A stretch of 64,000 nucleotides of DNA. It comes from Isoetes taiwanensis. Lineage: Eukaryota; Streptophyta; Lycopodiopsida; Isoetales; Isoetaceae. Each line of letters opens with the position of its first letter. Position 1 is the first letter of the stretch. The notes beneath the pieces are model-generated. The model was not told where the DNA came from and made no database searches. It worked only from the letters and a program-made list of their open reading frames with translations. A program made the translations under genes and the position numbers. The stretch covers positions 6,650,132-6,714,131 of the forward strand of contig JAJEKV010000022.1 of NCBI GenBank assembly GCA_021234155.1. The letters are read 5' to 3'. Below are positions 1 to 64,000 of this stretch, in pieces.

Positions 1-1570
1 CTAGAGATTGTGAATGTGAAAGCTTCACGGTTTCTAGGATGGTTAAACACATACGAAATATATATGTTAAGATTGACACATCGAAATCCTTCCTATGAAA
101 GGATCTAGACCCATATCCTCTGAATAAAAGGGCTTGTTCATTTAAAAGGGGAGGAAAGATAAGATAAACGAAATTGTGCTATGGAAAGGATCGGAGGTTT
201 TTGCATGAGTTGTTTTAACTACGTTCAGAAAGTTCTTCAATGCTTTAGGATGTTACTTGCAATCTAGTAGAGGTATTCGGAAGTACAGATTGCGAGTAGC
301 ATAAGGGTATTTTAAGATGGAACAAGATGAGTAAGCCAGAAGTAACAAATATTTTTTAACTCTAAAAAGGTTGTGGATAGTATTAAGAAATTTTCTTAAT
401 AGGCACGTAACTAACTTTGAATAAAGGGATGTTATATGCAGACTTGATGCAGGTTAGGGTTATGAGTGAGACACCCATGCATCATTGCAAGTTGAGCTAT
501 ATGAAAATATCTAGACTTGTGGCATGCCCCTCATGGTGCAATAAAGTTGGGCTATGTATTATTAGCGTCTCCATGGATAACGGATTGCAAATATAGCTTG
601 GGATTAGATGTCCTGATGAGCCGGAGAAAAGTAGCAAGGCTATAGATGGAGGATGATATGCGTGCTTGATTTGGGAACCCAGAATATCCATATATATAAG
701 AATTCTTAAAGAGCATATGTTTGATGTTTTGAAAATTATTTGTATAGCACCTAATGGTTGTCATAGACTTGTTAAAACAGGGAAACAAGAAACCTGAGGG
801 TTGTAAACGATCTAGTGTGTTCGTGGACATTGCTTGAGGAGGCGGTATCCTACCTAACAACGATATGTAGAATGGTCAAAAGTAAGGACCATACTATTGA
901 AGGCATCAAATCTAGTTGGGGGTTAATTAGCATGCTAGAAACCATGATAACCCAAATATTAAAGCTTGCCTAGGAAAGATACATTATAAAGATCCCTACT
1001 GCTACCTTGGTTCCCTTGGTGTCTAGCAAATCGATTGAACCCTGTGCCAATCCAAAAACAAGTTTATGAAACATGCAAACATACGAGCTCACAATGAATG
1101 CGCACCATCTAGAGCGGCTGCACCAAGCTGAGGTAGTCGAATGCGCAACTTCTGGGGCTTGGGAATATCGAAGTGAGTTCACACAAACAATAAGGAGTTC
1201 AATTTGCATTTAGGATGCCCGTGCTGTAACCTTCACTCCCTTGTATGCCGTCAATGATTATATGTTCTTATGTTCAAATTTTAGGACCCTGGAATCTTCC
1301 TTTACATGCAATCCCAAGATCATAAAAGCTTCGCAGAGGATGAGTCCGAAGGAGCAGTTTCGATCCTTTTGTTTTGTCAGATTTTTCTCCAGAAGATCTC
1401 CAAAAAAAGATTTTTCCTCCAAAATAAGAAAGAAAGCTCCACGGTTAGCTTGTCTATGAGAAGTTTTAAAGGTAATTTATACTGTTCCATTCATCATCTA
1501 GTTACTCTTTTGAATTGCATTTTGAAGGAACCAAGAATTCCTCCTTTCATTGCCATTGGACTGATGTGTA
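1..1570. other. No recognisable gene
   Basis: AT-rich sequence with only short open frames and no motif I recognise. It precedes the PPR relic and may hold its former promoter. An open frame at 1306-1662 overlaps the PPR start in another frame and looks like chance. Confidence 0.4.
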
Positions 1571-4141
1571 ATGAAGTGCTTGTATGTTGCCAATACTATC
1601 TCAAGAACGGACACACTTTTGCAAGATCACAACCAGAAAGAAAATTCCTTTCATTTCTTTGAGAAAGGAAGTTTAAAAAACGACTCCGAATATGGTTTTA
1701 AGTTAAGATCCTGTGGCGCAAGCTCTAGTCTGGTGAAAGGGAAGTGGCTACATGCTGGCATTATAAAAAGTGGCCTTAGTCAGAGTTTAAATTTAGGAAT
1801 TGATCTTATTAATATGTATGGAAAATGTGGGAATGTGGCCGAAGCAGAAAATGTTTTTGATAGGATGTGTGAACGTGAAGTGGTATCATGGACTGGGTTG
1901 ATTGCCACATATGGGCAAAATGATCGATGGGAGGAAGCCTTTAAATTATATCAAATGATGCAGTTGGATAGAGTGCCACCAAACAACTTTACTTTTGTAG
2001 CAATTTTAGCTGTTTGCAGTAATTTGGGATGCATAAGTCATGGCAAGCTCATTCATGCCTGCGTCATGGGCAGGGGGATTCAATTGGATGCTTTTGTGGG
2101 CACTGCAGTTGCCACCATGTATATCAAATGTAAGAACCTAAAGGATGCACATATGGCATTTGAAACAATCCATGGCAAAAATCTGGTATCATGGACAGCC
2201 ATGATTGGTGCCTTTGCAGAAGAAGGTTGTGGGAGGTATGCCTTCCAACTGTTTCATCAAATGCAAGAGCAAGGCATATCACCAAACAAAGTTACATTGC
2301 TTAACATCCTTGACGCTTGTGCCAATTCCTGTACACTCTCAGAAGGTAAAATGATACATGCTTTAGCAATTAGTCACCAGTTTGAAGGTGATATTATGGT
2401 GGAAAGTAAACTTATAAGCATGTATGAAAACTGCATGAGCCTTATGGATGCACAGATGGTCTTTGATAGACTTGACAAAATAAATGTTGTATCATGGACT
2501 GTCATGATAAAGGCATATGTGCATCATGGACATGGAACGTTTGCTCTTAATCTCTTTCACGAAATTGGACGTGAAGGCATTGTGTTGAATAATGTCAGTT
2601 TTCTCACCATTCTTGGTGTATGTGCAAGCCCCTCTGGCCTTCCACATGGGAAATTGCTTCATGCACAATATAACAAAGGCAGTATGGAGTTGGATGTTAT
2701 TTTGGGTACTGCTCTTATTGATATGTATGGTAAGTGCAGTGATCTAGAGGGTGCATCAATGGTTTTCAGTATAGTGAACCAACTGAATGTTGTTTCATGG
2801 ACTGCAATGATTGCAGCTTGTGTTCAGGATGGGCATGGCACAGGCGCTTTTGAAATTTTCAGAATGATGCAACAGCAGCAGGTGAACCCAAACGAAATTA
2901 CCTACGTCAACATGATTGATGCGTCCAGCAGTCTATCTCACCTAGCAGCTGGAAAAGTTATACATGGGCATATTCTTGTTAAAGGATACGAGTCCAATCT
3001 ATATATAGGAAATGCATTAGTCAATATGTATAGTAAATGTGGGAGCCTACCTGATGCCTTTAAGGTGTTCTACAATATGCAGGAATGTTGCATTGTTTCA
3101 TGGACTGCCATCATCACAGCATGTGCATTGCATGAACATGGTGTTTATGCGATCCACTTATTCAAGTTAATGAGAAATGAACATATAGAAGCAAATGAGA
3201 TCACTTTTGTTAGCTTGTTAGATGCATGTTCCAGTTTGGGAGCCATAGGCCAAGGCAAATTTGTTCACGCATCTGTTATAGATAAAAGTGTGGACAACAT
3301 GCTGGTTGGAAGTGCACTCATCCGCATGTATGCTAGATGTGGAAGCCTGGAGGGTGCTAAACTGGCATTTAACAATGTTTTTGAGAGAAATCTTGTCTTG
3401 TGGACAACCATGATTGCTGGGTTTGCTGAAAATGATTGTGACAAAGAGGCCCTTCAACTTTTTGCACACATGGAGAGAAAAAATGACTCCAGACAAAGTG
3501 ACACTGATTAGCGTTCTTGATATTTGTGCTAGAATGGCCACCTTAGAGAAGGACAGACATATATGGGGTCTTGTTGTGAACAGTGGGGCTGACTTAGATA
3601 TTATTGCGTTGAATGCAGTAATTACTATGTATGGTAAGTGTGGAAAGCTAGAAGAGGCTTGTATAGAATTTAAACAATCTGTAGACGAGATTTAATTTTG
3701 TGGAATACTATTATTGTTATATGTGCGCAGCATGGGATCATAAAGGAGGTTTTAAGATTATTCCAACATATGCAACAAGAAAGCATCAAAGCAGATAGTG
3801 TAACATTTTTGAATGTCCTTTCTGCATGCAGTCATGCTGGCACTTTGAATGAAGGTTGTTATTTTTTTATTAGCATGCCAAATCTTGAAATTCAATAGAC
3901 AATGGACCATTATGCATGTTTTATTGATCTTCTTGGACGGGCAACAAAACTTGATGAAGCACATGATTTTGTTGAAAGCATGCCTATTGATCCAAGTACC
4001 ATGGCATGGATGTCAATGCTGTTGGCATGTACAATTAATAATGATGCACAAAGAGCAAAATATGCTGCAGAGGAACTACTTAAATTGGACATTGCATTGC
4101 ACATATCTAGAAATAAGATTATTGAGATGTCCTGTGTGTAA
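1571..4141 (+). pseudogene. PLS-class pentatricopeptide repeat protein, broken
   Basis: PPR proteins bind organellar RNA in mitochondria or plastids and guide editing, splicing or stability. The first open part (1571-3511, 646 residues) holds tandem P-L-S repeats, each with a MYGKCG-type L motif and a VVSWTAMI-type S motif; seven SWT/LWN motifs can be counted. The frame shifts at a run of six A near 3480 and continues to 3695. It shifts back at about 3696, meets a TAG at 3896-3898 exactly where the common HYACFIDLLGRA segment begins, and runs on to 4141. The last part reaches only the start of an E motif (AWMSMLLAC, AAEELLKLD) and then loses similarity, so no DYW domain remains. The gene is intronless, as is usual in the family. 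Two shifts, one stop and 3' truncation make it a pseudogene. The stop could in principle be CAG to TAG, but nuclear transcripts are not edited like organellar ones. The start is the first ATG after an in-frame stop; a clear transit peptide is not obvious. Confidence 0.88.
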
Positions 4142-4155
4142 ATGATCCTTCAATC

Positions 4156-4232
4156 AATCGCATAAATTTGCAAGAACCCATTAGAATGCCTTTTCCTTCC
4201 TTCAGGAAAGCAATCGCATAAATTTGCAAGAA
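4156..4232. repeat. 24-bp direct duplication downstream of PPR relic
   Basis: A 24-bp sequence beginning CAATCGCATAAATTTGCAAG occurs at about 4156-4179 and again at about 4209-4232, separated by about 29 bp. It sits just after the last PPR-like codon and may mark the event that removed the E/DYW end. Confidence 0.6.
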
Positions 4233-5105
4233 CTGATTACAATATGTATCCTCCTGCAGCAACTTATTGCGGGTTCACATGGCGTAGAAACATATCATGG
4301 CTGACTTCCAGCTGAATCAGCACTGAGGCAAACTTTCAGAGGTGCCTCACTAACACATAATGATAGACCTTATGAGGGATGAAACTTTTCAGCGGGCCAA
4401 AATTTTAGTGGTTCAGCACAGCGCCCGCCCATGGGATCCCAGCATTAAAAGATATCATTTAATGATCAGCTGGCTTTCAGGTTTTTGAGAGACTAGACAA
4501 ATAAATAACTCAGTGACCAGCAACAAAGCACCAAACATAATAGATGCTTAAGCAAGAATTCTTAAGCATGCAAGGCTTGAACAGCTGCACCATAACATAC
4601 TAATAAAAAGCCTAGAGCCTTGTGCTATTTTTTCATCTCTGATGTTCATGCATAATTCTGCTTTTATAGCATTCATCAATTTCTTCTGTCAGTTGCCGCG
4701 ACTAAAACATCAATTGAGAACATGGATTACAGCAACTTAAAATTGTAGAAATAAGGGTTCACCCTACAGATAGCGCTTTTGGAAATAACCAATGTCATCT
4801 ATGATGGTTTGTAATGTTATTGATAACTCAGAGGCCAATAGTAGAAAAATGTGCATGATCACACACATCATACATTGCTTTTTTAAGCTACCTGCAGCAA
4901 TGAACTTTTTGGTTCGGTCTTCCCATATTCAACTATATACACTGTTATCTAATATCCTGCTGACTGTATAATTGGAAAAAAAATCCTGTAAAATTTTATC
5001 CTCAAATGAGAGGAACTACCCTTCCCTTATAGGGAAATGGGTGGCTAATACAATCTGCAATCTGTCTTAGATGCGTGTTTGATTGATGTTTGCCATCAAA
5101 GGTTC
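4233..5105. other. Intergenic stretch between convergent genes
   Basis: No gene seen. The right part should contain the 3' untranslated region and poly(A) site of the minus-strand BTB-TAZ gene that ends at 5106. Confidence 0.4.
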
Positions 5106-7197
5106 TCAAATTTCCTGCTCCAATTTTGCAGACACAGCAGCTAAGGAAAATGTTTTGGATGTGCCTTTGGCAGCTGACACCTTGCTCACAAGCAACTTCC
5201 ATCTTGCTGCTTCCTTTCTTGTTTGTTGTCCAACTCTATCCTTGAAATGCCTGCATCATATTTACAGAATTAACGCCTACAAAGAATGCCACTAATAACA
5301 CAAACATCAGGATTTCAAGTGACTGACTTGCAAAGAGGAACACTGCATGAGTCATTTTCATGACACATTCTTGAGTGCAATTCAAGTAGCTGCCACATAC
5401 GTTTGCAATGGACACATCCTCCAGACACTTTCACCTTGCACCCAGCGAAGTGCCTTACCAAGGACTCAAGGCCTTTGCATGCAGCAAAACCACATGGAGC
5501 TTGTTTCTGACCGTCTAATGCTTTATCAAGGGGGCCAATAGTGCGACACCCATCCCTACACATATGAACAAGTGCCTCCATAGCATCAAAGAGCTGCTTA
5601 TATACCTTATCCTCCTCAGCTTTGCGAAGCTTCTCTTGTTTCCTCTAAGAACATAAAGGTGGTGAATTAGCTTTACCAACTGTAAACAAGATACTTGTCC
5701 AGACACAAGACAAAGATGTAAATTGCATAAATTACCGTATCAGCTTCGATAACAAGACCTACAAGCTCCTCTTCAAGTGCTTCATTTGTCTGCCTCATCG
5801 CACTCCATGCCTCGGACTTTGCTACAGCTTTAAATTCTCTGATAATCAGGCGTAAACAGATCACATTCAAGCGCGGCGCATCACATAGCCTTGCTAGTTG
5901 CAAAAGATCAATGACATTCTCAGTAGTAAGAATTTTATGCTCCAATTCATCACTGCAGATCCTTTTCAGATAAGGAATGGAGTATACATGTGACAACGTC
6001 AACAAGTGAAAGGCATATTTCTTCATGTCATCATTCTCAAACCTGAAACAGGAACAATACTTGCATATAAAACATAATCAACTAAGTTTATACAATAATG
6101 GACAATTGAATTGAGCAATGACAGACAAAGAGTAGCACAGTTTTTCTCCCACCTAGGTTATTCCACCGTTGTTAAAATCACATGAAATACATTAAGCAAC
6201 CATCTTCCACTTTCTTAAAAGCAGTACGTTGAAGCAAATAGAAAACATTATGGCTTTCTGCGGCATATACATCCCAGAAGATGATCTGCTCGAAGATTTT
6301 CTTTATTTGCACAAAGGGAAAGCACCAATCCTGTCTTAGTGGCAAATCCAGTCTGCTGTGTTGGCAGTAGCATCTAACTATATCCGCCGCATTATATGCA
6401 CTAAAACTTGGTGTTTTCTTTGTATTTTCTTATGAGCAATACATGGAGGCCTCTAACTGCACAGTTTAAATAAGCATGGGCATGTCTCTTTGCTAAGCTT
6501 AATTTTTTGTGAAAGCAGCAATGTAGGAACTTATAAACAGTAAGTAGGTATTAATTACCTTGAAGAATAGAGAAACCGAATGAAAGCTTTGACAGCCCCA
6601 TGAGGAACCCCCAGTATTGAAATCACGTATCTTTGATGTTTTTTGGATTTGCCTTCTTCAAGCAGATTTCCCAATACTGTTGAACTGGCAGACTGCAATA
6701 CAAATACAAATTTTTCAAATACAGAATTATAAGAGACACATACCAGATTGTTTTGAAACACAGATTTTACTGACCAGTACAAAATAATGTGCTGATATAA
6801 CACCTGAATCTTCAGTTCGAACAGAGACATCAGCACCCAATCCTTCTAAAAATAAGCGGTCCCATGTCTCAACAGTATCTTTAAGAACACAGAAACCTGC
6901 TTTATTGCTGCATGCTTTATGTGACCAGAGCACCGAATGAAAATCTTCATGGCGCCTTTTTGGAATCAATGGTGGGTTTGGGACAACTGATGACTTTGCA
7001 TTATATGGCACATCTATAAACTTCAGTGTCGGACTTCCATCTTCCTGTGGATCGTCTATAGACTCTTTTGATATTGAAGATTTTCTAGAAAGCGGTGGGG
7101 ATGTTTGAAGTGGTGGGGACTTTGCCAGTCCAGATGATTTCTTTTCTTCAAGGATGTCCATACCCATGATGATATGCTCAGATAGACATAGAAACAA
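5106..7197 (-). CDS. BTB/POZ and TAZ zinc-finger domain protein (BT family), five exons
   Basis: Exons on the minus strand are 7197-6775, 6692-6559, 6042-5736, 5644-5328 and 5250-5106, all with GT-AG introns. The joined reading frame is 1326 nt including the stop, giving 441 residues, and phases match at every junction. An N-terminal Ser/Pro-rich stretch is followed by a BTB/POZ domain at about 112-195 (GADVSV, then AHYFVL joined to [14 protein letters not shown]). Next is a BACK-like helical region to about 285 ([14 protein letters not shown]). The TAZ zinc finger lies at about 311-394 ([49 protein letters not shown]). The basic C-terminus (WKLLVSKV) matches the calmodulin-binding end known in the family. 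Plant BT proteins act as CUL3 E3-ligase adaptors and bind bromodomain proteins and calmodulin; in Arabidopsis they affect gametophyte development, nitrate and sugar responses. A start at 7167 (MGMDILEE) is equally possible. This is the only gene here that looks intact. Confidence 0.92.
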
Positions 7198-7714
7198 TCT
7201 TTAGTATAATTAAGCAAAAGTGTAAACAGTCTATGTGTATTTCAAGTCTTCGCTAGAAGGTGAGGCCATAATGCACAAGAAGAGGGTTGCTTCTGTGGGT
7301 AACCATTTTCAGTATTGACTTTCTAGTGCTTACCGACAACGCTAATCCTTCAAACAGAAGTTAGATTCAACCAAGAATTGCACAGTTGAGGTAGTTTTGT
7401 CCTCAACCAGTTCCTTATGAAAGTCCGGAATTAAGAAGACATCACAGATCTAGACCCAATATCATGTTCGCAATTCCGTTGCACTTGTCTTTCATAGAGT
7501 AACTGCAAAAAGTTATTTCCACCAACCAAGCCTATATATCGGGTGAATGGAGTTGCAGGAATTCAATTGGATCAATAACAGAACAGTATATACAAATGGA
7601 GCTCAGAACTTGAACAGAAGCTTGTTTTAGCAAGAACAACGGCCGCAAGTCTTTGAAAAAGGATTCTGGACAGAGAGAATAAATGCGAGGAAGAAAAACA
7701 CGGAAACGGCTGGG

Positions 7715-7724
7715 GGTTTATAAG
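7715..7724 (-). promoter_or_regulatory. Candidate TATA box of the BTB-TAZ gene
   Basis: On the minus strand the sequence reads CTTATAAACC, followed about 30 bp downstream by a pyrimidine-rich patch (TTTTTCTTCCTCGC), as in many plant core promoters. It lies about 520 bp upstream of the start codon, leaving room for a 5' leader that may contain an intron. Confidence 0.45.
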
Positions 7725-7894
7725 GAGCTTTACTAATTCGGGTAGCGGGAGAGATTATCAGGCCATGCCCAAGGCATCGCCGTAATAATTCCTCAGAGCT
7801 GCTGGCTATGGCAGAAGGTTTGGCGCCAAAAAAGGCCGGCCAATGGGACGGACTTTTTGGCGTTCGCTTCAATGCCCAATTCATCGTGGCCATC

Positions 7895-7900
7895 CACGTG
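7895..7900. promoter_or_regulatory. G-box CACGTG upstream of BTB-TAZ gene
   Basis: A perfect CACGTG lies about 170 bp upstream of the candidate TATA box. G-boxes bind bZIP and bHLH factors in light, sugar and abscisic acid responses, which fits known regulation of BT genes. Function here is inference. Confidence 0.4.
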
Positions 7901-7988
7901 TACATCTGCTACAATCGAAACCGCTAAAAGTATCGGCGAGGAGCCGTTTAGGGCCGTTTGGAAGGGTCTGCTAAATCTAGTTGGGCAA

Positions 7989-8029
7989 TTTTTTTTATTT
8001 TTTCTTTTTCTTTTTCTTTTTCTTTTTTT
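7989..8029 (+). repeat. (TTTTTC)n pyrimidine microsatellite
   Basis: A T-rich run with regular C interruptions (CTTTTT repeated about four times). It marks the distal edge of the BTB-TAZ promoter region. The following 700 bp to about 8740 hold no recognisable gene. Confidence 0.7.
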
Positions 8030-8741
8030 GCACTTTTATTTATTTGCTTACAATTAATCAGACTTGTGTCCAAATACCTTAGTGTATCTTTTATATTCAC
8101 TTAAATTCAATTCAACTCAATTCCAATCTTTTACAAGAAGTTCAATCCATAGGTTTCGCGTTGCTCACATGTTACTTGTTTTGCAAATATGTAACATACG
8201 TGTTTACAATTTTTTCCACATAGAGCATATTTCTCATCTTGTGGTGCGTGCAAATTCTCTGGTCTTTTCAAGCTCCCCCAATTAGACCATTCTGAACCCG
8301 ACAATATGACAAATCAAACCCTGTCCTCCACCTCAGCTGGCCCTGCATTCCATTCCACCACTCTCTCGTCAGCACGATGACACACACTTCCCATCCACAA
8401 ACTCAACCTCACCTGCCAAATGCTCAATCATACACAGGTGTCATGCCAATCCTCCATCAAGTAGAAGGTTCTATCTCTGCATGAGATTTAGGCCACAACC
8501 TATGGTGGGGCTGCTTTTATATCTGCCCATGAGGTTGGTTTTATATCTTCCTCTGACTTCCTAGCTCCTACAATTTATCATGGAACAAGTTGGGCAAGTT
8601 GTCATGTGTCTTGCAAAAATTCATATTGAATATATTATTATATGAGCTGACCTGACCAAGCAATTGTATTTTGTTTATGATCACTATGGAGCCCTTGCAA
8701 TAATTCATCCATCACCTGCTCCAGAGGGATGCTTATTCCCT

Positions 8742-8791
8742 TCATGATATGATATGATATGATATCAGCCACTTCGAGGTGGCTTTACACG
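8742..8791 (-). repeat. Possible retroposon 3' tail (ATATC repeats)
   Basis: Read on the minus strand, a short hairpin (AGCCACCTCGAAGTGGCT) is followed directly by ATATC repeats. The layout, a small hairpin followed by a pentanucleotide tail, resembles the tails at 9866, 57545 and 58195. The flanking body is not recognisable, so this is tentative. Confidence 0.35.
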
Positions 8792-9466
8792 ATCAAATCC
8801 TTTAAGTGCAATTAGTCATCTTCATCTATAGCATAAGATTGCTCACCCACAACGTATTTATTTAGGGGATTTGCTTATCCATACAAAAATTTATTTTTCG
8901 TACACGAATACAGCTCCTAGTCTAGTAGATAGCTCCTAGACTTCCATACAACACGTTTGATGAACTTTTAATTCAACACGCCTTTGATAAAGTTCTAGTT
9001 TTACAAAATTGAGTATATGGCACGAAGACGTTTCTTACATCTAATCGACAAAACCATAGGACCTGATGGCCATATTTATTTTATCACTTGGGCGGTTGAG
9101 CCATATCAATTGTCATTTTTTTAATATCAACCAACCGGCCTAATACGTCACTTCAAAGATAGCCTAAATGGTGAGGAAGAAATTCCCATCTTGCACTATG
9201 TGACAAATTCGGACTTTGTCGCTGCTCCAGATTTAAGGCAGTTTTTAAAGACCGAAAGTGTGTTCCAGTTGAATGTCTCGTACGAAAAAAAAAAAATGCA
9301 ATCTCGTCTTTTATGAGCGTGTGATTTATAATCAATCGGCATTTTCCTGTTGGGCTTGTTCGACAAAACGGATCGCTTTTTACATGGTCAGAAACTAATA
9401 CTGACATTGTGCCATTTTTTTGGTGCCGTCCCTTTGTAGCCATTCATTGTCCAAATATTGTCTAAT

Positions 9467-9553
9467 CGTTTATTCTCTTAGAATATGTTGTTCTAGAATA
9501 TTTTAGTATGTCGTTTATTCTCTTAGAATATTGTTCTAGAATATTTTAGTATG
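9467..9553. repeat. Tandem duplication of about 44 bp
   Basis: The units 9467-9510 and 9512-9553 both begin CGTTTATTCTCTTAGAATAT and end TTTTAGTATG. They differ by a small indel. The surrounding sequence is otherwise featureless and A/T-rich. Confidence 0.75.
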
Positions 9554-9748
9554 CCTTTGGGATATCTTGATGTTTTTTCTAGATTGTGACATTTAAGTGG
9601 TGTGGTTTTCCTTTTTATAAAGGAAAATGTTGATTCATGCTTAAAACGTAAACTCATATACTAAATAAAAGAGAACGTGTATTAACTATTACTCGGATCA
9701 GGGTTGCAAATTTAAGGTTTGTCCATACTTTCTTTTTGAAGGGCAAAG

Positions 9749-9856
9749 ATACTTTCAAAGTGCATGGCATGTTTTAAGGCGAAGATTTTTCTTAATGTAA
9801 CCATACTTTCAAAGTGCATGGCATGTTTTAAGGTAAAGATTTTTCTTAATGTAATC
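9749..9856. repeat. Tandem duplication of 54 bp
   Basis: The units 9749-9802 and 9803-9856 both start ATACTTTCAAAGTGCATGGC and differ at only a few positions. The duplication immediately precedes the retroposon tail at 9866. Confidence 0.8.
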
Positions 9857-9865
9857 AACAATGCA

Positions 9866-9930
9866 CGCCCATAACCCGTTGGGTTCCCGTGGACGTAAAA
9901 ATTCTTATCTTATCTTATCTTATCTTTCTT
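9866..9930 (+). mobile_element. 3' end of a non-LTR retroposon (LINE or SINE) with TTATC tail
   Basis: A small hairpin (AACCCGTTGGGTT) is followed by CCCGTGGACGTAAAAATTC and then at least four TTATC units. The same core (CGTGGACG then TAAAAA) ends the LINE at 58195 and the tail at 57545, so this is probably a heavily 5'-truncated copy of that family or a SINE using its tail. Confidence 0.55.
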
Positions 9931-10354
9931 TCTAAGTTAGGAATAGTCAATAGAAACTTTTGAATTGTGTGCTGCCAAATTATTTCAATATGAGATTAAC
10001 AAGAGGGAATATAGTCAAGCATAACCATGGAACAAAATATACCTATACAGTTTATCACCATTGAGGATGTTACTGAAGGACTAAGTAAGCTGTCATTGCA
10101 AATGGTTATATTGAAATGAGCTAGTAACAAACCAGTGGAAGCCATTACAAAAATGTTAATTGCTACTATATGGGTAAGGTTTTTTCTTTTTTTACAATAT
10201 ACTATCATGAACAAGATCAAGATACATAAAGAGGGACCGTGACATGGGTTTGAAAATCTAGAAGATGAAATAGTCCACTAAAAAAAACCACCCTTTCATA
10301 GTGCATAATCAAACTCCTTGTTCCAGCTTGAGGCATTTAATGTCCTCATCACAA

Positions 10355-10897
10355 TCAACATGTTCTACCACATCCAAATGTAAGAGACATCATATTATCA
10401 TACCATCGAATAGTACGAGGTGGTAGGCTCATGACATGACATAACAGACTTCTTTCTAGCCGCCCTCTTCCAATTGACATGTTGTCATGACCTTTAGAGC
10501 ATGGAAGATTAAGTCCAGTAGCCAAAATAACCACAAAAGCATGAGCAGAAGAAACATCAACATGGAGAGTAGAAGGAACACTAGGTGCAGCTGAGGGTGC
10601 TAAGAGCAACCCCATCAAAACTGGAGGTAGAGCATTTTCAATAGCCGAGCAATGCAAAACAACTGGCAAAGGTTGATCATGAATAGATGAAGAAACAATA
10701 ATGGTACCTTGAACCTGAGAAGAAATAGGAGGTTGAAAAAAATGCTTGAAAAGCACGAGGGCATGATGAAAGCCAGCAAAGACCTCCTTATCAAGAAATA
10801 CAGATTGATCCCTCTGGTATGTAAAGCCTACCGAGGATCTTAACGGGCTAGGCCTGATGGCTTGCCACTGAGTGTGGGCAAGGCATGGGCTCGACAC
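10355..10897 (-). other. Uncharacterised open frame, 180 residues
   Basis: A single open frame without motif I recognise. It overlaps the start of the LTR remnant at 10830, so its first residues fall inside an LTR. It may be chance or the end of an older element. I see no splice sites or promoter that support it. Confidence 0.15.
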
Positions 10898-11552
10898 CTC
10901 TTGGCTGATGCGTCACCTTCAATGGGGTTCAGGTCGTAGACGAGTAGTGGCTCTCTAGCTGCCTGTGATGGGCATGCACACCTTTGGAGGGAGTGATCTC
11001 CTCCTGCCTCATCGGGACTGGGGAGATGCAACCCAAGAGTAGCCCATTTGGCTATGCACACGGCAGACTACGGTCCAATCCCAAGACTTATCAGCCTATT
11101 CTGCAAAGTATGCACAAGAGGGGCGGATGGACGGACTACCCAACGGCCATGTTCCTATGCCAACCCAATCCATTGCCATGAACTTCGTCTGCAGTGACTT
11201 CTGGAGACCCAAGCCGTCAGTTGATCCCCATGAGTCTGAGCCTTGAGTAGAGTTTTCCTTATGTTGATGTTACTGATGTTGTTACAGATGTTATGTATGA
11301 CGAGTCACCCTTCGAGGTGGAACTATGTATATTTGATGTCATGTGCTCATGTTTATTTACACTTCCACAACTAGGATGATCCCGAGGGAGATGGGATGAA
11401 TGACACGTCCATTCTTTCCCATCGATTCCTTGTCAGACAACAAGGGATTGGTGCCAGGTGGACGACCTCTGTCGGCTTGTGCGTAGCAGAGGGATGTAAC
11501 TCCGGCTTCTTATACAATGGGAACATCGTATATGAAGTAGGGGACGTCAGAG
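10830..11552 (+). mobile_element. 5'-truncated LTR of element B
   Basis: The sequence aligns by eye, with many substitutions and indels, to the last half of the LTR at 13538-15095. Shared landmarks are GGGCTCGACA, GTGATCTCCTCCT, GGGGCGGATGGA, CCCTTCGAGGTGG, GATGTCATGTGCTCATGTTT and GGGATGAATGACACG. It ends GACGTCAGAG beside a primer-binding site. The first half of the LTR is not visible. Divergence from copy A shows that B is older or a sister subfamily. Confidence 0.85.
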
Positions 11553-11564
11553 TGGTATCAGAGC
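11553..11564 (+). promoter_or_regulatory. Primer-binding site of element B (initiator tRNA-Met type)
   Basis: TGGTATCAGAGC follows the LTR end directly. This 12-mer is the standard plant retrotransposon site complementary to the 3' end of initiator tRNA-Met, where minus-strand DNA synthesis begins. It fixes element B on the plus strand. Confidence 0.9.
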
Positions 11565-11779
11565 AATGTTCTTGGTGGACCAAGATCGAGCACTGGCCAA
11601 TTCCCGAGTAGTACTAATAGTCTAGATCTTCAGTCTTGGGGATGGCAACCCAAGCATGAACCTTGAAAATGGGGAAATTTTTTTCCTCATCTTAGAATAC
11701 TAAGCTAAGCTAATAGTTAATAGAAGTATAACTCAAAAAACCTTGAAACCTGAAAATTTTGGCTATGAGAGAGTGACCC

Positions 11780-11842
11780 CTCACAGAGTGTGCCTAGACC
11801 TTTAGCTAAAATTTAGCTCGAGGCTCTCGCGCACTATGTGAG
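11780..11842 (+). other. Nested hairpin B-h1 in retrotransposon leader
   Basis: The outer arms CTCACAGAGTGTGC and GCGCACTATGTGAG pair with a few mismatches; the inner arms TTTAGCTAAA and TTTAGCTC also pair. Its layout is shared with 11993, 24309 and three copies in element A. Confidence 0.65.
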
Positions 11843-11992
11843 TGTTTGACCATGATTCACCCAGAAAGATGCATAATTAGAGTAATTTGATAGCATAAGG
11901 TAGTTTAGAATCCGATTTTAAGCTAGGAAAAAATGTCAAACCCCTAAGAAAGTGTCTAAAAAACATAAAATAGAGTAAAAAAAGAGTGACCC

Positions 11993-12055
11993 CTCACAGA
12001 GTGCGCCTGGGGCCCTAGCTAAAATTTAGCTCAACCCTCTTGGATGCTGTGTGAG
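11993..12055 (+). other. Nested hairpin B-h2 in retrotransposon leader
   Basis: Second copy of the nested hairpin: outer arm CTCACAGAGTGCGC, inner CTAGCTAAAATTTAGCT, closing arm GCTGTGTGAG. The 3' outer arm has decayed relative to the copy at 24309. It lies about 230 bp upstream of the histone-like ATG. Confidence 0.6.
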
Positions 12056-12282
12056 TGGTGGCAGTGAATTTTATCTAAGAGAATCAAATATTTTAATCCA
12101 GCAAACACTAATGTTTTAAATAATGGGATAACATGAAAATTGCAGGTCGAAACCCTAAAACTCACAGACCTATAAATAGACATTTAGGGTTCCTCATTCT
12201 CACCATACTCCTTCAACTTGTTGTGCTCCGACCAACAAGGCAATTTTTAGGCGCTCGGAAGGTGATCAGACTATTTCAAAAT

Positions 12283-13537
12283 ATGGCCTGCACCAAACAA
12301 ACTGCTAGGGTTATTACGGAACATGGATCAATCGGCGTCCAGGTCCTCGCCGTCGGAACAGAAAGCGAGGGAGGCCCAAGAACGCACTAGAACAGAAGGA
12401 TCCCAAAACCCAAGCCCAGATCAACTAAACCATGAGCATGAGCAACACCAGCAGAATCCTGACCAGCAAGAGAATCCCAAGAAGCAGCAAGACGGGGATC
12501 TGGAGGATGATGAGAAGCAACACCCTGCAATTGCAGAGAGGGAGGCTCATCGTCACATGAGAATCAGCCAGAGAATGAGAGAAGTAAAGTAAAGAAGACT
12601 AGCAGAGAAGAAACTCCTAAGGCAAAGGGAAGAGAAGGGCAATGACCCACTCCCGGCAAAGAAACTTGCAAGGAAGACAAAGAAGACACCCAACAAAGTG
12701 ATGAAGATCATTGAGAGGGAGCCCGATAGACCTGCATCTTCCTCTTCAGAAATGGACTCAGACGATGATACTTGGAGAATACCCCACCATATGGAAGGAA
12801 CAGGACCCTTCAACCCATATAACCAAGAAGTAGCGGCCCAGAAATTAATTACTTATTCAGCCATAATGGCTTTAGCTAAAGTTGCCTGAAACTAATCCCA
12901 TTCAAATTTTCCCTGTCATACTTTCTAGCGTTTAGCTAAACTAACCCAAAAATTTCTGAGATGCGGGCACAGAAAACTTCAAGCTAAAATTATTATACTT
13001 TTTCCCCCTTGTTTCCATTTAGTTAAGTCATTTTTTTGAGTGGAAACATGCTAATAAAATGCCAACTAACTAAGTCTAGGCATCAAATTATTCAATGGAT
13101 GCTAGGAAATAAATATTAAGCATATATTTCTTATTACCTGGAATTACTTTAGCTAGACTAGCCCGAAACTCATTCCAAAAATTTCTATGGCTTAGCTAAA
13201 TGTTACAAATTTCCATACTCTTACTTTCTAGTGTTTGGCTAAAGAGCTCAAACATTGGTGTAGGCGCAGAAAAAGTTAAGCTAAAATTATTATTATTTTC
13301 AACATTTTTTCCATTTACTTTAGCCAACATTTTTTAAAAATGTGCTAAAATATCGCCAAATTGCTAAATTTGCCCTTAAATTATTCCATGGTAGCGGCAC
13401 CACCTCCCTACCCAGCCTGGCCTAAACCAGCCGCAGACCCCAAAAACCTAAACAAGCTGGCACGGGAATCCTATGTACTCAAGCACGAGGCGAGAGTACA
13501 AGAAGAAGATGGCAGAGTATAAAGAGTACATGAAGAT
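12283..13537 (+). pseudogene. N-terminal part of a histone H3-like gene inside element B, interrupted by element A
   Basis: At 12283 the frame reads M-A-C-T-K-Q-T-A-R, the canonical H3 tail apart from Cys for Arg2 (CGC to TGC explains it). After a frameshift at about 12330 an open stretch (12323-12592) is rich in Gln, Glu, Pro and Ser and looks gag-like or disordered. A later open stretch (12698-12889) contains an acidic Ser-rich segment. From 12890 to 13380 the sequence is AT-rich, with two similar blocks near 12914 and 13208, possibly an intron. An open frame at 13473 (KKKMAEYKEYMK) runs into the insertion point of element A and, after the AAGAT target duplication, continues in frame at 23756. 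Alternative: the tail match is chance, but the H3 core downstream argues against that. Confidence 0.55.
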
Positions 13538-15095
13538 TGTGACGTTCCAGCATAACATACGATATGAATACATATATTATACTGACACGTCACTAGTACA
13601 TGTCGACTCAGACGACATGTACACGACGACCGTAAAGGGTAGTACCCTAGAGTACGACCTTGTGAACCATTATATTGCACATGTTAAAGCAACATGTGAA
13701 TATAATCCCTTTTTGCCACGTGGCAATGACCCATTGACCAAAAAGGGACCAGCCCTAAATTCGTGGGGATAAAGGGGCATAAACCCTAAAAGGGAAACCC
13801 TTTCAGTTCTCGAAGTCTCGGATTGGAGCAGCGGCAGAGGATGCATTTACACTTTGAGCGGGAGCATAGAAGTCAAATCTCCGGGTTGCTTTCGATCCAA
13901 GATCAGCAAACCCGAGATCAGCAAAGATGGACGCTTTTCGGTGGGAGTGGGGAGCCCCAAGATGCGGGTGGGTGGTTGATTCAATAGGTAGATCCGAGGT
14001 TATCGGGCCTCTTTCGGTGGGTTTTAGCATCCATTCTTAGCTATAGGCGACCCCTACTGACCCTAAGAATGATAGACACTAACAAAGGAACCTAACCATG
14101 TATGATTAGGTAGATTAGAATAGATGTATTCTATTATTTTCAGTTCTGTTGTGATGATGTTTTGACATTCTATCGCCACTCTTTGTGTATTGGGAAGGGG
14201 GTAGAGACCCGAGCCCAAGTAGTTGTATGATCCTAGTTTTAGCCCATTAATTCCCAATTAATGCGGCTCAGGCATAAGAGCCCGCCTGGCCGTGGGTGGC
14301 GGAGCTAGACCCGTGACAAGGGAGGGCTTGTCTAATCGTTGATTGATCTGGCGTAACGATGGTAGGGGAACGCTGTGAGCTAGGCCTAACCCCTGGCACT
14401 GCGTGAGGGCGGGGGTATGGGCTCGACACTCGTGGGGTGATGCGTCATCTTCGGTGAGTTCAAGTCGTATCTGCGGTGGCTCTCTAGCTCAGCCCGTGAT
14501 TAGCATGAACCTTCGGAGGAGAGTGATCTCCTCCTCGCCTCACTTCCGGGATCGGGGGAGATGCAACCCGGTGAGTGGTAGCCCCTCGCTATTCACGAAG
14601 TTACGGTGGGGCTCCAATACTTTTCAGCCTATACGCAAAGTATGCACGGGGGGGCGGATGGAGTGGACTACCCAACGACCATGTTCCTATGCCAGCCAAA
14701 TCCATTTGCCATGAATTTCGGCTCGCATTGCTATCTGGGAGACCCCCAAGCCGTGATCTTTCCCCATGAGTCCGAGCACGGGTAGGATTTCCCCATGTTA
14801 TGTTGATGTACCGATGTGTTGTTGCAGCCCTTCGTGATATGGTGGACCACCCTTCGAGGTGGGTATGTTATTGTTGATTGATGTCATGTGCTCATGTTTT
14901 GTTTACGCTTCGCTAGGCTAGGTCGATCAGGGAGGCGGGATGAATGACACGCCCATTCTTCCCTAGGGTTCTTCTGGCCACCATCAAGAGCCCGATGTTA
15001 GGTGGACGGCCTCACATCGAAAGCAGATGCCGGTTTGAGGGATGAACTCCGGTTGCATCTGATCAGGGGCATCGTATATGAGCCGGGACGTCACA
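13538..15095 (+). repeat. 5' LTR of element A
   Basis: This 1558-bp LTR has terminal inverted repeats TGTGACG and CGTCACA. It matches the LTR at 22196-23755 along its length. Differences are mostly small insertions and deletions rather than substitutions. It carries the CCCTTCGAGGTGG and GATGTCATGTGCTCATGTTT landmarks shared with the older LTR at 10830. Confidence 0.95.
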
Positions 15096-15096
15096 A

Positions 15097-15108
15097 TGGT
15101 ATCAGAGC
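15097..15108 (+). promoter_or_regulatory. Primer-binding site of element A
   Basis: TGGTATCAGAGC lies one base after the 5' LTR and is the initiator tRNA-Met type site, identical to that of element B. Confidence 0.92.
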
Positions 15109-15434
15109 TCTGATCTTGGCAGACCAGGATCGAGCACTGACCGAAACCCTATAGGAACTAACTCATCTAGACATTCAGTCTTGGAGGCAAAAGCCCAAGC
15201 ACAAACCTCGAGTAGCGGGAAATTTTTTTTTCTCCCGGGGTAGAGTTAGTAATTATCTAGGATTAGGATAATTAGACAACATAGGTAAGATAGAACAAAC
15301 TGAACTCAAAAATTGATTATAAATTACTCAAAGGGTAAAAGTAATAATAGAATCTTGCTTAAAATGCTTGAATTAGTGGGTAATGACATGTAAATTGTGT
15401 AAATTGGATGTGTTGGAGCAGAGAGGGCCAACGA

Positions 15435-15498
15435 CTCCAAGAGTGCGCCAGAGCATAGTTAGGTCCCGACCTAACCCCCTCCTCGCACACTCTTAGAG
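15435..15498 (+). other. Nested hairpin A-h1
   Basis: The outer arms CTCCAAGAGTGCG and CGCACACTCTTAGAG and inner arms TTAGGT and ACCTAA form a two-level hairpin of 64 bp. Its sequence differs from the B hairpins, but the AGAGTGCGCC and GCACTC cores and the nesting are kept. It lies upstream of the H3-like relic. Confidence 0.7.
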
Positions 15499-15512
15499 GC
15501 GTTCGAAGAAAC

Positions 15513-15690
15513 AGGACCAAACAAGACCCCAATTTCATCCAAGATGGAGGATTTCATCAACAAACCAAGAAATTAAGCAAGGCAGTAGATGGAGGTCGCG
15601 TGCAACACTTTGAAGACCCATTAGCGTGCACGCTCCCATAAAAAGACACCGAAAGACATGAGGGATCGAAGTACATCAAGAGGACAGATA
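15513..15690 (+). pseudogene. Histone H3-like relic in element A
   Basis: From 15513 one frame reads R-T-K-Q and, after a short stretch, VQHFEDPLACTLP. A one-base shift then gives HKKTPKDM. These align with the H3 helix-2/helix-3 region (LVxxFEDxxxCAxHxKRVTxMPKD), and with the fuller copy at 23920-24173 ([22 protein letters not shown]). The middle of the histone appears deleted. It sits between hairpins A-h1 and A-h2, the same relative place as the H3-like gene in element B. Confidence 0.55.
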
Positions 15691-15838
15691 AATAGAACAC
15701 AAGCTGCTTTTTACCAGGAGGGCTTATATGTAGTGTATGAAAATTTTGAATAATAAAGATATATAGTCGTTTAAAAAAATGTGTATTTCATTAGGTACAG
15801 TATTAGATCTGGAGCAAATGCGACATTTTGGCCAACAC

Positions 15839-15902
15839 CTCCAAGAGTGCGCCAGAGCATAGTTAGGTCCCAACCTACCCCCCTCCTCGCGCACTCTTAG
15901 AG
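15839..15902 (+). other. Nested hairpin A-h2
   Basis: Near-copy of A-h1 (CTCCAAGAGTGCGCC, inner TTAGGTCCCAACCTA, closing GCGCACTCTTAGAG). The closing arm GCGCACTC is complete here, so the pairing is better than in A-h1. Confidence 0.75.
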
Positions 15903-16050
15903 GGGTCCAGCCAACTGGGCCCTTGATCAGCCACTTACCTCTCCAAATGAAGTAAATAAGCAAAGAAACTTGCAGTTAAGAGGAAAATAAGTAGGAATTC
16001 ACGTCTTTGAACTTGTTATTGGCATCCATTAGGCACAAATAGACCAACAC

Positions 16051-16114
16051 CTCCAAGAGTGCGCCAGAGGCCACTTAGGTCCCAACCTAACACCCTCCTC
16101 GCGCACTCTTAGAG
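16051..16114 (+). other. Nested hairpin A-h3
   Basis: Third copy. The 5' part after the outer arm changed (AGAGGCCACTTAGGT), but the outer stem and the inner TTAGGT/ACCTAA stem are intact. It lies just before the gag-like region. Confidence 0.75.
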
Positions 16115-16489
16115 GCGTCCGATTTTTCAAACCCCATAACTTGAGCTACAGAGCTCCAAATCGCCTGAAATTTGTTGCAATAGGACCGTTAGACAGTCTA
16201 GAAATGTCAAACTCCAGCTCAAAATGACCAAAATTGCTTAAACCCTTGAATTGTTTTTCCAAACTGTGGTTTGTTCGTAAATAGAAGCATACCCCATTAG
16301 TACCTCACAAGTATTGCTCTCGGCTCAAAGCTGATGCCTTACTCCAAGGTAGAGGTGCCCAAGAACACCCCTTTGTTATAGTCATCTAAACCTCAAAGAT
16401 AGAAACGAGAAGTCCAACTGTTGGTACATCACCTCTGCTCACGCCAAAAGCATAAACATTGACCTAATTTTGTGTCCTTCTAATAGAGT

Positions 16490-19400
16490 TTGACCTATAC
16501 AGCCGCCACATTCACACTCCCTATTGCCAGGATACCTAGAAAGGAGCTAGAGTCTAGAGCTGCCCAAGTCACTCCGTGTGTAGAGACTGGACTCCCCCAA
16601 ACCAACTTTGATAGGACCTTAGAGTATGCCTCAAACATCATGGAGGTTTGCAAAACAACCCTCACGTCATACCATACCACACGTCCTAATGTCCATAGAC
16701 TTGGAGATTATAGACATGTCTCGATAATCTTTGCCGAGCCATCTTGCTTGCTTATAGAGCCCAAAATGTTGTAGGAGAGCCCTTCAAGTGGACCCTTAGA
16801 CTCTAGAATATCTGGCGTTGCTTTTGAGGTACGGGGGCGAGCCACGTAAGAGCTAGAGGCAACTTCTTGAAGACATCAAGGTCCGGCCGATGTGAGATAG
16901 ATAAGGAGAGGAGCCGAAAAAGGCGGGACCCAAGAGAGGAAAAAGCACAACGACAAACACCTCAACCGACAAGCGAGTAGAACAGGACACCATAGGCCTA
17001 TCATCAATCTTCATCAAATGGGAAGAATAATTGGTAACCAAGCGGCATCAAGAATCTTCTAGATGTCAACCTCCGGCTACCACGCCCACGAGCTCACATC
17101 GAAAGAGGATCTCAGCGCCTTCACCATTTCGGCGCACATGAGTTTCAAATGGAAGAATGCAAGGCAGCAAAATACAGTGCGGGGAAGGCGTTAGACGGCA
17201 ATGCCACATTAGCATCACGAGCTAGGGCGAGAGGGCATAATCTTCCATCGAGGAGAGAAGTCATGGCGACACAGAGGGGCGATATAGAAACCGGAGGAAG
17301 ACAACCACGACCTTGCAGTCCGAAAGCTCAAGCGAATGTCATGCAACGTCAACAAAAGGAGCAACCAAGCTAGGCAACCACAAAGCACCTAAGGCTGACC
17401 CGGACGAGCTTTCCAGCTCCCTTGCACAAGCAGGAGAACTTTCATCGGTTCCAAAGGGTAGGAGACCATGAGGGGGAGGAGACGCATATCAGGGAACATC
17501 TCCGACTTGAAGGCCTATATCAGCATTAGGGGGCAAGATCAAGGAGGAGAATATTCCGCTCAAACAAGAATTCCGGACCCAGAAACACCTAGAAAGCAAA
17601 GGAAGGACGACTTTACTACGTCAGCCAAGGAGTGCGAGACTCGAATGGATAAGATCCAAGGGGACTGAGAAGAAGCGACCCAGCCGGCAGTACAAATCAC
17701 GCAAAGGCAACCAGAAGAAGCTAGGGTAGGTGCAATGGAGATGACCACACTTCCAAGCACAGGAGAGGCACCTCGGAATGAAGCAAAGCCCAATCAACAG
17801 GGGCGCACTCAGGAATTCAACCTACGGAGGAATGACAATGCCTGCCTACTGACCACGATCTCAGAGCTTCGAAGACATTCAAGAACGCCCGGACCGCAGC
17901 AGCCGGGTGATCAACCGATCAATGGCACGCACATCGGCAACCTTGCAACGACAATTGCATATAGGGGCGTTGGCGGTCACCGCATTTCCTACGACGCACA
18001 TACACATTAAGGAGGAGCATCTTTTTTCAAAGGGATCACATCGTTAACACTCTTCACAATTTGGGATGACGATTTTCGGATCAGACATGAAGCTCAACAA
18101 TAGTAGCGGCATCTCAAGGAATCCCGAGTCAACCGTAAGCTAAGAAGATGCAGCAAAACCGAAGGATCAAACGCGATAGGAGGAGGAGAAACCTTAAAGG
18201 AGTATAAACATTTAAGTAGATCTTAGTCGTTGTTTTGAAAAAGTGGATGAATTAAAATCCCAATGTAAATGCGTATATGTCTATTGTATATCTCGGGTGC
18301 TCCACAGATATAGTGGAGAAACATGAGTTTAAAGTCATGTTTTACTTGAGTTTAAAGCTTAGATCGAAAGCTCCTTCACTTCGACTACCAAATGAGGAAG
18401 CAAGGAAGCACAACTATAGCCCAAGATCAAAATGGAAGAGCAAGTAACGAGGGAGAAAGCGACCGAGCCCAAGCAAACCTTCGACTCCAAACACGGGAAG
18501 TGCCCTCAAGTAGAAGACCGCCGTCCACCCAATGTCAGAATAAGAGACAACACGGTCATGTCAAGATCATCGCCATCGCACTGCACCGGGACATCGTCCG
18601 GGGTGCACCACTACCTCTTGTGGCGGCGGCAACACTTGATGAACTTACGACACGAGTGGCCTCAACAATCGAAGGAGGAACGACCCGACATCAACGAGCC
18701 AACTAAGAAGGCAACATCGACAACCATAATTCCACCTTGTGGTAATATAGGGTGATGCGCTATGACCACGGGTATAAGATGAGAGGCACTACGAAAAGGC
18801 AACTGCGGCGAGGAGATATGCCTTCAACAACTAGGTGATGGCCGTCGGTACTCCCTACCAGTAATTAGAAGAAAAGAAGCCCATCGTATCTCGGGCATGA
18901 GGGGACATCAAACGCCCAAGGTAGAAGCACTCGACACCTTAACGACAAGGATAGCAACTGAAGCACCTTCGGCAAAAAGAGAGTTCAAGATAATAGCCAA
19001 GCTATTCAACGACAAGAGTATATCTAAAGCAGGTACTTATTCAACTCAAGGGTCAAGGCTGCGCCAAATATAAGGATCCATCACCCAGACAATATAGCCC
19101 GTGAGGGGAGGAGAGCCATGAAGCTTTACTTGGCCAGGGGAGGCAGGCATGCATAGAGGGACAAAGGTCAGGAACTGAAAGCTGGAGAAGTGTTAGCAAC
19201 CGACTTCTTCCACGAGCTTCCTAGAGGCAACAGGAGGATCAAAACTGACGGGCACAATCAAAACCACCGGAGGGTACCTCAAGACAAGAAGGCGATAATC
19301 GAGGAACATGACAACGCCCAAGCCGATGATGATCGAGGGATCAAGAAGGAAGATTGGAAGCTCGATGGAGAACCAACTAGGTGAGGTAAGGCGAGGCGGC

Positions 19401-20156
19401 GAGCGATGACTGCACGCCGGACTTGCATGCAACTTGGTGAACCCAAGGATCGGCGATTCAAAGAACAATTCTTGAGGAAGAGAACAACCTGCAGGGTATA
19501 GCCAAAGGAAGCGCCAAATACCTCAAGAGACGCCTCCAAATAGCTTCAAGTATATGAAGGGGGAACAATTACAAAAGACTAGAGCGTAATCTGAGGCACC
19601 AAATGTCGAAGCATCAACGACCAGCACACCTCTAGTTAGAATGTGATGCAAAGCGTGTTGTGCCATAGCCGACAAACATGAGGGCCCAAGTATATCACAA
19701 CAAGTTACCGGTCTGGTGACGCATACAAATAGGAGGATATAGATCGTCAACACCATGCCACCGGGAGGAACACCGATGACATTACCAAGGAGTAGGTGTG
19801 CAACTCGAAGGGAGGCACAAGGGAGACTTAATAGCTCTAGTAGTAATTGTAATTATGTAAGCGATATGCTTTGCATATATAGCTTTTTTATTTCTTCCTC
19901 CCATAGCGTAACAAATCAAACGAAGAGATGTGGGGCAATTTGCGAGGGGGTGAAGCAATCAACATCTTCAACACTCTTCGGGCAACGCGATAACGACAAG
20001 AGGACTCGATGTATGAGACCGATGGAGTCAAAGGAAACAATATCGGATATAGAGTCATCCTTTAGTCGCCAAGACAAAGAGTTCAAGACGAAAGATCTTT
20101 TTTCAACGGCGCCACCTTCGGGCTTTTTGAAAAGCGGCATGGAAGATTTCAAGTGA
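16490..20156 (+). other. Interior of element A: decayed gag-like region, no pol motifs
   Basis: Purine-rich sequence with short open frames (16490-16774, 17149-17373, 17468-17668, 17735-18010, 18392-18755, 19190-19384, 19755-20156). The first resembles, at low level, the frame after 39760 in element B (segments like FTLPIA, ELESRAAQ and PSCLLIEPKML against FALRTS, YLENRAAR and PSSCLTEPKLK). This supports a shared gag-like protein. I found no zinc knuckle, DTG, YxDD or DDE motif. Confidence 0.45.
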
Positions 20157-22183
20157 CCATCTACACCATCAAAGACCAGCAAGGAGAGGCTTCTAAGCGA
20201 ACAAAGTCAACCTCTACATCAAGAGGAGCCACCGTCAAGGAGGACGAGGTATCGGCGACTTCGGAAGAACGTGCCTTGCTACTTCAAGCGGGCAACGAGT
20301 GGATGAGCTTCTAGCAAGCTCGGGGAATCTAAGGCCATGGGGCCTAGTAGGTTAAATGTCACGGACGGCAACATCCATATCGGTATTAGAAGGCATTGCC
20401 GGATAGTCTCGCTGAAAGGATTGCCCCAATATTGAGCTAAGCGTCAAGGATTGGGAAGGAAACGCCTAGGAGTGACTAAAATTATACGATTGTTAACAGA
20501 CATCCAGCGTATTGAAATCACTTGGTGAGATTGATCACCTCGCTAAGAAGGAATCATTACTAGGATAATTGTTGACCATGTATAAATCTAGTACCTCCAA
20601 AAGAATAATCCAATAGAAAGAAAAAAAGTAATCTAACAAGTCCGGCCAACTTGTTACGATGACATCAATTCGATTGGTAGGAATATTCCAAGAGTTTAAA
20701 TAACTAAGAAAGGGGGAATCTCTAGAATATAAAAGAATAGTACATGTAAAGTACATTTAAAATAAGAATTATAGTAATCAAATAGTCTTTTGAGACAAAA
20801 GGAATTGTCATAATGACAAAACCTTGTGGTTTGGAACCGTTCTAACTAAGGGGTAACTCGTAACTATATTGAAACAAATGATAACATAATATATGCATCC
20901 ATCTTAGATGGTTATATATGTTAGCTAAGGCTAGTAAAGTAATGCGCTAAGTAAGAAGCGTATAACCTCTTAAGGGGAGAGAATAGATATGACATTGTGT
21001 ACAACGTCATTAAAGGGGTGCATGACCATTTTCTTTTTGAAGAAAGTGGGAGGGCTCAATTTTTTTGATTGAGCATTACTTGCATGAATTGACCGACCCG
21101 TAGAATGGAGTTCACTCCGGCAATGGCCGAAGCGAATAGAGCGTAAGATAGATAGATACCTTAGTGCTCAGGAGGCCTTCAACGTGCGAGACTGACGTAG
21201 TAGCTAACTACACCAATGAAGTGGAGCAAAACTATGGGAGCAATGCAACGACCAAGTCATCTCCAAATTACTCAACGCCAGCTCAATGGGGGGATGCGTT
21301 CTAGCCTTAGGTAAGGTGTGCGCATGTATTATAAGCTTTAATGTGTCTTATAGATAAGTTAAATATAGATCCTAATAACTGCATAGAAATTGCTATACGT
21401 ATATGTATCATACGGAAATAAGTTAAATAACAACGATAATGTGAGTTAGCATGTTAATTAATCCTTCGCAGGGATGCAATTCCTTCCAAGGATAGCTATA
21501 TGACCTCGAGGTCCTTATAAATATAAATAGAAAATAGAATTCAGATATACTTAAGTGCATCTTAGGGATATACTTCCAAGGGTAATGCAGGACCCAAGGA
21601 AGAGAATAAGAAGCACATCTAATTCTTGTGTATGATGATAATTAAAACCTTGTCTATGTAACAATAGGTCTAAATCAGGGTTACTGTTTAAATAATCGCG
21701 ACCTAAAAGTCGTTAAATATTGTAAAACTTAGAGTAAATATAATTGTACTATCGGAAGTATTTCTACCATTTAAACTAATCGCTTAAATTTTGTGGAGAT
21801 AGTAAGTATGTAATTATAGATATTGTAAACTTAATGCGAGGATTTCAAGGTGCAAAGACTTGCAACACAAATTTTTTGTTATAACGTGTTGCAAGGGATG
21901 AACAATTACCTTGGAAGTGTAAATTTTATATGAAATTGATAAACCTGATAAACTTAAATGTTGTATTAAGTAAGGTTAGTAATTACCTTGCTTTAATAGA
22001 GTTATGAATTGATAAGTTATTGGGATAACGCAATGTCCTAGTAAGGTTTTAAAAATATTACCTTAGAGTAATTCTAATAATTGTGTAAGTATAATAGTAA
22101 TAAATTGTAGGCATCAAGTTGGTTGCAGGACAGGAAGAGCCCAAGGTGGGGAGACTCCTGATGCTGCGGACAGCATCAATTCA
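20157..22183 (+). other. Noncoding 3' interior of element A
   Basis: AT-rich with no sizeable open frames and no motif recognised. Near the end CAAGGTGGGGAGA occurs twice (about 22140 and 22182), the second copy being the purine tract. Confidence 0.5.
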
Positions 22184-22195
22184 AGGTGGGGAGAA
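22184..22195 (+). promoter_or_regulatory. Polypurine tract of element A
   Basis: AGGTGGGGAGAA lies directly before the 3' LTR and would prime plus-strand DNA synthesis. A near-identical tract about 42 bp upstream may be a second initiation site. Confidence 0.8.
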
Positions 22196-23755
22196 TGTGG
22201 CGTTCAAAGATAACATACGGTATGAATCGTATATTATCGCGACCGCGTCACTAGTACATGTCGACTTCGGGCGACATGTACAAGGCTTAATCGTAAAGGG
22301 TAGTACCTAGAGTACGACCTTGTGAACCATTATATTGCACATGTTAAAGCAACATGTGAATATAATCCCTTTTTGCCCACGTGGCAATGACCCATTGACC
22401 AAAAGGGACCAGCCCTAAATTCGTGGGGATAAAGGGGCATAAACCCTAAAGGGAAACCCTTTCGAGTTCTCAGCCCCTTTGAGTCTCGGTTGGAGCAGAG
22501 AGGATGCATTTCCGCTGAGCGGGAGCATAGAAGTCGGATCTCGGGTTGCGCTTTGATCCAAGATCAGCAAACCCGAGATCGGCGGCATGGGCGCTTTGAG
22601 GAGTGGGAGCCAGCCAAGATGCGGGTGGGTGGTTGATTCAATAGGTAGATCCGAGTTATCGGGGCCTCTTTCGGTAGGTTTAGCATCCATTCTTAGCTAT
22701 AGGCGACCCCCTGACCTAAGAGCGATAGACACTAACAAAGGAACCTAACCATGTATGATTAGGTAGATTAGAATAGATGTATTCTATTATTTTTCAGTTC
22801 ATTGTGATGATGTTTTGACATTCTATCGCCACTCTTGTGTATTGGGAAGGGGGTAGAGACCCGAGCTCAAGTAGTTGTATGATCCTAGTTTTAGCCCATT
22901 AATTCCCAATTAATGCGGCACGTGCATAAGAGCCCTCACATTTTGTGGGTGGCGGAGCTAGACCGGTGACAAGGGAGGGCTTGTCTATCACGGTTGATCC
23001 GGGGCTGTAACGGCGGCCGGGGGGCGGCTGTGAGCTAGGCCCTAATACCACAGCGTGCGTGAGGCGGGGGTATGGGCTCGACATTTTCGTGGGGTGATCG
23101 TCATCTTCCGGTGAGTTCAAGTCATTATCTGAGCAAAGTGGCTCTCTAGCTTCGCCCGTGATTAGCATGAACCTTCTGGAGGAGAGTGATCTCCTCTGCC
23201 TCATCGGGGCGGGGAGATGCAACCCCGGTAGTGGTAGCCCCTCGGCTATTCACCCGTGGGCTCTGGGGAGGCTCAATACTTTTGACCCTATGCAAAGTAT
23301 GCACGGGGAGGGGCGGATGGAGTGGACTACCCAGCGACCATGTTCCTATGCCGCCAAATCCATTTGCCATGAATTACATGCATTGCTATTCGGAGACCCC
23401 AAGCCGTCGGTCTTTCCCCATGAGTCGAGCACGGGTAGGATTTCCCCATGTTATGTTGATGATGTCTTGATGTGTTGTTGCAGCCTCTTGTGATATGGTG
23501 GACCACCCTTCGAGGTGGGTATATTATTGTTGATTGATGTCATGTGCTCATGTTTTGTTTACGCTTCGCGGCTAGGTCGATCCGCAGGGAGGCGGGATGA
23601 ATGACACGTCCATTCTTCCCGTCGGGTTCTTGGCCACCATCAAGAGCTCCCGATGTTGGGTGGGCGGCCTCACATCGGCGGCGAGATGCTGGTTTGAGGA
23701 TGAACTCCGGTTTGCATACGATCGGGGCATCATTATATGGTAAAGGGGCGTCACA
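22196..23755 (+). repeat. 3' LTR of element A
   Basis: The LTR is 1560 bp, starts TGTGGCGTTC (one change from the 5' copy) and ends GGCGTCACA. It is followed by the target duplication AAGAT. The LTR pair carries many indels, which makes simple dating unreliable. Confidence 0.95.
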
Positions 23756-24173
23756 AAGATGTCTGAAGCTTCGCCAAGTACTATGAAGAGCATAAGATTC
23801 GGTGCGCCGAAGGAGAAAGGCCCACAAAAGAAAATTCCTTGAAGCCACTGCCGAAAAGGCCGGTACTATAAAAAAAGCCCATTAAGAGGAGCAGCCACTC
23901 ATACTTTGCGAAAGTTGCTCGGGAGATTCGACACTTCCCGAGGAGCTATGGATTTCTGATCTCAAGAGACGCTTTTGCAAGATAGACCCGTGAGATTTCG
24001 ACAAGGAGAAACGACTAACAGATGACATGTTGCTCGCATTGCAGGACGCAGCAGAGCAGAAGCTGGTGCAGCATTTTGAAGATTCTCTAGCATGTGCTCT
24101 TCATGTGAAAAGAGTCACTTGCATGCCTAGAGACATGAAGCTGGCCAGGTTTATTAAGAAGGAAGATTGCTAG
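23756..24173 (+). pseudogene. C-terminal part of the histone H3-like gene of element B
   Basis: Continuing from 13537, the frame first reads MSEASPSTMKSIRFGAPK and then a Lys-rich tail region with stops. From about 23920 it reads LREIRHF-type sequence, matching the H3 alphaN segment (ALREIRKYQ), then FLISRDAFAR against LLIRKLPFQR. After a shift near 23990 an open frame from D-F at about 23985 runs to TAG at 24171-24173. It contains [19 protein letters not shown], then [19 protein letters not shown]. By hand about 24 of 41 positions match canonical H3 in the helix-2 to helix-3 span (MALQEA...LARRI). The divergence is more like a variant or centromeric H3 than a core histone. At least two stops and shifts make it a relic. 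Histone H3 pairs with H4 in nucleosomes; a role in a retroelement is unknown. Confidence 0.75.
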
Positions 24174-24308
24174 ATCATGTACATACAATTTTTTGCAATA
24201 TAAAAGTTGTTTAATCTAAGTTGTGGACTGTAATAATGTCCTTAACGCTGTCCTGTCCACTATATGTAATTTGTTTTGACTAATTTAGACAAAAACTGAG
24301 CCCCACCA

Positions 24309-24371
24309 CTCACAGAGTGCGCCTGGGCCTTTAGCTAAATTTTAGCTCGGCCTTCTCGCGCACTGTGTGAG
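24309..24371 (+). other. Nested hairpin B-h3, best-preserved copy
   Basis: The outer arms CTCACAGAGTGCGCC and GCGCACTGTGTGAG pair with one mismatch; the inner arms TTTAGCTAAAT and TTTAGCTC pair. It lies 136 bp after the H3-like stop codon, so hairpins flank the histone relic on both sides in B. Confidence 0.75.
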
Positions 24372-24510
24372 TGTTCGACCACTGATCCATATCAAGACAA
24401 GTCCAAAACAAGAAATTAAAGCGATATTCTGGCTTAACTCTGCGAGATAAGCAAGATTCTGCCTTCATACCAAATTTTGGAGTCATCTAGAACCCAAACA
24501 GAAGCCCATT

Positions 24511-24560
24511 ACTCACCGAGTGCGCCCAAGGCCTTAGCTAAATGCGACAGTTCCAAGCTA
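24511..24560 (+). other. Half hairpin B-h4
   Basis: CTCACCGAGTGCGCC and GCCTTAGCTAAAT repeat the 5' half of the B hairpin; no closing arm follows before the insertion of element C at 24583. It is probably a decayed fourth copy. Confidence 0.45.
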
Positions 24561-24582
24561 AAGTAGGCCCTTCCTTAGTAGA

Positions 24583-25004
24583 TGTTAGAGCCTGAACTCT
24601 AACCTTGCAAGAAGGATGAAAAACCCAACAATCCAAGCTCAATCTCTCAGATCAAAGCAATGCACAAGACAAAGAATCATCATCTCCATAGCTAGATCAA
24701 GCAAAATGCTCTCCCTCAATACACCGTCTCTCCCTCTGTTCTTCTCTCTCTGCTCAGATAATACTCCTCATCATAATGGCTCCTCAATGCATACGTGCAA
24801 AAATCCTGCACGCGTGCATGTGCGTATCTCCCTCCATATACGGTATAAAATCTCCTCTACCACCTCAATAGTGGTGAGTGTGGTGAGTGGTGACGAATGT
24901 GGTGACCAATGTGGTGACAAATGTGGTGAGTGGTGATGAGTGTGGTGAGTAGTGATGAGTGTGGTGAGTAGTGACGAATGTGGTGAGTAGTGATCACCCC
25001 AACA
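24583..25004 (-). repeat. LTR of element C (3' LTR by coding direction)
   Basis: Reads TGTTAGAG to CCCCAACA on the plus strand, 422 bp, nearly identical to 39317-39738. It contains a GTGGTGAGT-type minisatellite over its last 140 bp. On the plus strand it has a clear TATAAAA (about 24844) that would drive transcription opposite to the coding direction. Confidence 0.95.
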
Positions 25005-25399
25005 GTGGCGACCACAGTGGGAAAATATGCCACTCCGTGGCGGAGAACCCACGACAAAACATACTAATATGGTCCTTGGGACATGCCCCCAAATGACACA
25101 TTTACACCCTCCTCAAATCCAAATGACTGATACAAACAAAACTAGTCCAAAATGTCAGTGACGAAACAGAGCCTCTATAACTATGGGAAACTTTGAAATC
25201 TGATATCTTGAGTTCCAGAAATCCATTTGACCTGCAGCATAGCTCGTTAGATTCGTATCGCCGAAACGCATCTTTTGATGTAAGATAGATGAAGTATTAT
25301 TGAACTGTCACCATCTGTTTTTACAGAAAAACGACCTGCTGTAACCCAAAAAATCTCCACAAATTCTCTGTAATTGGAGCTATGCCAAATCTGAATCCT

Positions 25400-26520
25400 T
25401 TAGAAAAGTACTTCTCTTTCAAAATAAGGCCTGAGATCCTTGCCATTTCGAGGATTAGGCAACAATTCCCCTTCTGGAGTCATCAAATAGAAAGCCCCAC
25501 CTGGTACCTCTTTATCAATCAGAAATGGGCCTTCCCATGGACTTTGAAATTTGGATAGATGCTTCTTAGTGGTCCTGCACAACACCAATTGCCCTTCCTC
25601 AAATGGATTGTCAACCTGTAACCTGTCTTTGATAAGCTTTACTTTCTGCTTATGCCTCATATTGAAGTCTGCTGCTTCTTGTCTCATCTCTTGCAATTGC
25701 AGCAAATCATCCATCCTATTATGCACTTGATTTGGAGTTGGAACTTCTCCCAAATTCTCATAATAAGGTAGCTCCACAAATGAAAATAAAGGAATGTCCA
25801 AATGAATAGGCATCACAGCTTGCACTCCATAAACCAATTCAAATGGTGTAAATCCTGTAGCCAACTTGTAAGTACACCTGAAACTCCATAAGGCATCTGT
25901 TAAGGCTTCGTGCCAATTTCTTTGATTATCCTTCACTTTGTTTTGGCCAAGATAGCTTTCAGAATTTTGTTAGTAGACTCGGCTTGCCCATTTCCACTGT
26001 GGATAATAAGCGAGAAGCTTGTACATGTTGAACACCAATCTTTTTTCGTTAAGCGAGCTACTACTTTCCCCATGAAATGAGTTCCCGATCGGACAAAAGA
26101 ATGGTTGGAACACCAAACCGAGAAATCAAATTGTGATAAAGAAAGCTTCTTTGTGGTATTTTACGTAGCATGCTTTCTTTGGAATTGCTTCTACCCACTT
26201 CGTAAACATACATGTGGCTGCCGGGATATACTTATGACCTTTGGAAGATGGAGGATTGATAGGCCCAATGTAATCCAATCCCCACATATGAAACGGACCA
26301 ACACTCAAAATAGGATGGAATGGCATATTATTATGGCTGTTAATTGTTTATGCCTTTGACACTTCTCACATTTGCTAACAAAGTCTCTAGTATCCTTGTA
26401 AAGAGTTGGCCAATAATATCCCCAATGAAGGATCTTCCTAGCTGTGGTTACGGCTGCAAAATGCCCTCGACAATCATGTGCTTCTTTGCAACAAATCATG
26501 AGTTTGCTGACCAGCAACAC
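25400..26520 (-). pseudogene. Integrase of element C, frameshifted
   Basis: The H2C2 zinc finger is at 26305-26520 (HDCRGHFAAVTTARKILHWG, CEKCQRHK). The catalytic core begins in 26126-26326 (MWGLDYIGP with the first Asp, then FTKWVEAIP). Across a broken stretch near 26050-26100 the second Asp is seen in SDRGTHF, and near 25970 the Glu in GQAESTNK. The last open part, 25400-25936, holds the C-terminal domain (WSFRCTYKLATGFTPFELVYG, later KFQSPWEGPFLIDKEV). Integrase inserts the cDNA into the genome. At least two frameshifts break the frame. Confidence 0.9.
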
Positions 26521-26712
26521 ACCTTAATAAGAGACCTTCCATAGTCCTCTTATAAAGAATAGCTTCATGCATCACATAACCATTTTGCTTGTACTCTAAG
26601 AGCATGCTTTTGTTGCTTTGAAAATGATGAGGGATAAGTCTGATCTTGTAAATACACGTATATATTGGCATACCAAAGATCCACGGTCTCAATGAACCCT
26701 TGTAATACGCCA

Positions 26713-26905
26713 TTATCGGAAGCTGCTCTTGGCTGGTCTGTTTTCCTCTTCTATTTCAGCACCACTACTCAAATAGGCACTTGGATTATGAGCTCCTTGA
26801 GCCATCTTAACATACTTCAACTCAAATTCTTGTATGATAAGAGTCCATCTTGTAAACTTAGGATCTTGAACAGTCTTGTTGTAAATGCATGGCAATGGGT
26901 TCACA
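26713..26905 (-). pseudogene. C-terminal piece of RNase H of element C
   Basis: NPLPCIYNKTVQDPKFTRW and FELKYVKMAQGAHNPSAYLS are typical of the end of gypsy RNase H. The piece is separated from the rest of the domain by the Helitron. Across the Helitron (34874 joined to 26905) the reading frame is continuous. Confidence 0.9.
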
Positions 26906-27153
26906 TCCTATATTATAATGTTATTGGGTAAGTATGTCGTCAACGAAACCCTAAAATTGACGGTTCAGATTTAGTTAGAAAGTTAGGTTAGGCGGTGGAC
27001 CCTAACATTGGACGGCTAAGATTTGTGGAAAGAAGTTTAAAAAGAGAGGGAAAACTTAAACTCTTAGGCGAGGAGGGAATTAGAGCTCGAGAGGGAGGGA
27101 AAACGAAACTCTTAGACAGAGGGAATTAGAGCTCCAGAGGGAGAAGGAATCTG

Positions 27154-27630
27154 ATGCGACATTGCATATCAGTGGAGAGGAGGCATGGAAAAGAAGAGCA
27201 ATGCTTAGTGTTGCAAGCGCTGCTAGGGCAAGATCGCCATGCTGCTAGGGCAAGATCGCCATCTCCTCCACCAAATGGGGAAGGGTTCAGCATGGCTAAA
27301 CAAACTACGGCTGGTTTAGGACTTGGAGGCGGGGGCGGATGGCAATTTGCACAAAGGATGATGACAAGAATGGGGTGGAAAGAAGGGCAAGGTCTTGGTA
27401 AGCAGGAGCGAGGGCATAACAACTCCTCGATGACAAGTATTTTAGTGCATTCGAAGCTATCTCATGAGATGGCAAAAATCCGACCCTTCCTTATTGTAAA
27501 CTGGCTTCTTGGCACAATTTCTTCCCAGACTGGCTATGGTGTCTCTCGAGTACACAGGCCAAAGGGGCCATTCGAAGCAACAAATCTTACGGATATGGCA
27601 TCAGATTTATCCACGCCACATGGCAAATAA
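27154..27630 (+). pseudogene. Captured G-patch fragment of a DRT111/SPF45-like splicing factor
   Basis: The frame reads RSPSPPPNGEGFSMAKQTTA, then GLGLGGGGG, then AQRMMTRMGWKEGQGLGKQE, a full G-patch core with its upstream SPSPPP-GF segment. That combination is typical of plant DRT111 (SPF45/RBM17), a nuclear splicing factor. Similarity stops after KQERG. The RNA-recognition domain that follows in the parent is absent. It lies near the 5' end of the Helitron in the same orientation, a common position for transcribed captures. Confidence 0.75.
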
Positions 27631-28065
27631 AGCACAAAGGCAAATTTGTCAACTAATATCTTTCGAAGCGGATTCGATTACGATATCTGGACGCATCTAC
27701 CTCCTAATGCAAAAACAAGGCACGCAGCGACCAATATGCTCTTATTTGCAGAGAAAAAGCATTGCTCCAACAGCTAATTAGGGTTGGAGCATTTGATGAG
27801 CTTTCTGGCTAGGGCATCTGACCGGAGGGGCTGGAAGCTTATGCCAAAGCTTAAAATTCGCCGAGAATTTGGAGCCCGTCAGTATGAGCATGGTTCGCCA
27901 GGAGCTGGAGCCTGGTTCGAGTATGAGCATGGTTCGTTCGCAGGAGCTTGATTTTGTGTGCTCTCTGCAATTGTTTTTCTTGCTCGGGCATCAAGCTCGA
28001 GTTAAGCTCAAGTTTTTTATTTCACCTTCTTTGCATGCATCTAATATGTAGCAAAATAACAGGGG

Positions 28066-28471
28066 GTTCCAGGGGGATATGATATCGATGTAATCCCTGA
28101 AACCATAGACCTAAGACCATATCCATAAAACAATTCAATGGGTTATTATAAAAAAAACATAGATTTAAGATAAAAAATAGTCACGTTAGCTCACTGGTTA
28201 GATTGGTTAAGGTAGTCTTATTAGGGCATTGAGTTATTTTGGTAGAGGTTCAAACTCCCGTATTTCATATTCTAAAACCTTAAGCGAAGCCGTATAGAGG
28301 CTCGATATACTATCAAAACCTTAGGCAAACTCGTATTTGACATCTCAAAATCATAGGCGCCCCCAATCATAAATGAGCATAATCGAAACGAGAGGTGCCC
28401 AGAGGCTCCAACATACGCCCCGGCCGTGGGATTGACAGTCGACGGGTGGTAGTCCGGTGCACCTCGTTTAG
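28066..28471 (+). mobile_element. tRNA-type SINE or similar retroposon with 23-bp target duplication
   Basis: An insert of 406 bp is flanked by identical 23-bp direct repeats (28043-28065 and 28472-28494, starting AATATGTAGCAAAATAACAG). Inside, TTAGCTCACTGG (about 28189) resembles an RNA polymerase III A box and GGTTCAAACTCC (about 28244) a B box, spaced as in tRNA-derived SINEs. About 120 bp precede the A box, longer than usual, so it may be composite. It is not a functional tRNA gene: no cloverleaf forms. Confidence 0.55.
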
Positions 28472-28717
28472 AATATGTAGCAAAATAACAGGGGTCTACA
28501 TGCTTTAGGCAGATTGTGACGTGGTTCTGGCCAACACTCTGTTTTGCAGCTTCATATTTTATTATAGAGAGGGTCAGACCTCAGATAATGTATTACAGAG
28601 GCCGTTCATATTGAGGGTGTTCCACGGATTTAGAGTCCAGGATAACTGTTTACTTGCTCCTTGGCTATCTTTACTTTGGAGCAAGCTGCTCAAGACCACT
28701 ATAGATTGCACTAGATG

Positions 28718-29494
28718 ATGCTTGCAGACAGAGATTATGTGCAATATTCAGTCAGGGTTTGTAGGCCGGAATAATATTTTCAAAGGAATTAAATTGTCCA
28801 TTTTGTTACTTGAGATTACTTTCGGTGGTTAGTCAAAATGCCTTGCTCTTTCTTTTTCTTTAGCTTCACCGGATAACCCTTTGCAATGATGGATTTAGGT
28901 GTTGCATCCAAAACAATATTGGAAGATCATCATGAGGTCTAGCCTCTATGCGAGTTCTTTTATTCATGTTCTCACAGTCTTGCGGATATTCAGCATCTAG
29001 AGTGGCCAGCTTTTGCATTTGTTGCAATTTGAGCCAAGGTATAAGTGTCGGTTTCTTATGGCTGAATTTAAAGCTCTCTAATATCCCCGAATGTTTTTGC
29101 GGTACTATATCCCATAGATTGCTTTGGATCATGCTTGCGACGAGTTTAGGTGCAACATTCACCGGGGTTGATAGACCGGAAGAATATTGGCAATGGAATT
29201 AATTGCCCATTTCGTTCTTCTTGAGATTACTTGAGGTAGTTAGTCGGGATGCCTTGCTCTTTCTTCTTTCTTTAGCTTCACAGGATAAACCCTTTGCAAT
29301 GATGGATTTAGGTGTTGCATCCAAAACAATCTTTGGAAGATCATCATGGGGCCGGCCTCTATGCGGTTCTTTTATTCATGTTCTCTGAGTTTTGCAAGAA
29401 AATATTCTCGCATCTAGACTGGCCAACCTGCATTTGTTGCAATTTGAGTTAAGGTATAAGTGTCAGTTTCTTGCTGAATTTAAAGCTCTCTAAT
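28718..29494. repeat. Direct duplication of about 365 bp inside the Helitron
   Basis: The units 28718-29082 and 29129-29494 share long segments, such as TGATGGATTTAGGTGTTGCA and AAGCTCTCTAATAT/G. They differ by scattered substitutions and indels. A minus-strand frame (28866-29162) runs through the first unit but is not shared intact by the second, so I do not call a gene. Confidence 0.8.
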
Positions 29495-29990
29495 GCAGAT
29501 GTATATTAGAGCATTTAAAGGGTATCTGTGCAGCTATTTGTGCTCTCTGCAATTGTTTTTCTTGCTTGGGCAGCAAGCTCGAGTTTTCTATTTCACCTTC
29601 TTTGCATGCATCTTCTTATCATAAACAAGGTGACGGATCAAACGCACTAATGACCTGCAATTGCACTAATAAAAAGCATCTTTCGAAGATTCCCTAAGAT
29701 TCCCTTAAATTCGACCACTTTTGGGGGGTCTTTTAAAAAAATGAACCACAAATTTAGATTTCGAGTGCCATTTTTAGGTAGATTTTAATAAATGAAAGTC
29801 TTTAGACTTGTAGTGCATCGATATAGGGTCTGAAAATAAAAAGTAATTTTGTAAAAAGTAAGCACATACAGGAAATCTACAAACTGAAAACACCACTAGA
29901 ATCCTCGTAAGTAGATTCGTTAACAACTATCAAGAAGGGTGAAATCAAGGTTCCTAGAATAGGCCTAAGGAAAAACAAAACACAAGGGCG

Positions 29991-32863
29991 CTATGCGCGC
30001 ATAGACAATCAAAGACAGGAAAGACTGGAGTTTTTAATTAGAACACAAAATACTACAAAAATCCCTGCATACTTGACAAGCAAACAAATACGTCGACCTC
30101 CTCTTAGAAGGTGACCGGAAAGACGAAGAAGAGAAGCATAACAGACTATATGCATGTAAGAAATTCTTGTTTTTCCTGTGTCTATGGCTATGCACGCATA
30201 GCACAATATAAAATCTTGTTACTTGTGGCTATGCACGCGTAGCAGAACATAAAATGGTGTTGCCTGCAACTATGCAAGCATAGCATAAAACATCTAACTG
30301 AGGCCACATAAGATAAAAAGCCTTTGTATGAGGTATTAATCCATGCTTGTAGCTTGCTCTCGTTGCTCATGGATTTTTGGAATCTTCCTAATCTAGTATC
30401 CACATTCAAAATTTCAAAATGAAGCCCCAATAGTTCCTGTTAATCCATGGCATAAGATAATGGTTCATTCAGCTTTGAAAATGTTTTCCAGCAGTGAAGT
30501 GAAGTGATATCAACTGATATATCAACTGGTCTTCTGAACAACGGCTAAAAAATAAGAATAGGTGCTAAGTTTGCATACAAGTCCAAAAAGTTGGACTTCG
30601 CAGCGAATCATGATAAGATAATACCACCGGAAGGCGATTCCTCACTAACGATGCCGCAATGTCTTGTCTAATGCACGAGGCGCTAGCTAGCAAAGAAGCC
30701 AAAATTGACATTACAATAAAACCATGAGGAGCATGAACTTAAAATTGTTTCACTACCTTAAGCCCAACGGACATATTGATGCCAAAGATTGGAATTCCCA
30801 TCTATGATAGCTCTTCTAACTCCATTAAGTTAACCACCTGAAAGATGAAAGATGAAAGAGCTCAACTTTAATAGTCATGAGATTGACCAAAATCTATATG
30901 GTTCTAACAAAACATAATTACATAGGACCAACCTACCTCAACCATTGCATCTAAACCCCACCGATCCAAAGCAATTTTGACCAATGAACTTGTTCCTGTA
31001 TTATTGATCCCCATGTCAACTGACTGATTAATCACAAAAATCATAAAATGTACATAAATACCTTTCTTGAGCACAATATGAATTACTGTGATGGCAGAAG
31101 CACCAGATTCCCTTGTTTCTGCAATCTTGAAAATGTGAAACCGACAAGTAAGCAAAAATTCTAGTTGGGACAACTGCCTTATAAGATAAATTGTTCCAAC
31201 GCGCCTACGAATAGGATGGATGTTCCGGTCTTTCCAAAGAACAAGGCACATCAGGCTGTAACATCAATTGGGAACAGTATCGTTTAAAATTAGCATTGAC
31301 ATCATGCAGCATAAAATAGACCCTAAGTGCTGTGTAAAGCTCCAAAGCCAGGGCAAAGCTCAAGCGGCAGCATAAAATAGAGAAGCGGGGCTCCGTTGTT
31401 GTGCAGCAGTTAACCTATTCATCATTATCTACTCTGAAATCTGTAAGTTTGAGGCTTTTTGACTGTGATTCATGCTCCAACTTGAGAAAAATCTAAACCG
31501 AAAGATGCAAAAAAGAACCCCAATCGATGTTTTCCATCACAAATAATGGCACAAAAATTTCACAAAAGCCCCTTTTTTTTTCACAAATCTTACCTCCGAC
31601 TTCTTCTTTATGACCGCCAAGAACACTTTAGAACACAAAGGTGCCTAAAATCGTCAAATCGATCGATACTTGAAGACAAGAAAAAAAGGCGAAAAAAAAA
31701 AAAGTCTGTTGCTATCCAAGATAGCAAAAGATTTTTTGTCTATCTTGCCGATAGACCACGACCCTACCTACCCATTTTTTTACAACCTACTAATTTGTAC
31801 CTCACGCAATATTTTCCTACCTATTTATTTTACCAATGGTTATTTCAGTAGAAATGGTTTCTAGACCATTTCTATTGTTTAGTTCATTGCAGATGTTACG
31901 AGGTATTTATGGTTTGAAAAGCTTCTAACATAGTGGCAACCTTAACCATAGCTATATCTTTTTTTTTTTTTTTGCCTCAACGTTGATTATGTGCACATAA
32001 CTTGGGTCTCTTTTTTGCACCTTTTAGATTCCGGGCTTAGCTTGAAAATTATTTATCCTTCTAGGCAAAAGCCTGGCAACCTTCTTTTTCCTTCTAGTTG
32101 GCTCTAGGAGCCTAGCTCACCAACATTTCCTCTGGAATTGAAGCATTGAAGCCATTAAAATGATGTAGTTGGATGAGGGTAGACAATTCCCCTTTTTATT
32201 TTTGTGCTTTGGAATTTTACTTGTGTTTTACACCATCTCAGATAATGAACTCGTGCTTTCCAGAATTAAAGGGACTGATTGGATTTGTGTCAACATTACA
32301 AAAATTGAATTGGAAGTAAAGCCAGGAGATTAATTTGTTTTGCTTGGCATTGAATGTATTCTTGAGAACGACGTAGAAGCTTGAGGATACCAAAAATTGA
32401 GTATTTGGTTCAAGATAGATACATAAGCATTAATGGTAATTTGTAAAAGAAGGTTATACAATATACTGATTTGGAAGTCGTCAAAGTCAATATAGAACTA
32501 GTATGGCTGCACCGCTACTTGTTCTTTTTCGATGTAGACTCTTCTTATTGGAAATACAAAGGATAATTATTGTATGCTTTGTATTCACATTTGGACAAAG
32601 TCATGAAAGCCGACCATGTTTCTGAGAATTCTTCGGGCTTTTTAATTTAGTTGCCCCTTGCGGAACAATGTTTCAAAAGTTTTTTAATGATGTTTGAGAT
32701 CTTTGTCTATGCGCTCATAGACAAACATTAAGGTTTATATGCGACGCAAGGACAAACACTATCTTGTTGTGAACTGAAAAACATTATTTATTATTAATTA
32801 TTGAATTTTCAAACAATGGTTTGTAAAAAAATGTGCATGTCTATCTTGGCGCATAGACATGCT
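29991..32863. repeat. Eight dispersed short palindromes with a CTAT..ATAG core
   Basis: Hairpins lie at 29991-30004, 30187-30202, 30228-30243, 30270-30283, 31711-31725, 31738-31756, 32704-32723 and 32836-32863. All have arms of type (G)CTATG or GTCTATC paired with CATAG(C) or GATAGAC around loops of 0-8 nt. Arm sequences vary but stay complementary. Confidence 0.6.
30800..31251 (-). pseudogene. Possible captured exons of unknown gene in the Helitron
   Basis: A minus-strand frame of 115 residues contains AETRESGASAITVIHIVLKK and SLVKIALDRWGLDAMVEV. At the end of the latter, GAG-GTAGGT looks like a splice donor. A TTTCAG-GTGGTTAAC acceptor near 30841 continues in frame with VVNLMELEELS and a stop. 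This suggests two exons of a captured host gene. I do not recognise the family with confidence. Confidence 0.3.
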
Positions 32864-34840
32864 TATCTGTTTTAACTTTACATTTTGGCGAAAAGGCCCT
32901 TGCATCATTAATTGCGGTTTTTTTTTGCTTCTAACTGTTCATCGTATTGTGTTTGTGTGTACGTGCACCCAGGTCAAGTGCATAAACGTTTAAAATACTA
33001 CAAAAAACGACCTCCCTTTTAATTATAAATGTTGTATTTTGTTTGTTTGTTCCAAAAAATGCACCTTTTTTAAGGTCAAAGGACCGTTTCTCTAAATTTT
33101 TTCTTAAGATATGCCAAAAGTACCGAATTTTGGGGTTTTTTTAAAAGGAATCTTTTTGTGTGCGCAATCGCACTACAGGTCATTAGTGCGATTGATCCGT
33201 CACCTTGTTCATATTCCAGCTGTATAAATGTTGTTGAAATTATATCTACATGCTTTAGGGACGAAAATGCCAAACCATCCAAAGTTAAATTTTCCAGAGA
33301 CATTTGTCCATGGATCTGATTGTTGTTCACATTGATTATTCATGTATTAACCAGACCCCTCTTTATTGTTTAGATATTGATGCCAACTGTCTTCTAGAGC
33401 AAACAGTGGATGAAAGCTTCATGAAACTGGAATGATTATTCTCAAGAAGATGATAGTGAGGGATACACAAAATCAATCCAAAAGATATAGCAAAGAGCAG
33501 TATGAAAGCTAGAAGTAAATTGTCATTCTACAACTTTTATGGCTATTTAAATGGCAGTTTTACCATTATAATAGACCAAAAAGAATAATGCAACCTTGAA
33601 TATAATATATATATATATACATTATTAGACACAGAAAATAAAAAACTACTTCCAGATTTTCAATTGCTACAAAGAAGGCATTGTGTCAATCCCCTCAAAG
33701 AATGTACACAATATAACGTTGAATTCTTAAGAAGACACACAATGTTTAATACTATTTTCATTTGCACTTATTGTTTAATAATATGCCCCAATGGAACATA
33801 TAGGGGTTGCCATGTCAGGGTGCCAAACTTGGAGAAGGCCAATAAAGCCCCCTCGGTTGTATCAAAGAAATGCCCAATTAACATGTTCTTAACTACGTTA
33901 ACACACTCTTAACTATGTTGTAGCAAAGATTGATCCCATAGTTAATTGAAATGGAGAAGAATGAGCCCCTGTTCATCAGAGTGGATTGCCATGTTATGGG
34001 GCATAGTGATTGTAGTATATGTACAATACGATGAATAACACGTTTAGTACTGTTTATTTGTTGTAGATGTGGGAACATACATCATGCTTGCCATTTTTTC
34101 AATTTCATACCTGCCCATAATGTCATATCATGGAGTGCTATGATAGCACGATGTACCCAACATGGACAAGGTAGAGAAGCCAAGTTTTAGTACACATGCA
34201 CACGAGAACATCAAAATGAACAACTTTGTATTATCTGGGTTGTTGATTGCCTATTCTGCCATTGTATCATGTTCACACAATAAATAATGACATTGCCACA
34301 TCAAACAAAGTGGTCTACTTCACCCAATGGTTTGGGGGACTTAGAATAGTGTTTAATTTAATGTTAGACCTAATAGTAGCAGCACTAGGACAATGACATT
34401 ATTAATGTTCAACTTCATAACAATCCGACAATATTCACATACTAAATTTGAATTCATATTTTGACATTAGTGTTTCACCACAACATTTTGAGCATGTAGC
34501 TATGACTTTACCTATACTGAGGATGATAACTCCAGTTCATCATTTACAATGTCCCACCTTATGCCCGACCTCACAAAGAGTAATAGACATTGACTATAGC
34601 CTCACCTTAAAACCTGCTGAGATGAACACTCTACTCACACTCAGGTTCCCCATGAACAAGCACCGTGTTGTTCTATTCAAAGCTTCCAGAGATACCGATG
34701 CAGTACTATCTAACATGAAGAAGCAAAGTTGCTTTTAAACGTTGTTAAATCTTTAGATATTTTTGTTATAATGAAAGGTTACAAAAATAGGATTATTACA
34801 CGCCTTTCCCATTGCGGTCAAAAGATTTGCATACTTCCAA
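31860..34840. other. Helitron 3' half without recognisable genes
   Basis: AT-rich, with a TA microsatellite at about 33605-33622 and short frames only. I see no gene here. Confidence 0.4.
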
Positions 34841-34844
34841 GTTA

Positions 34845-34873
34845 TGCCCAGCAACGCTGGGCACCGTTACTAG
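34845..34873 (+). other. Helitron 3' terminal hairpin and CTAG end
   Basis: The stem TGCCCAGC/GCTGGGCA with loop AAC is followed by CCGTTACTAG. The same arrangement occurs inverted at 57072-57101 (stem GCCCGGC/GCCGGGC, then ACACGTTACTAG), so two members of one Helitron family lie in the window. Confidence 0.92.
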
Positions 34874-36162
34874 TCCATATGAATGTAAACATACTGTACA
34901 TTTGCTGAATTCCATTGTGAAGGAAGAAGATAATGTCTAAATTTATTCAAGGCCCACTTCAATGCCAACCCAAGATGCTCCACATGAGTCCATTTCTGTT
35001 CTTGTGGAGTTAACAACCTGCTAGCATAGTAATTCACATCATAATGCTTTTGCTGATTTTTCTGACATAGTGTGACAGCCAAAGCTTGCTCCCAAACAGT
35101 AAAGAATAAATGAAAAGGCTCACTCATTCTTGGAGGAATCAGCAAAGTTCCCTCTTTCAATTGTCCAAGACACCATTCAAATGCTTCTTGAGCATCCTCC
35201 TTCCATCTAAAATTCTGCCCTTGCTTCATACAATCCACAAGTGGCTGGGTTACTTTAGCAAAATTGTGCAAATACCTCCTACTAAAACTGAGTTGGCCAT
35301 ATAAGCTTCTCACTTGTGATACATTTGTAGGTGGTTTCACCTTCTCCAAGGCTGCAATCTTACCATGATCCACTTGTAATCCCTTTTCTGAAACATAATT
35401 GCCCAATAGTTTTCCTCCTCTAGTGAAGAAAATACACTTAGCAGGATTCAAACTTATGCCATACAATCGGCATCTTTCAAGAACTTTTCTGAGATGATCC
35501 AAGTGATCCCTTCTTGGATTCGAAAACACTGTCAAGTCGTCTATAAAGACTCTCAAAAAGTCTAAAATATCATGAAAAGCATATGTCATAGCTCTCTGAA
35601 ATGTGGCTGGAGCATTTGTGAGGCCAAAAGGTAATACCTTGTAAGCATAGATGCCAAAAGGTGTTCAAAAAGCCGTCATTGCTTGATGTGGTGGATAGAT
35701 TTGGATCTGATTATATCCTGAGTACCCATCCAAGAAAGAATAGGCCTGATTTCCTGCAACACTATCCAATAAAGTGTCTATGAATGGTGTAGGAAAATGA
35801 TCTCTTTTGGTAGCTTTATTGAGATCCCTATAATCAATGCATACTCGGATTGAGTTATTTGGCTTTCTCACTGGGACAATAGAACTGATCCAATCTGAAT
35901 TCGGCACTGGTACAATAAATCCCGCCTCCAAAAGCTTCATAACTTCAGCCTTTACTTGCTCCTCTATTTCTGGACTCATTCGCCTTTGAGCTTGTTGGAC
36001 TGGTTTGGATCCTTGTTTCAAATCAATGGTATGCACCACAACCTCTGGTGGAATGCCTTTCAATTCTTTGTAATTTCTTGCCAAAACATCCCTGAATTCT
36101 CGTAATAAAGATATCAAATCACGTTCCTCCTCTGGAGTAAGATCGCCTCCAATAGTAACCAA
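34870..36162 (-). pseudogene. Reverse transcriptase and start of RNase H of element C
   Basis: One frame from 36162 holds the RT N-terminus (LEAGFIVPVPNSDWISSIV, RVCIDYRDLNKATKRDHFP, FLDGYSGYNQI). It meets a single TGA at 35665 in the TAF-x-TPFG motif, where CGA (Arg) is usual, and continues to VFIDDLTVFS, the catalytic YxDD-type box. It then goes through the connection (LYGQLSFSRRYLHNFAK) into RNase H (FHLFFTVWEQALAVTL). The frame ends at a stop created by the Helitron insertion at 34873/34874. It copies element RNA into DNA. Confidence 0.93.
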
Positions 36163-36199
36163 TTCTTCTTGATTTCCTTGAGAAATATTAATGTTCTTG

Positions 36200-36400
36200 A
36201 CTGAATGTGGTGACTGTAATGAATGTGGTGAGTGTGGTGACAGTGACGAATGTGGTTAATGTGGTGACTGTGGTGAATGTGGTGACAGTGATGAATGTGG
36301 TGCGTGTGATGACTGTGGTGACTGTAATGGATGTGGTGGATGTGATGATTGTGATGAATTTGGTGCATGTGGTGACTGTGATGACTGTGGTGAATATGGA
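36200..36400. repeat. GTGGTGA-type minisatellite within element C coding region
   Basis: Imperfect units of the type GAATGTGGTGACTGTGGT. On the minus strand it encodes a Ser/Pro/His-rich repeat (SPHSPQS) at the end of the open frame 36256-36708. The motif resembles the minisatellite in the LTRs of the same element. Confidence 0.75.
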
Positions 36401-36983
36401 CTGATCTGATTTACCTCATCCTCCAGAATGTGCGCATGCCACCAAGCTGCTTGTCCTTGTATAGTGGGCTGATTTATGTTTACCCCATCCATGCTTGATG
36501 TCAAAATCAGCATCTCTACTTGATCTTGATCAATTTCTTGCTGAAATAAACTCTCCCCAATGGGTCTTTGAATGGACTCTTCCTGCATGTTCACAAGAGT
36601 CTCTTGTAACTCAGCTTCACCAATACTTTCAAGTCTTTGGAGATACTTATCGCAACTTCTTTGCTTTGTAAATGACATATTTCTGAAATTTGGGTACCTT
36701 TTAACCACTTGTACAAAGTCTTATCTTCCCTGTCACCCACTTCCAAGACATGAAAACAACTAAGACCTTGCTGCCCTGACACCATAGCATTCTCTTTGCT
36801 GATTTCTAACTGCGGGCTGCTCAAAGAAGGATTGCAAAGAAAGGTGCCTTTTGCTGATTTCAGAGGATGATCTATAGTAACCTTGTGTTCCCCTTGAAAG
36901 ATATTCATTTCGCTTCCTCCATGAAGTCTCAAATTTTGTACAAGCATCTAACCATGTACGACTCAAAGAACAAATTATAAGTT

Positions 36984-37230
36984 TCAAGATGCACACTCTC
37001 CTGGAAATTTCAAAACCATGAAATCCAAGATTGCTTCCACCTCATAAACCTTGCATAAAACATTTCTTATGACTCCCATAGGCTGCACCTTCATTTGATT
37101 GAATGCTTTGAGCATCATAGTTGTCGGTTCCATCATTTTCAATCCAACTTGAAGCATTATGTGGTAAGGCATTACATTCACCCATCAGGTATCTATATTA
37201 GCCTCTTTGATTAGATATCCATTAATACTC
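36984..37230 (-). pseudogene. Aspartic protease of element C with broken active site
   Basis: DVSINGYLIKEANIDT is followed by a TGA where the Gly of the catalytic D-T-G triad should be (GGA to TGA explains it), then VNVMPYHIMLQVGL and FMVLKFPGE. This matches a retropepsin-like domain. The stop falls at about 37185-37187. Confidence 0.75.
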
Positions 37231-38372
37231 ACATCACAAAGAAATGGCCCAGGATCCTTAGATTGCCGGGCTGGTGGCTCCATTCTCCTCTTGTCGGTAT
37301 CATTTGATATGATTTGTTGGACTGAAATTTCTGATTTTGTTCTTCCCCCTAACTCTTGCAACAAATTTGGGGAATAATGCATCAATTGCTCAAGAGTAAG
37401 TGTAACTTTAGTGGCCAAAACTTGGCTGATCACATCATCTTCATTTTGAATTTCCTCATCCACCATAGGAGGCATCACTATGGGCTGATTTTCCTCCATG
37501 GACTGAAACTGTTCTGTGGGCAGCACATTGAATTGCACCTTCTTAGGTGTTGATACCTTCAAAGCTTGTTCCTTCAAAGCCTTTGGAAAAGAGGTCTTAG
37601 TCTTCTCCGCAATTGGCACTACTCTTGGTTCTTGAACCACCTTTTGTGATCTTGTAACTGCATTTACTTCTCCAATCTCTTCTTCTTGCTGAAATGGGTC
37701 ATGCTCCACCTCAACAAATCCACAATTTACCACTGATTTTGCCTTCTCTTGCTTCTTAAGCTCCTCAATAAGAGCCTTAACTTGAGGATTATCAATGTAC
37801 TTTGCATCTTGAATGCGCACATCATTATTAGGAAGAGGTAATGATTCAAACACTTGCTGCTTTGGTGGATACTTGTTAGTTGCCCATTCTGGTTTCCCAT
37901 GGATTTTCCAACAAGTAGTCTCATCATGCTTGAATTTATCACATAACTTGCAATATAAATGAGCCTTACTTGGATACCATCCCTGTTTTGGCTGCACCAT
38001 TGGTGTGGAACCCATTGGAACTTGTTGGGCAATTGGAGCTTGTGGCATCATTGGAACTTGTGGTATGATAGGTGCTGCTTGCATTGGTTGAATAGGAATA
38101 GATGGTGCTTGTTGCATAACAGCAAATACCGGATTGGCCCTCTCAAAGAATCTCTTCTCCCTACATTCTTGATCATTATGGCCCTTGATTTGGCATCTTG
38201 AGCAGAATTTCAGCAATCTACATGTAGTATCAGAATGCCCAATAGATCCACAATACTCACAAGTAATAAACTGAACCTCCCTTGGCTTCTCACCAATTGT
38301 AAGCGTAGAAATCTTGCTCTGGAGCAGCAACTTCATGAATGTACCCCAACATATCTTCGGCCTTGAGAGCAT
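37185..38372 (-). pseudogene. Gag C-terminal part of element C with three zinc knuckles
   Basis: The 395-residue frame contains three CX2CX4HX4C knuckles: CEYCGSIGHSDTTC, CSRCQIKGHNDQEC and CKLCDKFKHDETTC. Between the second and third is a Pro/Gln/Met-rich spacer. Most gypsy gags have one or two knuckles. The knuckles bind RNA during packaging. The frame runs into the protease and stops at its active site. Confidence 0.88.
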
Positions 38373-39126
38373 ACTTTTGTGCCTCTAGTAATGTTGTAGG
38401 CTGTTTAGCCTTCACCTTATGAGCAATAGCTCGTTTCAGCCCCTTTATATACCATTGAATATCCATTTCATCATTCCTTGCAATCTTCCAATGAACCACG
38501 GCTTTGAGAACCGCAATATACCTCTGATTATACTCTCTAATTGATTCATCTTCCTTTTGTGTGAAATTGGTCCACCTTTCCATAGTCTTATCCTTGCCAT
38601 GAACTTCTTGATAATTAGCAATGAAAGCTTCCTTTAATTCTGATATGTCATGGTATCGGCTGAGTTTGTGCCCATTCCTCCCTTTGAATCTTGGAAAGAA
38701 CTATGAAACCAAAGCAAATAATCACCAGCCGGTAACTTACATTCTTTGGCAATACCTCTCAAACTTCACAATATGCTTCAAAGGATCCCGATCCACCCGG
38801 ATCATCAAACTTTGGAATCCCCATTGTCCGAAAACCCCATACCATAGGTGGTAATACTGACCATCTCTTGCCTCTTCTTGGGTTTCTTGAAATTGGAAAA
38901 ACGAAATTGGATCTCCCTTCAATTTGAAAAATGAAATTGGATTACCATCTAGATCGGTAAATGGAATCAAAACCTCCTGGATCTGAGAATTAGACCCCAG
39001 ATCTGCTCCCAAATCTGAAAACGAAATTGAATCTTGATGCAATTTTGAGCCCAAAGATTGACTCACCGCCCCCCTTCTTGTTACGATAGAGCTTAGTGGT
39101 ATCTCCTTCTTACTTCTCTTGGGCAT
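38290..39126 (-). pseudogene. Gag capsid region of element C, frameshifted
   Basis: The frame 38737-39126 gives the gag N-terminus (MPKRSKKEIPLSS, with a duplicated GNPISFF/GDPISFF segment). The frame 38290-38583 holds a retrotransposon gag capsid signature (FTQKEDESIREYNQRYIAVL, WYIKGLKRAIAHKVK). At least one shift separates them. The short spacing from the LTR at 39317 fits a 190-bp leader. Confidence 0.85.
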
Positions 39127-39298
39127 AAAACTATGCTCCCCTTGTCAAATTTTACTCCACAAATCAATTACGGCAAAATTCCCTTCACACAAGAAATTGC
39201 TCCTTTCTCAATGGTGCCGTTCTTTACCGACGAACATCAATACCAATGGTAACAACTCTTTTTTCAATGGAAATTCTTGCCGATCAATGGTCTGTCGA

Positions 39299-39316
39299 GC
39301 ACCGTGGTCGCCAAAT
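39299..39316 (-). promoter_or_regulatory. Primer-binding site candidate of element C
   Basis: On the minus strand, after the LTR end CTCTAACA and three bases, the sequence reads TGGCGACCACGGTGC, a TGG-starting site like those common in plant gypsy elements. A similar TGGCGACCACAGTGGG also follows the other LTR on the plus strand (25006-25021). Confidence 0.6.
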
Positions 39317-39738
39317 TGTTAGAGCCTGAACTCTAACCTTGCAAGAAGGATGAAAAACCCAACAATCCAAGCTCAATATCTCATATCAAAGCAATGCATA
39401 AGACAAAGAATCATCATCTCCATAGCTAGATCAAGCAAAATGCTCTCCCTCAATACACCGTCTCTCCCTCTGTTCTTCTCTCTCTGCTCAGATAATACTC
39501 CTCATCATAATGGCTCCTCAATGCATACGTGCAAAAATCCTGCACGCGTGCATGTGCGTATCTCCCTCCATATACGATATAAAATCTCCTCTACCACCTC
39601 AATAGTGGTGAGTGTGGTGAGTGGTGACCAATGTGGTGACAAATGTGGTGACAAATGTGGTGAGTGGTGATGAGTGTGGTGAGTAGTGATGAGTGTGGTG
39701 AGTAGTGACGAATGTGGTGAGTAGTGATCACCCCAACA
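39317..39738 (-). repeat. LTR of element C (5' LTR by coding direction)
   Basis: This 422-bp copy is about 98 percent identical by eye to 24583-25004, with differences at scattered bases and in the order of minisatellite units. It is followed by GTAGA, the target duplication. Confidence 0.95.
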
Positions 39739-39743
39739 GTAGA

Positions 39744-40440
39744 GCTTCCTCTATGCATATGATACTTTGCACTAAGGACATCCCTTCAAGTCGCATTGAA
39801 CGATGTTCCCGACATCGCCAAATACTTAGAAAACAGAGCTGCTCGCATGCCTGACTACATGACCATATCCATAAACATGACTCATACACTGTTGTTATAG
39901 CCATCTTCTTGTCTCACTGAACCCAAACTCAAATAGGGGATCCCTCTATCCAGCCACTGAACATAGAACCTTCTACCTCCACAACAGAAGATCATCTGCT
40001 CCTAGAATATGAAGGCTCAGAAGAGGAGAAGGAGGAAGAAGGCGAATACGGCTGTGGCTTTGAAGACCTCATCGACGTCGATCCCATTCGAGAGTGACAA
40101 CAAGCAGAATAGGAACTTCAGAACTTCAACGAAGGCCTGAGGACGACGAGGACTCCTGCTTGGGTTAGGCATCACAAGCTTAACCCTGGTCATGATCGAA
40201 AGCCAGGATGCCTCCCACTGCACAACATCAAGAACCTTCCAGAGTGCGGAGACCGAGGATACAGGGTGGATGAACTCCTACATCTCCTGCACCAATAACC
40301 CGACCTCGACAACTTCATCGACAGGGAGACCCAAGACTTCCCCATCAGCATGGGGAAGCTTACACCTACACGGGGCAGTCATCATCTGACATTGAGGCCT
40401 ATAGCAACATCCGTCAGATGATGACTCAATAGGAGAAGCA
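39744..40440 (+). pseudogene. Gag-like region of element B, continued after element C
   Basis: Starting at the GTAGA duplication, a frame reads FALRTSLQVALNDV and PDIAKYLENRAARMPDYM. Later come an acidic stretch (EEEKEEEGEY) and LPECGDRGYRVDELLHLL, with several stops. It resembles the first interior frame of element A at 16490. This shows that element B resumes after the C insertion. Confidence 0.5.
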
Positions 40441-40765
40441 CAATTTCATTAAAATGAGAAATTTCGTGATTCCAATTAGGGACGAAAATCCTTTTTAGTC
40501 CATTTTATGACGATTTTTTGAGCAATTATGGCGCCATTTAGCAAAAAAATGCATCTAAAGTGCCATTTATTGGCGCCATTAAAAATACTAAAAGTGCATA
40601 TAATGAAGCTAAAAAAACATGAGATCACAAAATCAGTAAAAATTTCCATATTCATAGATTTGCATATCCATAAATTTGCCACAACAGGCAAGGACTTAGA
40701 AGAGATAGTCTGTTTACAAAAGTATTATCGTACAATTTACATTATAATCACAAAAAAAATTCAGG

Positions 40766-43700
40766 CTATTCAGCAGGATCAGGTTCCGCAGCGCCAGTGC
40801 CATGGCTAGAAGAAGCACCCATAGGATCTCCTTGAAAAGTCTCGAACCCTGTGGCAGTGAAATTGGGATCATCAAGAATGTCCAGATTGAATTGTGTATT
40901 CTTGATCAGATCATAATGCACATCGGGTTGAGCTTCAGGTATCACTGGACTTGGTGGATCTACAGCTTCTTCAACAACAGCACCTTGTCTCTCTGTCACA
41001 TGAACTGCTGTGATGATAGGATTCAGGAGGTGGTCAAGCCTATCAAGAATGCCCTGTAGGCACTGTCGCTTAGTCGGGTCACTTTCGAACACAATACAAA
41101 ATCTCTTATGGATCAATGCAGCCCGACCAGACGAACCACAGGAGAAGTAATCAAACACCCCCATTCTGGCGGTACTATTTTACGCCGCGAGATAGGAGCA
41201 TGTGGCGGGGCCCGTTTGGTTTCTCATGATTACATCCCCGGCAAGCCTTGCGGTATGTACTGAATCTGTTGTTTGAGCGGCGGGCCATACCGTCCGCCTC
41301 TTCTTCATTAGGTACCGGAGCTGGTGGCGGTTTTTGAGGATGATCGGCAAGCGAGAATCGAGGTCAATGTCATCGGCCAGGATCACCGGTGATGGCCTGA
41401 ATTTTTGTGGCGTACACTAGTGCATGGGCTCCTGAATTCCTGTGGTAGGCGGATTCTTGTATTCGTCCTCATACATGCCAATAAAAACTCTGGATCTGGA
41501 ATCCAGATTATCCAGCACAGATGAAATCAAAACATTATGCTCTGGCCTTGCAAAGCACACTATCCAGAAAAGAATCGGTATTTGTGGTGTTCTTTTCGCA
41601 TTTTGTATTAAAAAGTTAGATAGTGTGGTTGTGTCCCACATTGGACTTATGCCTCTAGTATCGGGACTATCAAGGATCTTTGGTACAGAGTGCAAACAAC
41701 TTGCCCCTATTTTGCCCTACGTTAGTTCAACCGCGAACGAAAGTCTTGATTATCCTCTCTCGCGCAAGAGGCGGCATTGCATATAAATCTTGCCAAGGCA
41801 GGTGGCACATTACCGAAAACTCCTTCCTTGTTCACACCTTGTTTAATCCACTTAAGGTGGCCATGGAAATCAAGTCGGCATCGTCGAAGCCCGCCATGCA
41901 GTACTGAGATCAGTGAAGGATGTGAACTTCTTCGGAAAATTATCATTCACATATTTCCAAATCTCCTTCTTCAAGAACGATATAGATCGTAGTGTCTTTG
42001 CCCTTGTCTTGAAGAATTGCTTACCCATATAATCACTAGTGACCTTCACGTAGGTCTTCCCATCCAGCACTTCCTGGAACAAAACCCGACAGTCTTCGTA
42101 GTCGAGACCCCTCATGCACCTCAGGTAGGTCTGACTGAAGTAGTCAGATTCTTTTGTCCAGTTACAGGTAATAGTTTGTCCCTTGTTATCTTTTAGCTTG
42201 CAAGATTTCCACAAGTTCCATAGGGACATGAATAGCTGAAAAATATCCTCTGGCATGAAGACCCACTGGTTGAAATCTTTCGGATGCTTACCACGCATGG
42301 TAACTTCAGCCAAAAGCGGATATATTTGGAAACAACAAGAAGTTAGTCTTGAATGCCATTTGGTGAAGAAATGGGCCGTGGTGTATTTGGTGAGGAAATG
42401 GGCCCTTCATTTCATTTTGGCGCCATTTCCTCACCTAATGGCGCCATGACGCCATTTCCTAATCTTGCCAACAATTACAACACTATGTACCTTGTATGGT
42501 TCTGAGCATGACTGCCCGCATCCCGATGGATCAGGCTTCCCGCAGAGAGCATACTGGTGCCGCAGTTGGATTATGTTATCAATGAAAGACTCCTTGAAAA
42601 TAGTCTTGGCAGCGATATCATTGACTTCACAACTAAGCTGCAGACATTCTTGCTCGTTGACTGTGCCAGATAAGACTCGGCAATTCCATTCCAGATAAAT
42701 CTTTGACATTTTCTCTTGGGACTTTGCGGTGCCAAGTCTTCCACATACAAGCTGAGCAGCCATAACTGAGTGAATGCCATTCACTATATAATAGTGCATC
42801 CCCATGAGGTCATCCTCGGTTTTCCAAGGGGCCAGTTTGTTTGTGAGGGGATTGAATAGAATCACATCAGCGGGGAGTGAACTTGGATGTGGGTCTCTCA
42901 CGAAAAGGACTTCACTAACGTTTTGACGTGCTCCATATTCCTTGGTCTAGATGTCAGATTTGGTGGCCCTTGATATAGTTTGAACACGTTTATCTTTTTT
43001 ATGAATGTGATGCCCAGAGGAAAAAGATGTCGGTGGATCTCTAGCCTGTGCTTCTTCTTCTTCTTTTTCCCTTCCATTTCCTCTGTCTCCCCTTCCCTTC
43101 CCCTTTTCACGTCACGCCTTTCCTTCCTTCGCCCTTTCTGTCCCTTTCCTTTTCTTTTCCTTCTCGGGATCTTTATGAATTGATCCTTTCTCTTAACTTT
43201 CCCCTTGCCCGTAGCCTTTCCTTCCTCGGTTTCTGGCCAACATCCTCGATGGGCTTGATGAGGAGTCTTTCACCACGGTTGCCTCCTTAGTTTGTCTTGT
43301 CTTCTTCCCGCCAAATAATGGAAGCCAAGCCGTGTCCACATTGCCGGGTAGTTTACGATCTTCTTTAATGCCGTGACAATGAATGAAGGTGGGTTTTCGA
43401 TCTTCGTTCATACGATTTGCGAAGAATCATATAGCCCCTCAAGATTTCTCACGGACCCCTTCCCTTCCCTTCTTCAAAGTCTGTTGCCTTTCCTGCGATG
43501 GCTTTGGTCCCTTTGCTTCTTTCTTTTCCGGTACATTTGCAATACTAGCAGACATCATAATGGGATCATAAAACTTCCAGTCCACATAGTAGACAATTAT
43601 TCTCTGCTGAATAGTATCCTCAAGGACCATCCGGAGCCAATCATCGCGACCGCTCTTGATAATCACCTTCATGTTGACCAAGATACCCGATTGCCTCCTT

Positions 43701-43822
43701 GGTAAATTCGGTGATTCTCGGACATCTCCTTTATAAGCGGTGAGCTCTCTTCTGCGGTCTCCTTTCGAGCACTGTAGGAGCGAGCTGCTCACCCGCGTAC
43801 TTCCATGCACCAGCTCATGCAT
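40766..43822 (-). pseudogene. Multi-exon transposon-linked protein with ParB-like domain and possible methylase motif
   Basis: Pieces in 5'-3' order on the minus strand are 43822-43439 (Lys-rich end), 43110-42898, 42901-42431, 42313-41870, 41695-41417, 41386-41180 and 41164-40766. The segment TSRPRNMEHVKTLVKSF (end of the second piece) followed by HYYIVNGIHSVMAAQLV has the layout of a ParB/sulfiredoxin-like domain (a helix, then y-x-v-x-x-G-x-H-x-x-x-A). A likely intron of about 150 bp lies near 42490-42340 (donor AAG-GTACAT), and it contains copies of the 22-bp palindrome. Towards the C-terminus, VFDYFSCGSSGRAALIHKRF resembles motif I of amino-methylases, in the C-terminal place seen in permuted types. 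That reading is tentative. No DPPY-type motif was found. Several frames are broken. Confidence 0.45.
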
Positions 43823-43943
43823 CCGGCATGATTATGCAGTCGGATACAAATTGTGGTTCCGCAGCGTAACCTTTGCAACAAAGAGGCATCTTCTTCGGCA
43901 TCAAAGCGGACAAAGCGGGCAAACCCGGGGCGAGTAGGCAAAT

Positions 43944-45227
43944 GGCACCATTTGCATCTAAGTTCAATGCATAAACACATGGAAGCAGTTTGAATGCATT
44001 TCCCTGCGTTTGGTCGACAAGGCCTCCACCGATGTAGAGCCCCTCCCCTTCGCAATATTCGAGGAAGATGGTTCGACGGAGAGTGGCTCGGACGGGGTGG
44101 AGGCACCTGCGACCCGTAATAGGAGAATGCAACACAATAAGAAGTAATCTACCAAGCAAATGGTGGGGCACCATTTGCTTGGTAGATTGCTTCTTATTGC
44201 TAATGCATATATGAATGCTTCCATTAGTGTTTATGCACTGGACTCAGATGCAAATGGCCATCCGGGTTTGAACAATGATTATGCAAAACTGGATTTAGTA
44301 GGCAAATCCGCCATGCGCCATTTGTATCTGAGTCCAATGCATAAACACTGCAACCAGCACTCCTTAGGGATGCAATTCGAATGCATTTCCCTGCGTTTGG
44401 TTGCAGAGGCCTCATGCCCCGAGCCCCTCCCTGCGCAATATTCCAGGAAGATGGTTCAAGGAGAGTGGCTCGACTGGTCGAAGCCACCCCGCCCGTAATA
44501 GGAGAATGCATTAGAGCTTGGGCCTTTCGACCCACAAGTCGAGAAACACTCATGGAAGCATTCGATATGCATTAGCTCTATTGACAGGAATAGAGAACGC
44601 AACACAATAAGAAGCAATCTAGCAAGCAAATGGCGCGATGGCGCCATTTGCTTGGTAGATTGCTTCTTCTTGCTAATGCATATGTGAATGCTTCCATTAG
44701 TGTTTATGCACTGGACTCAGATGCAAATGTTGCCATGGCGCCATTTGCCAACAACAAGACTCCCTAAAGAAAGCTAACAGGCATCCAATTGCCAACAACA
44801 AGACTCCTTAAAGAAAGCTAACAGGCATCCAAATGCCACCATGGCGCCATTTGCCAACAACAAGACTCCCTAAAGTAAGCTAACAGGCATCCAAATGGCA
44901 CCATGGCGCCATTTGCATCTGAGTCCAATGCATAAACCCATGGAAGCAGTTCGAATGCATTTCCCTGTGTTTGGTCGCAGAGGCCTCCACCCAGTCCGAG
45001 CCCCTCCCCTTCGCAATATTCGAGGAAGATGGTTCGAAGGAGAGTGGCTCTGACTGGGTAGAGACATCTGCGACCCGTAATAGGAGAATGCACTGGAAAA
45101 CACAACACAATAAGAAGCAATCTATATGGCGCGATGGCGCCATTTGCTTGGTAGATTGCTTCTTATTGCTAATGCATATGCGAATGCTTCCATTAGTGTT
45201 TATGCACTGGACTCAGATGCAGGCGCC
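43944..45227. mobile_element. Three fold-back (MITE-like) units
   Basis: Units at about 43944-44262, 44314-44735 and 44907-45227 each begin with CATTTGCATCTGAGTCCAAT (or close) and ATGCATAAACAC, and end with the inverted form (GTGTTTATGCACTGGACTCA, GATGCAAATGG). Each holds a second internal inverted repeat (AGCAATCTACCAAGCAAATG and its complement) around the 22-bp palindrome. Unit 2 differs most. The fold-back structure and the GGCGCC ends suggest one non-autonomous family. Confidence 0.7.
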
Positions 45228-45368
45228 ATTTTCCAACAACAAGACTCCCTAAAGTAAGCTAACAGGCATCCAAATGGCGCCATGCAACAACAAGACTCCC
45301 TAAAGCTAACAGGCATCCAGCCATTTGCCAACAACAAGACTCCCTAAAGTAAGCTAACAGACATTCAA
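44750..45368. repeat. Six copies of a 38-bp direct repeat
   Basis: Copies starting AACAACAAGACTCCCTAAAG and ending GGCATCCA lie near 44750, 44794, 44856, 45235, 45286 and 45330. They are separated by palindrome pieces and by the third fold-back unit. Confidence 0.85.
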
Positions 45369-45786
45369 ATGGTGCGGTGGCGCCATTTGGAACAAACAAA
45401 CAAAAAACAATGCAAGTACATGACATACATGTGCCTTGCGGGGTGTTGGCCGCTGTCTCCACAGCCTGAGGAGCTCCAGAATTGTCGATTTCCATTTCGA
45501 GCGCCTTGATTTTTGCCCGGAAACTGGTGTGTTGCTCGAAGAGGTAAGGCGGTGAACTGTAGGGAAATGGCGCCAGAAAACACTGAAAAAAGAGGCAAAA
45601 AAAGGATTGCTCGAGGCGCTGGCGGCTAGGCGCTAGGTGCTGGCGGCTAAGATCGAGGCGCTGAGAGCTGGAATCAAAAGCGACAAAAGCAAAGGAACAA
45701 TGAGGCGTAACTAACTTTGGCCGCTGGTTGTCTGATGTACCACAGGCGGCCAACTAGGGCACGTGGCGGTCCAGGCGCCCATGCCC

Positions 45787-45975
45787 GCCCAAATTTGAAC
45801 TTTCAAATTTGAATATTTCCCGCCCTTCCGCCCGCCCGCCCAAATTTGAACATAAAATTTAAAAATCCCGTCCGTAATTTGAAACTTGGACTTGCCACCT
45901 GTGCAAATTTTAACATAAAATTCAAAATTCCCACCCGTAATTTGAAATTTGACTGCCACCTGTGCAAATTTGAAT
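45787..45975. repeat. Imperfect tandem repeat of about 62 bp
   Basis: Units contain CAAATTTGAACATAAAATTT, CCCGTCCGTAATTTGAAA and TTGCCACCTGTG; about two and a half copies. It lies between the palindrome field and the promoter-like GGCGC-rich stretch (46010-46260). Confidence 0.75.
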
Positions 45976-46345
45976 CGTCTGCTTCTTTTAAAATTGTACT
46001 TTGCATTTAAAGTGCCGTTCTCCCTCTTAAAGCGACCATGGTACGACGCAGACGCTTTCATGCACGGTTCAGGCGCTTTCGAATCCGCCTGCTCGTTTCA
46101 GCTGCCGCTCGCATAAGGCGCGCGGCTTTTCTCAGGCACCTAGGCAGAAACTTTGCAAGGCGCATGCGTGCTGTCAGGCGCTTTCTTCGTGGCGCTCACA
46201 GAAATCTCAGGTGATTCTTGGCGCTTTCTTCTTGGCGCTCAGTTCTCAGCGAGTCCCAGTTATTCAAGGCGCAGTGTGAATTCATATCTGCTGAGATCAG
46301 CTTGTTTTTCTTGTTCCATCAACTGCTCCAGTACAACATACCACT

Positions 46346-49300
46346 ATGGATCTATCTAATATCAAGTAAGTCCACTATTTCTGGTAGGAATTATGTTCTA
46401 TTGCTGCCATGTATATAGCGTGTTCAAATGCTGAAATTCATACTGCTTGGACACTAAGAACCTTGGTTTCAATTGCAAAGTTGGCATGGGGTGCCCATGT
46501 TATGCATGCCTGCTCTTATTGACACATATACAGCAATGGGAGCAAGAATGCATAACATAGGCACCTCGTGTAGATTTTGTGATGGAGCTAAGCCAAATCG
46601 CGCCATGGCGCCATTAATCTGGAATGGTGCACTTGGATCAAATGGCGCCAGGGCGCCATTTTGTTTTAAATACACCACTAAAATGGTGTATTGGTCTAAA
46701 TGACGCCATGGCACCATTTGGTCAAAATGGTGCACTTGGTCGAAATGGTGTAAATTTGGAGCCAAATGGCGCCATGGCGCCATTTGCCTTCAAATTTACA
46801 TCAAAATTTATTTTTTTGTACTAAATGGCGCCAGTTTTGCTTATTTATTGCTTGTTTTTCGTCTATTTCATATGTTCTAAAAAGTGTCATCTTGCTTGAT
46901 TGAAACAGGTTCAATTTTCCCGTGTACAACCTATTCATCGGAAGGACAATTGTTGCCCTGGCCATATGGTGAATAGAACCACTCTTCATGGCAAGGAAAT
47001 AGATCCTTCAAATGTAGCAATTGAGGTCATGGAGTACGTGATCCCATCGAGGAGCTTCCAGTCCCCTGCGAAGGGGCAGATAACATTGGTGAAGCAGTAG
47101 GCACATTCATTCAGTGGCCTAAGAGGGATGTAAAACATGTTGAGTGCCCTCAAGTGAAGATATGTCTTCAACATCCCTCAATTTGCCCTCTTCAGAAGAG
47201 GATTCATCTAGTAGTCCACCATCATGTCAAGAGTAGCTTGGGACATCGAGTTTTCTTTGCTCCTTTGTGGTGAACCAAGCAACACAGCAACAAATGAAGA
47301 AGACGAGATAGTAGAGGAGATTGGAGGTCATGAGAATCTAAGTGCCCATCTTGGTCTCAGGTTGTTTAAGCCTGAAGATGAGACAGTCTACTACTCCAGA
47401 ACAGATCTACTTGGTTTGCCATGCTACATTCTTCACTCCTGCATTGGATCTAAATATTCGGAGGCGAATATAGTCTTTAGTGATCCTCAGGATGCTATAG
47501 ACGATGAGTTCTTGGGTGTATCAAAGGTCGGGCTTTCAGCAGGTAACATAATAGATCCAAAGGGGAACCAAAATATAAGGTCATGTCATGCTTGTGTTGA
47601 GAGGCCTCGAGCTAACAGTCTAATATTCTGGGAGACCCGAGATGTTTTGCTTCGTGATGGTAGGACAGTTTCACAACATTTACAAGCTCGAGCTGCTCTC
47701 GAACAGGATGACTTAGAAGTTGAGTGCTTGGAAACTGATGTTGAGAAGCAATTCAAGAGGAAAAGGAAATATACATATGTGAAGAGGGTCAGGGGGAAAC
47801 CAAAGGGGGATAGCAAGGAGGAGAGGATGTGTGCTTCGAAGTCAGTCAAGAGTGCTCTAAAATCAACATGCTGCAAAGATGAATGTGTCAAAAAACTGAG
47901 CCGAGAGCAAGTATGTGCCTTAAGAAAAGAATTTTATTCTCAATCAAGCAGTGCCAGGATTACGCTTGTTTTTGATGTGTTGAGTGTAATTTATACAGGG
48001 CAGTCGGAGGCGAAAGTAGTGGTCTCTGGAGTGGAGTGCTGTCAATTCGCATGGCGCATGGCTTTAGGAGTTGCTCAGTCTATGTTTTATAGTTGGAGGA
48101 AGAGGTTCGAGTTAGGTGGAAAACGGGCGGAGCATGGTAATACAGGCTCTAAGAAGCCTAGATCTGTGACACTAGCTACAGAAAGTGTGCTTGATACCTT
48201 CATTAGTGAGAATGCGAAGAGCATTCCACATAGAAGCAAAAAAGGAAAGGATGATATAAGGAGAATGTTCGCAAACTTCCTTCCATCCTTAATAAGAAGA
48301 GCATACATAAGGAAGTGGGTGCCGTGGTGGAAGAATTGACAGGAAAGAGTGTAACCTTGCCCTCTTTTTACAATATTTGGAAGAAAGAGTTTCCAGACGT
48401 CAGCATAGCAAAAAATACAGCATTCTCCAAGTGTAACATATGTGTAGTCATCAAGCAGAAATTGGAAAGAACAAAAGATACAAGGGAGAGGCGCAACCTT
48501 TCAATTCAATGACGGGCACATATGTTGGAACAACGTTCCTGTAGGAGTCAATATTGGCATTGGCGTGCATTATCACATCGTTCACCAGAAGGTCACCTTT
48601 GCATAATATATGATAAGATGGATCAGGTCAAAACACTCACACCAAGAAGTCACCATCTCGCAAAGTCTATTTGGAGAGGAGATCGCTTGAAGAGCGGCTT
48701 GACAAGAGCATTGACACATGGTCATGGTGGATGGGCTTATGGCCATTTCTCTCTTGATCTTTGGAAAGATGACTCAAACTTTCATGTTGGATCACTTTCT
48801 AGGATCCTACACTATCTTGAGTTGCCGGACGAAGACAAGTGTGGTGATCTGTGTGGAAGCAGAACTACAGATTGCAAATTGATGCAAGCCCTAAAAGACA
48901 CTCGACCACTACAGCATAAGCTAGCGCAGACACAAGAGATGATGCCTTCATCTTCTAGTGCCTACTGAGAAGGCTTCAATCCTCTTTCTCGAAATCTCTA
49001 CTTACAGTTGGATAATGCATCGGGTCAAAATAAAAATAGATATGTGTTCTCCTACCTCTCTTATTTGACATGGCTTAAGGTATTCGATGAGATTTAGGTT
49101 GGCTTCATGATGGTTGGGCAACCCATAAAGAATGGATTCCAGAAAAAGGAAAAAGAATGTGGAAGGGGGATGAAAATGGTGATCCAACGTTACCAACAGG
49201 GGTGCCTAAAAATATCCCTCCAAGGAAGACATTGAAAGATCTCCCTGGCCTGGCAGACAGCATCAGCAACTACATAGCATTATGGAATTCCTTTTGTAAA

Positions 49301-49912
49301 AATCAAGAAGATAGTGTGTTTACACGACAGTACAAAGCAACTATGGATTACTGGAACGAGATTCTTTTGTGCTTGGAAGATGTATCTCCAGGACGACCTC
49401 AAAATGATAACTTTTGGTTGCGTACAAGGCAAGAACCTCTACAAGCTGCCTTTACTCCAGAGGTCGATGAAGCCGCTGTGCTTATAAGACCTTTGCCTAC
49501 GTATTGTGGGCCAGCAGATGGGCGTCCAGTGTTACCTATGGATGAGTTCGATCCTCATGCACATGTTACGAAAGGTATGTTCGTTTTAATCCGACCTGGA
49601 GACGATAAAACTCCAACGTAGTTGGGCTTTACAGAAGAAGATGCCATCCTAGATCCAGAGTCTACCAATTATGGTCACATTTATGTATCATGGTGGATGC
49701 CTGTTGGTCGTGACTATACAGGTTGCTTAACTAAACGTTGGCAACCCAATCCATCAGATCCATTAAGGTATGAGAAGTTAGATGCCATACATTATGCATG
49801 GGATGCAAATGGCAAAAGACCGAAGACTGTTCAGATTCCAAAATACATTGTTGACATGTGGGGGGATATAGCATTAGCTAAAAGCTCTCAATCTCAGTCA
49901 TGTTCTCGATAA
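46346..49912 (+). pseudogene. Transposase-like protein of a large plant transposon family, decayed
   Basis: A first small exon (46346-46365, MDLSNIK) has a perfect GTAAGT donor, and an acceptor AAACAG at 46908 leads into KFNFPVYNLFIGRT. Then come TLHGKEIDPSNVAIEV and, in another frame, GEAVGTFIQWPKRDVK, like a domain seen beside plant transposases. The longest open part, 47224-48339 (371 residues), has CCKDECVKKLSREQVCALRK. Further pieces give FYNIWKKEFPDVSIAKNTAF with a CXXC (48315-48512), ALTHGHGGWAYGHFSLDLW (48522-48968), LYLQLDNASGQNKNRYVFSY near 49000 and a C-terminal SH3-like end (YVSWWMPVGRDYTG, 49622-49912). This order matches a family common in ferns, mosses and protists, which I recall as DUF7869-type; the name should be checked. 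Stops and shifts are many. Confidence 0.6.
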
Positions 49913-50127
49913 TCATGTATGTAATTTCTCTTGCTATAATACTTAAGCATTTTGGACAATTAATACTCAGTCGATACATCAAATAATATTCATTATGCTT
50001 ATACTACATCCTTACATCTTTTATAATAGGTGTTTAATACACATCATTATATCTGATGCACACATTATTGATGGCATACATATAATTTAGATGCACATAT
50101 TATTGATGGCATTATAGAGTCGATGAT

Positions 50128-50445
50128 TCACTCATCTTCAATCCCTGCTAACGTGATCACATTCAGCTCGTAGGCATGACGCTCAGGAAGCCAAAGAAGA
50201 TGGGTCACAACACGAGTAAGACCGAGGCAATGACATTCAAGACCTCTAGCTTTGGATTCCAAGTAAGGATCCAGCTTAACACCTTTATGTATGCACCCAA
50301 CAAGATCATTGTAGCTCATGGAGCAAGTAATGGTCTCAAACTGAAGATCATGCAGATTATAAGCCATGGGAGATGAATGACTTCTACCACCGAATGGAGC
50401 TGCTTTTATAGTCGTTGTAGAATTATTGGTATAATACTTCAGCAT
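50128..50445 (-). other. Uncharacterised open frame, 105 residues
   Basis: A minus-strand frame with no motif I recognise (ITCSMSYNDLVGCIHKG, LTRVVTHLLWLPERHAYEL). Codon use looks protein-like, and it may be the end of a gene whose start was lost to the tandem repeats at 50422. Confidence 0.25.
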
Positions 50446-50517
50446 TATTGGTATTATACTTCAATATTATTGGTATTATACTTCAACATTATTGGTATTA
50501 TACTTCAACATTATTGG
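50422..50517. repeat. 22-bp tandem repeat, 4.4 copies
   Basis: The unit ATTATTGGTATTATACTTCA plus AC/AT occurs at 50422, 50444, 50466, 50488 and, partly, 50510, with almost no divergence, so the expansion is recent. Confidence 0.95.
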
Positions 50518-50533
50518 ATTTGTAGCTATAAAT

Positions 50534-51290
50534 TCTTTCACCTTGCTTTCACTTCTCACCTTTGTTCCGTGTTTTCACCTTGCTTTCACTTCTCACCTTG
50601 CTTTCACTTCTCGTGTTCTCACCTTGCTTTCACTTCTCACCTTGTGTTCCGTGTACTTTGCTAATTGATCTTGATCCTTGCTTCTTGCTCCTTGATCTTC
50701 CTTATTCCTTTATCTTCTTGGTCTTTGATCTTCCTTGTTCCTTGCTACTTGATCTTGATCCTTGTTCTTTGCTACTTCATCTTCGTGCTCCTTCATGCTA
50801 CTTGATCTTGTTCCTTGCTCTTGGGCCAAAGCATGGAGGTGGGGGACACTTTTTGTGTCAGCGACACGTGGTGCTTACTGGGTGCTTTCTGGGGCTGTTT
50901 TCTTTGTATTTTTGGGGAATTTTTTTTTGTTTTTTTTTTTTGTTGATATTTTTGCCTCAAACGCATTTATATGACGCCTTGGAATACAAAATTTCAGCTT
51001 CATCGGAGTTATAGAAAAAAAGACAAAAAAAGTAAAGTTTTCAGCATTAGGTGCTTAGGGGGTGCTTGGCTGGCGCAAAAATGCCCCCAGGCTCTATGCT
51101 TTGGCCCTCTTGATCTTGTTCCTTGCTCCTTGATCTTCCTTGTGCCTTGCTTCTTGCTACTTGATCTTGAACCTTGTTCTTGCTACTTGATCTTTGTGCT
51201 CCTTGCTATTTGGTCTTGTTCCTTGCTTCTTGCTCCTTGTTCCCTGCTCTGCTCCGTGTTCCTTGCTCCGTCGGTGATCCTTGCTTGCTT
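50534..51290. repeat. Pyrimidine-rich low-complexity field (CTTGCT/TTGATCTT units)
   Basis: It starts with TTTCACTTCTCACCTTGC repeats (50534-50648), continues as irregular TTGATCTTGATCCTTGCT units and resumes at 51106-51290. The open frames across it are a product of the repeat. Between them, 50860-51080 includes T-rich unique sequence. Confidence 0.8.
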
Positions 51291-51296
51291 TTGCAA

Positions 51297-51854
51297 ATGA
51301 TTGGACCCAATCCTCCCTGGGCTACTCTAGAAGCCCTGCAAGCATGCCCCAAGCATTCTGTGTGGCCTGATCAAGATGAGCTATTTGACCATTTCTTGGA
51401 GTGGAGGTTGCGCCACAGTCCCACCAAGGAGCTTGCAATGGAGTTGATCAACTTCATTCTGGAGCGATTTGATTGTGGTCATGAGCCACCGATGGAAATT
51501 AATCCATCCCAATGTTATAGGAGACTTGCAATGAGGGGAATTCTTGAACCCCCTCCTCACCTGGGACGAGATGCTCGGCTGAGGTTGAGGCCTCTTCTTC
51601 GTCTTTGGTTATTTAGCACACTCTCCGGATCAATACATATCGAGTTCATTCATGAAATTTGTAAGGGACGGATGTATGACCTTATTAGGGACGTACTACA
51701 ACGAAAAGTACAACAACTTTGTGGAGTTGGGTCCGCTCTTCTTCCGTGTGAGTATTATCATGTGGAATTACTTTTTGCAATGACTAGGTATCCCATATGG
51801 TGGGAAGAATCAGCTGGGATATGCATGAGCTGGGTTCCTAACCCACCAAGATAG
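51297..51854 (+). CDS. Unidentified intact open frame, 185 residues
   Basis: Starting at ATG 51297 (MIGPNPPWATLEALQACPK), which follows the repeat field, the frame stays open to 51854. It contains a Leu/Arg-rich middle (GRDARLRLRPLLRLWLF) and two Trp-rich ends (FLEWRLRHSP, YPIWWEESAG). No signal peptide or known domain is seen. In a window where most frames are broken, an uninterrupted frame of this length stands out. It may belong to the transposon on its left or be a young orphan gene. Confidence 0.4.
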   Translation: MIGPNPPWATLEALQACPKHSVWPDQDELFDHFLEWRLRHSPTKELAMELINFILERFDCGHEPPMEINPSQCYRRLAMRGILEPPPHLGRDARLRLRPLLRLWLFSTLSGSIHIEFIHEICKGRMYDLIRDVLQRKVQQLCGVGSALLPCEYYHVELLFAMTRYPIWWEESAGICMSWVPNPPR

Positions 51855-51908
51855 GTTAGACCTTTGGGGAAGGAAAGGGGAGGGAAAGGGGTTAGGAACC
51901 TAGGGGAA

Positions 51909-51945
51909 GGTTACTAGGGACATCTTGCCGTGGTCTCTAGTAACC
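51909..51945. other. Strong hairpin GGTTACTAG..CTAGTAACC
   Basis: GGTTACTAGGGAC and GTCTCTAGTAACC pair over 13 bp with one mismatch around 11 nt. It lies just after the open frame ending at 51854 and could be an element end or transcript 3' structure. Confidence 0.5.
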
Positions 51946-52194
51946 TTTGCTATCTATCATACATAGTTCATACTTCCGGTCTCTATTGTGTTTGGAAGTT
52001 GGTATATGATACAGTGTTAATATGTTCTCTAAATATTCATGTATGTATGATACACCTGCATCGCGCGTGTATACAACCCCAAGATAAGGTCCATGATACA
52101 GTGGTACCGCATTACGTGTATACAACCCCTGCATAAGGTTTATACAACCCCCATAATAAAAAAATTCCAGTTTACTAAAATTTTTCCCATTATA

Positions 52195-52761
52195 ATGAAA
52201 TTGTGCTTGGAGCGGCCTTTAAAAGAAGAATTCATCGCCATCCAAGAACGGATGGGCATTAGAGGCAAGACCACAAGTGCGCTCCTGCCTAGTTCTTCAT
52301 CAACGACGCCAGCCGGGATCGATAGAAGCAGGGTCAATCTGACCTTCTTGAGATCCATGTTTGTAGATTACAAGGACCTGACAGTAGTATCGGTGGACGA
52401 GTACTCTAGGAGGCATAGGTCCAGCATCAGGACCGGAGATGAAGTAGGAGAAGTAGGACATGACAAGGCCCTAAGGTACTACCTTCCACTCCTCACTGGC
52501 GAAAGGATAACAGTGGTCCACCATCAGTTCAGCCCACGGGGAGGAGAAGAGATATTCATGTTGATTGCCATCTCAGGATTTGGTAGACATACTCGAATGC
52601 ATCAAACCATCGATCATGTCATACTAGTGAAGAGAACAATAGCCCTGAGCATCTTCGACCTTGTGGTTCCTTACCGATGCCAGGGCAGATTAGCCATCAC
52701 TGCAGCCTATATGAAAAGTGGAAGAATTAGCAACAACATTGCAAGGTGGGACGCCCACTAA
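52195..52761 (+). CDS. Unidentified intact open frame, 188 residues
   Basis: From ATG 52195 (MKLCLERPLKEEFIAIQERM) the frame runs to 52761; an upstream ATG at 52093 is less likely because that part translates a TATACAACCCC repeat. Segments such as HDKALRYYLPLLTGERITVV and RTIALSIFDLVVPYRC look like a folded alpha/beta protein. No family recognised. It precedes the gypsy gag relic on the same strand by 340 bp and might be an extra open frame of that element. Confidence 0.4.
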   Translation: MKLCLERPLKEEFIAIQERMGIRGKTTSALLPSSSSTTPAGIDRSRVNLTFLRSMFVDYKDLTVVSVDEYSRRHRSSIRTGDEVGEVGHDKALRYYLPLLTGERITVVHHQFSPRGGEEIFMLIAISGFGRHTRMHQTIDHVILVKRTIALSIFDLVVPYRCQGRLAITAAYMKSGRISNNIARWDAH

Positions 52762-53103
52762 AATTCTCAGAAACTTGGGACGTACCATTGGTACAACCCA
52801 AGTAAAGAAGTCCTTGGAAGACTACCCTGCATATCGAAGACTCTAAGAATAGTTAAAATTTGTGTCTCTCAATCATTGTAAAAATATTTTTATCTTATGA
52901 ATATATTTTGTTGACATTATGAATGTTCTTTGATATATTTTGTTTCCACAACTATATCATCAAACAAATAATGCAATGGCAAACAAAAGCTAATCATACG
53001 AGTGCAATCTAATGTTTATGCAGCTAGAGCACCCAAGACCGTAGAGCAAAATTGACGCCATTAGGAAGAGCACACTCCCCTACGACAATTCTAGCCAAGG
53101 AAC

Positions 53104-54833
53104 TTGTACCAAGAGTTCAAGGCGCAGACCCTACAAGAAGAGATATCCCAGATGAGATCGGACATCCAGGAGATAAAAGCTTTCTTGGCAGAAAGGGCAG
53201 TATTTGCACCAGACCAGAACATCCAGCTACCCCAGGCACCTGCTCAGAGAAAAAACAAGAGAAGGAAGAAAAATCGGAGAAGGAGATCCCCTAGCACGGA
53301 CTCCTCCAACACGAGTTCTGACTCTGACTCAGAATCAGAGGAGTAGGATAAGGATCCGCAAATCCTAAACCAAGATATCAGGGCCGACTATCAGAAGAAA
53401 ATCGACTCTGCACTGAGCAATATGTGGAAAGCCAGGAAATTAGAGCAGTTCTCAGGGGATAACAGGTTAGGGATGGAAGTCAAAGTCTAGTTGGACGAGA
53501 TGAGACAGCATGGAATGGCATAAAAGACAAGGACAAGGGCAGGGTAGCAATAGCCAACCTCAAAGCAACGGCCAGAATCTGGAGGAAAGGCTATGCCAAG
53601 GCCCATGGATTGAGCAGGAACAACTGCAGATTCAAGAAGTTTTCCAAGGCGTTTAAGCATCATTATGTGCCAAAGGAACACAATTGCCACATGATGCAGT
53701 AGTTTTACAGATTGAAGCAGGGCAATAAGACGATACAGAAGTACGCTGAAGAATTTATGAGACTAAGGTTGTATGTGCCAAAGTTGAACGAAAGACATGC
53801 AGTGGAGGGGTATATTGAGGGCTTGAATGGGGAGATCAGGAAGCTTGTGAGGGCTATCAACTCTAGAACAGTGTCAGAAGCAGAGTCCAAGGCCATGAGT
53901 CTACAGGAAACAGATCTCCAGAGCAGTAAACAAAAGCAGCAATCCTATTAGGATACGAGGAAAGCTATCAGAAGCTATAGTCCGAGAGCAACAAGCCCGA
54001 TACCTACTAAACTATAGTTCAATGCAAATTATGGGAAGCAGGACAAGAAGCAAGTCAGCTTCAAGGACAAAGGGCAAGCGGGAGGTTCGAACTACTCCAA
54101 AGTAGTGAAGCAGTTCTTGCAGTCCACTCCGAAAGAGAAGAGACAGGAATGTATAGAAAAGTAGTTGTGCTTCAGGTGCTTCCAACCGGGACATCGGACA
54201 CACAATTGCCTTTTCGTGATGAATATAGCGCTAACAGAGCTACAAAGATGGGAGACACCCCCGGACAACGACGACGAAGATGTTTGCGACTACATCCAAA
54301 GTGAGTGCCACATCTTTGCCGCCATTGATTCCGAGAGTCAATATCAGGTCATTTCAACAATAGGGAAAGTCAAAGCCAAATCCTTCATAGTGTTGACAGA
54401 TACAGGAAGTACCCATAATTTTGCTTCGCCAAGGATGCTAGAGTTGTTGAAGCTGAAACCCTTGAAATCCAAGCCCAGACCTGTAGTGTTGGTAAGTGAA
54501 GCAATCCGACACACAGTAGGAAAAATGATTAACTTCGACATAGACTTGCCAGGTATCAACACTGGAATGGGAGCAGAGGTCATGAACATTGGCAAGTATG
54601 ACTTGATCATCAGAATGAAATACCTTGGCCCAGCTAGTGCTGTAATTGATTATGGGAAGCGAAAAGTGACCTTAACGGCGCCAAGTGGCAAAATCATTGA
54701 GATAACAGGCAAAGAAGTCTTCCCAATCATGCAATGCATGTCTAGTAAGAAGTTACTTAAATGCACAAACACTATGCGTCAAGCCCTGCGTCACTACCTT
54801 TTAAGGTTCATCAGATTTGTGTTAGAAGCTTGA
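53104..54833 (+). pseudogene. Ty3/gypsy gag-protease relic whose in-frame stops are all TAG
   Basis: An N-terminal coiled stretch with a Lys/Arg then Ser/Asp/Glu tail ends at TAG 53344. The frame continues as the gag capsid (MWKARKLEQFSGDNRL; after one shift near 53505, IWRKGYAKAH, FRLKQG-type FYRLKQGNKTIQKYAEEF). Then come a CCHC knuckle (CFRCFQPGHRTHNC, 54165 on) and a retropepsin domain with DTGSTHNFAS and later GKYDLIIRMKYLG. The similarity stops at about 54790; no reverse transcriptase follows. In-frame stops lie at 53344, 53488, 53700, 53949, 54015 and 54162, every one TAG. It may be part of element B displaced by later insertions, or an independent relic. Confidence 0.88.
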
Positions 54834-55155
54834 AAGTGACACAAATTAATTCGATTGCGTCAATACTTGTGTCAGTTTAGTTGTGTCAACAACGTCATTT
54901 TTGTCACATATTTGTGTCAAAATTTTATTACTTTTCGTTAGCATTTGTAATGACGATTACATCATGTATTGTGAAAGGATTATGACATAATTTAAGTTAA
55001 GGATAAGAATAAGTTTATGTCCACTATAACATCGCTACATTTGTGTCACATTTTATGATAGCTTCTTGTCACCTTTTGTAAAACGTTTGTGTCATTTTAT
55101 AGTGTCAGAGATTTTCAATCACGTGATGGGATCTAGGTTGAGAATGTATAACGAT
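54834..55155. other. Short spacer rich in TGTGTCA motifs
   Basis: GTGTCA occurs repeatedly (such as 54894, 54935, 55091). No gene is seen. This may be terminal or subterminal sequence of the CACTA relic to its right, as such elements carry subterminal repeats. Confidence 0.35.
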
Positions 55156-56562
55156 TCACCAATCATTATTGTCAGGATCTAGATAAAAGAAGACTTGTTC
55201 AACTTGATTTGGAAAAACAAATGGCTCATTCATATCCTCTAGCATTTTTGTGGAGTCAATCTCCATAAATCTAGAAGCATGTGTTATTATTGTTCTTCCA
55301 TGACCTCTATAAACAACTCTGAACCACTTTGCTTTCAAGACATTTACATGAAATATCCGATAGTTTAACTCAATGATATTGGATATGGTTCAAACATAGC
55401 ATAATTCACCATCAATAACGTTACGATCCCTACTGCTTGCTAGACTCTTTTGCTCAAAGTGTGCCATGATTCTAGAGTCAAAAGTAATTCTATGTTTATC
55501 AACATTACTGATACAAAAGTGTTGTCCGTAAGCCCACATAGATGTATGAAATCGTGCCTAAATAACAAAAGTGTAATTAGCAAAATCAAGTTTTCTAAAC
55601 TTATTATATTTTTCAATATACAACTTTTTCATGAAAGAAAAGGAATACTTTCATTCCATACCTTTTTATTGCATCCAATAGCAATCTCGTAATCGTCATC
55701 TGGAATGACTTGTCCACTATCTCTTGCTTCATCCATACGAGCTAATAACCAATCATTGGTCATGGTGTCTGCCAAAGCGCATTGTTCAATTGTTGAACCA
55801 CGTCTGTGTGAGCCATTCCTTCGTGCTTCCTCCTTTGCACGTTCATACATGTCTCACCAAGGTTGCAAGGTTGTTGTATTATTTATGATGAAGGCATTTA
55901 CAGAACGAAACATTTTATCAGTTAGATTCTGCTCCACACCATTGCCTTGTAAAACTTCCGATATAATCTCATCCACCTCTTTTTCCTCACACATATGCAA
56001 TGGTCACATCATTCAAGTAAAAAAGAGTTTCTTGCATGAGATGACCTTCGTCCATACATCCTTCTGGCTTAGCCATTTGGCGTACAAATCCTTTGAGCAC
56101 TGTCATGTAATGCTCGCGGAAGAACATCCATCGTGCAGGGGCGGGCCTAGCTAATTTAATCTCATTTGGAATGTGTATTAATAGGTGCATCTACATCAAT
56201 GTCATCATCTCATCTCATTAGTTAGCGAAATATATGCATGTCAACATGGAAAAAAATGGATGTACGGATAATGTCATACTTGTAGATCTAAGAAGCTAGT
56301 AGGAAACTCCTTTTCAATATCACATAAAAGTAAAATAGCTTCCTCCTCCATCTTTGTAATCTCAGAGACATCAATTTCCTTTGAGGATTCCCATCTCATG
56401 AATTTTTCTAATCGGTATATGATACTCCTTATTGCCGGTGTTTAGTTTCCAATGGCGCATGGAAGAATATGCTACAACAACAAACAATAGATCAACACGT
56501 GCAACTATGTAATTCCAATCATTAAAAGTGAAGAATAAATTACCTGAAGAAATTTGTGCCAA
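55156..56562 (-). pseudogene. CACTA (En/Spm) transposase C-terminal exons, decayed
   Basis: From high to low coordinates: GLKTHDWHKFLQ with donor GTAATT (about 56545), AIRSIIYRLEKFMRWESS, AILLLCDIEKEFPTSFLDLQ, then after an intron (about 56278-56191) MHLLIHIPNEIKLARPAPAR with RWMFFREHYMTVLKGFVRQ and KPEGCMDEGHL. These match the DUF4218 part of plant TNP2-type proteins. At 55850-55629 a frame with EARRNGSHRRGSTIEQ follows. At 55338-55156, HASRFMEIDSTKM and EPFVFPNQVEQVFFYLDPDN match the DUF4216 part. The order agrees with TNP2 genes. Stops and missing transposase core show a relic. Confidence 0.82.
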
Positions 56563-56569
56563 TCGTGTG

Positions 56570-57060
56570 TTTTCAACCCACTAAGATCTCCATCTTTTGT
56601 AAATGCTTTTCTTAGGGATCCACCATATCCAGTCGGTGTTCAACTTTTTTGTATTCTCTTATGCACTATTGCAAGTTATTGTTTCCCTAACACCCAAGGT
56701 CCTTTTATCCATGTGGTTCCTCTGCCAGCCCTCTCGTTTAGCTAAATCTCTTCTTATTCCTCTTTCCTTAACACTAGAGTGTTCTCGGGGACCATTCATG
56801 GTCCATGGACCAGAATTGGTCCAGTTGACCCATTGCCACTTAAACCAATATATCTGAGAACAGAAATGTCAATTTCATGATATATCGCCACTATATCAAT
56901 CTTTACTTGATTCTTAATGACCTTCGAGAATTTCAAGACCAATGAACTCAACTATATATTGTAGTGATTGTTCAAATATTAGAGAATTTGACAGTTTCTG
57001 CAACAGTCCAGAACTGCATTCTTGGGTTTTCTTAGTATGAACAAGTCTAAACCTTGCCAA
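56570..57060. other. No recognisable gene
   Basis: Mixed sequence between the CACTA exons and the Helitron end. The upstream TNP2 core would be expected here on the minus strand but is not seen, so the Helitron insertion or decay has removed it. Confidence 0.35.
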
Positions 57061-57071
57061 AATTGAAAGTA

Positions 57072-57101
57072 CTAGTAACGTGTGCCCGGCGATGCCGGGC
57101 A
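57072..57101 (-). other. 3' end of a second Helitron
   Basis: On the minus strand: hairpin GCCCGGC-ATC-GCCGGGC, then ACACGTTACTAG before host T. It matches the end at 34845-34873 in stem position, in the CGTTACTAG end and in the T that follows. The body would extend to higher coordinates; I could not find its TC start, which may lie beyond 64000. Confidence 0.8.
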
Positions 57102-57544
57102 TTAGTCATCAAAGTGTGGAAGTCATCGAAGTGTGGAAGGGATAGATGCAGTAGACTTTGAATTGTAATTGTTTCTGTGCACTTTCAATGTGTCAAACTT
57201 GTAGTAAAAGAGTGCTCGATGATCCTGAATATTATCCAAAGAGACAGACATTGATGCACGTGTAAGTTAATGTGATTCAATACTATTTCTTTTGTAACTT
57301 GAAAATCCTTCCTGATAAGGTAGAACCTGACAATTCAACCCTTTGGGATCACCTCTAAGTTTAAAAGCTCTTGATGCAAAGTCATAACATCCATCTTTTG
57401 TCCATTCTCTATGTGTTAGTAGTTGTTGTCATAGTTTGAAGAGCCAACAAAGTACTAAATATATGTGAATAGGAAAGGTTAAATGCTTGAATGCCCCATA
57501 AGTTAGAATAAAATTACTATAGGGTGTTTAAAAGCAACCACTGT

Positions 57545-57600
57545 ATTGAGATAGATAGATAGATAGTATTTTTACGTCATGCCACATTGGCAGCGTCCAT
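57545..57600 (-). mobile_element. 3' end of a non-LTR retroposon with TATC tail
   Basis: On the minus strand a hairpin (TGCCAATGTGGCA) is followed by TGACGTAAAAATAC and TATC repeats. It shares ACGTAAAAA with the tail at 9866 and a similar sequence with the LINE end at 58195. It is likely a truncated relative. Confidence 0.5.
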
Positions 57601-57609
57601 GAGGAGAAA

Positions 57610-58190
57610 CCCTCCCAATATTTATATACAAAGACAATGACTACTAACAAATCTTTGAAGGTCAGAGATTCCTTTTGAGATCCTTGAGTGCAACCTTCTT
57701 TCTTTTTCATCTTTAGCCTGTTATTCAAATCCTCAATCCGTTCACAAACACCATGGTGCCTCCTCGTCGGGGCGGCCATCATCATCGCAAAAGTTGGATC
57801 TTCTCAAGTTCCGCAAGAAAATCAGAAGTCATTGGGAGATGTTGTGATAAATGTTGGGTTCATGCTGCAAAAGCCCGGTCAGTTAATAAATAATTAAGAC
57901 ATTTAATAGCAGTTGCAGAAAAAGAAAACCTACCCGAGTAATGACCAACATATGTGTACAACTCATATGCTAATCTTTTTGCTGATAGAAAAGTCTAGTT
58001 AAAAAATGGTACTCCACAGGGCCTTAAAGATGAAGATACTCCTCATGAAGCTTTCCAAGCCTGCAAAAAAAAGGCTTCGATTAGAATATACCAAAAAACA
58101 ATGCATGAACAACGCTTATACACTTCAGTAATGTGGCACACTCCAGGTCGTAAATGACCATTTTCTAGTGGAAGACTACACTTTAAAATC
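57610..58190. other. No recognisable gene
   Basis: Short frames only (57688-57897 is the longest). Nothing supports a gene. Confidence 0.35.
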
Positions 58191-58194
58191 GTAA

Positions 58195-61100
58195 AATAGA
58201 ATAGAATAGAATAGAATTGTTTTTATCGTCCACGGAGACCAATCGCCTATGGGACCCAATACAAAAGCGCAGTTAGATCACATTCTTGCCCGGATTAAAA
58301 ACCCCCGCCCGAAGGGTTTTCGAGGACAAACCGTGGCGGCAATAAGGCTGCCGACATCAATTAAATGGTTATTTCGGGGCATAAGCCCTCAAGTCCAATA
58401 CTTCTGAATGTATGATCCGGTGAGCGCGCAGACCGGGTCGTGCCCTGTATCATGTAGCGGCTCATCAGGTCTAATCAATCGAGCATAAGCGTGTCCGAAT
58501 CTGATCATATCTTTGGGCAGCTCACCGGAAAGTGTGACACTCATCCTCAACGGCTCGCCGGGCAGCGGCGACAAACCCTATCCTGACGTGGCTCCCCAAT
58601 CCATCGACTTGTCTCAATCCGGAGATGGTGGGCACCTGTGCGAATGGAGGCGATATGCCTGCGCTTTTTCATGGGCAGATGTGAACGTAGGTAGCGTTGT
58701 GGGCCTCGTTCTAATGTGGGATTTATGTGCTGCTTGTAATGTGCTGTTTTGACTTGCTCTAGAGCCCTGGAATCCCAAAGCTTGCTGGAGAAACAAGCAT
58801 CAAGGTAACATCTCAGGCTGTCACGATCTGCCTCTGTTTCTACCTGGATGCACATGTGCTCCTGGACATTCCATCTAGTTAGCCACTGCACTCTTTTATC
58901 CTTCCAACAATTCTTGAGTCGTTGTGGTCCCATTGCCACGCATAATCCAAGTCGCGGTAGAGCGATCATCATCCATATTTACCACCTTACCGAAATAGAC
59001 GATGTGTCTATCAAGGGCGCTCGCTGAAGTGGCGTGGAAACTGTCTCCGCAACAAAATTTGATATGGGGACCGTGGATTTCACTCCGAAAGTGCCCCGTG
59101 CTAAGAAGGCCTTTCGCACTGTTCTAAGTCGCTCCAAGTAGCAAGGGACACCACCGGGCCCCGGACTTCAACTCCGTACAAAAGAGCGGGCTCTACTAAT
59201 ACCCACGAACAGATGTGCCCGATGCCCCAATCATATAGTTACGCTCAGGGTTATTGTTCAAGATTGCATAGAGTGCTTTCCACCTGGCCGCTACACGCAA
59301 TCTTATGGAAGTGTCCCAAAGATAGTGTAGAAGGAAACCCACTCCCGGATACTTGTAGGTGGGTCACCTCCACTTGTTGCCCTCGATAAGTGAATGAAGA
59401 GGGCCTTGGATGGCGCGAGGATGAGATTAGGACCACCTTGGTCTTGGCCAGATTGACGTTCATGTCTGTGGCCTGGCTGAATGTATCTAGAGCATCTAAG
59501 TGAGACTGCATATCCTCTGGAGTGTGAGCTAAGAGGTCAACATCGTCTGCATAGATGAGTTGTCTGATGACCTGATGCAAAAGTTGGGCCCGCCACCCCC
59601 ATTGTCCATGAGCCAGTGTTCCAACTGGTCAATGTACACACCAAACAATGTTGGAGAAAGAGGACATCCTCGGCGGACCCCAATATCGCTAGTAAATGGT
59701 TGTCCCGTCATCCGCGATATCTTGGCACTGCATAACTCTCGCATAACAACAGATAATCGCATTTTGCATATCCACAGGAACCTCTAGTTGCCGCAATCTT
59801 TCCCATAACTTTTCCCGAGGCACGGTGTCAAAAGCCTTCACAAAGTCAACAAAGCAACAATACAGGTCCCGCCGACGGTTTCTGCTATCCTCAACCAAAG
59901 TATGATCAATGGTTGAATGCCGGGTCCGAACCCCGCTTGTGTGAGAGCTTCGCGACATACATTGTTTCCGCCCACCGGGTCAAGCTGTTGTCAATAATGC
60001 CAGCCTAGCGGTTTGGCAAACACCGAACCGACCATGATTGTTCGGCAATTGGTTGGACTATGTGGATCTCCCCGCCTTGTAAATGGGGACAACTCGCTTG
60101 TGGTCCTTCTTTGGGGAATCCTTCTGTGGCGCTCTGTTGAACATAGTGGTTGGGACTGGTACCATAGGCTCCCCCCGCCCACTTGAGCAACTCGGCTCGC
60201 ATACCATCCAGGTCCGTTGCTTTCCCATTGCCCAAACGCTTACTGGACCCCGGGTAACATCATCCTCCTCGTGATTTCTAATGTCGGACCATTCCGTGGG
60301 GGTATGAGTGCTCGTGTCCCTTGAGGATCATAGAGTTGCTGCATGTATTGTTCCCACTGCTCATTATTGTTCCCACTGCTCATTAGTGATGTTCCCCGTA
60401 GGCTGGGCGGGCTTTCGAAGAACCTTGCGCCAAAAGATTCTAGGATGGCTTTTCAACATGGAAAACATTTCCCTTTGATGGCGTGCAATGTACTGAGATT
60501 TCTTTGCCTTCAAGAAAGCACGATACTGTGTGGTGGCGTGTGGGCGCATTGCAGGATCTGTGATCTGGCGGAGCCGGCATTTGTATTCCTTACACTCAGC
60601 ATCAAACCACCGATTACGGCGGAATGTTGCAGTCCCTGTGATACCTCTCGGGCATGCTATCCCAAAACATCTTTCTGCAACAGTACCAAGGAGCTCAATC
60701 AGCTGACCGTTTGCTGCTCTAGCGTCGTGTAAAATTCCTGAAAGGTCATCTATGAGCATATCAGCATAATCCTTTGCTTGCTCCTAATCCAATCGCAAGT
60801 TTAGGTATACAAGGAGCTGCCGTAGAAGGGGTTCTAGCAGTACCGCCAAGCCAACCTTCGAGGTAGAGTGGAAGGTGATCCGAGTCCATCTCCTCATCTC
60901 TACTTGCTGTGCCTACCCGAAAGTGGTTGATCAAATGTACATCCCGCCTCAGCGACTAATAGATAGTCCACCACACTAGATCCTCCACCCTGATTCTCTT
61001 GGCTGTAGGTGCACTTACAGGAGGAAGGCCACTGTGCCAGGCCATTACAAATTACCAAGTCAAAGACACCACATAGTAGAAGCAACCGCACCGCCAAAGC

Positions 61101-61526
61101 GCCGCGGACGACTATCATCCGATGTTCGCGGGCCACACCGCCTCCGGGCGTAGGCCGTAACACATCCCCGAGCCAAAGGATCAAGTCTCATGGGCTGCTC
61201 TACTCCCGTCCGTGCATTGAAGTCCCCAAGGAGTACCACACTACCCAACTGTCTATGTTGTTGTATGTCATCATATAGATCGACATATGGAGCTAGCCTG
61301 TCCACATCTGAGTGGGCATGGTAAACCCTCCATGTCCCCTCTTGCCCGTGCAGCTATTGAGGACTGAGAAATGTTGATAGCCTAAAAGATCAGGTAGCCT
61401 GTGTCCTGCGTGCTCCCATGTCTCCATGAGGAAGATGAGATCTATACCTGCAGCAGCAGAGTTGAGACTATTCCCCTTCTGCCATGGGAAACGTCGACAA
61501 TTCCAGGAGACCACCTGAAGGCACAT
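58195..61526 (-). pseudogene. LINE ORF2: endonuclease and reverse transcriptase, decayed
   Basis: It starts at 61526 (MCLQVVSWNCRRFPW), one base past the end of ORF1. The apurinic-type endonuclease shows LIFLMETWEH and LLGDFNARTG. A linker (60759-60364) has RRNRWFDAECKEYKCR. The reverse transcriptase shows CCFVDFVKAFDTVPREKLW (59958-59689), GVRRGCPLSPTLFGVYID, then LIYADDVDLLAHTPEDMQSH with the catalytic YADD (59580-59251). The C-terminus (58972-58389) has RTGAHHLRIETSRW and a CRRCP zinc-finger start. At least six shifts break it. The 3' end is GTGGACGATAAAAACAATTC followed by TATTC repeats (58195-58225). It nicks target DNA and copies its RNA there. Confidence 0.92.
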
Positions 61527-61529
61527 TCC

Positions 61530-63302
61530 CTATTTGTTAGCAGCAGAGGCATGCGCAGATTGAGTTGTGGGGGAAGAGTGGGAAGCGGTAGCAGACTGAG
61601 TCACGTGGACAGAGTGAGAAGCAGTAGGGGTTGGGGCAGAGTGAGAAGCAAAGTAGGAGTTGGGGTGGCATATGATCGAGGAGTAGCAAGAAGGGGCGGG
61701 GCATGGGGCTGGAGCAGACGGTGGAGGAGCATGATCAGAGGAGGTGGGGGCTGCAGCTGAATGGCCCGGAGGGTCCGTAAGCAACATTCGGGTGAGCTAA
61801 AAAATGTGCATCTTGCCTCGAACTAGTCCTACAGCTCCTCCTTGACAGCGGATGCCTCGAACCTTGGTGAGCTCACGCCTGCGGGACTCTTGTTGTTTGG
61901 GGTGAGGTCTCGGTCCACATACAAGGATGTTCCCTTCAATTGCTTGCCCTGGCGCAGTATGGCATCCCGTACTTGCATATACGCATCGTGAATATGACAA
62001 TACGGTTGTATGCGAGAACGCCGGCGCCATGATTGGTGGCTCGAGCAACGCGGTCTGAGCCCAGGCAATGTCATACGATTGATGATCTGCATCATGGAGT
62101 CGGTGAATGAGATTCTCTCCCTCTTCTTCCGGCAGGCCACGGATCACCAAATTATGACCTCTCCGTCTGCGTTCACTAAGCTCACGTGGATCAACGTTTG
62201 CTGGGACAGCATGTACCGGGCCGCCATGCGGAGTTGAAGGCGTTGTCCGATGTCCATGAACGGGAGGGTCCCGCTGGCGTGGAAGGAATGGTGAAGTAGG
62301 GCGCCGTGGTGCCCTCGCCTAGATCGACTTCGCATGGGTGCTTGAGCATGGGTGGCACCGAGGTGCACGAGATTGCCTCCGCTATACGGTGAGCTCAGCT
62401 CCCTTTGGAATTGTTTCGCCACTCCAACTCGGATACACAATTTTGCAAGGCCTCGTGTGCATTGGCATGGAGTCCTTTCCCCGTTGGATTGTAGCTTCGA
62501 GCTTCGTGTGCCTCTTGCTCTTGAACAAGGGAACAATTTGTTCCAACTTCAGATCCTAGAGGCAATTACATCATCTGCCGATATGAAGGTGATCTCCATT
62601 GTGCTGATCCCGCTCGGAAGGGCCTTTGTAACCGACTTTCGTTAGTTGCTATCCGAAATGCCCCCGAAAGTGACAATGACATCTCGCAATGTCCGATCAA
62701 GACGGAGATATCGCTGACCATCTCTGCTCAATTCTCTCCTTGTCCTTCATTATAACTTCATCTCGGTAGACATGGTGTCTATTTTTGCCGGGAGGCCAGC
62801 AAGAGTCCGGCTATCCCGCTCCTTTTCAAACCGCAACAGCTTTAATCTTGTCAAGCAATTGTTGCACGGGGTCTCAATGCACGCAAACTGTTGCTTTACT
62901 ATAGCGATTGCTTCTTAAGCACTTGAGGGACGGAGGCTTGTTGCTCTTTCCGCCGGTGTGAGATCCGAGTGGTGTGATCCTCAACCATCGCCTGTGTTTG
63001 TCTCCACCTCTCATGGCATGATCGGGTCCTTGTGGAATCGGCCTCGAGGTCCGCAAAGCCGGGAGTGGCCGACTTTGTCTTTTTGGCCGAAGCTGAGCTT
63101 GCCGCTGAGCCTTTGCACGAGCCTCCTTCTTCATGGAAGAGGCTTCTCCCTTGGCCCGACCGCTAGGTCTAGGGTCTCTTTGGCGGCGGTCTTGTGGGCG
63201 CTTGTATGCTCCTCCCAAGTGTGCATGTCGGGGCAGGGTGGTTCGAAGTCTGGTGCGGGTCCGGTTCTCGAGTTGGGTTGGGGATGTCCTGAGAGTGTCC
63301 AT
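61530..63302 (-). pseudogene. LINE ORF1, decayed
   Basis: A very basic N-terminus (63302-62874, RAKGEASSMKKEARAKAQRQ) is followed by a broken middle. A segment with NADGEVIIW/LVIRGLPEEEGE reads as an RRM-like or L1 ORF1-type RNA-binding domain (62200-62090). A C-terminal part (ILRQGKQLKGTSLYVDRDLT) and a Pro/Ser/Ala/Thr-rich end reaching the stop at 61530 follow. ORF1 proteins coat LINE RNA. The close ORF1-ORF2 junction fits reinitiation. Several shifts are present. Confidence 0.65.
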
Positions 63303-63309
63303 GGGTACC

Positions 63310-64000
63310 TAGACAGATCTTGAATCAAACGGACCAACAAATTAGGGCAAGTCAAGGGAATATGTGAAGCCCTAATCCAGAATCCAAAAGAGCAAACCGG
63401 CCGGAAAATTGCTGTTATCACAGAAATAACTTATCCAACTGGGTCATATCATACACCATTGGAAAGGTTGCTAAGAGAGCTTTCCAACGCAACAAATTTC
63501 AGCTGAAACGGACTTCTGGATCTCCTGTTATGAGTGAAAACGTGTGACTAGCACCACCGCCTTAGGGTTTGAGCGCCTTTGGAGATGGAGGCCGTAGGAC
63601 GATGTATTACATGCTTCAAAAGAGGCCAAACTTGGCTACCACAAAACCCATTGGACTCTTTCCAATCCTCGAGTTTCCTAAACTCCCTGCGCAAACTTGT
63701 ATTGATCCTCCCGATCAAGACTACAACGTAGGATCATGCCTTGTGCAATTCAATCATTGTGGCTTGCAAAATACACACTTTGCTAGAGAACCATAACTCA
63801 AACTACACTACAGCTTTTCAACAAGGTTGGATTGCATATGCGACCAACACAGCCTTGAATCATTCTAATCTATCCCCAGCTATCACAATCTTGGATATAA
63901 GATAGTAAAAGAAGAACCTGAGTCCTGATATAATAAACTACTAATAGTACATGACTCTAAAGTAAACAATACGACATGCAGCAAAAAAAGCCACAGTAGT
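63310..64000. other. No recognisable gene
   Basis: Probably LINE 5' leader followed by unrelated sequence. The longest frame (63569-63796) has no recognisable motif. Confidence 0.35.

Follow-up and report, generated by a model that had tools for sequence, protein, structure and literature searches.

A histone H3-like gene ahead of gag in a chromovirus clan of the lycophyte Isoetes taiwanensis

What a gene resembling histone H3 is doing inside an LTR retrotransposon is the question raised by a 64,000-nucleotide stretch of the Isoetes taiwanensis genome (the window), in which a decayed element, element B, starts at about 10.80 kb and is interrupted by nested insertions. Its 5' LTR (10800..11550, + strand, approximate edges) aligns with the LTRs of other B copies and is 81% identical over 781 columns to that of copy L030. 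The primer-binding site (PBS), an exact match to TGGTATCAGAGC, follows at 11553..11564 (+) and is of the initiator tRNA-Met type; the same 12-mer lies near the LTR end in L002, L003, L027 and L030. Two conserved hairpins lie 5' of the first open reading frame (ORF1), one at 11775..11850 (+; fold -32.3 kcal/mol), the stem of which covaries across 22 aligned copies, and one at 11985..12062 (+; alignment A2). Another conserved hairpin, 3' of ORF1 at 24306..24378 (+; -42.2 kcal/mol), shows covariation in alignment A2. A search of three loci against Rfam returned no families.

ORF1 begins at 12283..12309 (+) with MACTKQTAR, an H3-tail mimic that carries R2C in the window copy; the start of L015, the sister of the window copy, reads MVCTKQTAR. 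The charged linker and the first half of the pre-core region (12310..13537, +) match L015, L021 and L024-L028 and contain frameshifts, stops and one additional stretch in the window. ORF1 is then split by a nested LTR element, element A (13538..23755, +; 10.2 kb), which has its own LTRs (about 13534-15080 and about 22192-23739, 87% identity), a PBS at 15097 and the target-site duplication (TSD) aagat at 13533-13537 and 23756-23760. The rest of the pre-core region and the H3 fold lie beyond it (23756..24173, +) as a frame SSHSYFAKVAREIRHFPRSYGFLISRDAFAR, a frameshift and a 59-residue piece closed by a stop at 24171-24173. This piece (23994-24170) matched Pfam PF00125 at E 3.7e-10 and, in the PDB, solved structures of histone H3 at E 5.7e-12; it is 95% identical over 59 aa to B copy L018; no Pfam family was found for the 31-residue piece at 23890-23985 or the 35-residue tail piece at 12283-12387. 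A sister copy without element A (C35:805585-809311) matches the window at 97.9% to the left of the junction and 95.9% to the right. Translation and PF00125 thus bear out the preliminary description, which had joined MACTKQTAR to an H3 core on the same strand past element A. The window copy itself is a broken relic with frameshifts and stops.

Beyond ORF1 lies a second nested LTR element (24583..39740), with its reverse transcriptase (RT) on the - strand, an LTR pair (24583-25006 and 39317-39740, 98.6% identity) and the TSD gtaga. The initial portion of element B's ORF2, in broken form, follows at 39741..40440 (+), with tblastn matches to ORF2 pieces of B at E 6.7e-13 and 8e-23. The earlier tracing of element B, up to 40440, ended too soon: the element resumes at about 52.2-54.8 kb with the remainder of ORF2, gag and protease. 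The C-terminal part of ORF2 occupies 52201..53123 (+), of which 52225-53123 is collinear with L030 4260-5178 and the piece 52201-52758 has no Pfam match. Broken gag and protease are located at 53386..54830 (+), where Retrotrans_gag (2.6e-6), RVP_2 (4.8e-7) and Ty3_capsid (1.8e-5, below cut-off) were detected, with 44-47% identity to family A gag-pol. The proposal of an LTR element with an H3-like gene between PBS and gag is supported, and the element is of the Ty3/Gypsy type.

The genome was searched with the N-terminal part of element B (best 40 of 1,409 candidates scored, 43 rows) and with its core (best 40 of 1,135 candidates scored, 40 rows), the window being included in both. Intact copies are over-represented because L033-L044 were picked for having long open reading frames; L030 and L032, at 99.2% identity, do not count as independent copies. 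The preliminary description had allowed that other copies of the same LTR family might lack the histone; it is present in them. The assignment of the gene to an element family holds, and this family is not a single odd element: the H3-like ORF1 belongs to a chromovirus clan of at least three families (A, B and C), with the H3 ORF at the same position ahead of gag in all three. The host is a lycophyte and not a fern, as had been supposed.

The A and C copies with both LTRs have the layout PBS, ORF1 (H3), ORF2, Ty3-type gag-pol and chromodomain; B copy L030 has an LTR, PBS, the H3 ORF, an ORF2 piece and gag. The H3 gene between a tRNA-Met-type PBS and gag, which the preliminary description had proposed to look for, was thus found in all three families. 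LTR-pair identity is 97.6%, 96.5% and 96.2% in one A and two C copies with the H3 ORF, ORF2 and gag-pol. In family A copy L003, a 1352-aa frame contains, in order, Ty3_capsid (2.2e-16), RVP_2, RVT_1 (1.4e-38), RT_RNaseH, Integrase_H2C2 and rve (5.7e-7, below cut-off). Family C copy L069 encodes RNase H and integrase, with a chromodomain (PF00385, 4.5e-11) in the same frame as integrase; the chromodomain of family A copy L029 (1.2e-8) is in a different frame from integrase in that copy. Family B was followed as far as protease; no RT, integrase or chromodomain was seen in any B copy read, and no 3' LTR was found in these copies or in the window. A PBS was seen across families, and TSDs were demonstrated for both nested elements of the window. 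The clan shows the Ty3/Gypsy chromovirus hallmarks of gag-PR-RT-RNase H-INT order, Ty3-type capsid, chromodomain, and LTR pair with PBS and TSD. With the low-complexity filter off, ORF2 of A and ORF2 of B each matched ORF2 of family C (E 9.6e-14 and 1.6e-13, respectively); the direct match of A to B is weak (E 0.095). At E 1, neither the N-terminal part of family A ORF1 nor family A ORF2 matched the PDB, and no relatives of ORF2 or family C ORF1 were found among viral contigs.

The ORF1 core has the histone fold of H3, as judged from PF00125 (3.2e-42 for L003 of family A; 7.2e-20 for L018 of family B) and PDB H3 matches, with 78-89% (A), 43-51% (B) and 60-61% (C) identity to host H3. A dN/dS analysis, already proposed for the histone, indicated purifying selection on the core: medians were 0.043 in A (17 of 55 pairs usable), 0.070 in B (55 of 91) and 0.033 in C (28 of 28), once pairs that had too few synonymous changes, or whose synonymous sites were saturated, had been excluded, and pooled uncorrected pN/pS was 0.129, 0.134 and 0.055, respectively. 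The B set comprised 14 rows, L016 and L018 being too short; L024, L025 and L028 (B) had no single-frame core match and enter neither the dN/dS nor the tree sets. The dN of the linker is raised by shifted-frame stretches in L033, L034 and L039. These values bear on the idea that the genes are functionless passengers, either pseudogenes of host H3 or chance captures, which fits the broken state of the window copy. We regard it as scarcely credible: core dN/dS is 0.03-0.07, synonymous sites are saturated against host gene L011 with dN of 0.10-0.17, the pre-gag position is the same in three families, there are 1,888 exact tail sites, and the copies have element flanks in common, so that the case of a host pseudogene with unrelated flanks did not materialize.

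Could the gene instead descend from, or act as, a centromeric H3 (CENH3)? Helix 1 reads LLIPRA(P/A)F in most B rows, and helix 1 of plant CENH3 resembles this motif. With a maize-type CENH3 query, no clear CENH3 was found in the host, and the top of 150 scored rows consisted of canonical H3 and family A-like H3, so CENH3 sequences from other species served as the reference. Against these, loop 1 has the length of host H3, without the CENH3 insertion, in each of the 11 A and 15 B rows; the B core is closer to host H3 (43-51%) than to two plant CENH3 sequences (39-45%); and in neither of two trees does B fall with CENH3. One of these trees uses 22 rows, part of the row set; in the other, nodes inside the A/host group have weak support (88/38 and 85/89). 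A further core tree was shortened by omitting nine rows (A_L002, A_L008, B_L032, B_L033, B_L038, B_L041, B_L042, B_L043 and C_L059). Loop 1 length and the trees speak against descent from CENH3. A CENH3-like protein steering the element to centromeres is very improbable for the same reasons and given LLIRKAPF in most C copies, even though chromoviruses are reported to include centromeric clades (PMC3059260).

The start of ORF1 was compared across the families. In B and C, MARTKQTAR(K) is followed by a charged linker, which in B is long and rich in basic and acidic residues, and then by the H3 core. The canonical tail is retained to about residues 1-8 in B and 1-9 in C; the full tail with K9, K14, K27 and K36 was absent from the B and C copies read, and the A copies read are also without residues 1-8/9. 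In family A, the core stands behind an N-terminal domain of its own without recognised relatives; the exact tail was in none of the four A copies with the start read (L001-L004), and no homology of this domain with the B linker was detected (hhalign E 0.08, probability 0.7%). Exact MARTKQTA(R) occurs at 1,888 sites genome-wide, host genes included (reversed control 0), and is directly followed by lysine at 1,051 of them; 100 listed exact-tail sites comprise 52 DNA strings. Among 19 core-sampled B loci examined, a tail was found in 15, of which 10 have exact MARTKQTAR and all have K4, with most following residues varying. It was not found in the searched stretch of the other four; these include L015, whose MVCTKQTAR lies beyond that stretch, and L043 and L044, with a shorter upstream stretch. 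Tail residues are changed in two of seven family C copies with a readable start, and the C tail has a pooled pN/pS of 0.65, with dN/dS usable in only 1 of 28 pairs. The idea that the chromodomain of the element recognises the ORF1 tail was considered and rejected: its motif reads KWKHL, against KWKGY in HP1, which makes a complete aromatic cage improbable.

Retention of H3-tail residues 1-8 in two of three families, together with selection on ORF1, points to elements that mimic or manipulate host chromatin. ORF1 lies between PBS and gag, has an H3 fold by sequence, is conserved and, in B and C, carries an ARTKQTAR N-terminus. Our preferred reading, to which we assign a probability of roughly 45%, is that ORF1 is an H3 variant of the chromovirus clan, derived from an ancient host capture, kept by selection and acting through H4 pairing and tail display in chromatin or a chaperone pool. 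Host histone chaperones would bring the fold together with host H4, and it would enter chromatin or a chaperone-bound pool; in keeping with this, H4 is not amplified in the genome, which has 16 full-length H4 genes. If the initiator Met is cleaved as in host H3, a free ARTKQTAR end would be presented at the tip of a long, charged and flexible arm and could engage H3K4 readers or writers. Chromatin on new or integrated element copies might then stay permissive, or the integration complex might be held to chromatin, and silencing would be lowered. The near-canonical core of family A on its own N-terminal domain would be consistent with a nucleosome tether.

The residues kept and lost in the core were counted in all 11 A rows, all 15 B rows and the eight C rows of the YNERP type, which do not include C_L053 and C_L058. 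C110, K115, R116, D123 and L126 are conserved in every row (11/11, 15/15 and 8/8), and H113 in 11/11 A, 14/15 B and 8/8 C rows; we take C110, H113, D123 and L126 to be H3-H3' interface residues. R40, R42 and T45, with which H3 helps to hold DNA at the edge of the nucleosome, are lost in all eight C rows and nearly all of the 15 B rows, and Y41 in 13/15 B and 8/8 C rows, so that ordinary nucleosomes are uncertain for B and C. The loss of these edge contacts would agree with a protein that packages nucleic acid, one that binds RNA or cDNA in the pre-integration complex or virus-like particle and plays no part in host chromatin; the long basic and acidic linker, the position ahead of gag and ORF2 as a second partner without assigned function point the same way. 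We nevertheless find packaging unlikely, since it leaves unexplained why ARTKQTAR and K4 are kept while most neighbouring residues drift, and why the H3-H3' residues persist. The kept interface and tail, and the many exact-tail sites, would equally suit a decoy that absorbs histone chaperones, H4 or H3-tail enzymes and weakens silencing broadly instead of acting at element DNA. Such a decoy would need high ORF1 expression and explains the long linker no better, and we judge it improbable.

A wider form of our preferred reading, in which the clan runs its own H3 variants in its life cycle, is put forward tentatively: they might enter host or element chromatin with H4, show only the H3K4 end of the tail (with K9 in many lineages) and write their own chromatin state. 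The 1,888 exact start sites, host genes included, exceed host H3 genes about a hundredfold if the 15 canonical-start rows represent most of the latter, in which case element histones might change the chromatin of the host itself.

No report of a histone in an LTR retrotransposon was found in open-access PMC articles. The clan shares with the plant chromoviruses of non-seed-plant clades (PMC3350952) the order of Ty3-type capsid, protease, RT, RNase H and integrase, the C-terminal chromodomain and the tRNA-Met-type PBS; the H3-encoding ORF1 and the ORF2 ahead of gag set the Isoetes clan apart, neither being mentioned in the accessible part of that article. PMC9145170 describes DNA viruses with a single H3 (xenomavirus, Dishui Lake phycodnavirus and others), likewise a lone host-captured histone, with a fold 73-87% identical and in some cases long N-terminal extensions, for which interaction with host histones has been proposed. 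Those cases are scattered, whereas a single Isoetes genome holds well over a thousand sites of a retroelement clan, whose B and C tails, unlike the viral ones, are shortened to roughly residues 1-8/9 and sit on a new linker. The bracovirus histone CvBV-H4, covered in PMC9145170 as well, is also virus-encoded, has its own tail and enters host nucleosomes, but it is an H4 and a virulence factor of a wasp-associated DNA virus, whereas Isoetes ORF1 is a retroelement H3. An orchid Ty3/Gypsy element with an AlkB demethylase (PMC12786077) likewise carries an extra host-type protein to its advantage, in that case an RNA demethylase rather than a histone. If a retroelement has indeed kept, for a long time and under selection, an H3 bearing an exact H3K4 tail, it becomes directly testable whether mobile elements bring a histone of their own to fight or exploit chromatin. 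The many diverged copies in one genome would also amount to a natural mutagenesis of H3, indicating which residues stay once other host constraints are lifted.

The H3-like gene is present as one gene in two parts within window 12283-24173, inside a decayed LTR retrotransposon (element B) whose PBS, TGGTATCAGAGC, lies at 11553. The preliminary description had proposed that an LTR element carries such a gene, and this was supported by the core piece at 23994-24170, which was identified as a histone in Pfam (3.7e-10) and matched H3 in the PDB (5.7e-12); the remaining two gene pieces of this copy matched no Pfam family. Between the two parts sits a nested LTR element (element A, 13538-23755; TSD aagat; LTRs 87% identical), and a second nested element lies downstream of the gene (24583-39740; TSD gtaga; LTRs 98.6% identical). 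A sister copy at contig C35 is without element A and matches the window at 97.9% and 95.9% on the two sides of the junction; other genomic copies of this family carry the histone sequence. Element B continues with ORF2, the second frame before gag, at 39741-40440, and with the ORF2 end, gag and protease at 52201-54830, collinear with the copy L030. No RT or 3' LTR of element B was found within the window. Element A has LTRs ~74% alike to those of element B and an identical PBS; queries with the H3 ORF, ORF2 and gag-pol gave no match in it, and it is probably a non-autonomous relative. Elsewhere in the window, a 646-codon frame at 1571-3511 resembles, by eye, a pentatricopeptide repeat protein.

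Three H3-bearing LTR retrotransposon families, A, B (the window's) and C, were distinguished. In family A (L001-L009, L012 and L013; distinct from the nested element A), the H3-like gene, ORF1, has a frame of up to 485 codons and encodes an uncharacterised N-terminal domain, a basic region and an H3 core 78-89% identical to the host. The N-terminal part in L003 (6952-8055, reverse strand), by eye a domain of ~200 aa plus linker, had no match in Pfam or PDB. Family B mostly begins with MARTKQTAR plus V, M, I or A, followed by a charged linker, a pre-core and a core of 43-51% identity. Family C (L059-L068) has MARTKQTARK, a YNERP-type linker, a pre-core that looks like that of family B by eye, and a core of 60-61% identity; its tail is exact in 5 of the 7 copies with a readable start, which were found by a query that included the tail. 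Both LTRs were present in family C copies at C1060 (97.6% identical over 1,314 columns) and C1046 (96.5% over 1,259 columns) and in a family A copy at C908 (96.2% over 572 columns), and all three show the order PBS, ORF1, ORF2, gag-pol, in agreement with the earlier placement of the gene between PBS and gag. In the C1060 pol, RNase H, integrase and a chromodomain (4.5e-11) share one frame; the chromodomain of the family A copy scored 1.2e-8. Family B was followed as far as gag in L030 (LTR, PBS, H3 ORF, ORF2 pieces, gag) and protease in the window, and its core and gag matches are separated by ~3 kb at C907, C1034 and C1035; at C1056 the distance is 14 kb.

ORF2 is located between the H3 ORF and gag in L069 (756-2318, forward strand), L003 (5006-6415, reverse strand) and the window (39741-40440 and 52201-53123), with 470-521 codons in L003 and L069; that of L003 gave no match in Pfam or PDB. 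Because the ORF2 of A and the ORF2 of B each match that of C, the sequences are consistent with one ancestral layout for the three families. The H3 of A and that of B and C may come from one capture or from separate ones. Trees placed the family A H3 nearest host H3, with weak support, and far from B; the host-versus-element split had support of 91/81 with two host rows. Synonymous sites were saturated against the host gene L011 in 11/11 family A copies, so capture is old.

Selection was measured as the NG86 median dN/dS between copies, plus pooled uncorrected pN/pS. The dN/dS test suggested earlier revealed constraint on the H3 core, with medians of 0.043 (17/55 pairs), 0.070 (55/91) and 0.033 (28/28) in families A, B and C, compared with 0.09-0.10 for the pre-core, 0.14-0.25 for linkers and basic tail, and 0.17 (10/55 pairs) for the family A N-terminal domain. 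Pooled pN/pS was above these medians throughout: 0.129, 0.134 and 0.055 for the A, B and C cores, 0.34-0.58 for linkers and basic tail, and 0.49 for the A N-terminal domain. The family C tail alone gave 0.65, with 1/28 pairs usable. The tail was found in 15 of 19 family B loci picked by core; 10 were exact, 14 had at least 7/8 residues, and K4 was present in all 15. The commonest letter at each tail site occurred in 13-15 of these copies, and at the next eight residues in 5, 15, 7, 11, 10, 6, 5 and 6.

C110, K115, R116, D123 and L126 never vary across the 11 A, 15 B and 8 C rows in the count, and H113 is altered in a single B row. R63 was replaced by P in 15/15 B rows. R40 and T45 occur in 11/11 A rows and no more than once in B or C; family A also retains Y41 (or F) and R42 (or K). 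In the nucleosome structure, the kept residues belong to the H3-H3' bundle and the dyad contacts, and those lost in B and C to the DNA-edge contacts. The analysis shows the gene itself, where it sits, its relatives and the constraint on it. In our main reading, a tentative one (probability about 0.45), ORF1 is an H3 variant of the element that would act via host H4 and histone chaperones; here we infer the partner, the place and the effect. The protein would pair with host H4 and be handled by the chaperones; in B and C, the H3K4 end would be displayed on a flexible arm, where it could ease silencing or keep the integration complex on chromatin. The main rivals, a packaging role for ORF1 and its action as a soluble decoy, are each unlikely.

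The genome comprises 1,658,258,908 bases in 1,110 contigs, and its search with the Pfam histone family produced 8,705 candidates at first look. Among 150 scored, 15 start where canonical H3 does and 135 do not, many of the latter in long open frames of up to 494 aa. The H4 control search yielded 69 candidates and 43 matches, with 16 full length at 99-100%. Exact MARTKQTA(R) pattern sites numbered 1,888 (904 + 984; reversed control, 0), with Lys directly following at 1,051 (516 + 535), both counts including host H3 genes. The MGN codons in the pattern also let Ser through; residue 2 was Arg at all 100 sites listed of the 1,888, among which 52 different DNA strings occurred. At 14 tail sites read further, picked mostly for differing codons, an H3-core match lay in the 2 kb read at 12 (short in L045 and L052) and was absent from it in L049 and L057. 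On the reverse strand of L049, from about base 60 onward, MARTKQTARVPGTGPKFAEAIAIEN... gives an H3-tail start in a frame without an H3-core match in 2 kb, and this locus may be another tail-bearing family. Three MARTKQTARK sites at C217 (120974, 126783 and 132564) lie on one strand at 5.8-kb spacing, as in a tandem array.

Searches limited to the open PMC library listed no LTR retrotransposon that carries a histone. The nearest known cases, from the parts of the sources consulted, are viral histones (PMC9145170), a chromodomain survey (PMC3350952) and a host-factor review with an AlkB case (PMC12786077). By term counts, the word "histone" is absent from the main text of two Isoetes genome papers, including PMC8566536.

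Conserved hairpins of ~70 nt flank ORF1 in family B (window 11775-11850, 11985-12062 and 24306-24378) and come after it in family C (L069 220-292 and 424-496). In family B, the window and L030 have two before ORF1 and one after, and L026 has three after. The hairpins had no Rfam match in three loci; they may act as a signal in the processing, translation or packaging of RNA. B and C hairpins differ in sequence and keep the stem; in an alignment of 22 copies, both sides of 9 of the 10 predicted pairs show changes that preserve the pairing, with some broken cells, and seven single folds gave raw values, without shuffled controls, of -20.9 to -43.6 kcal/mol.
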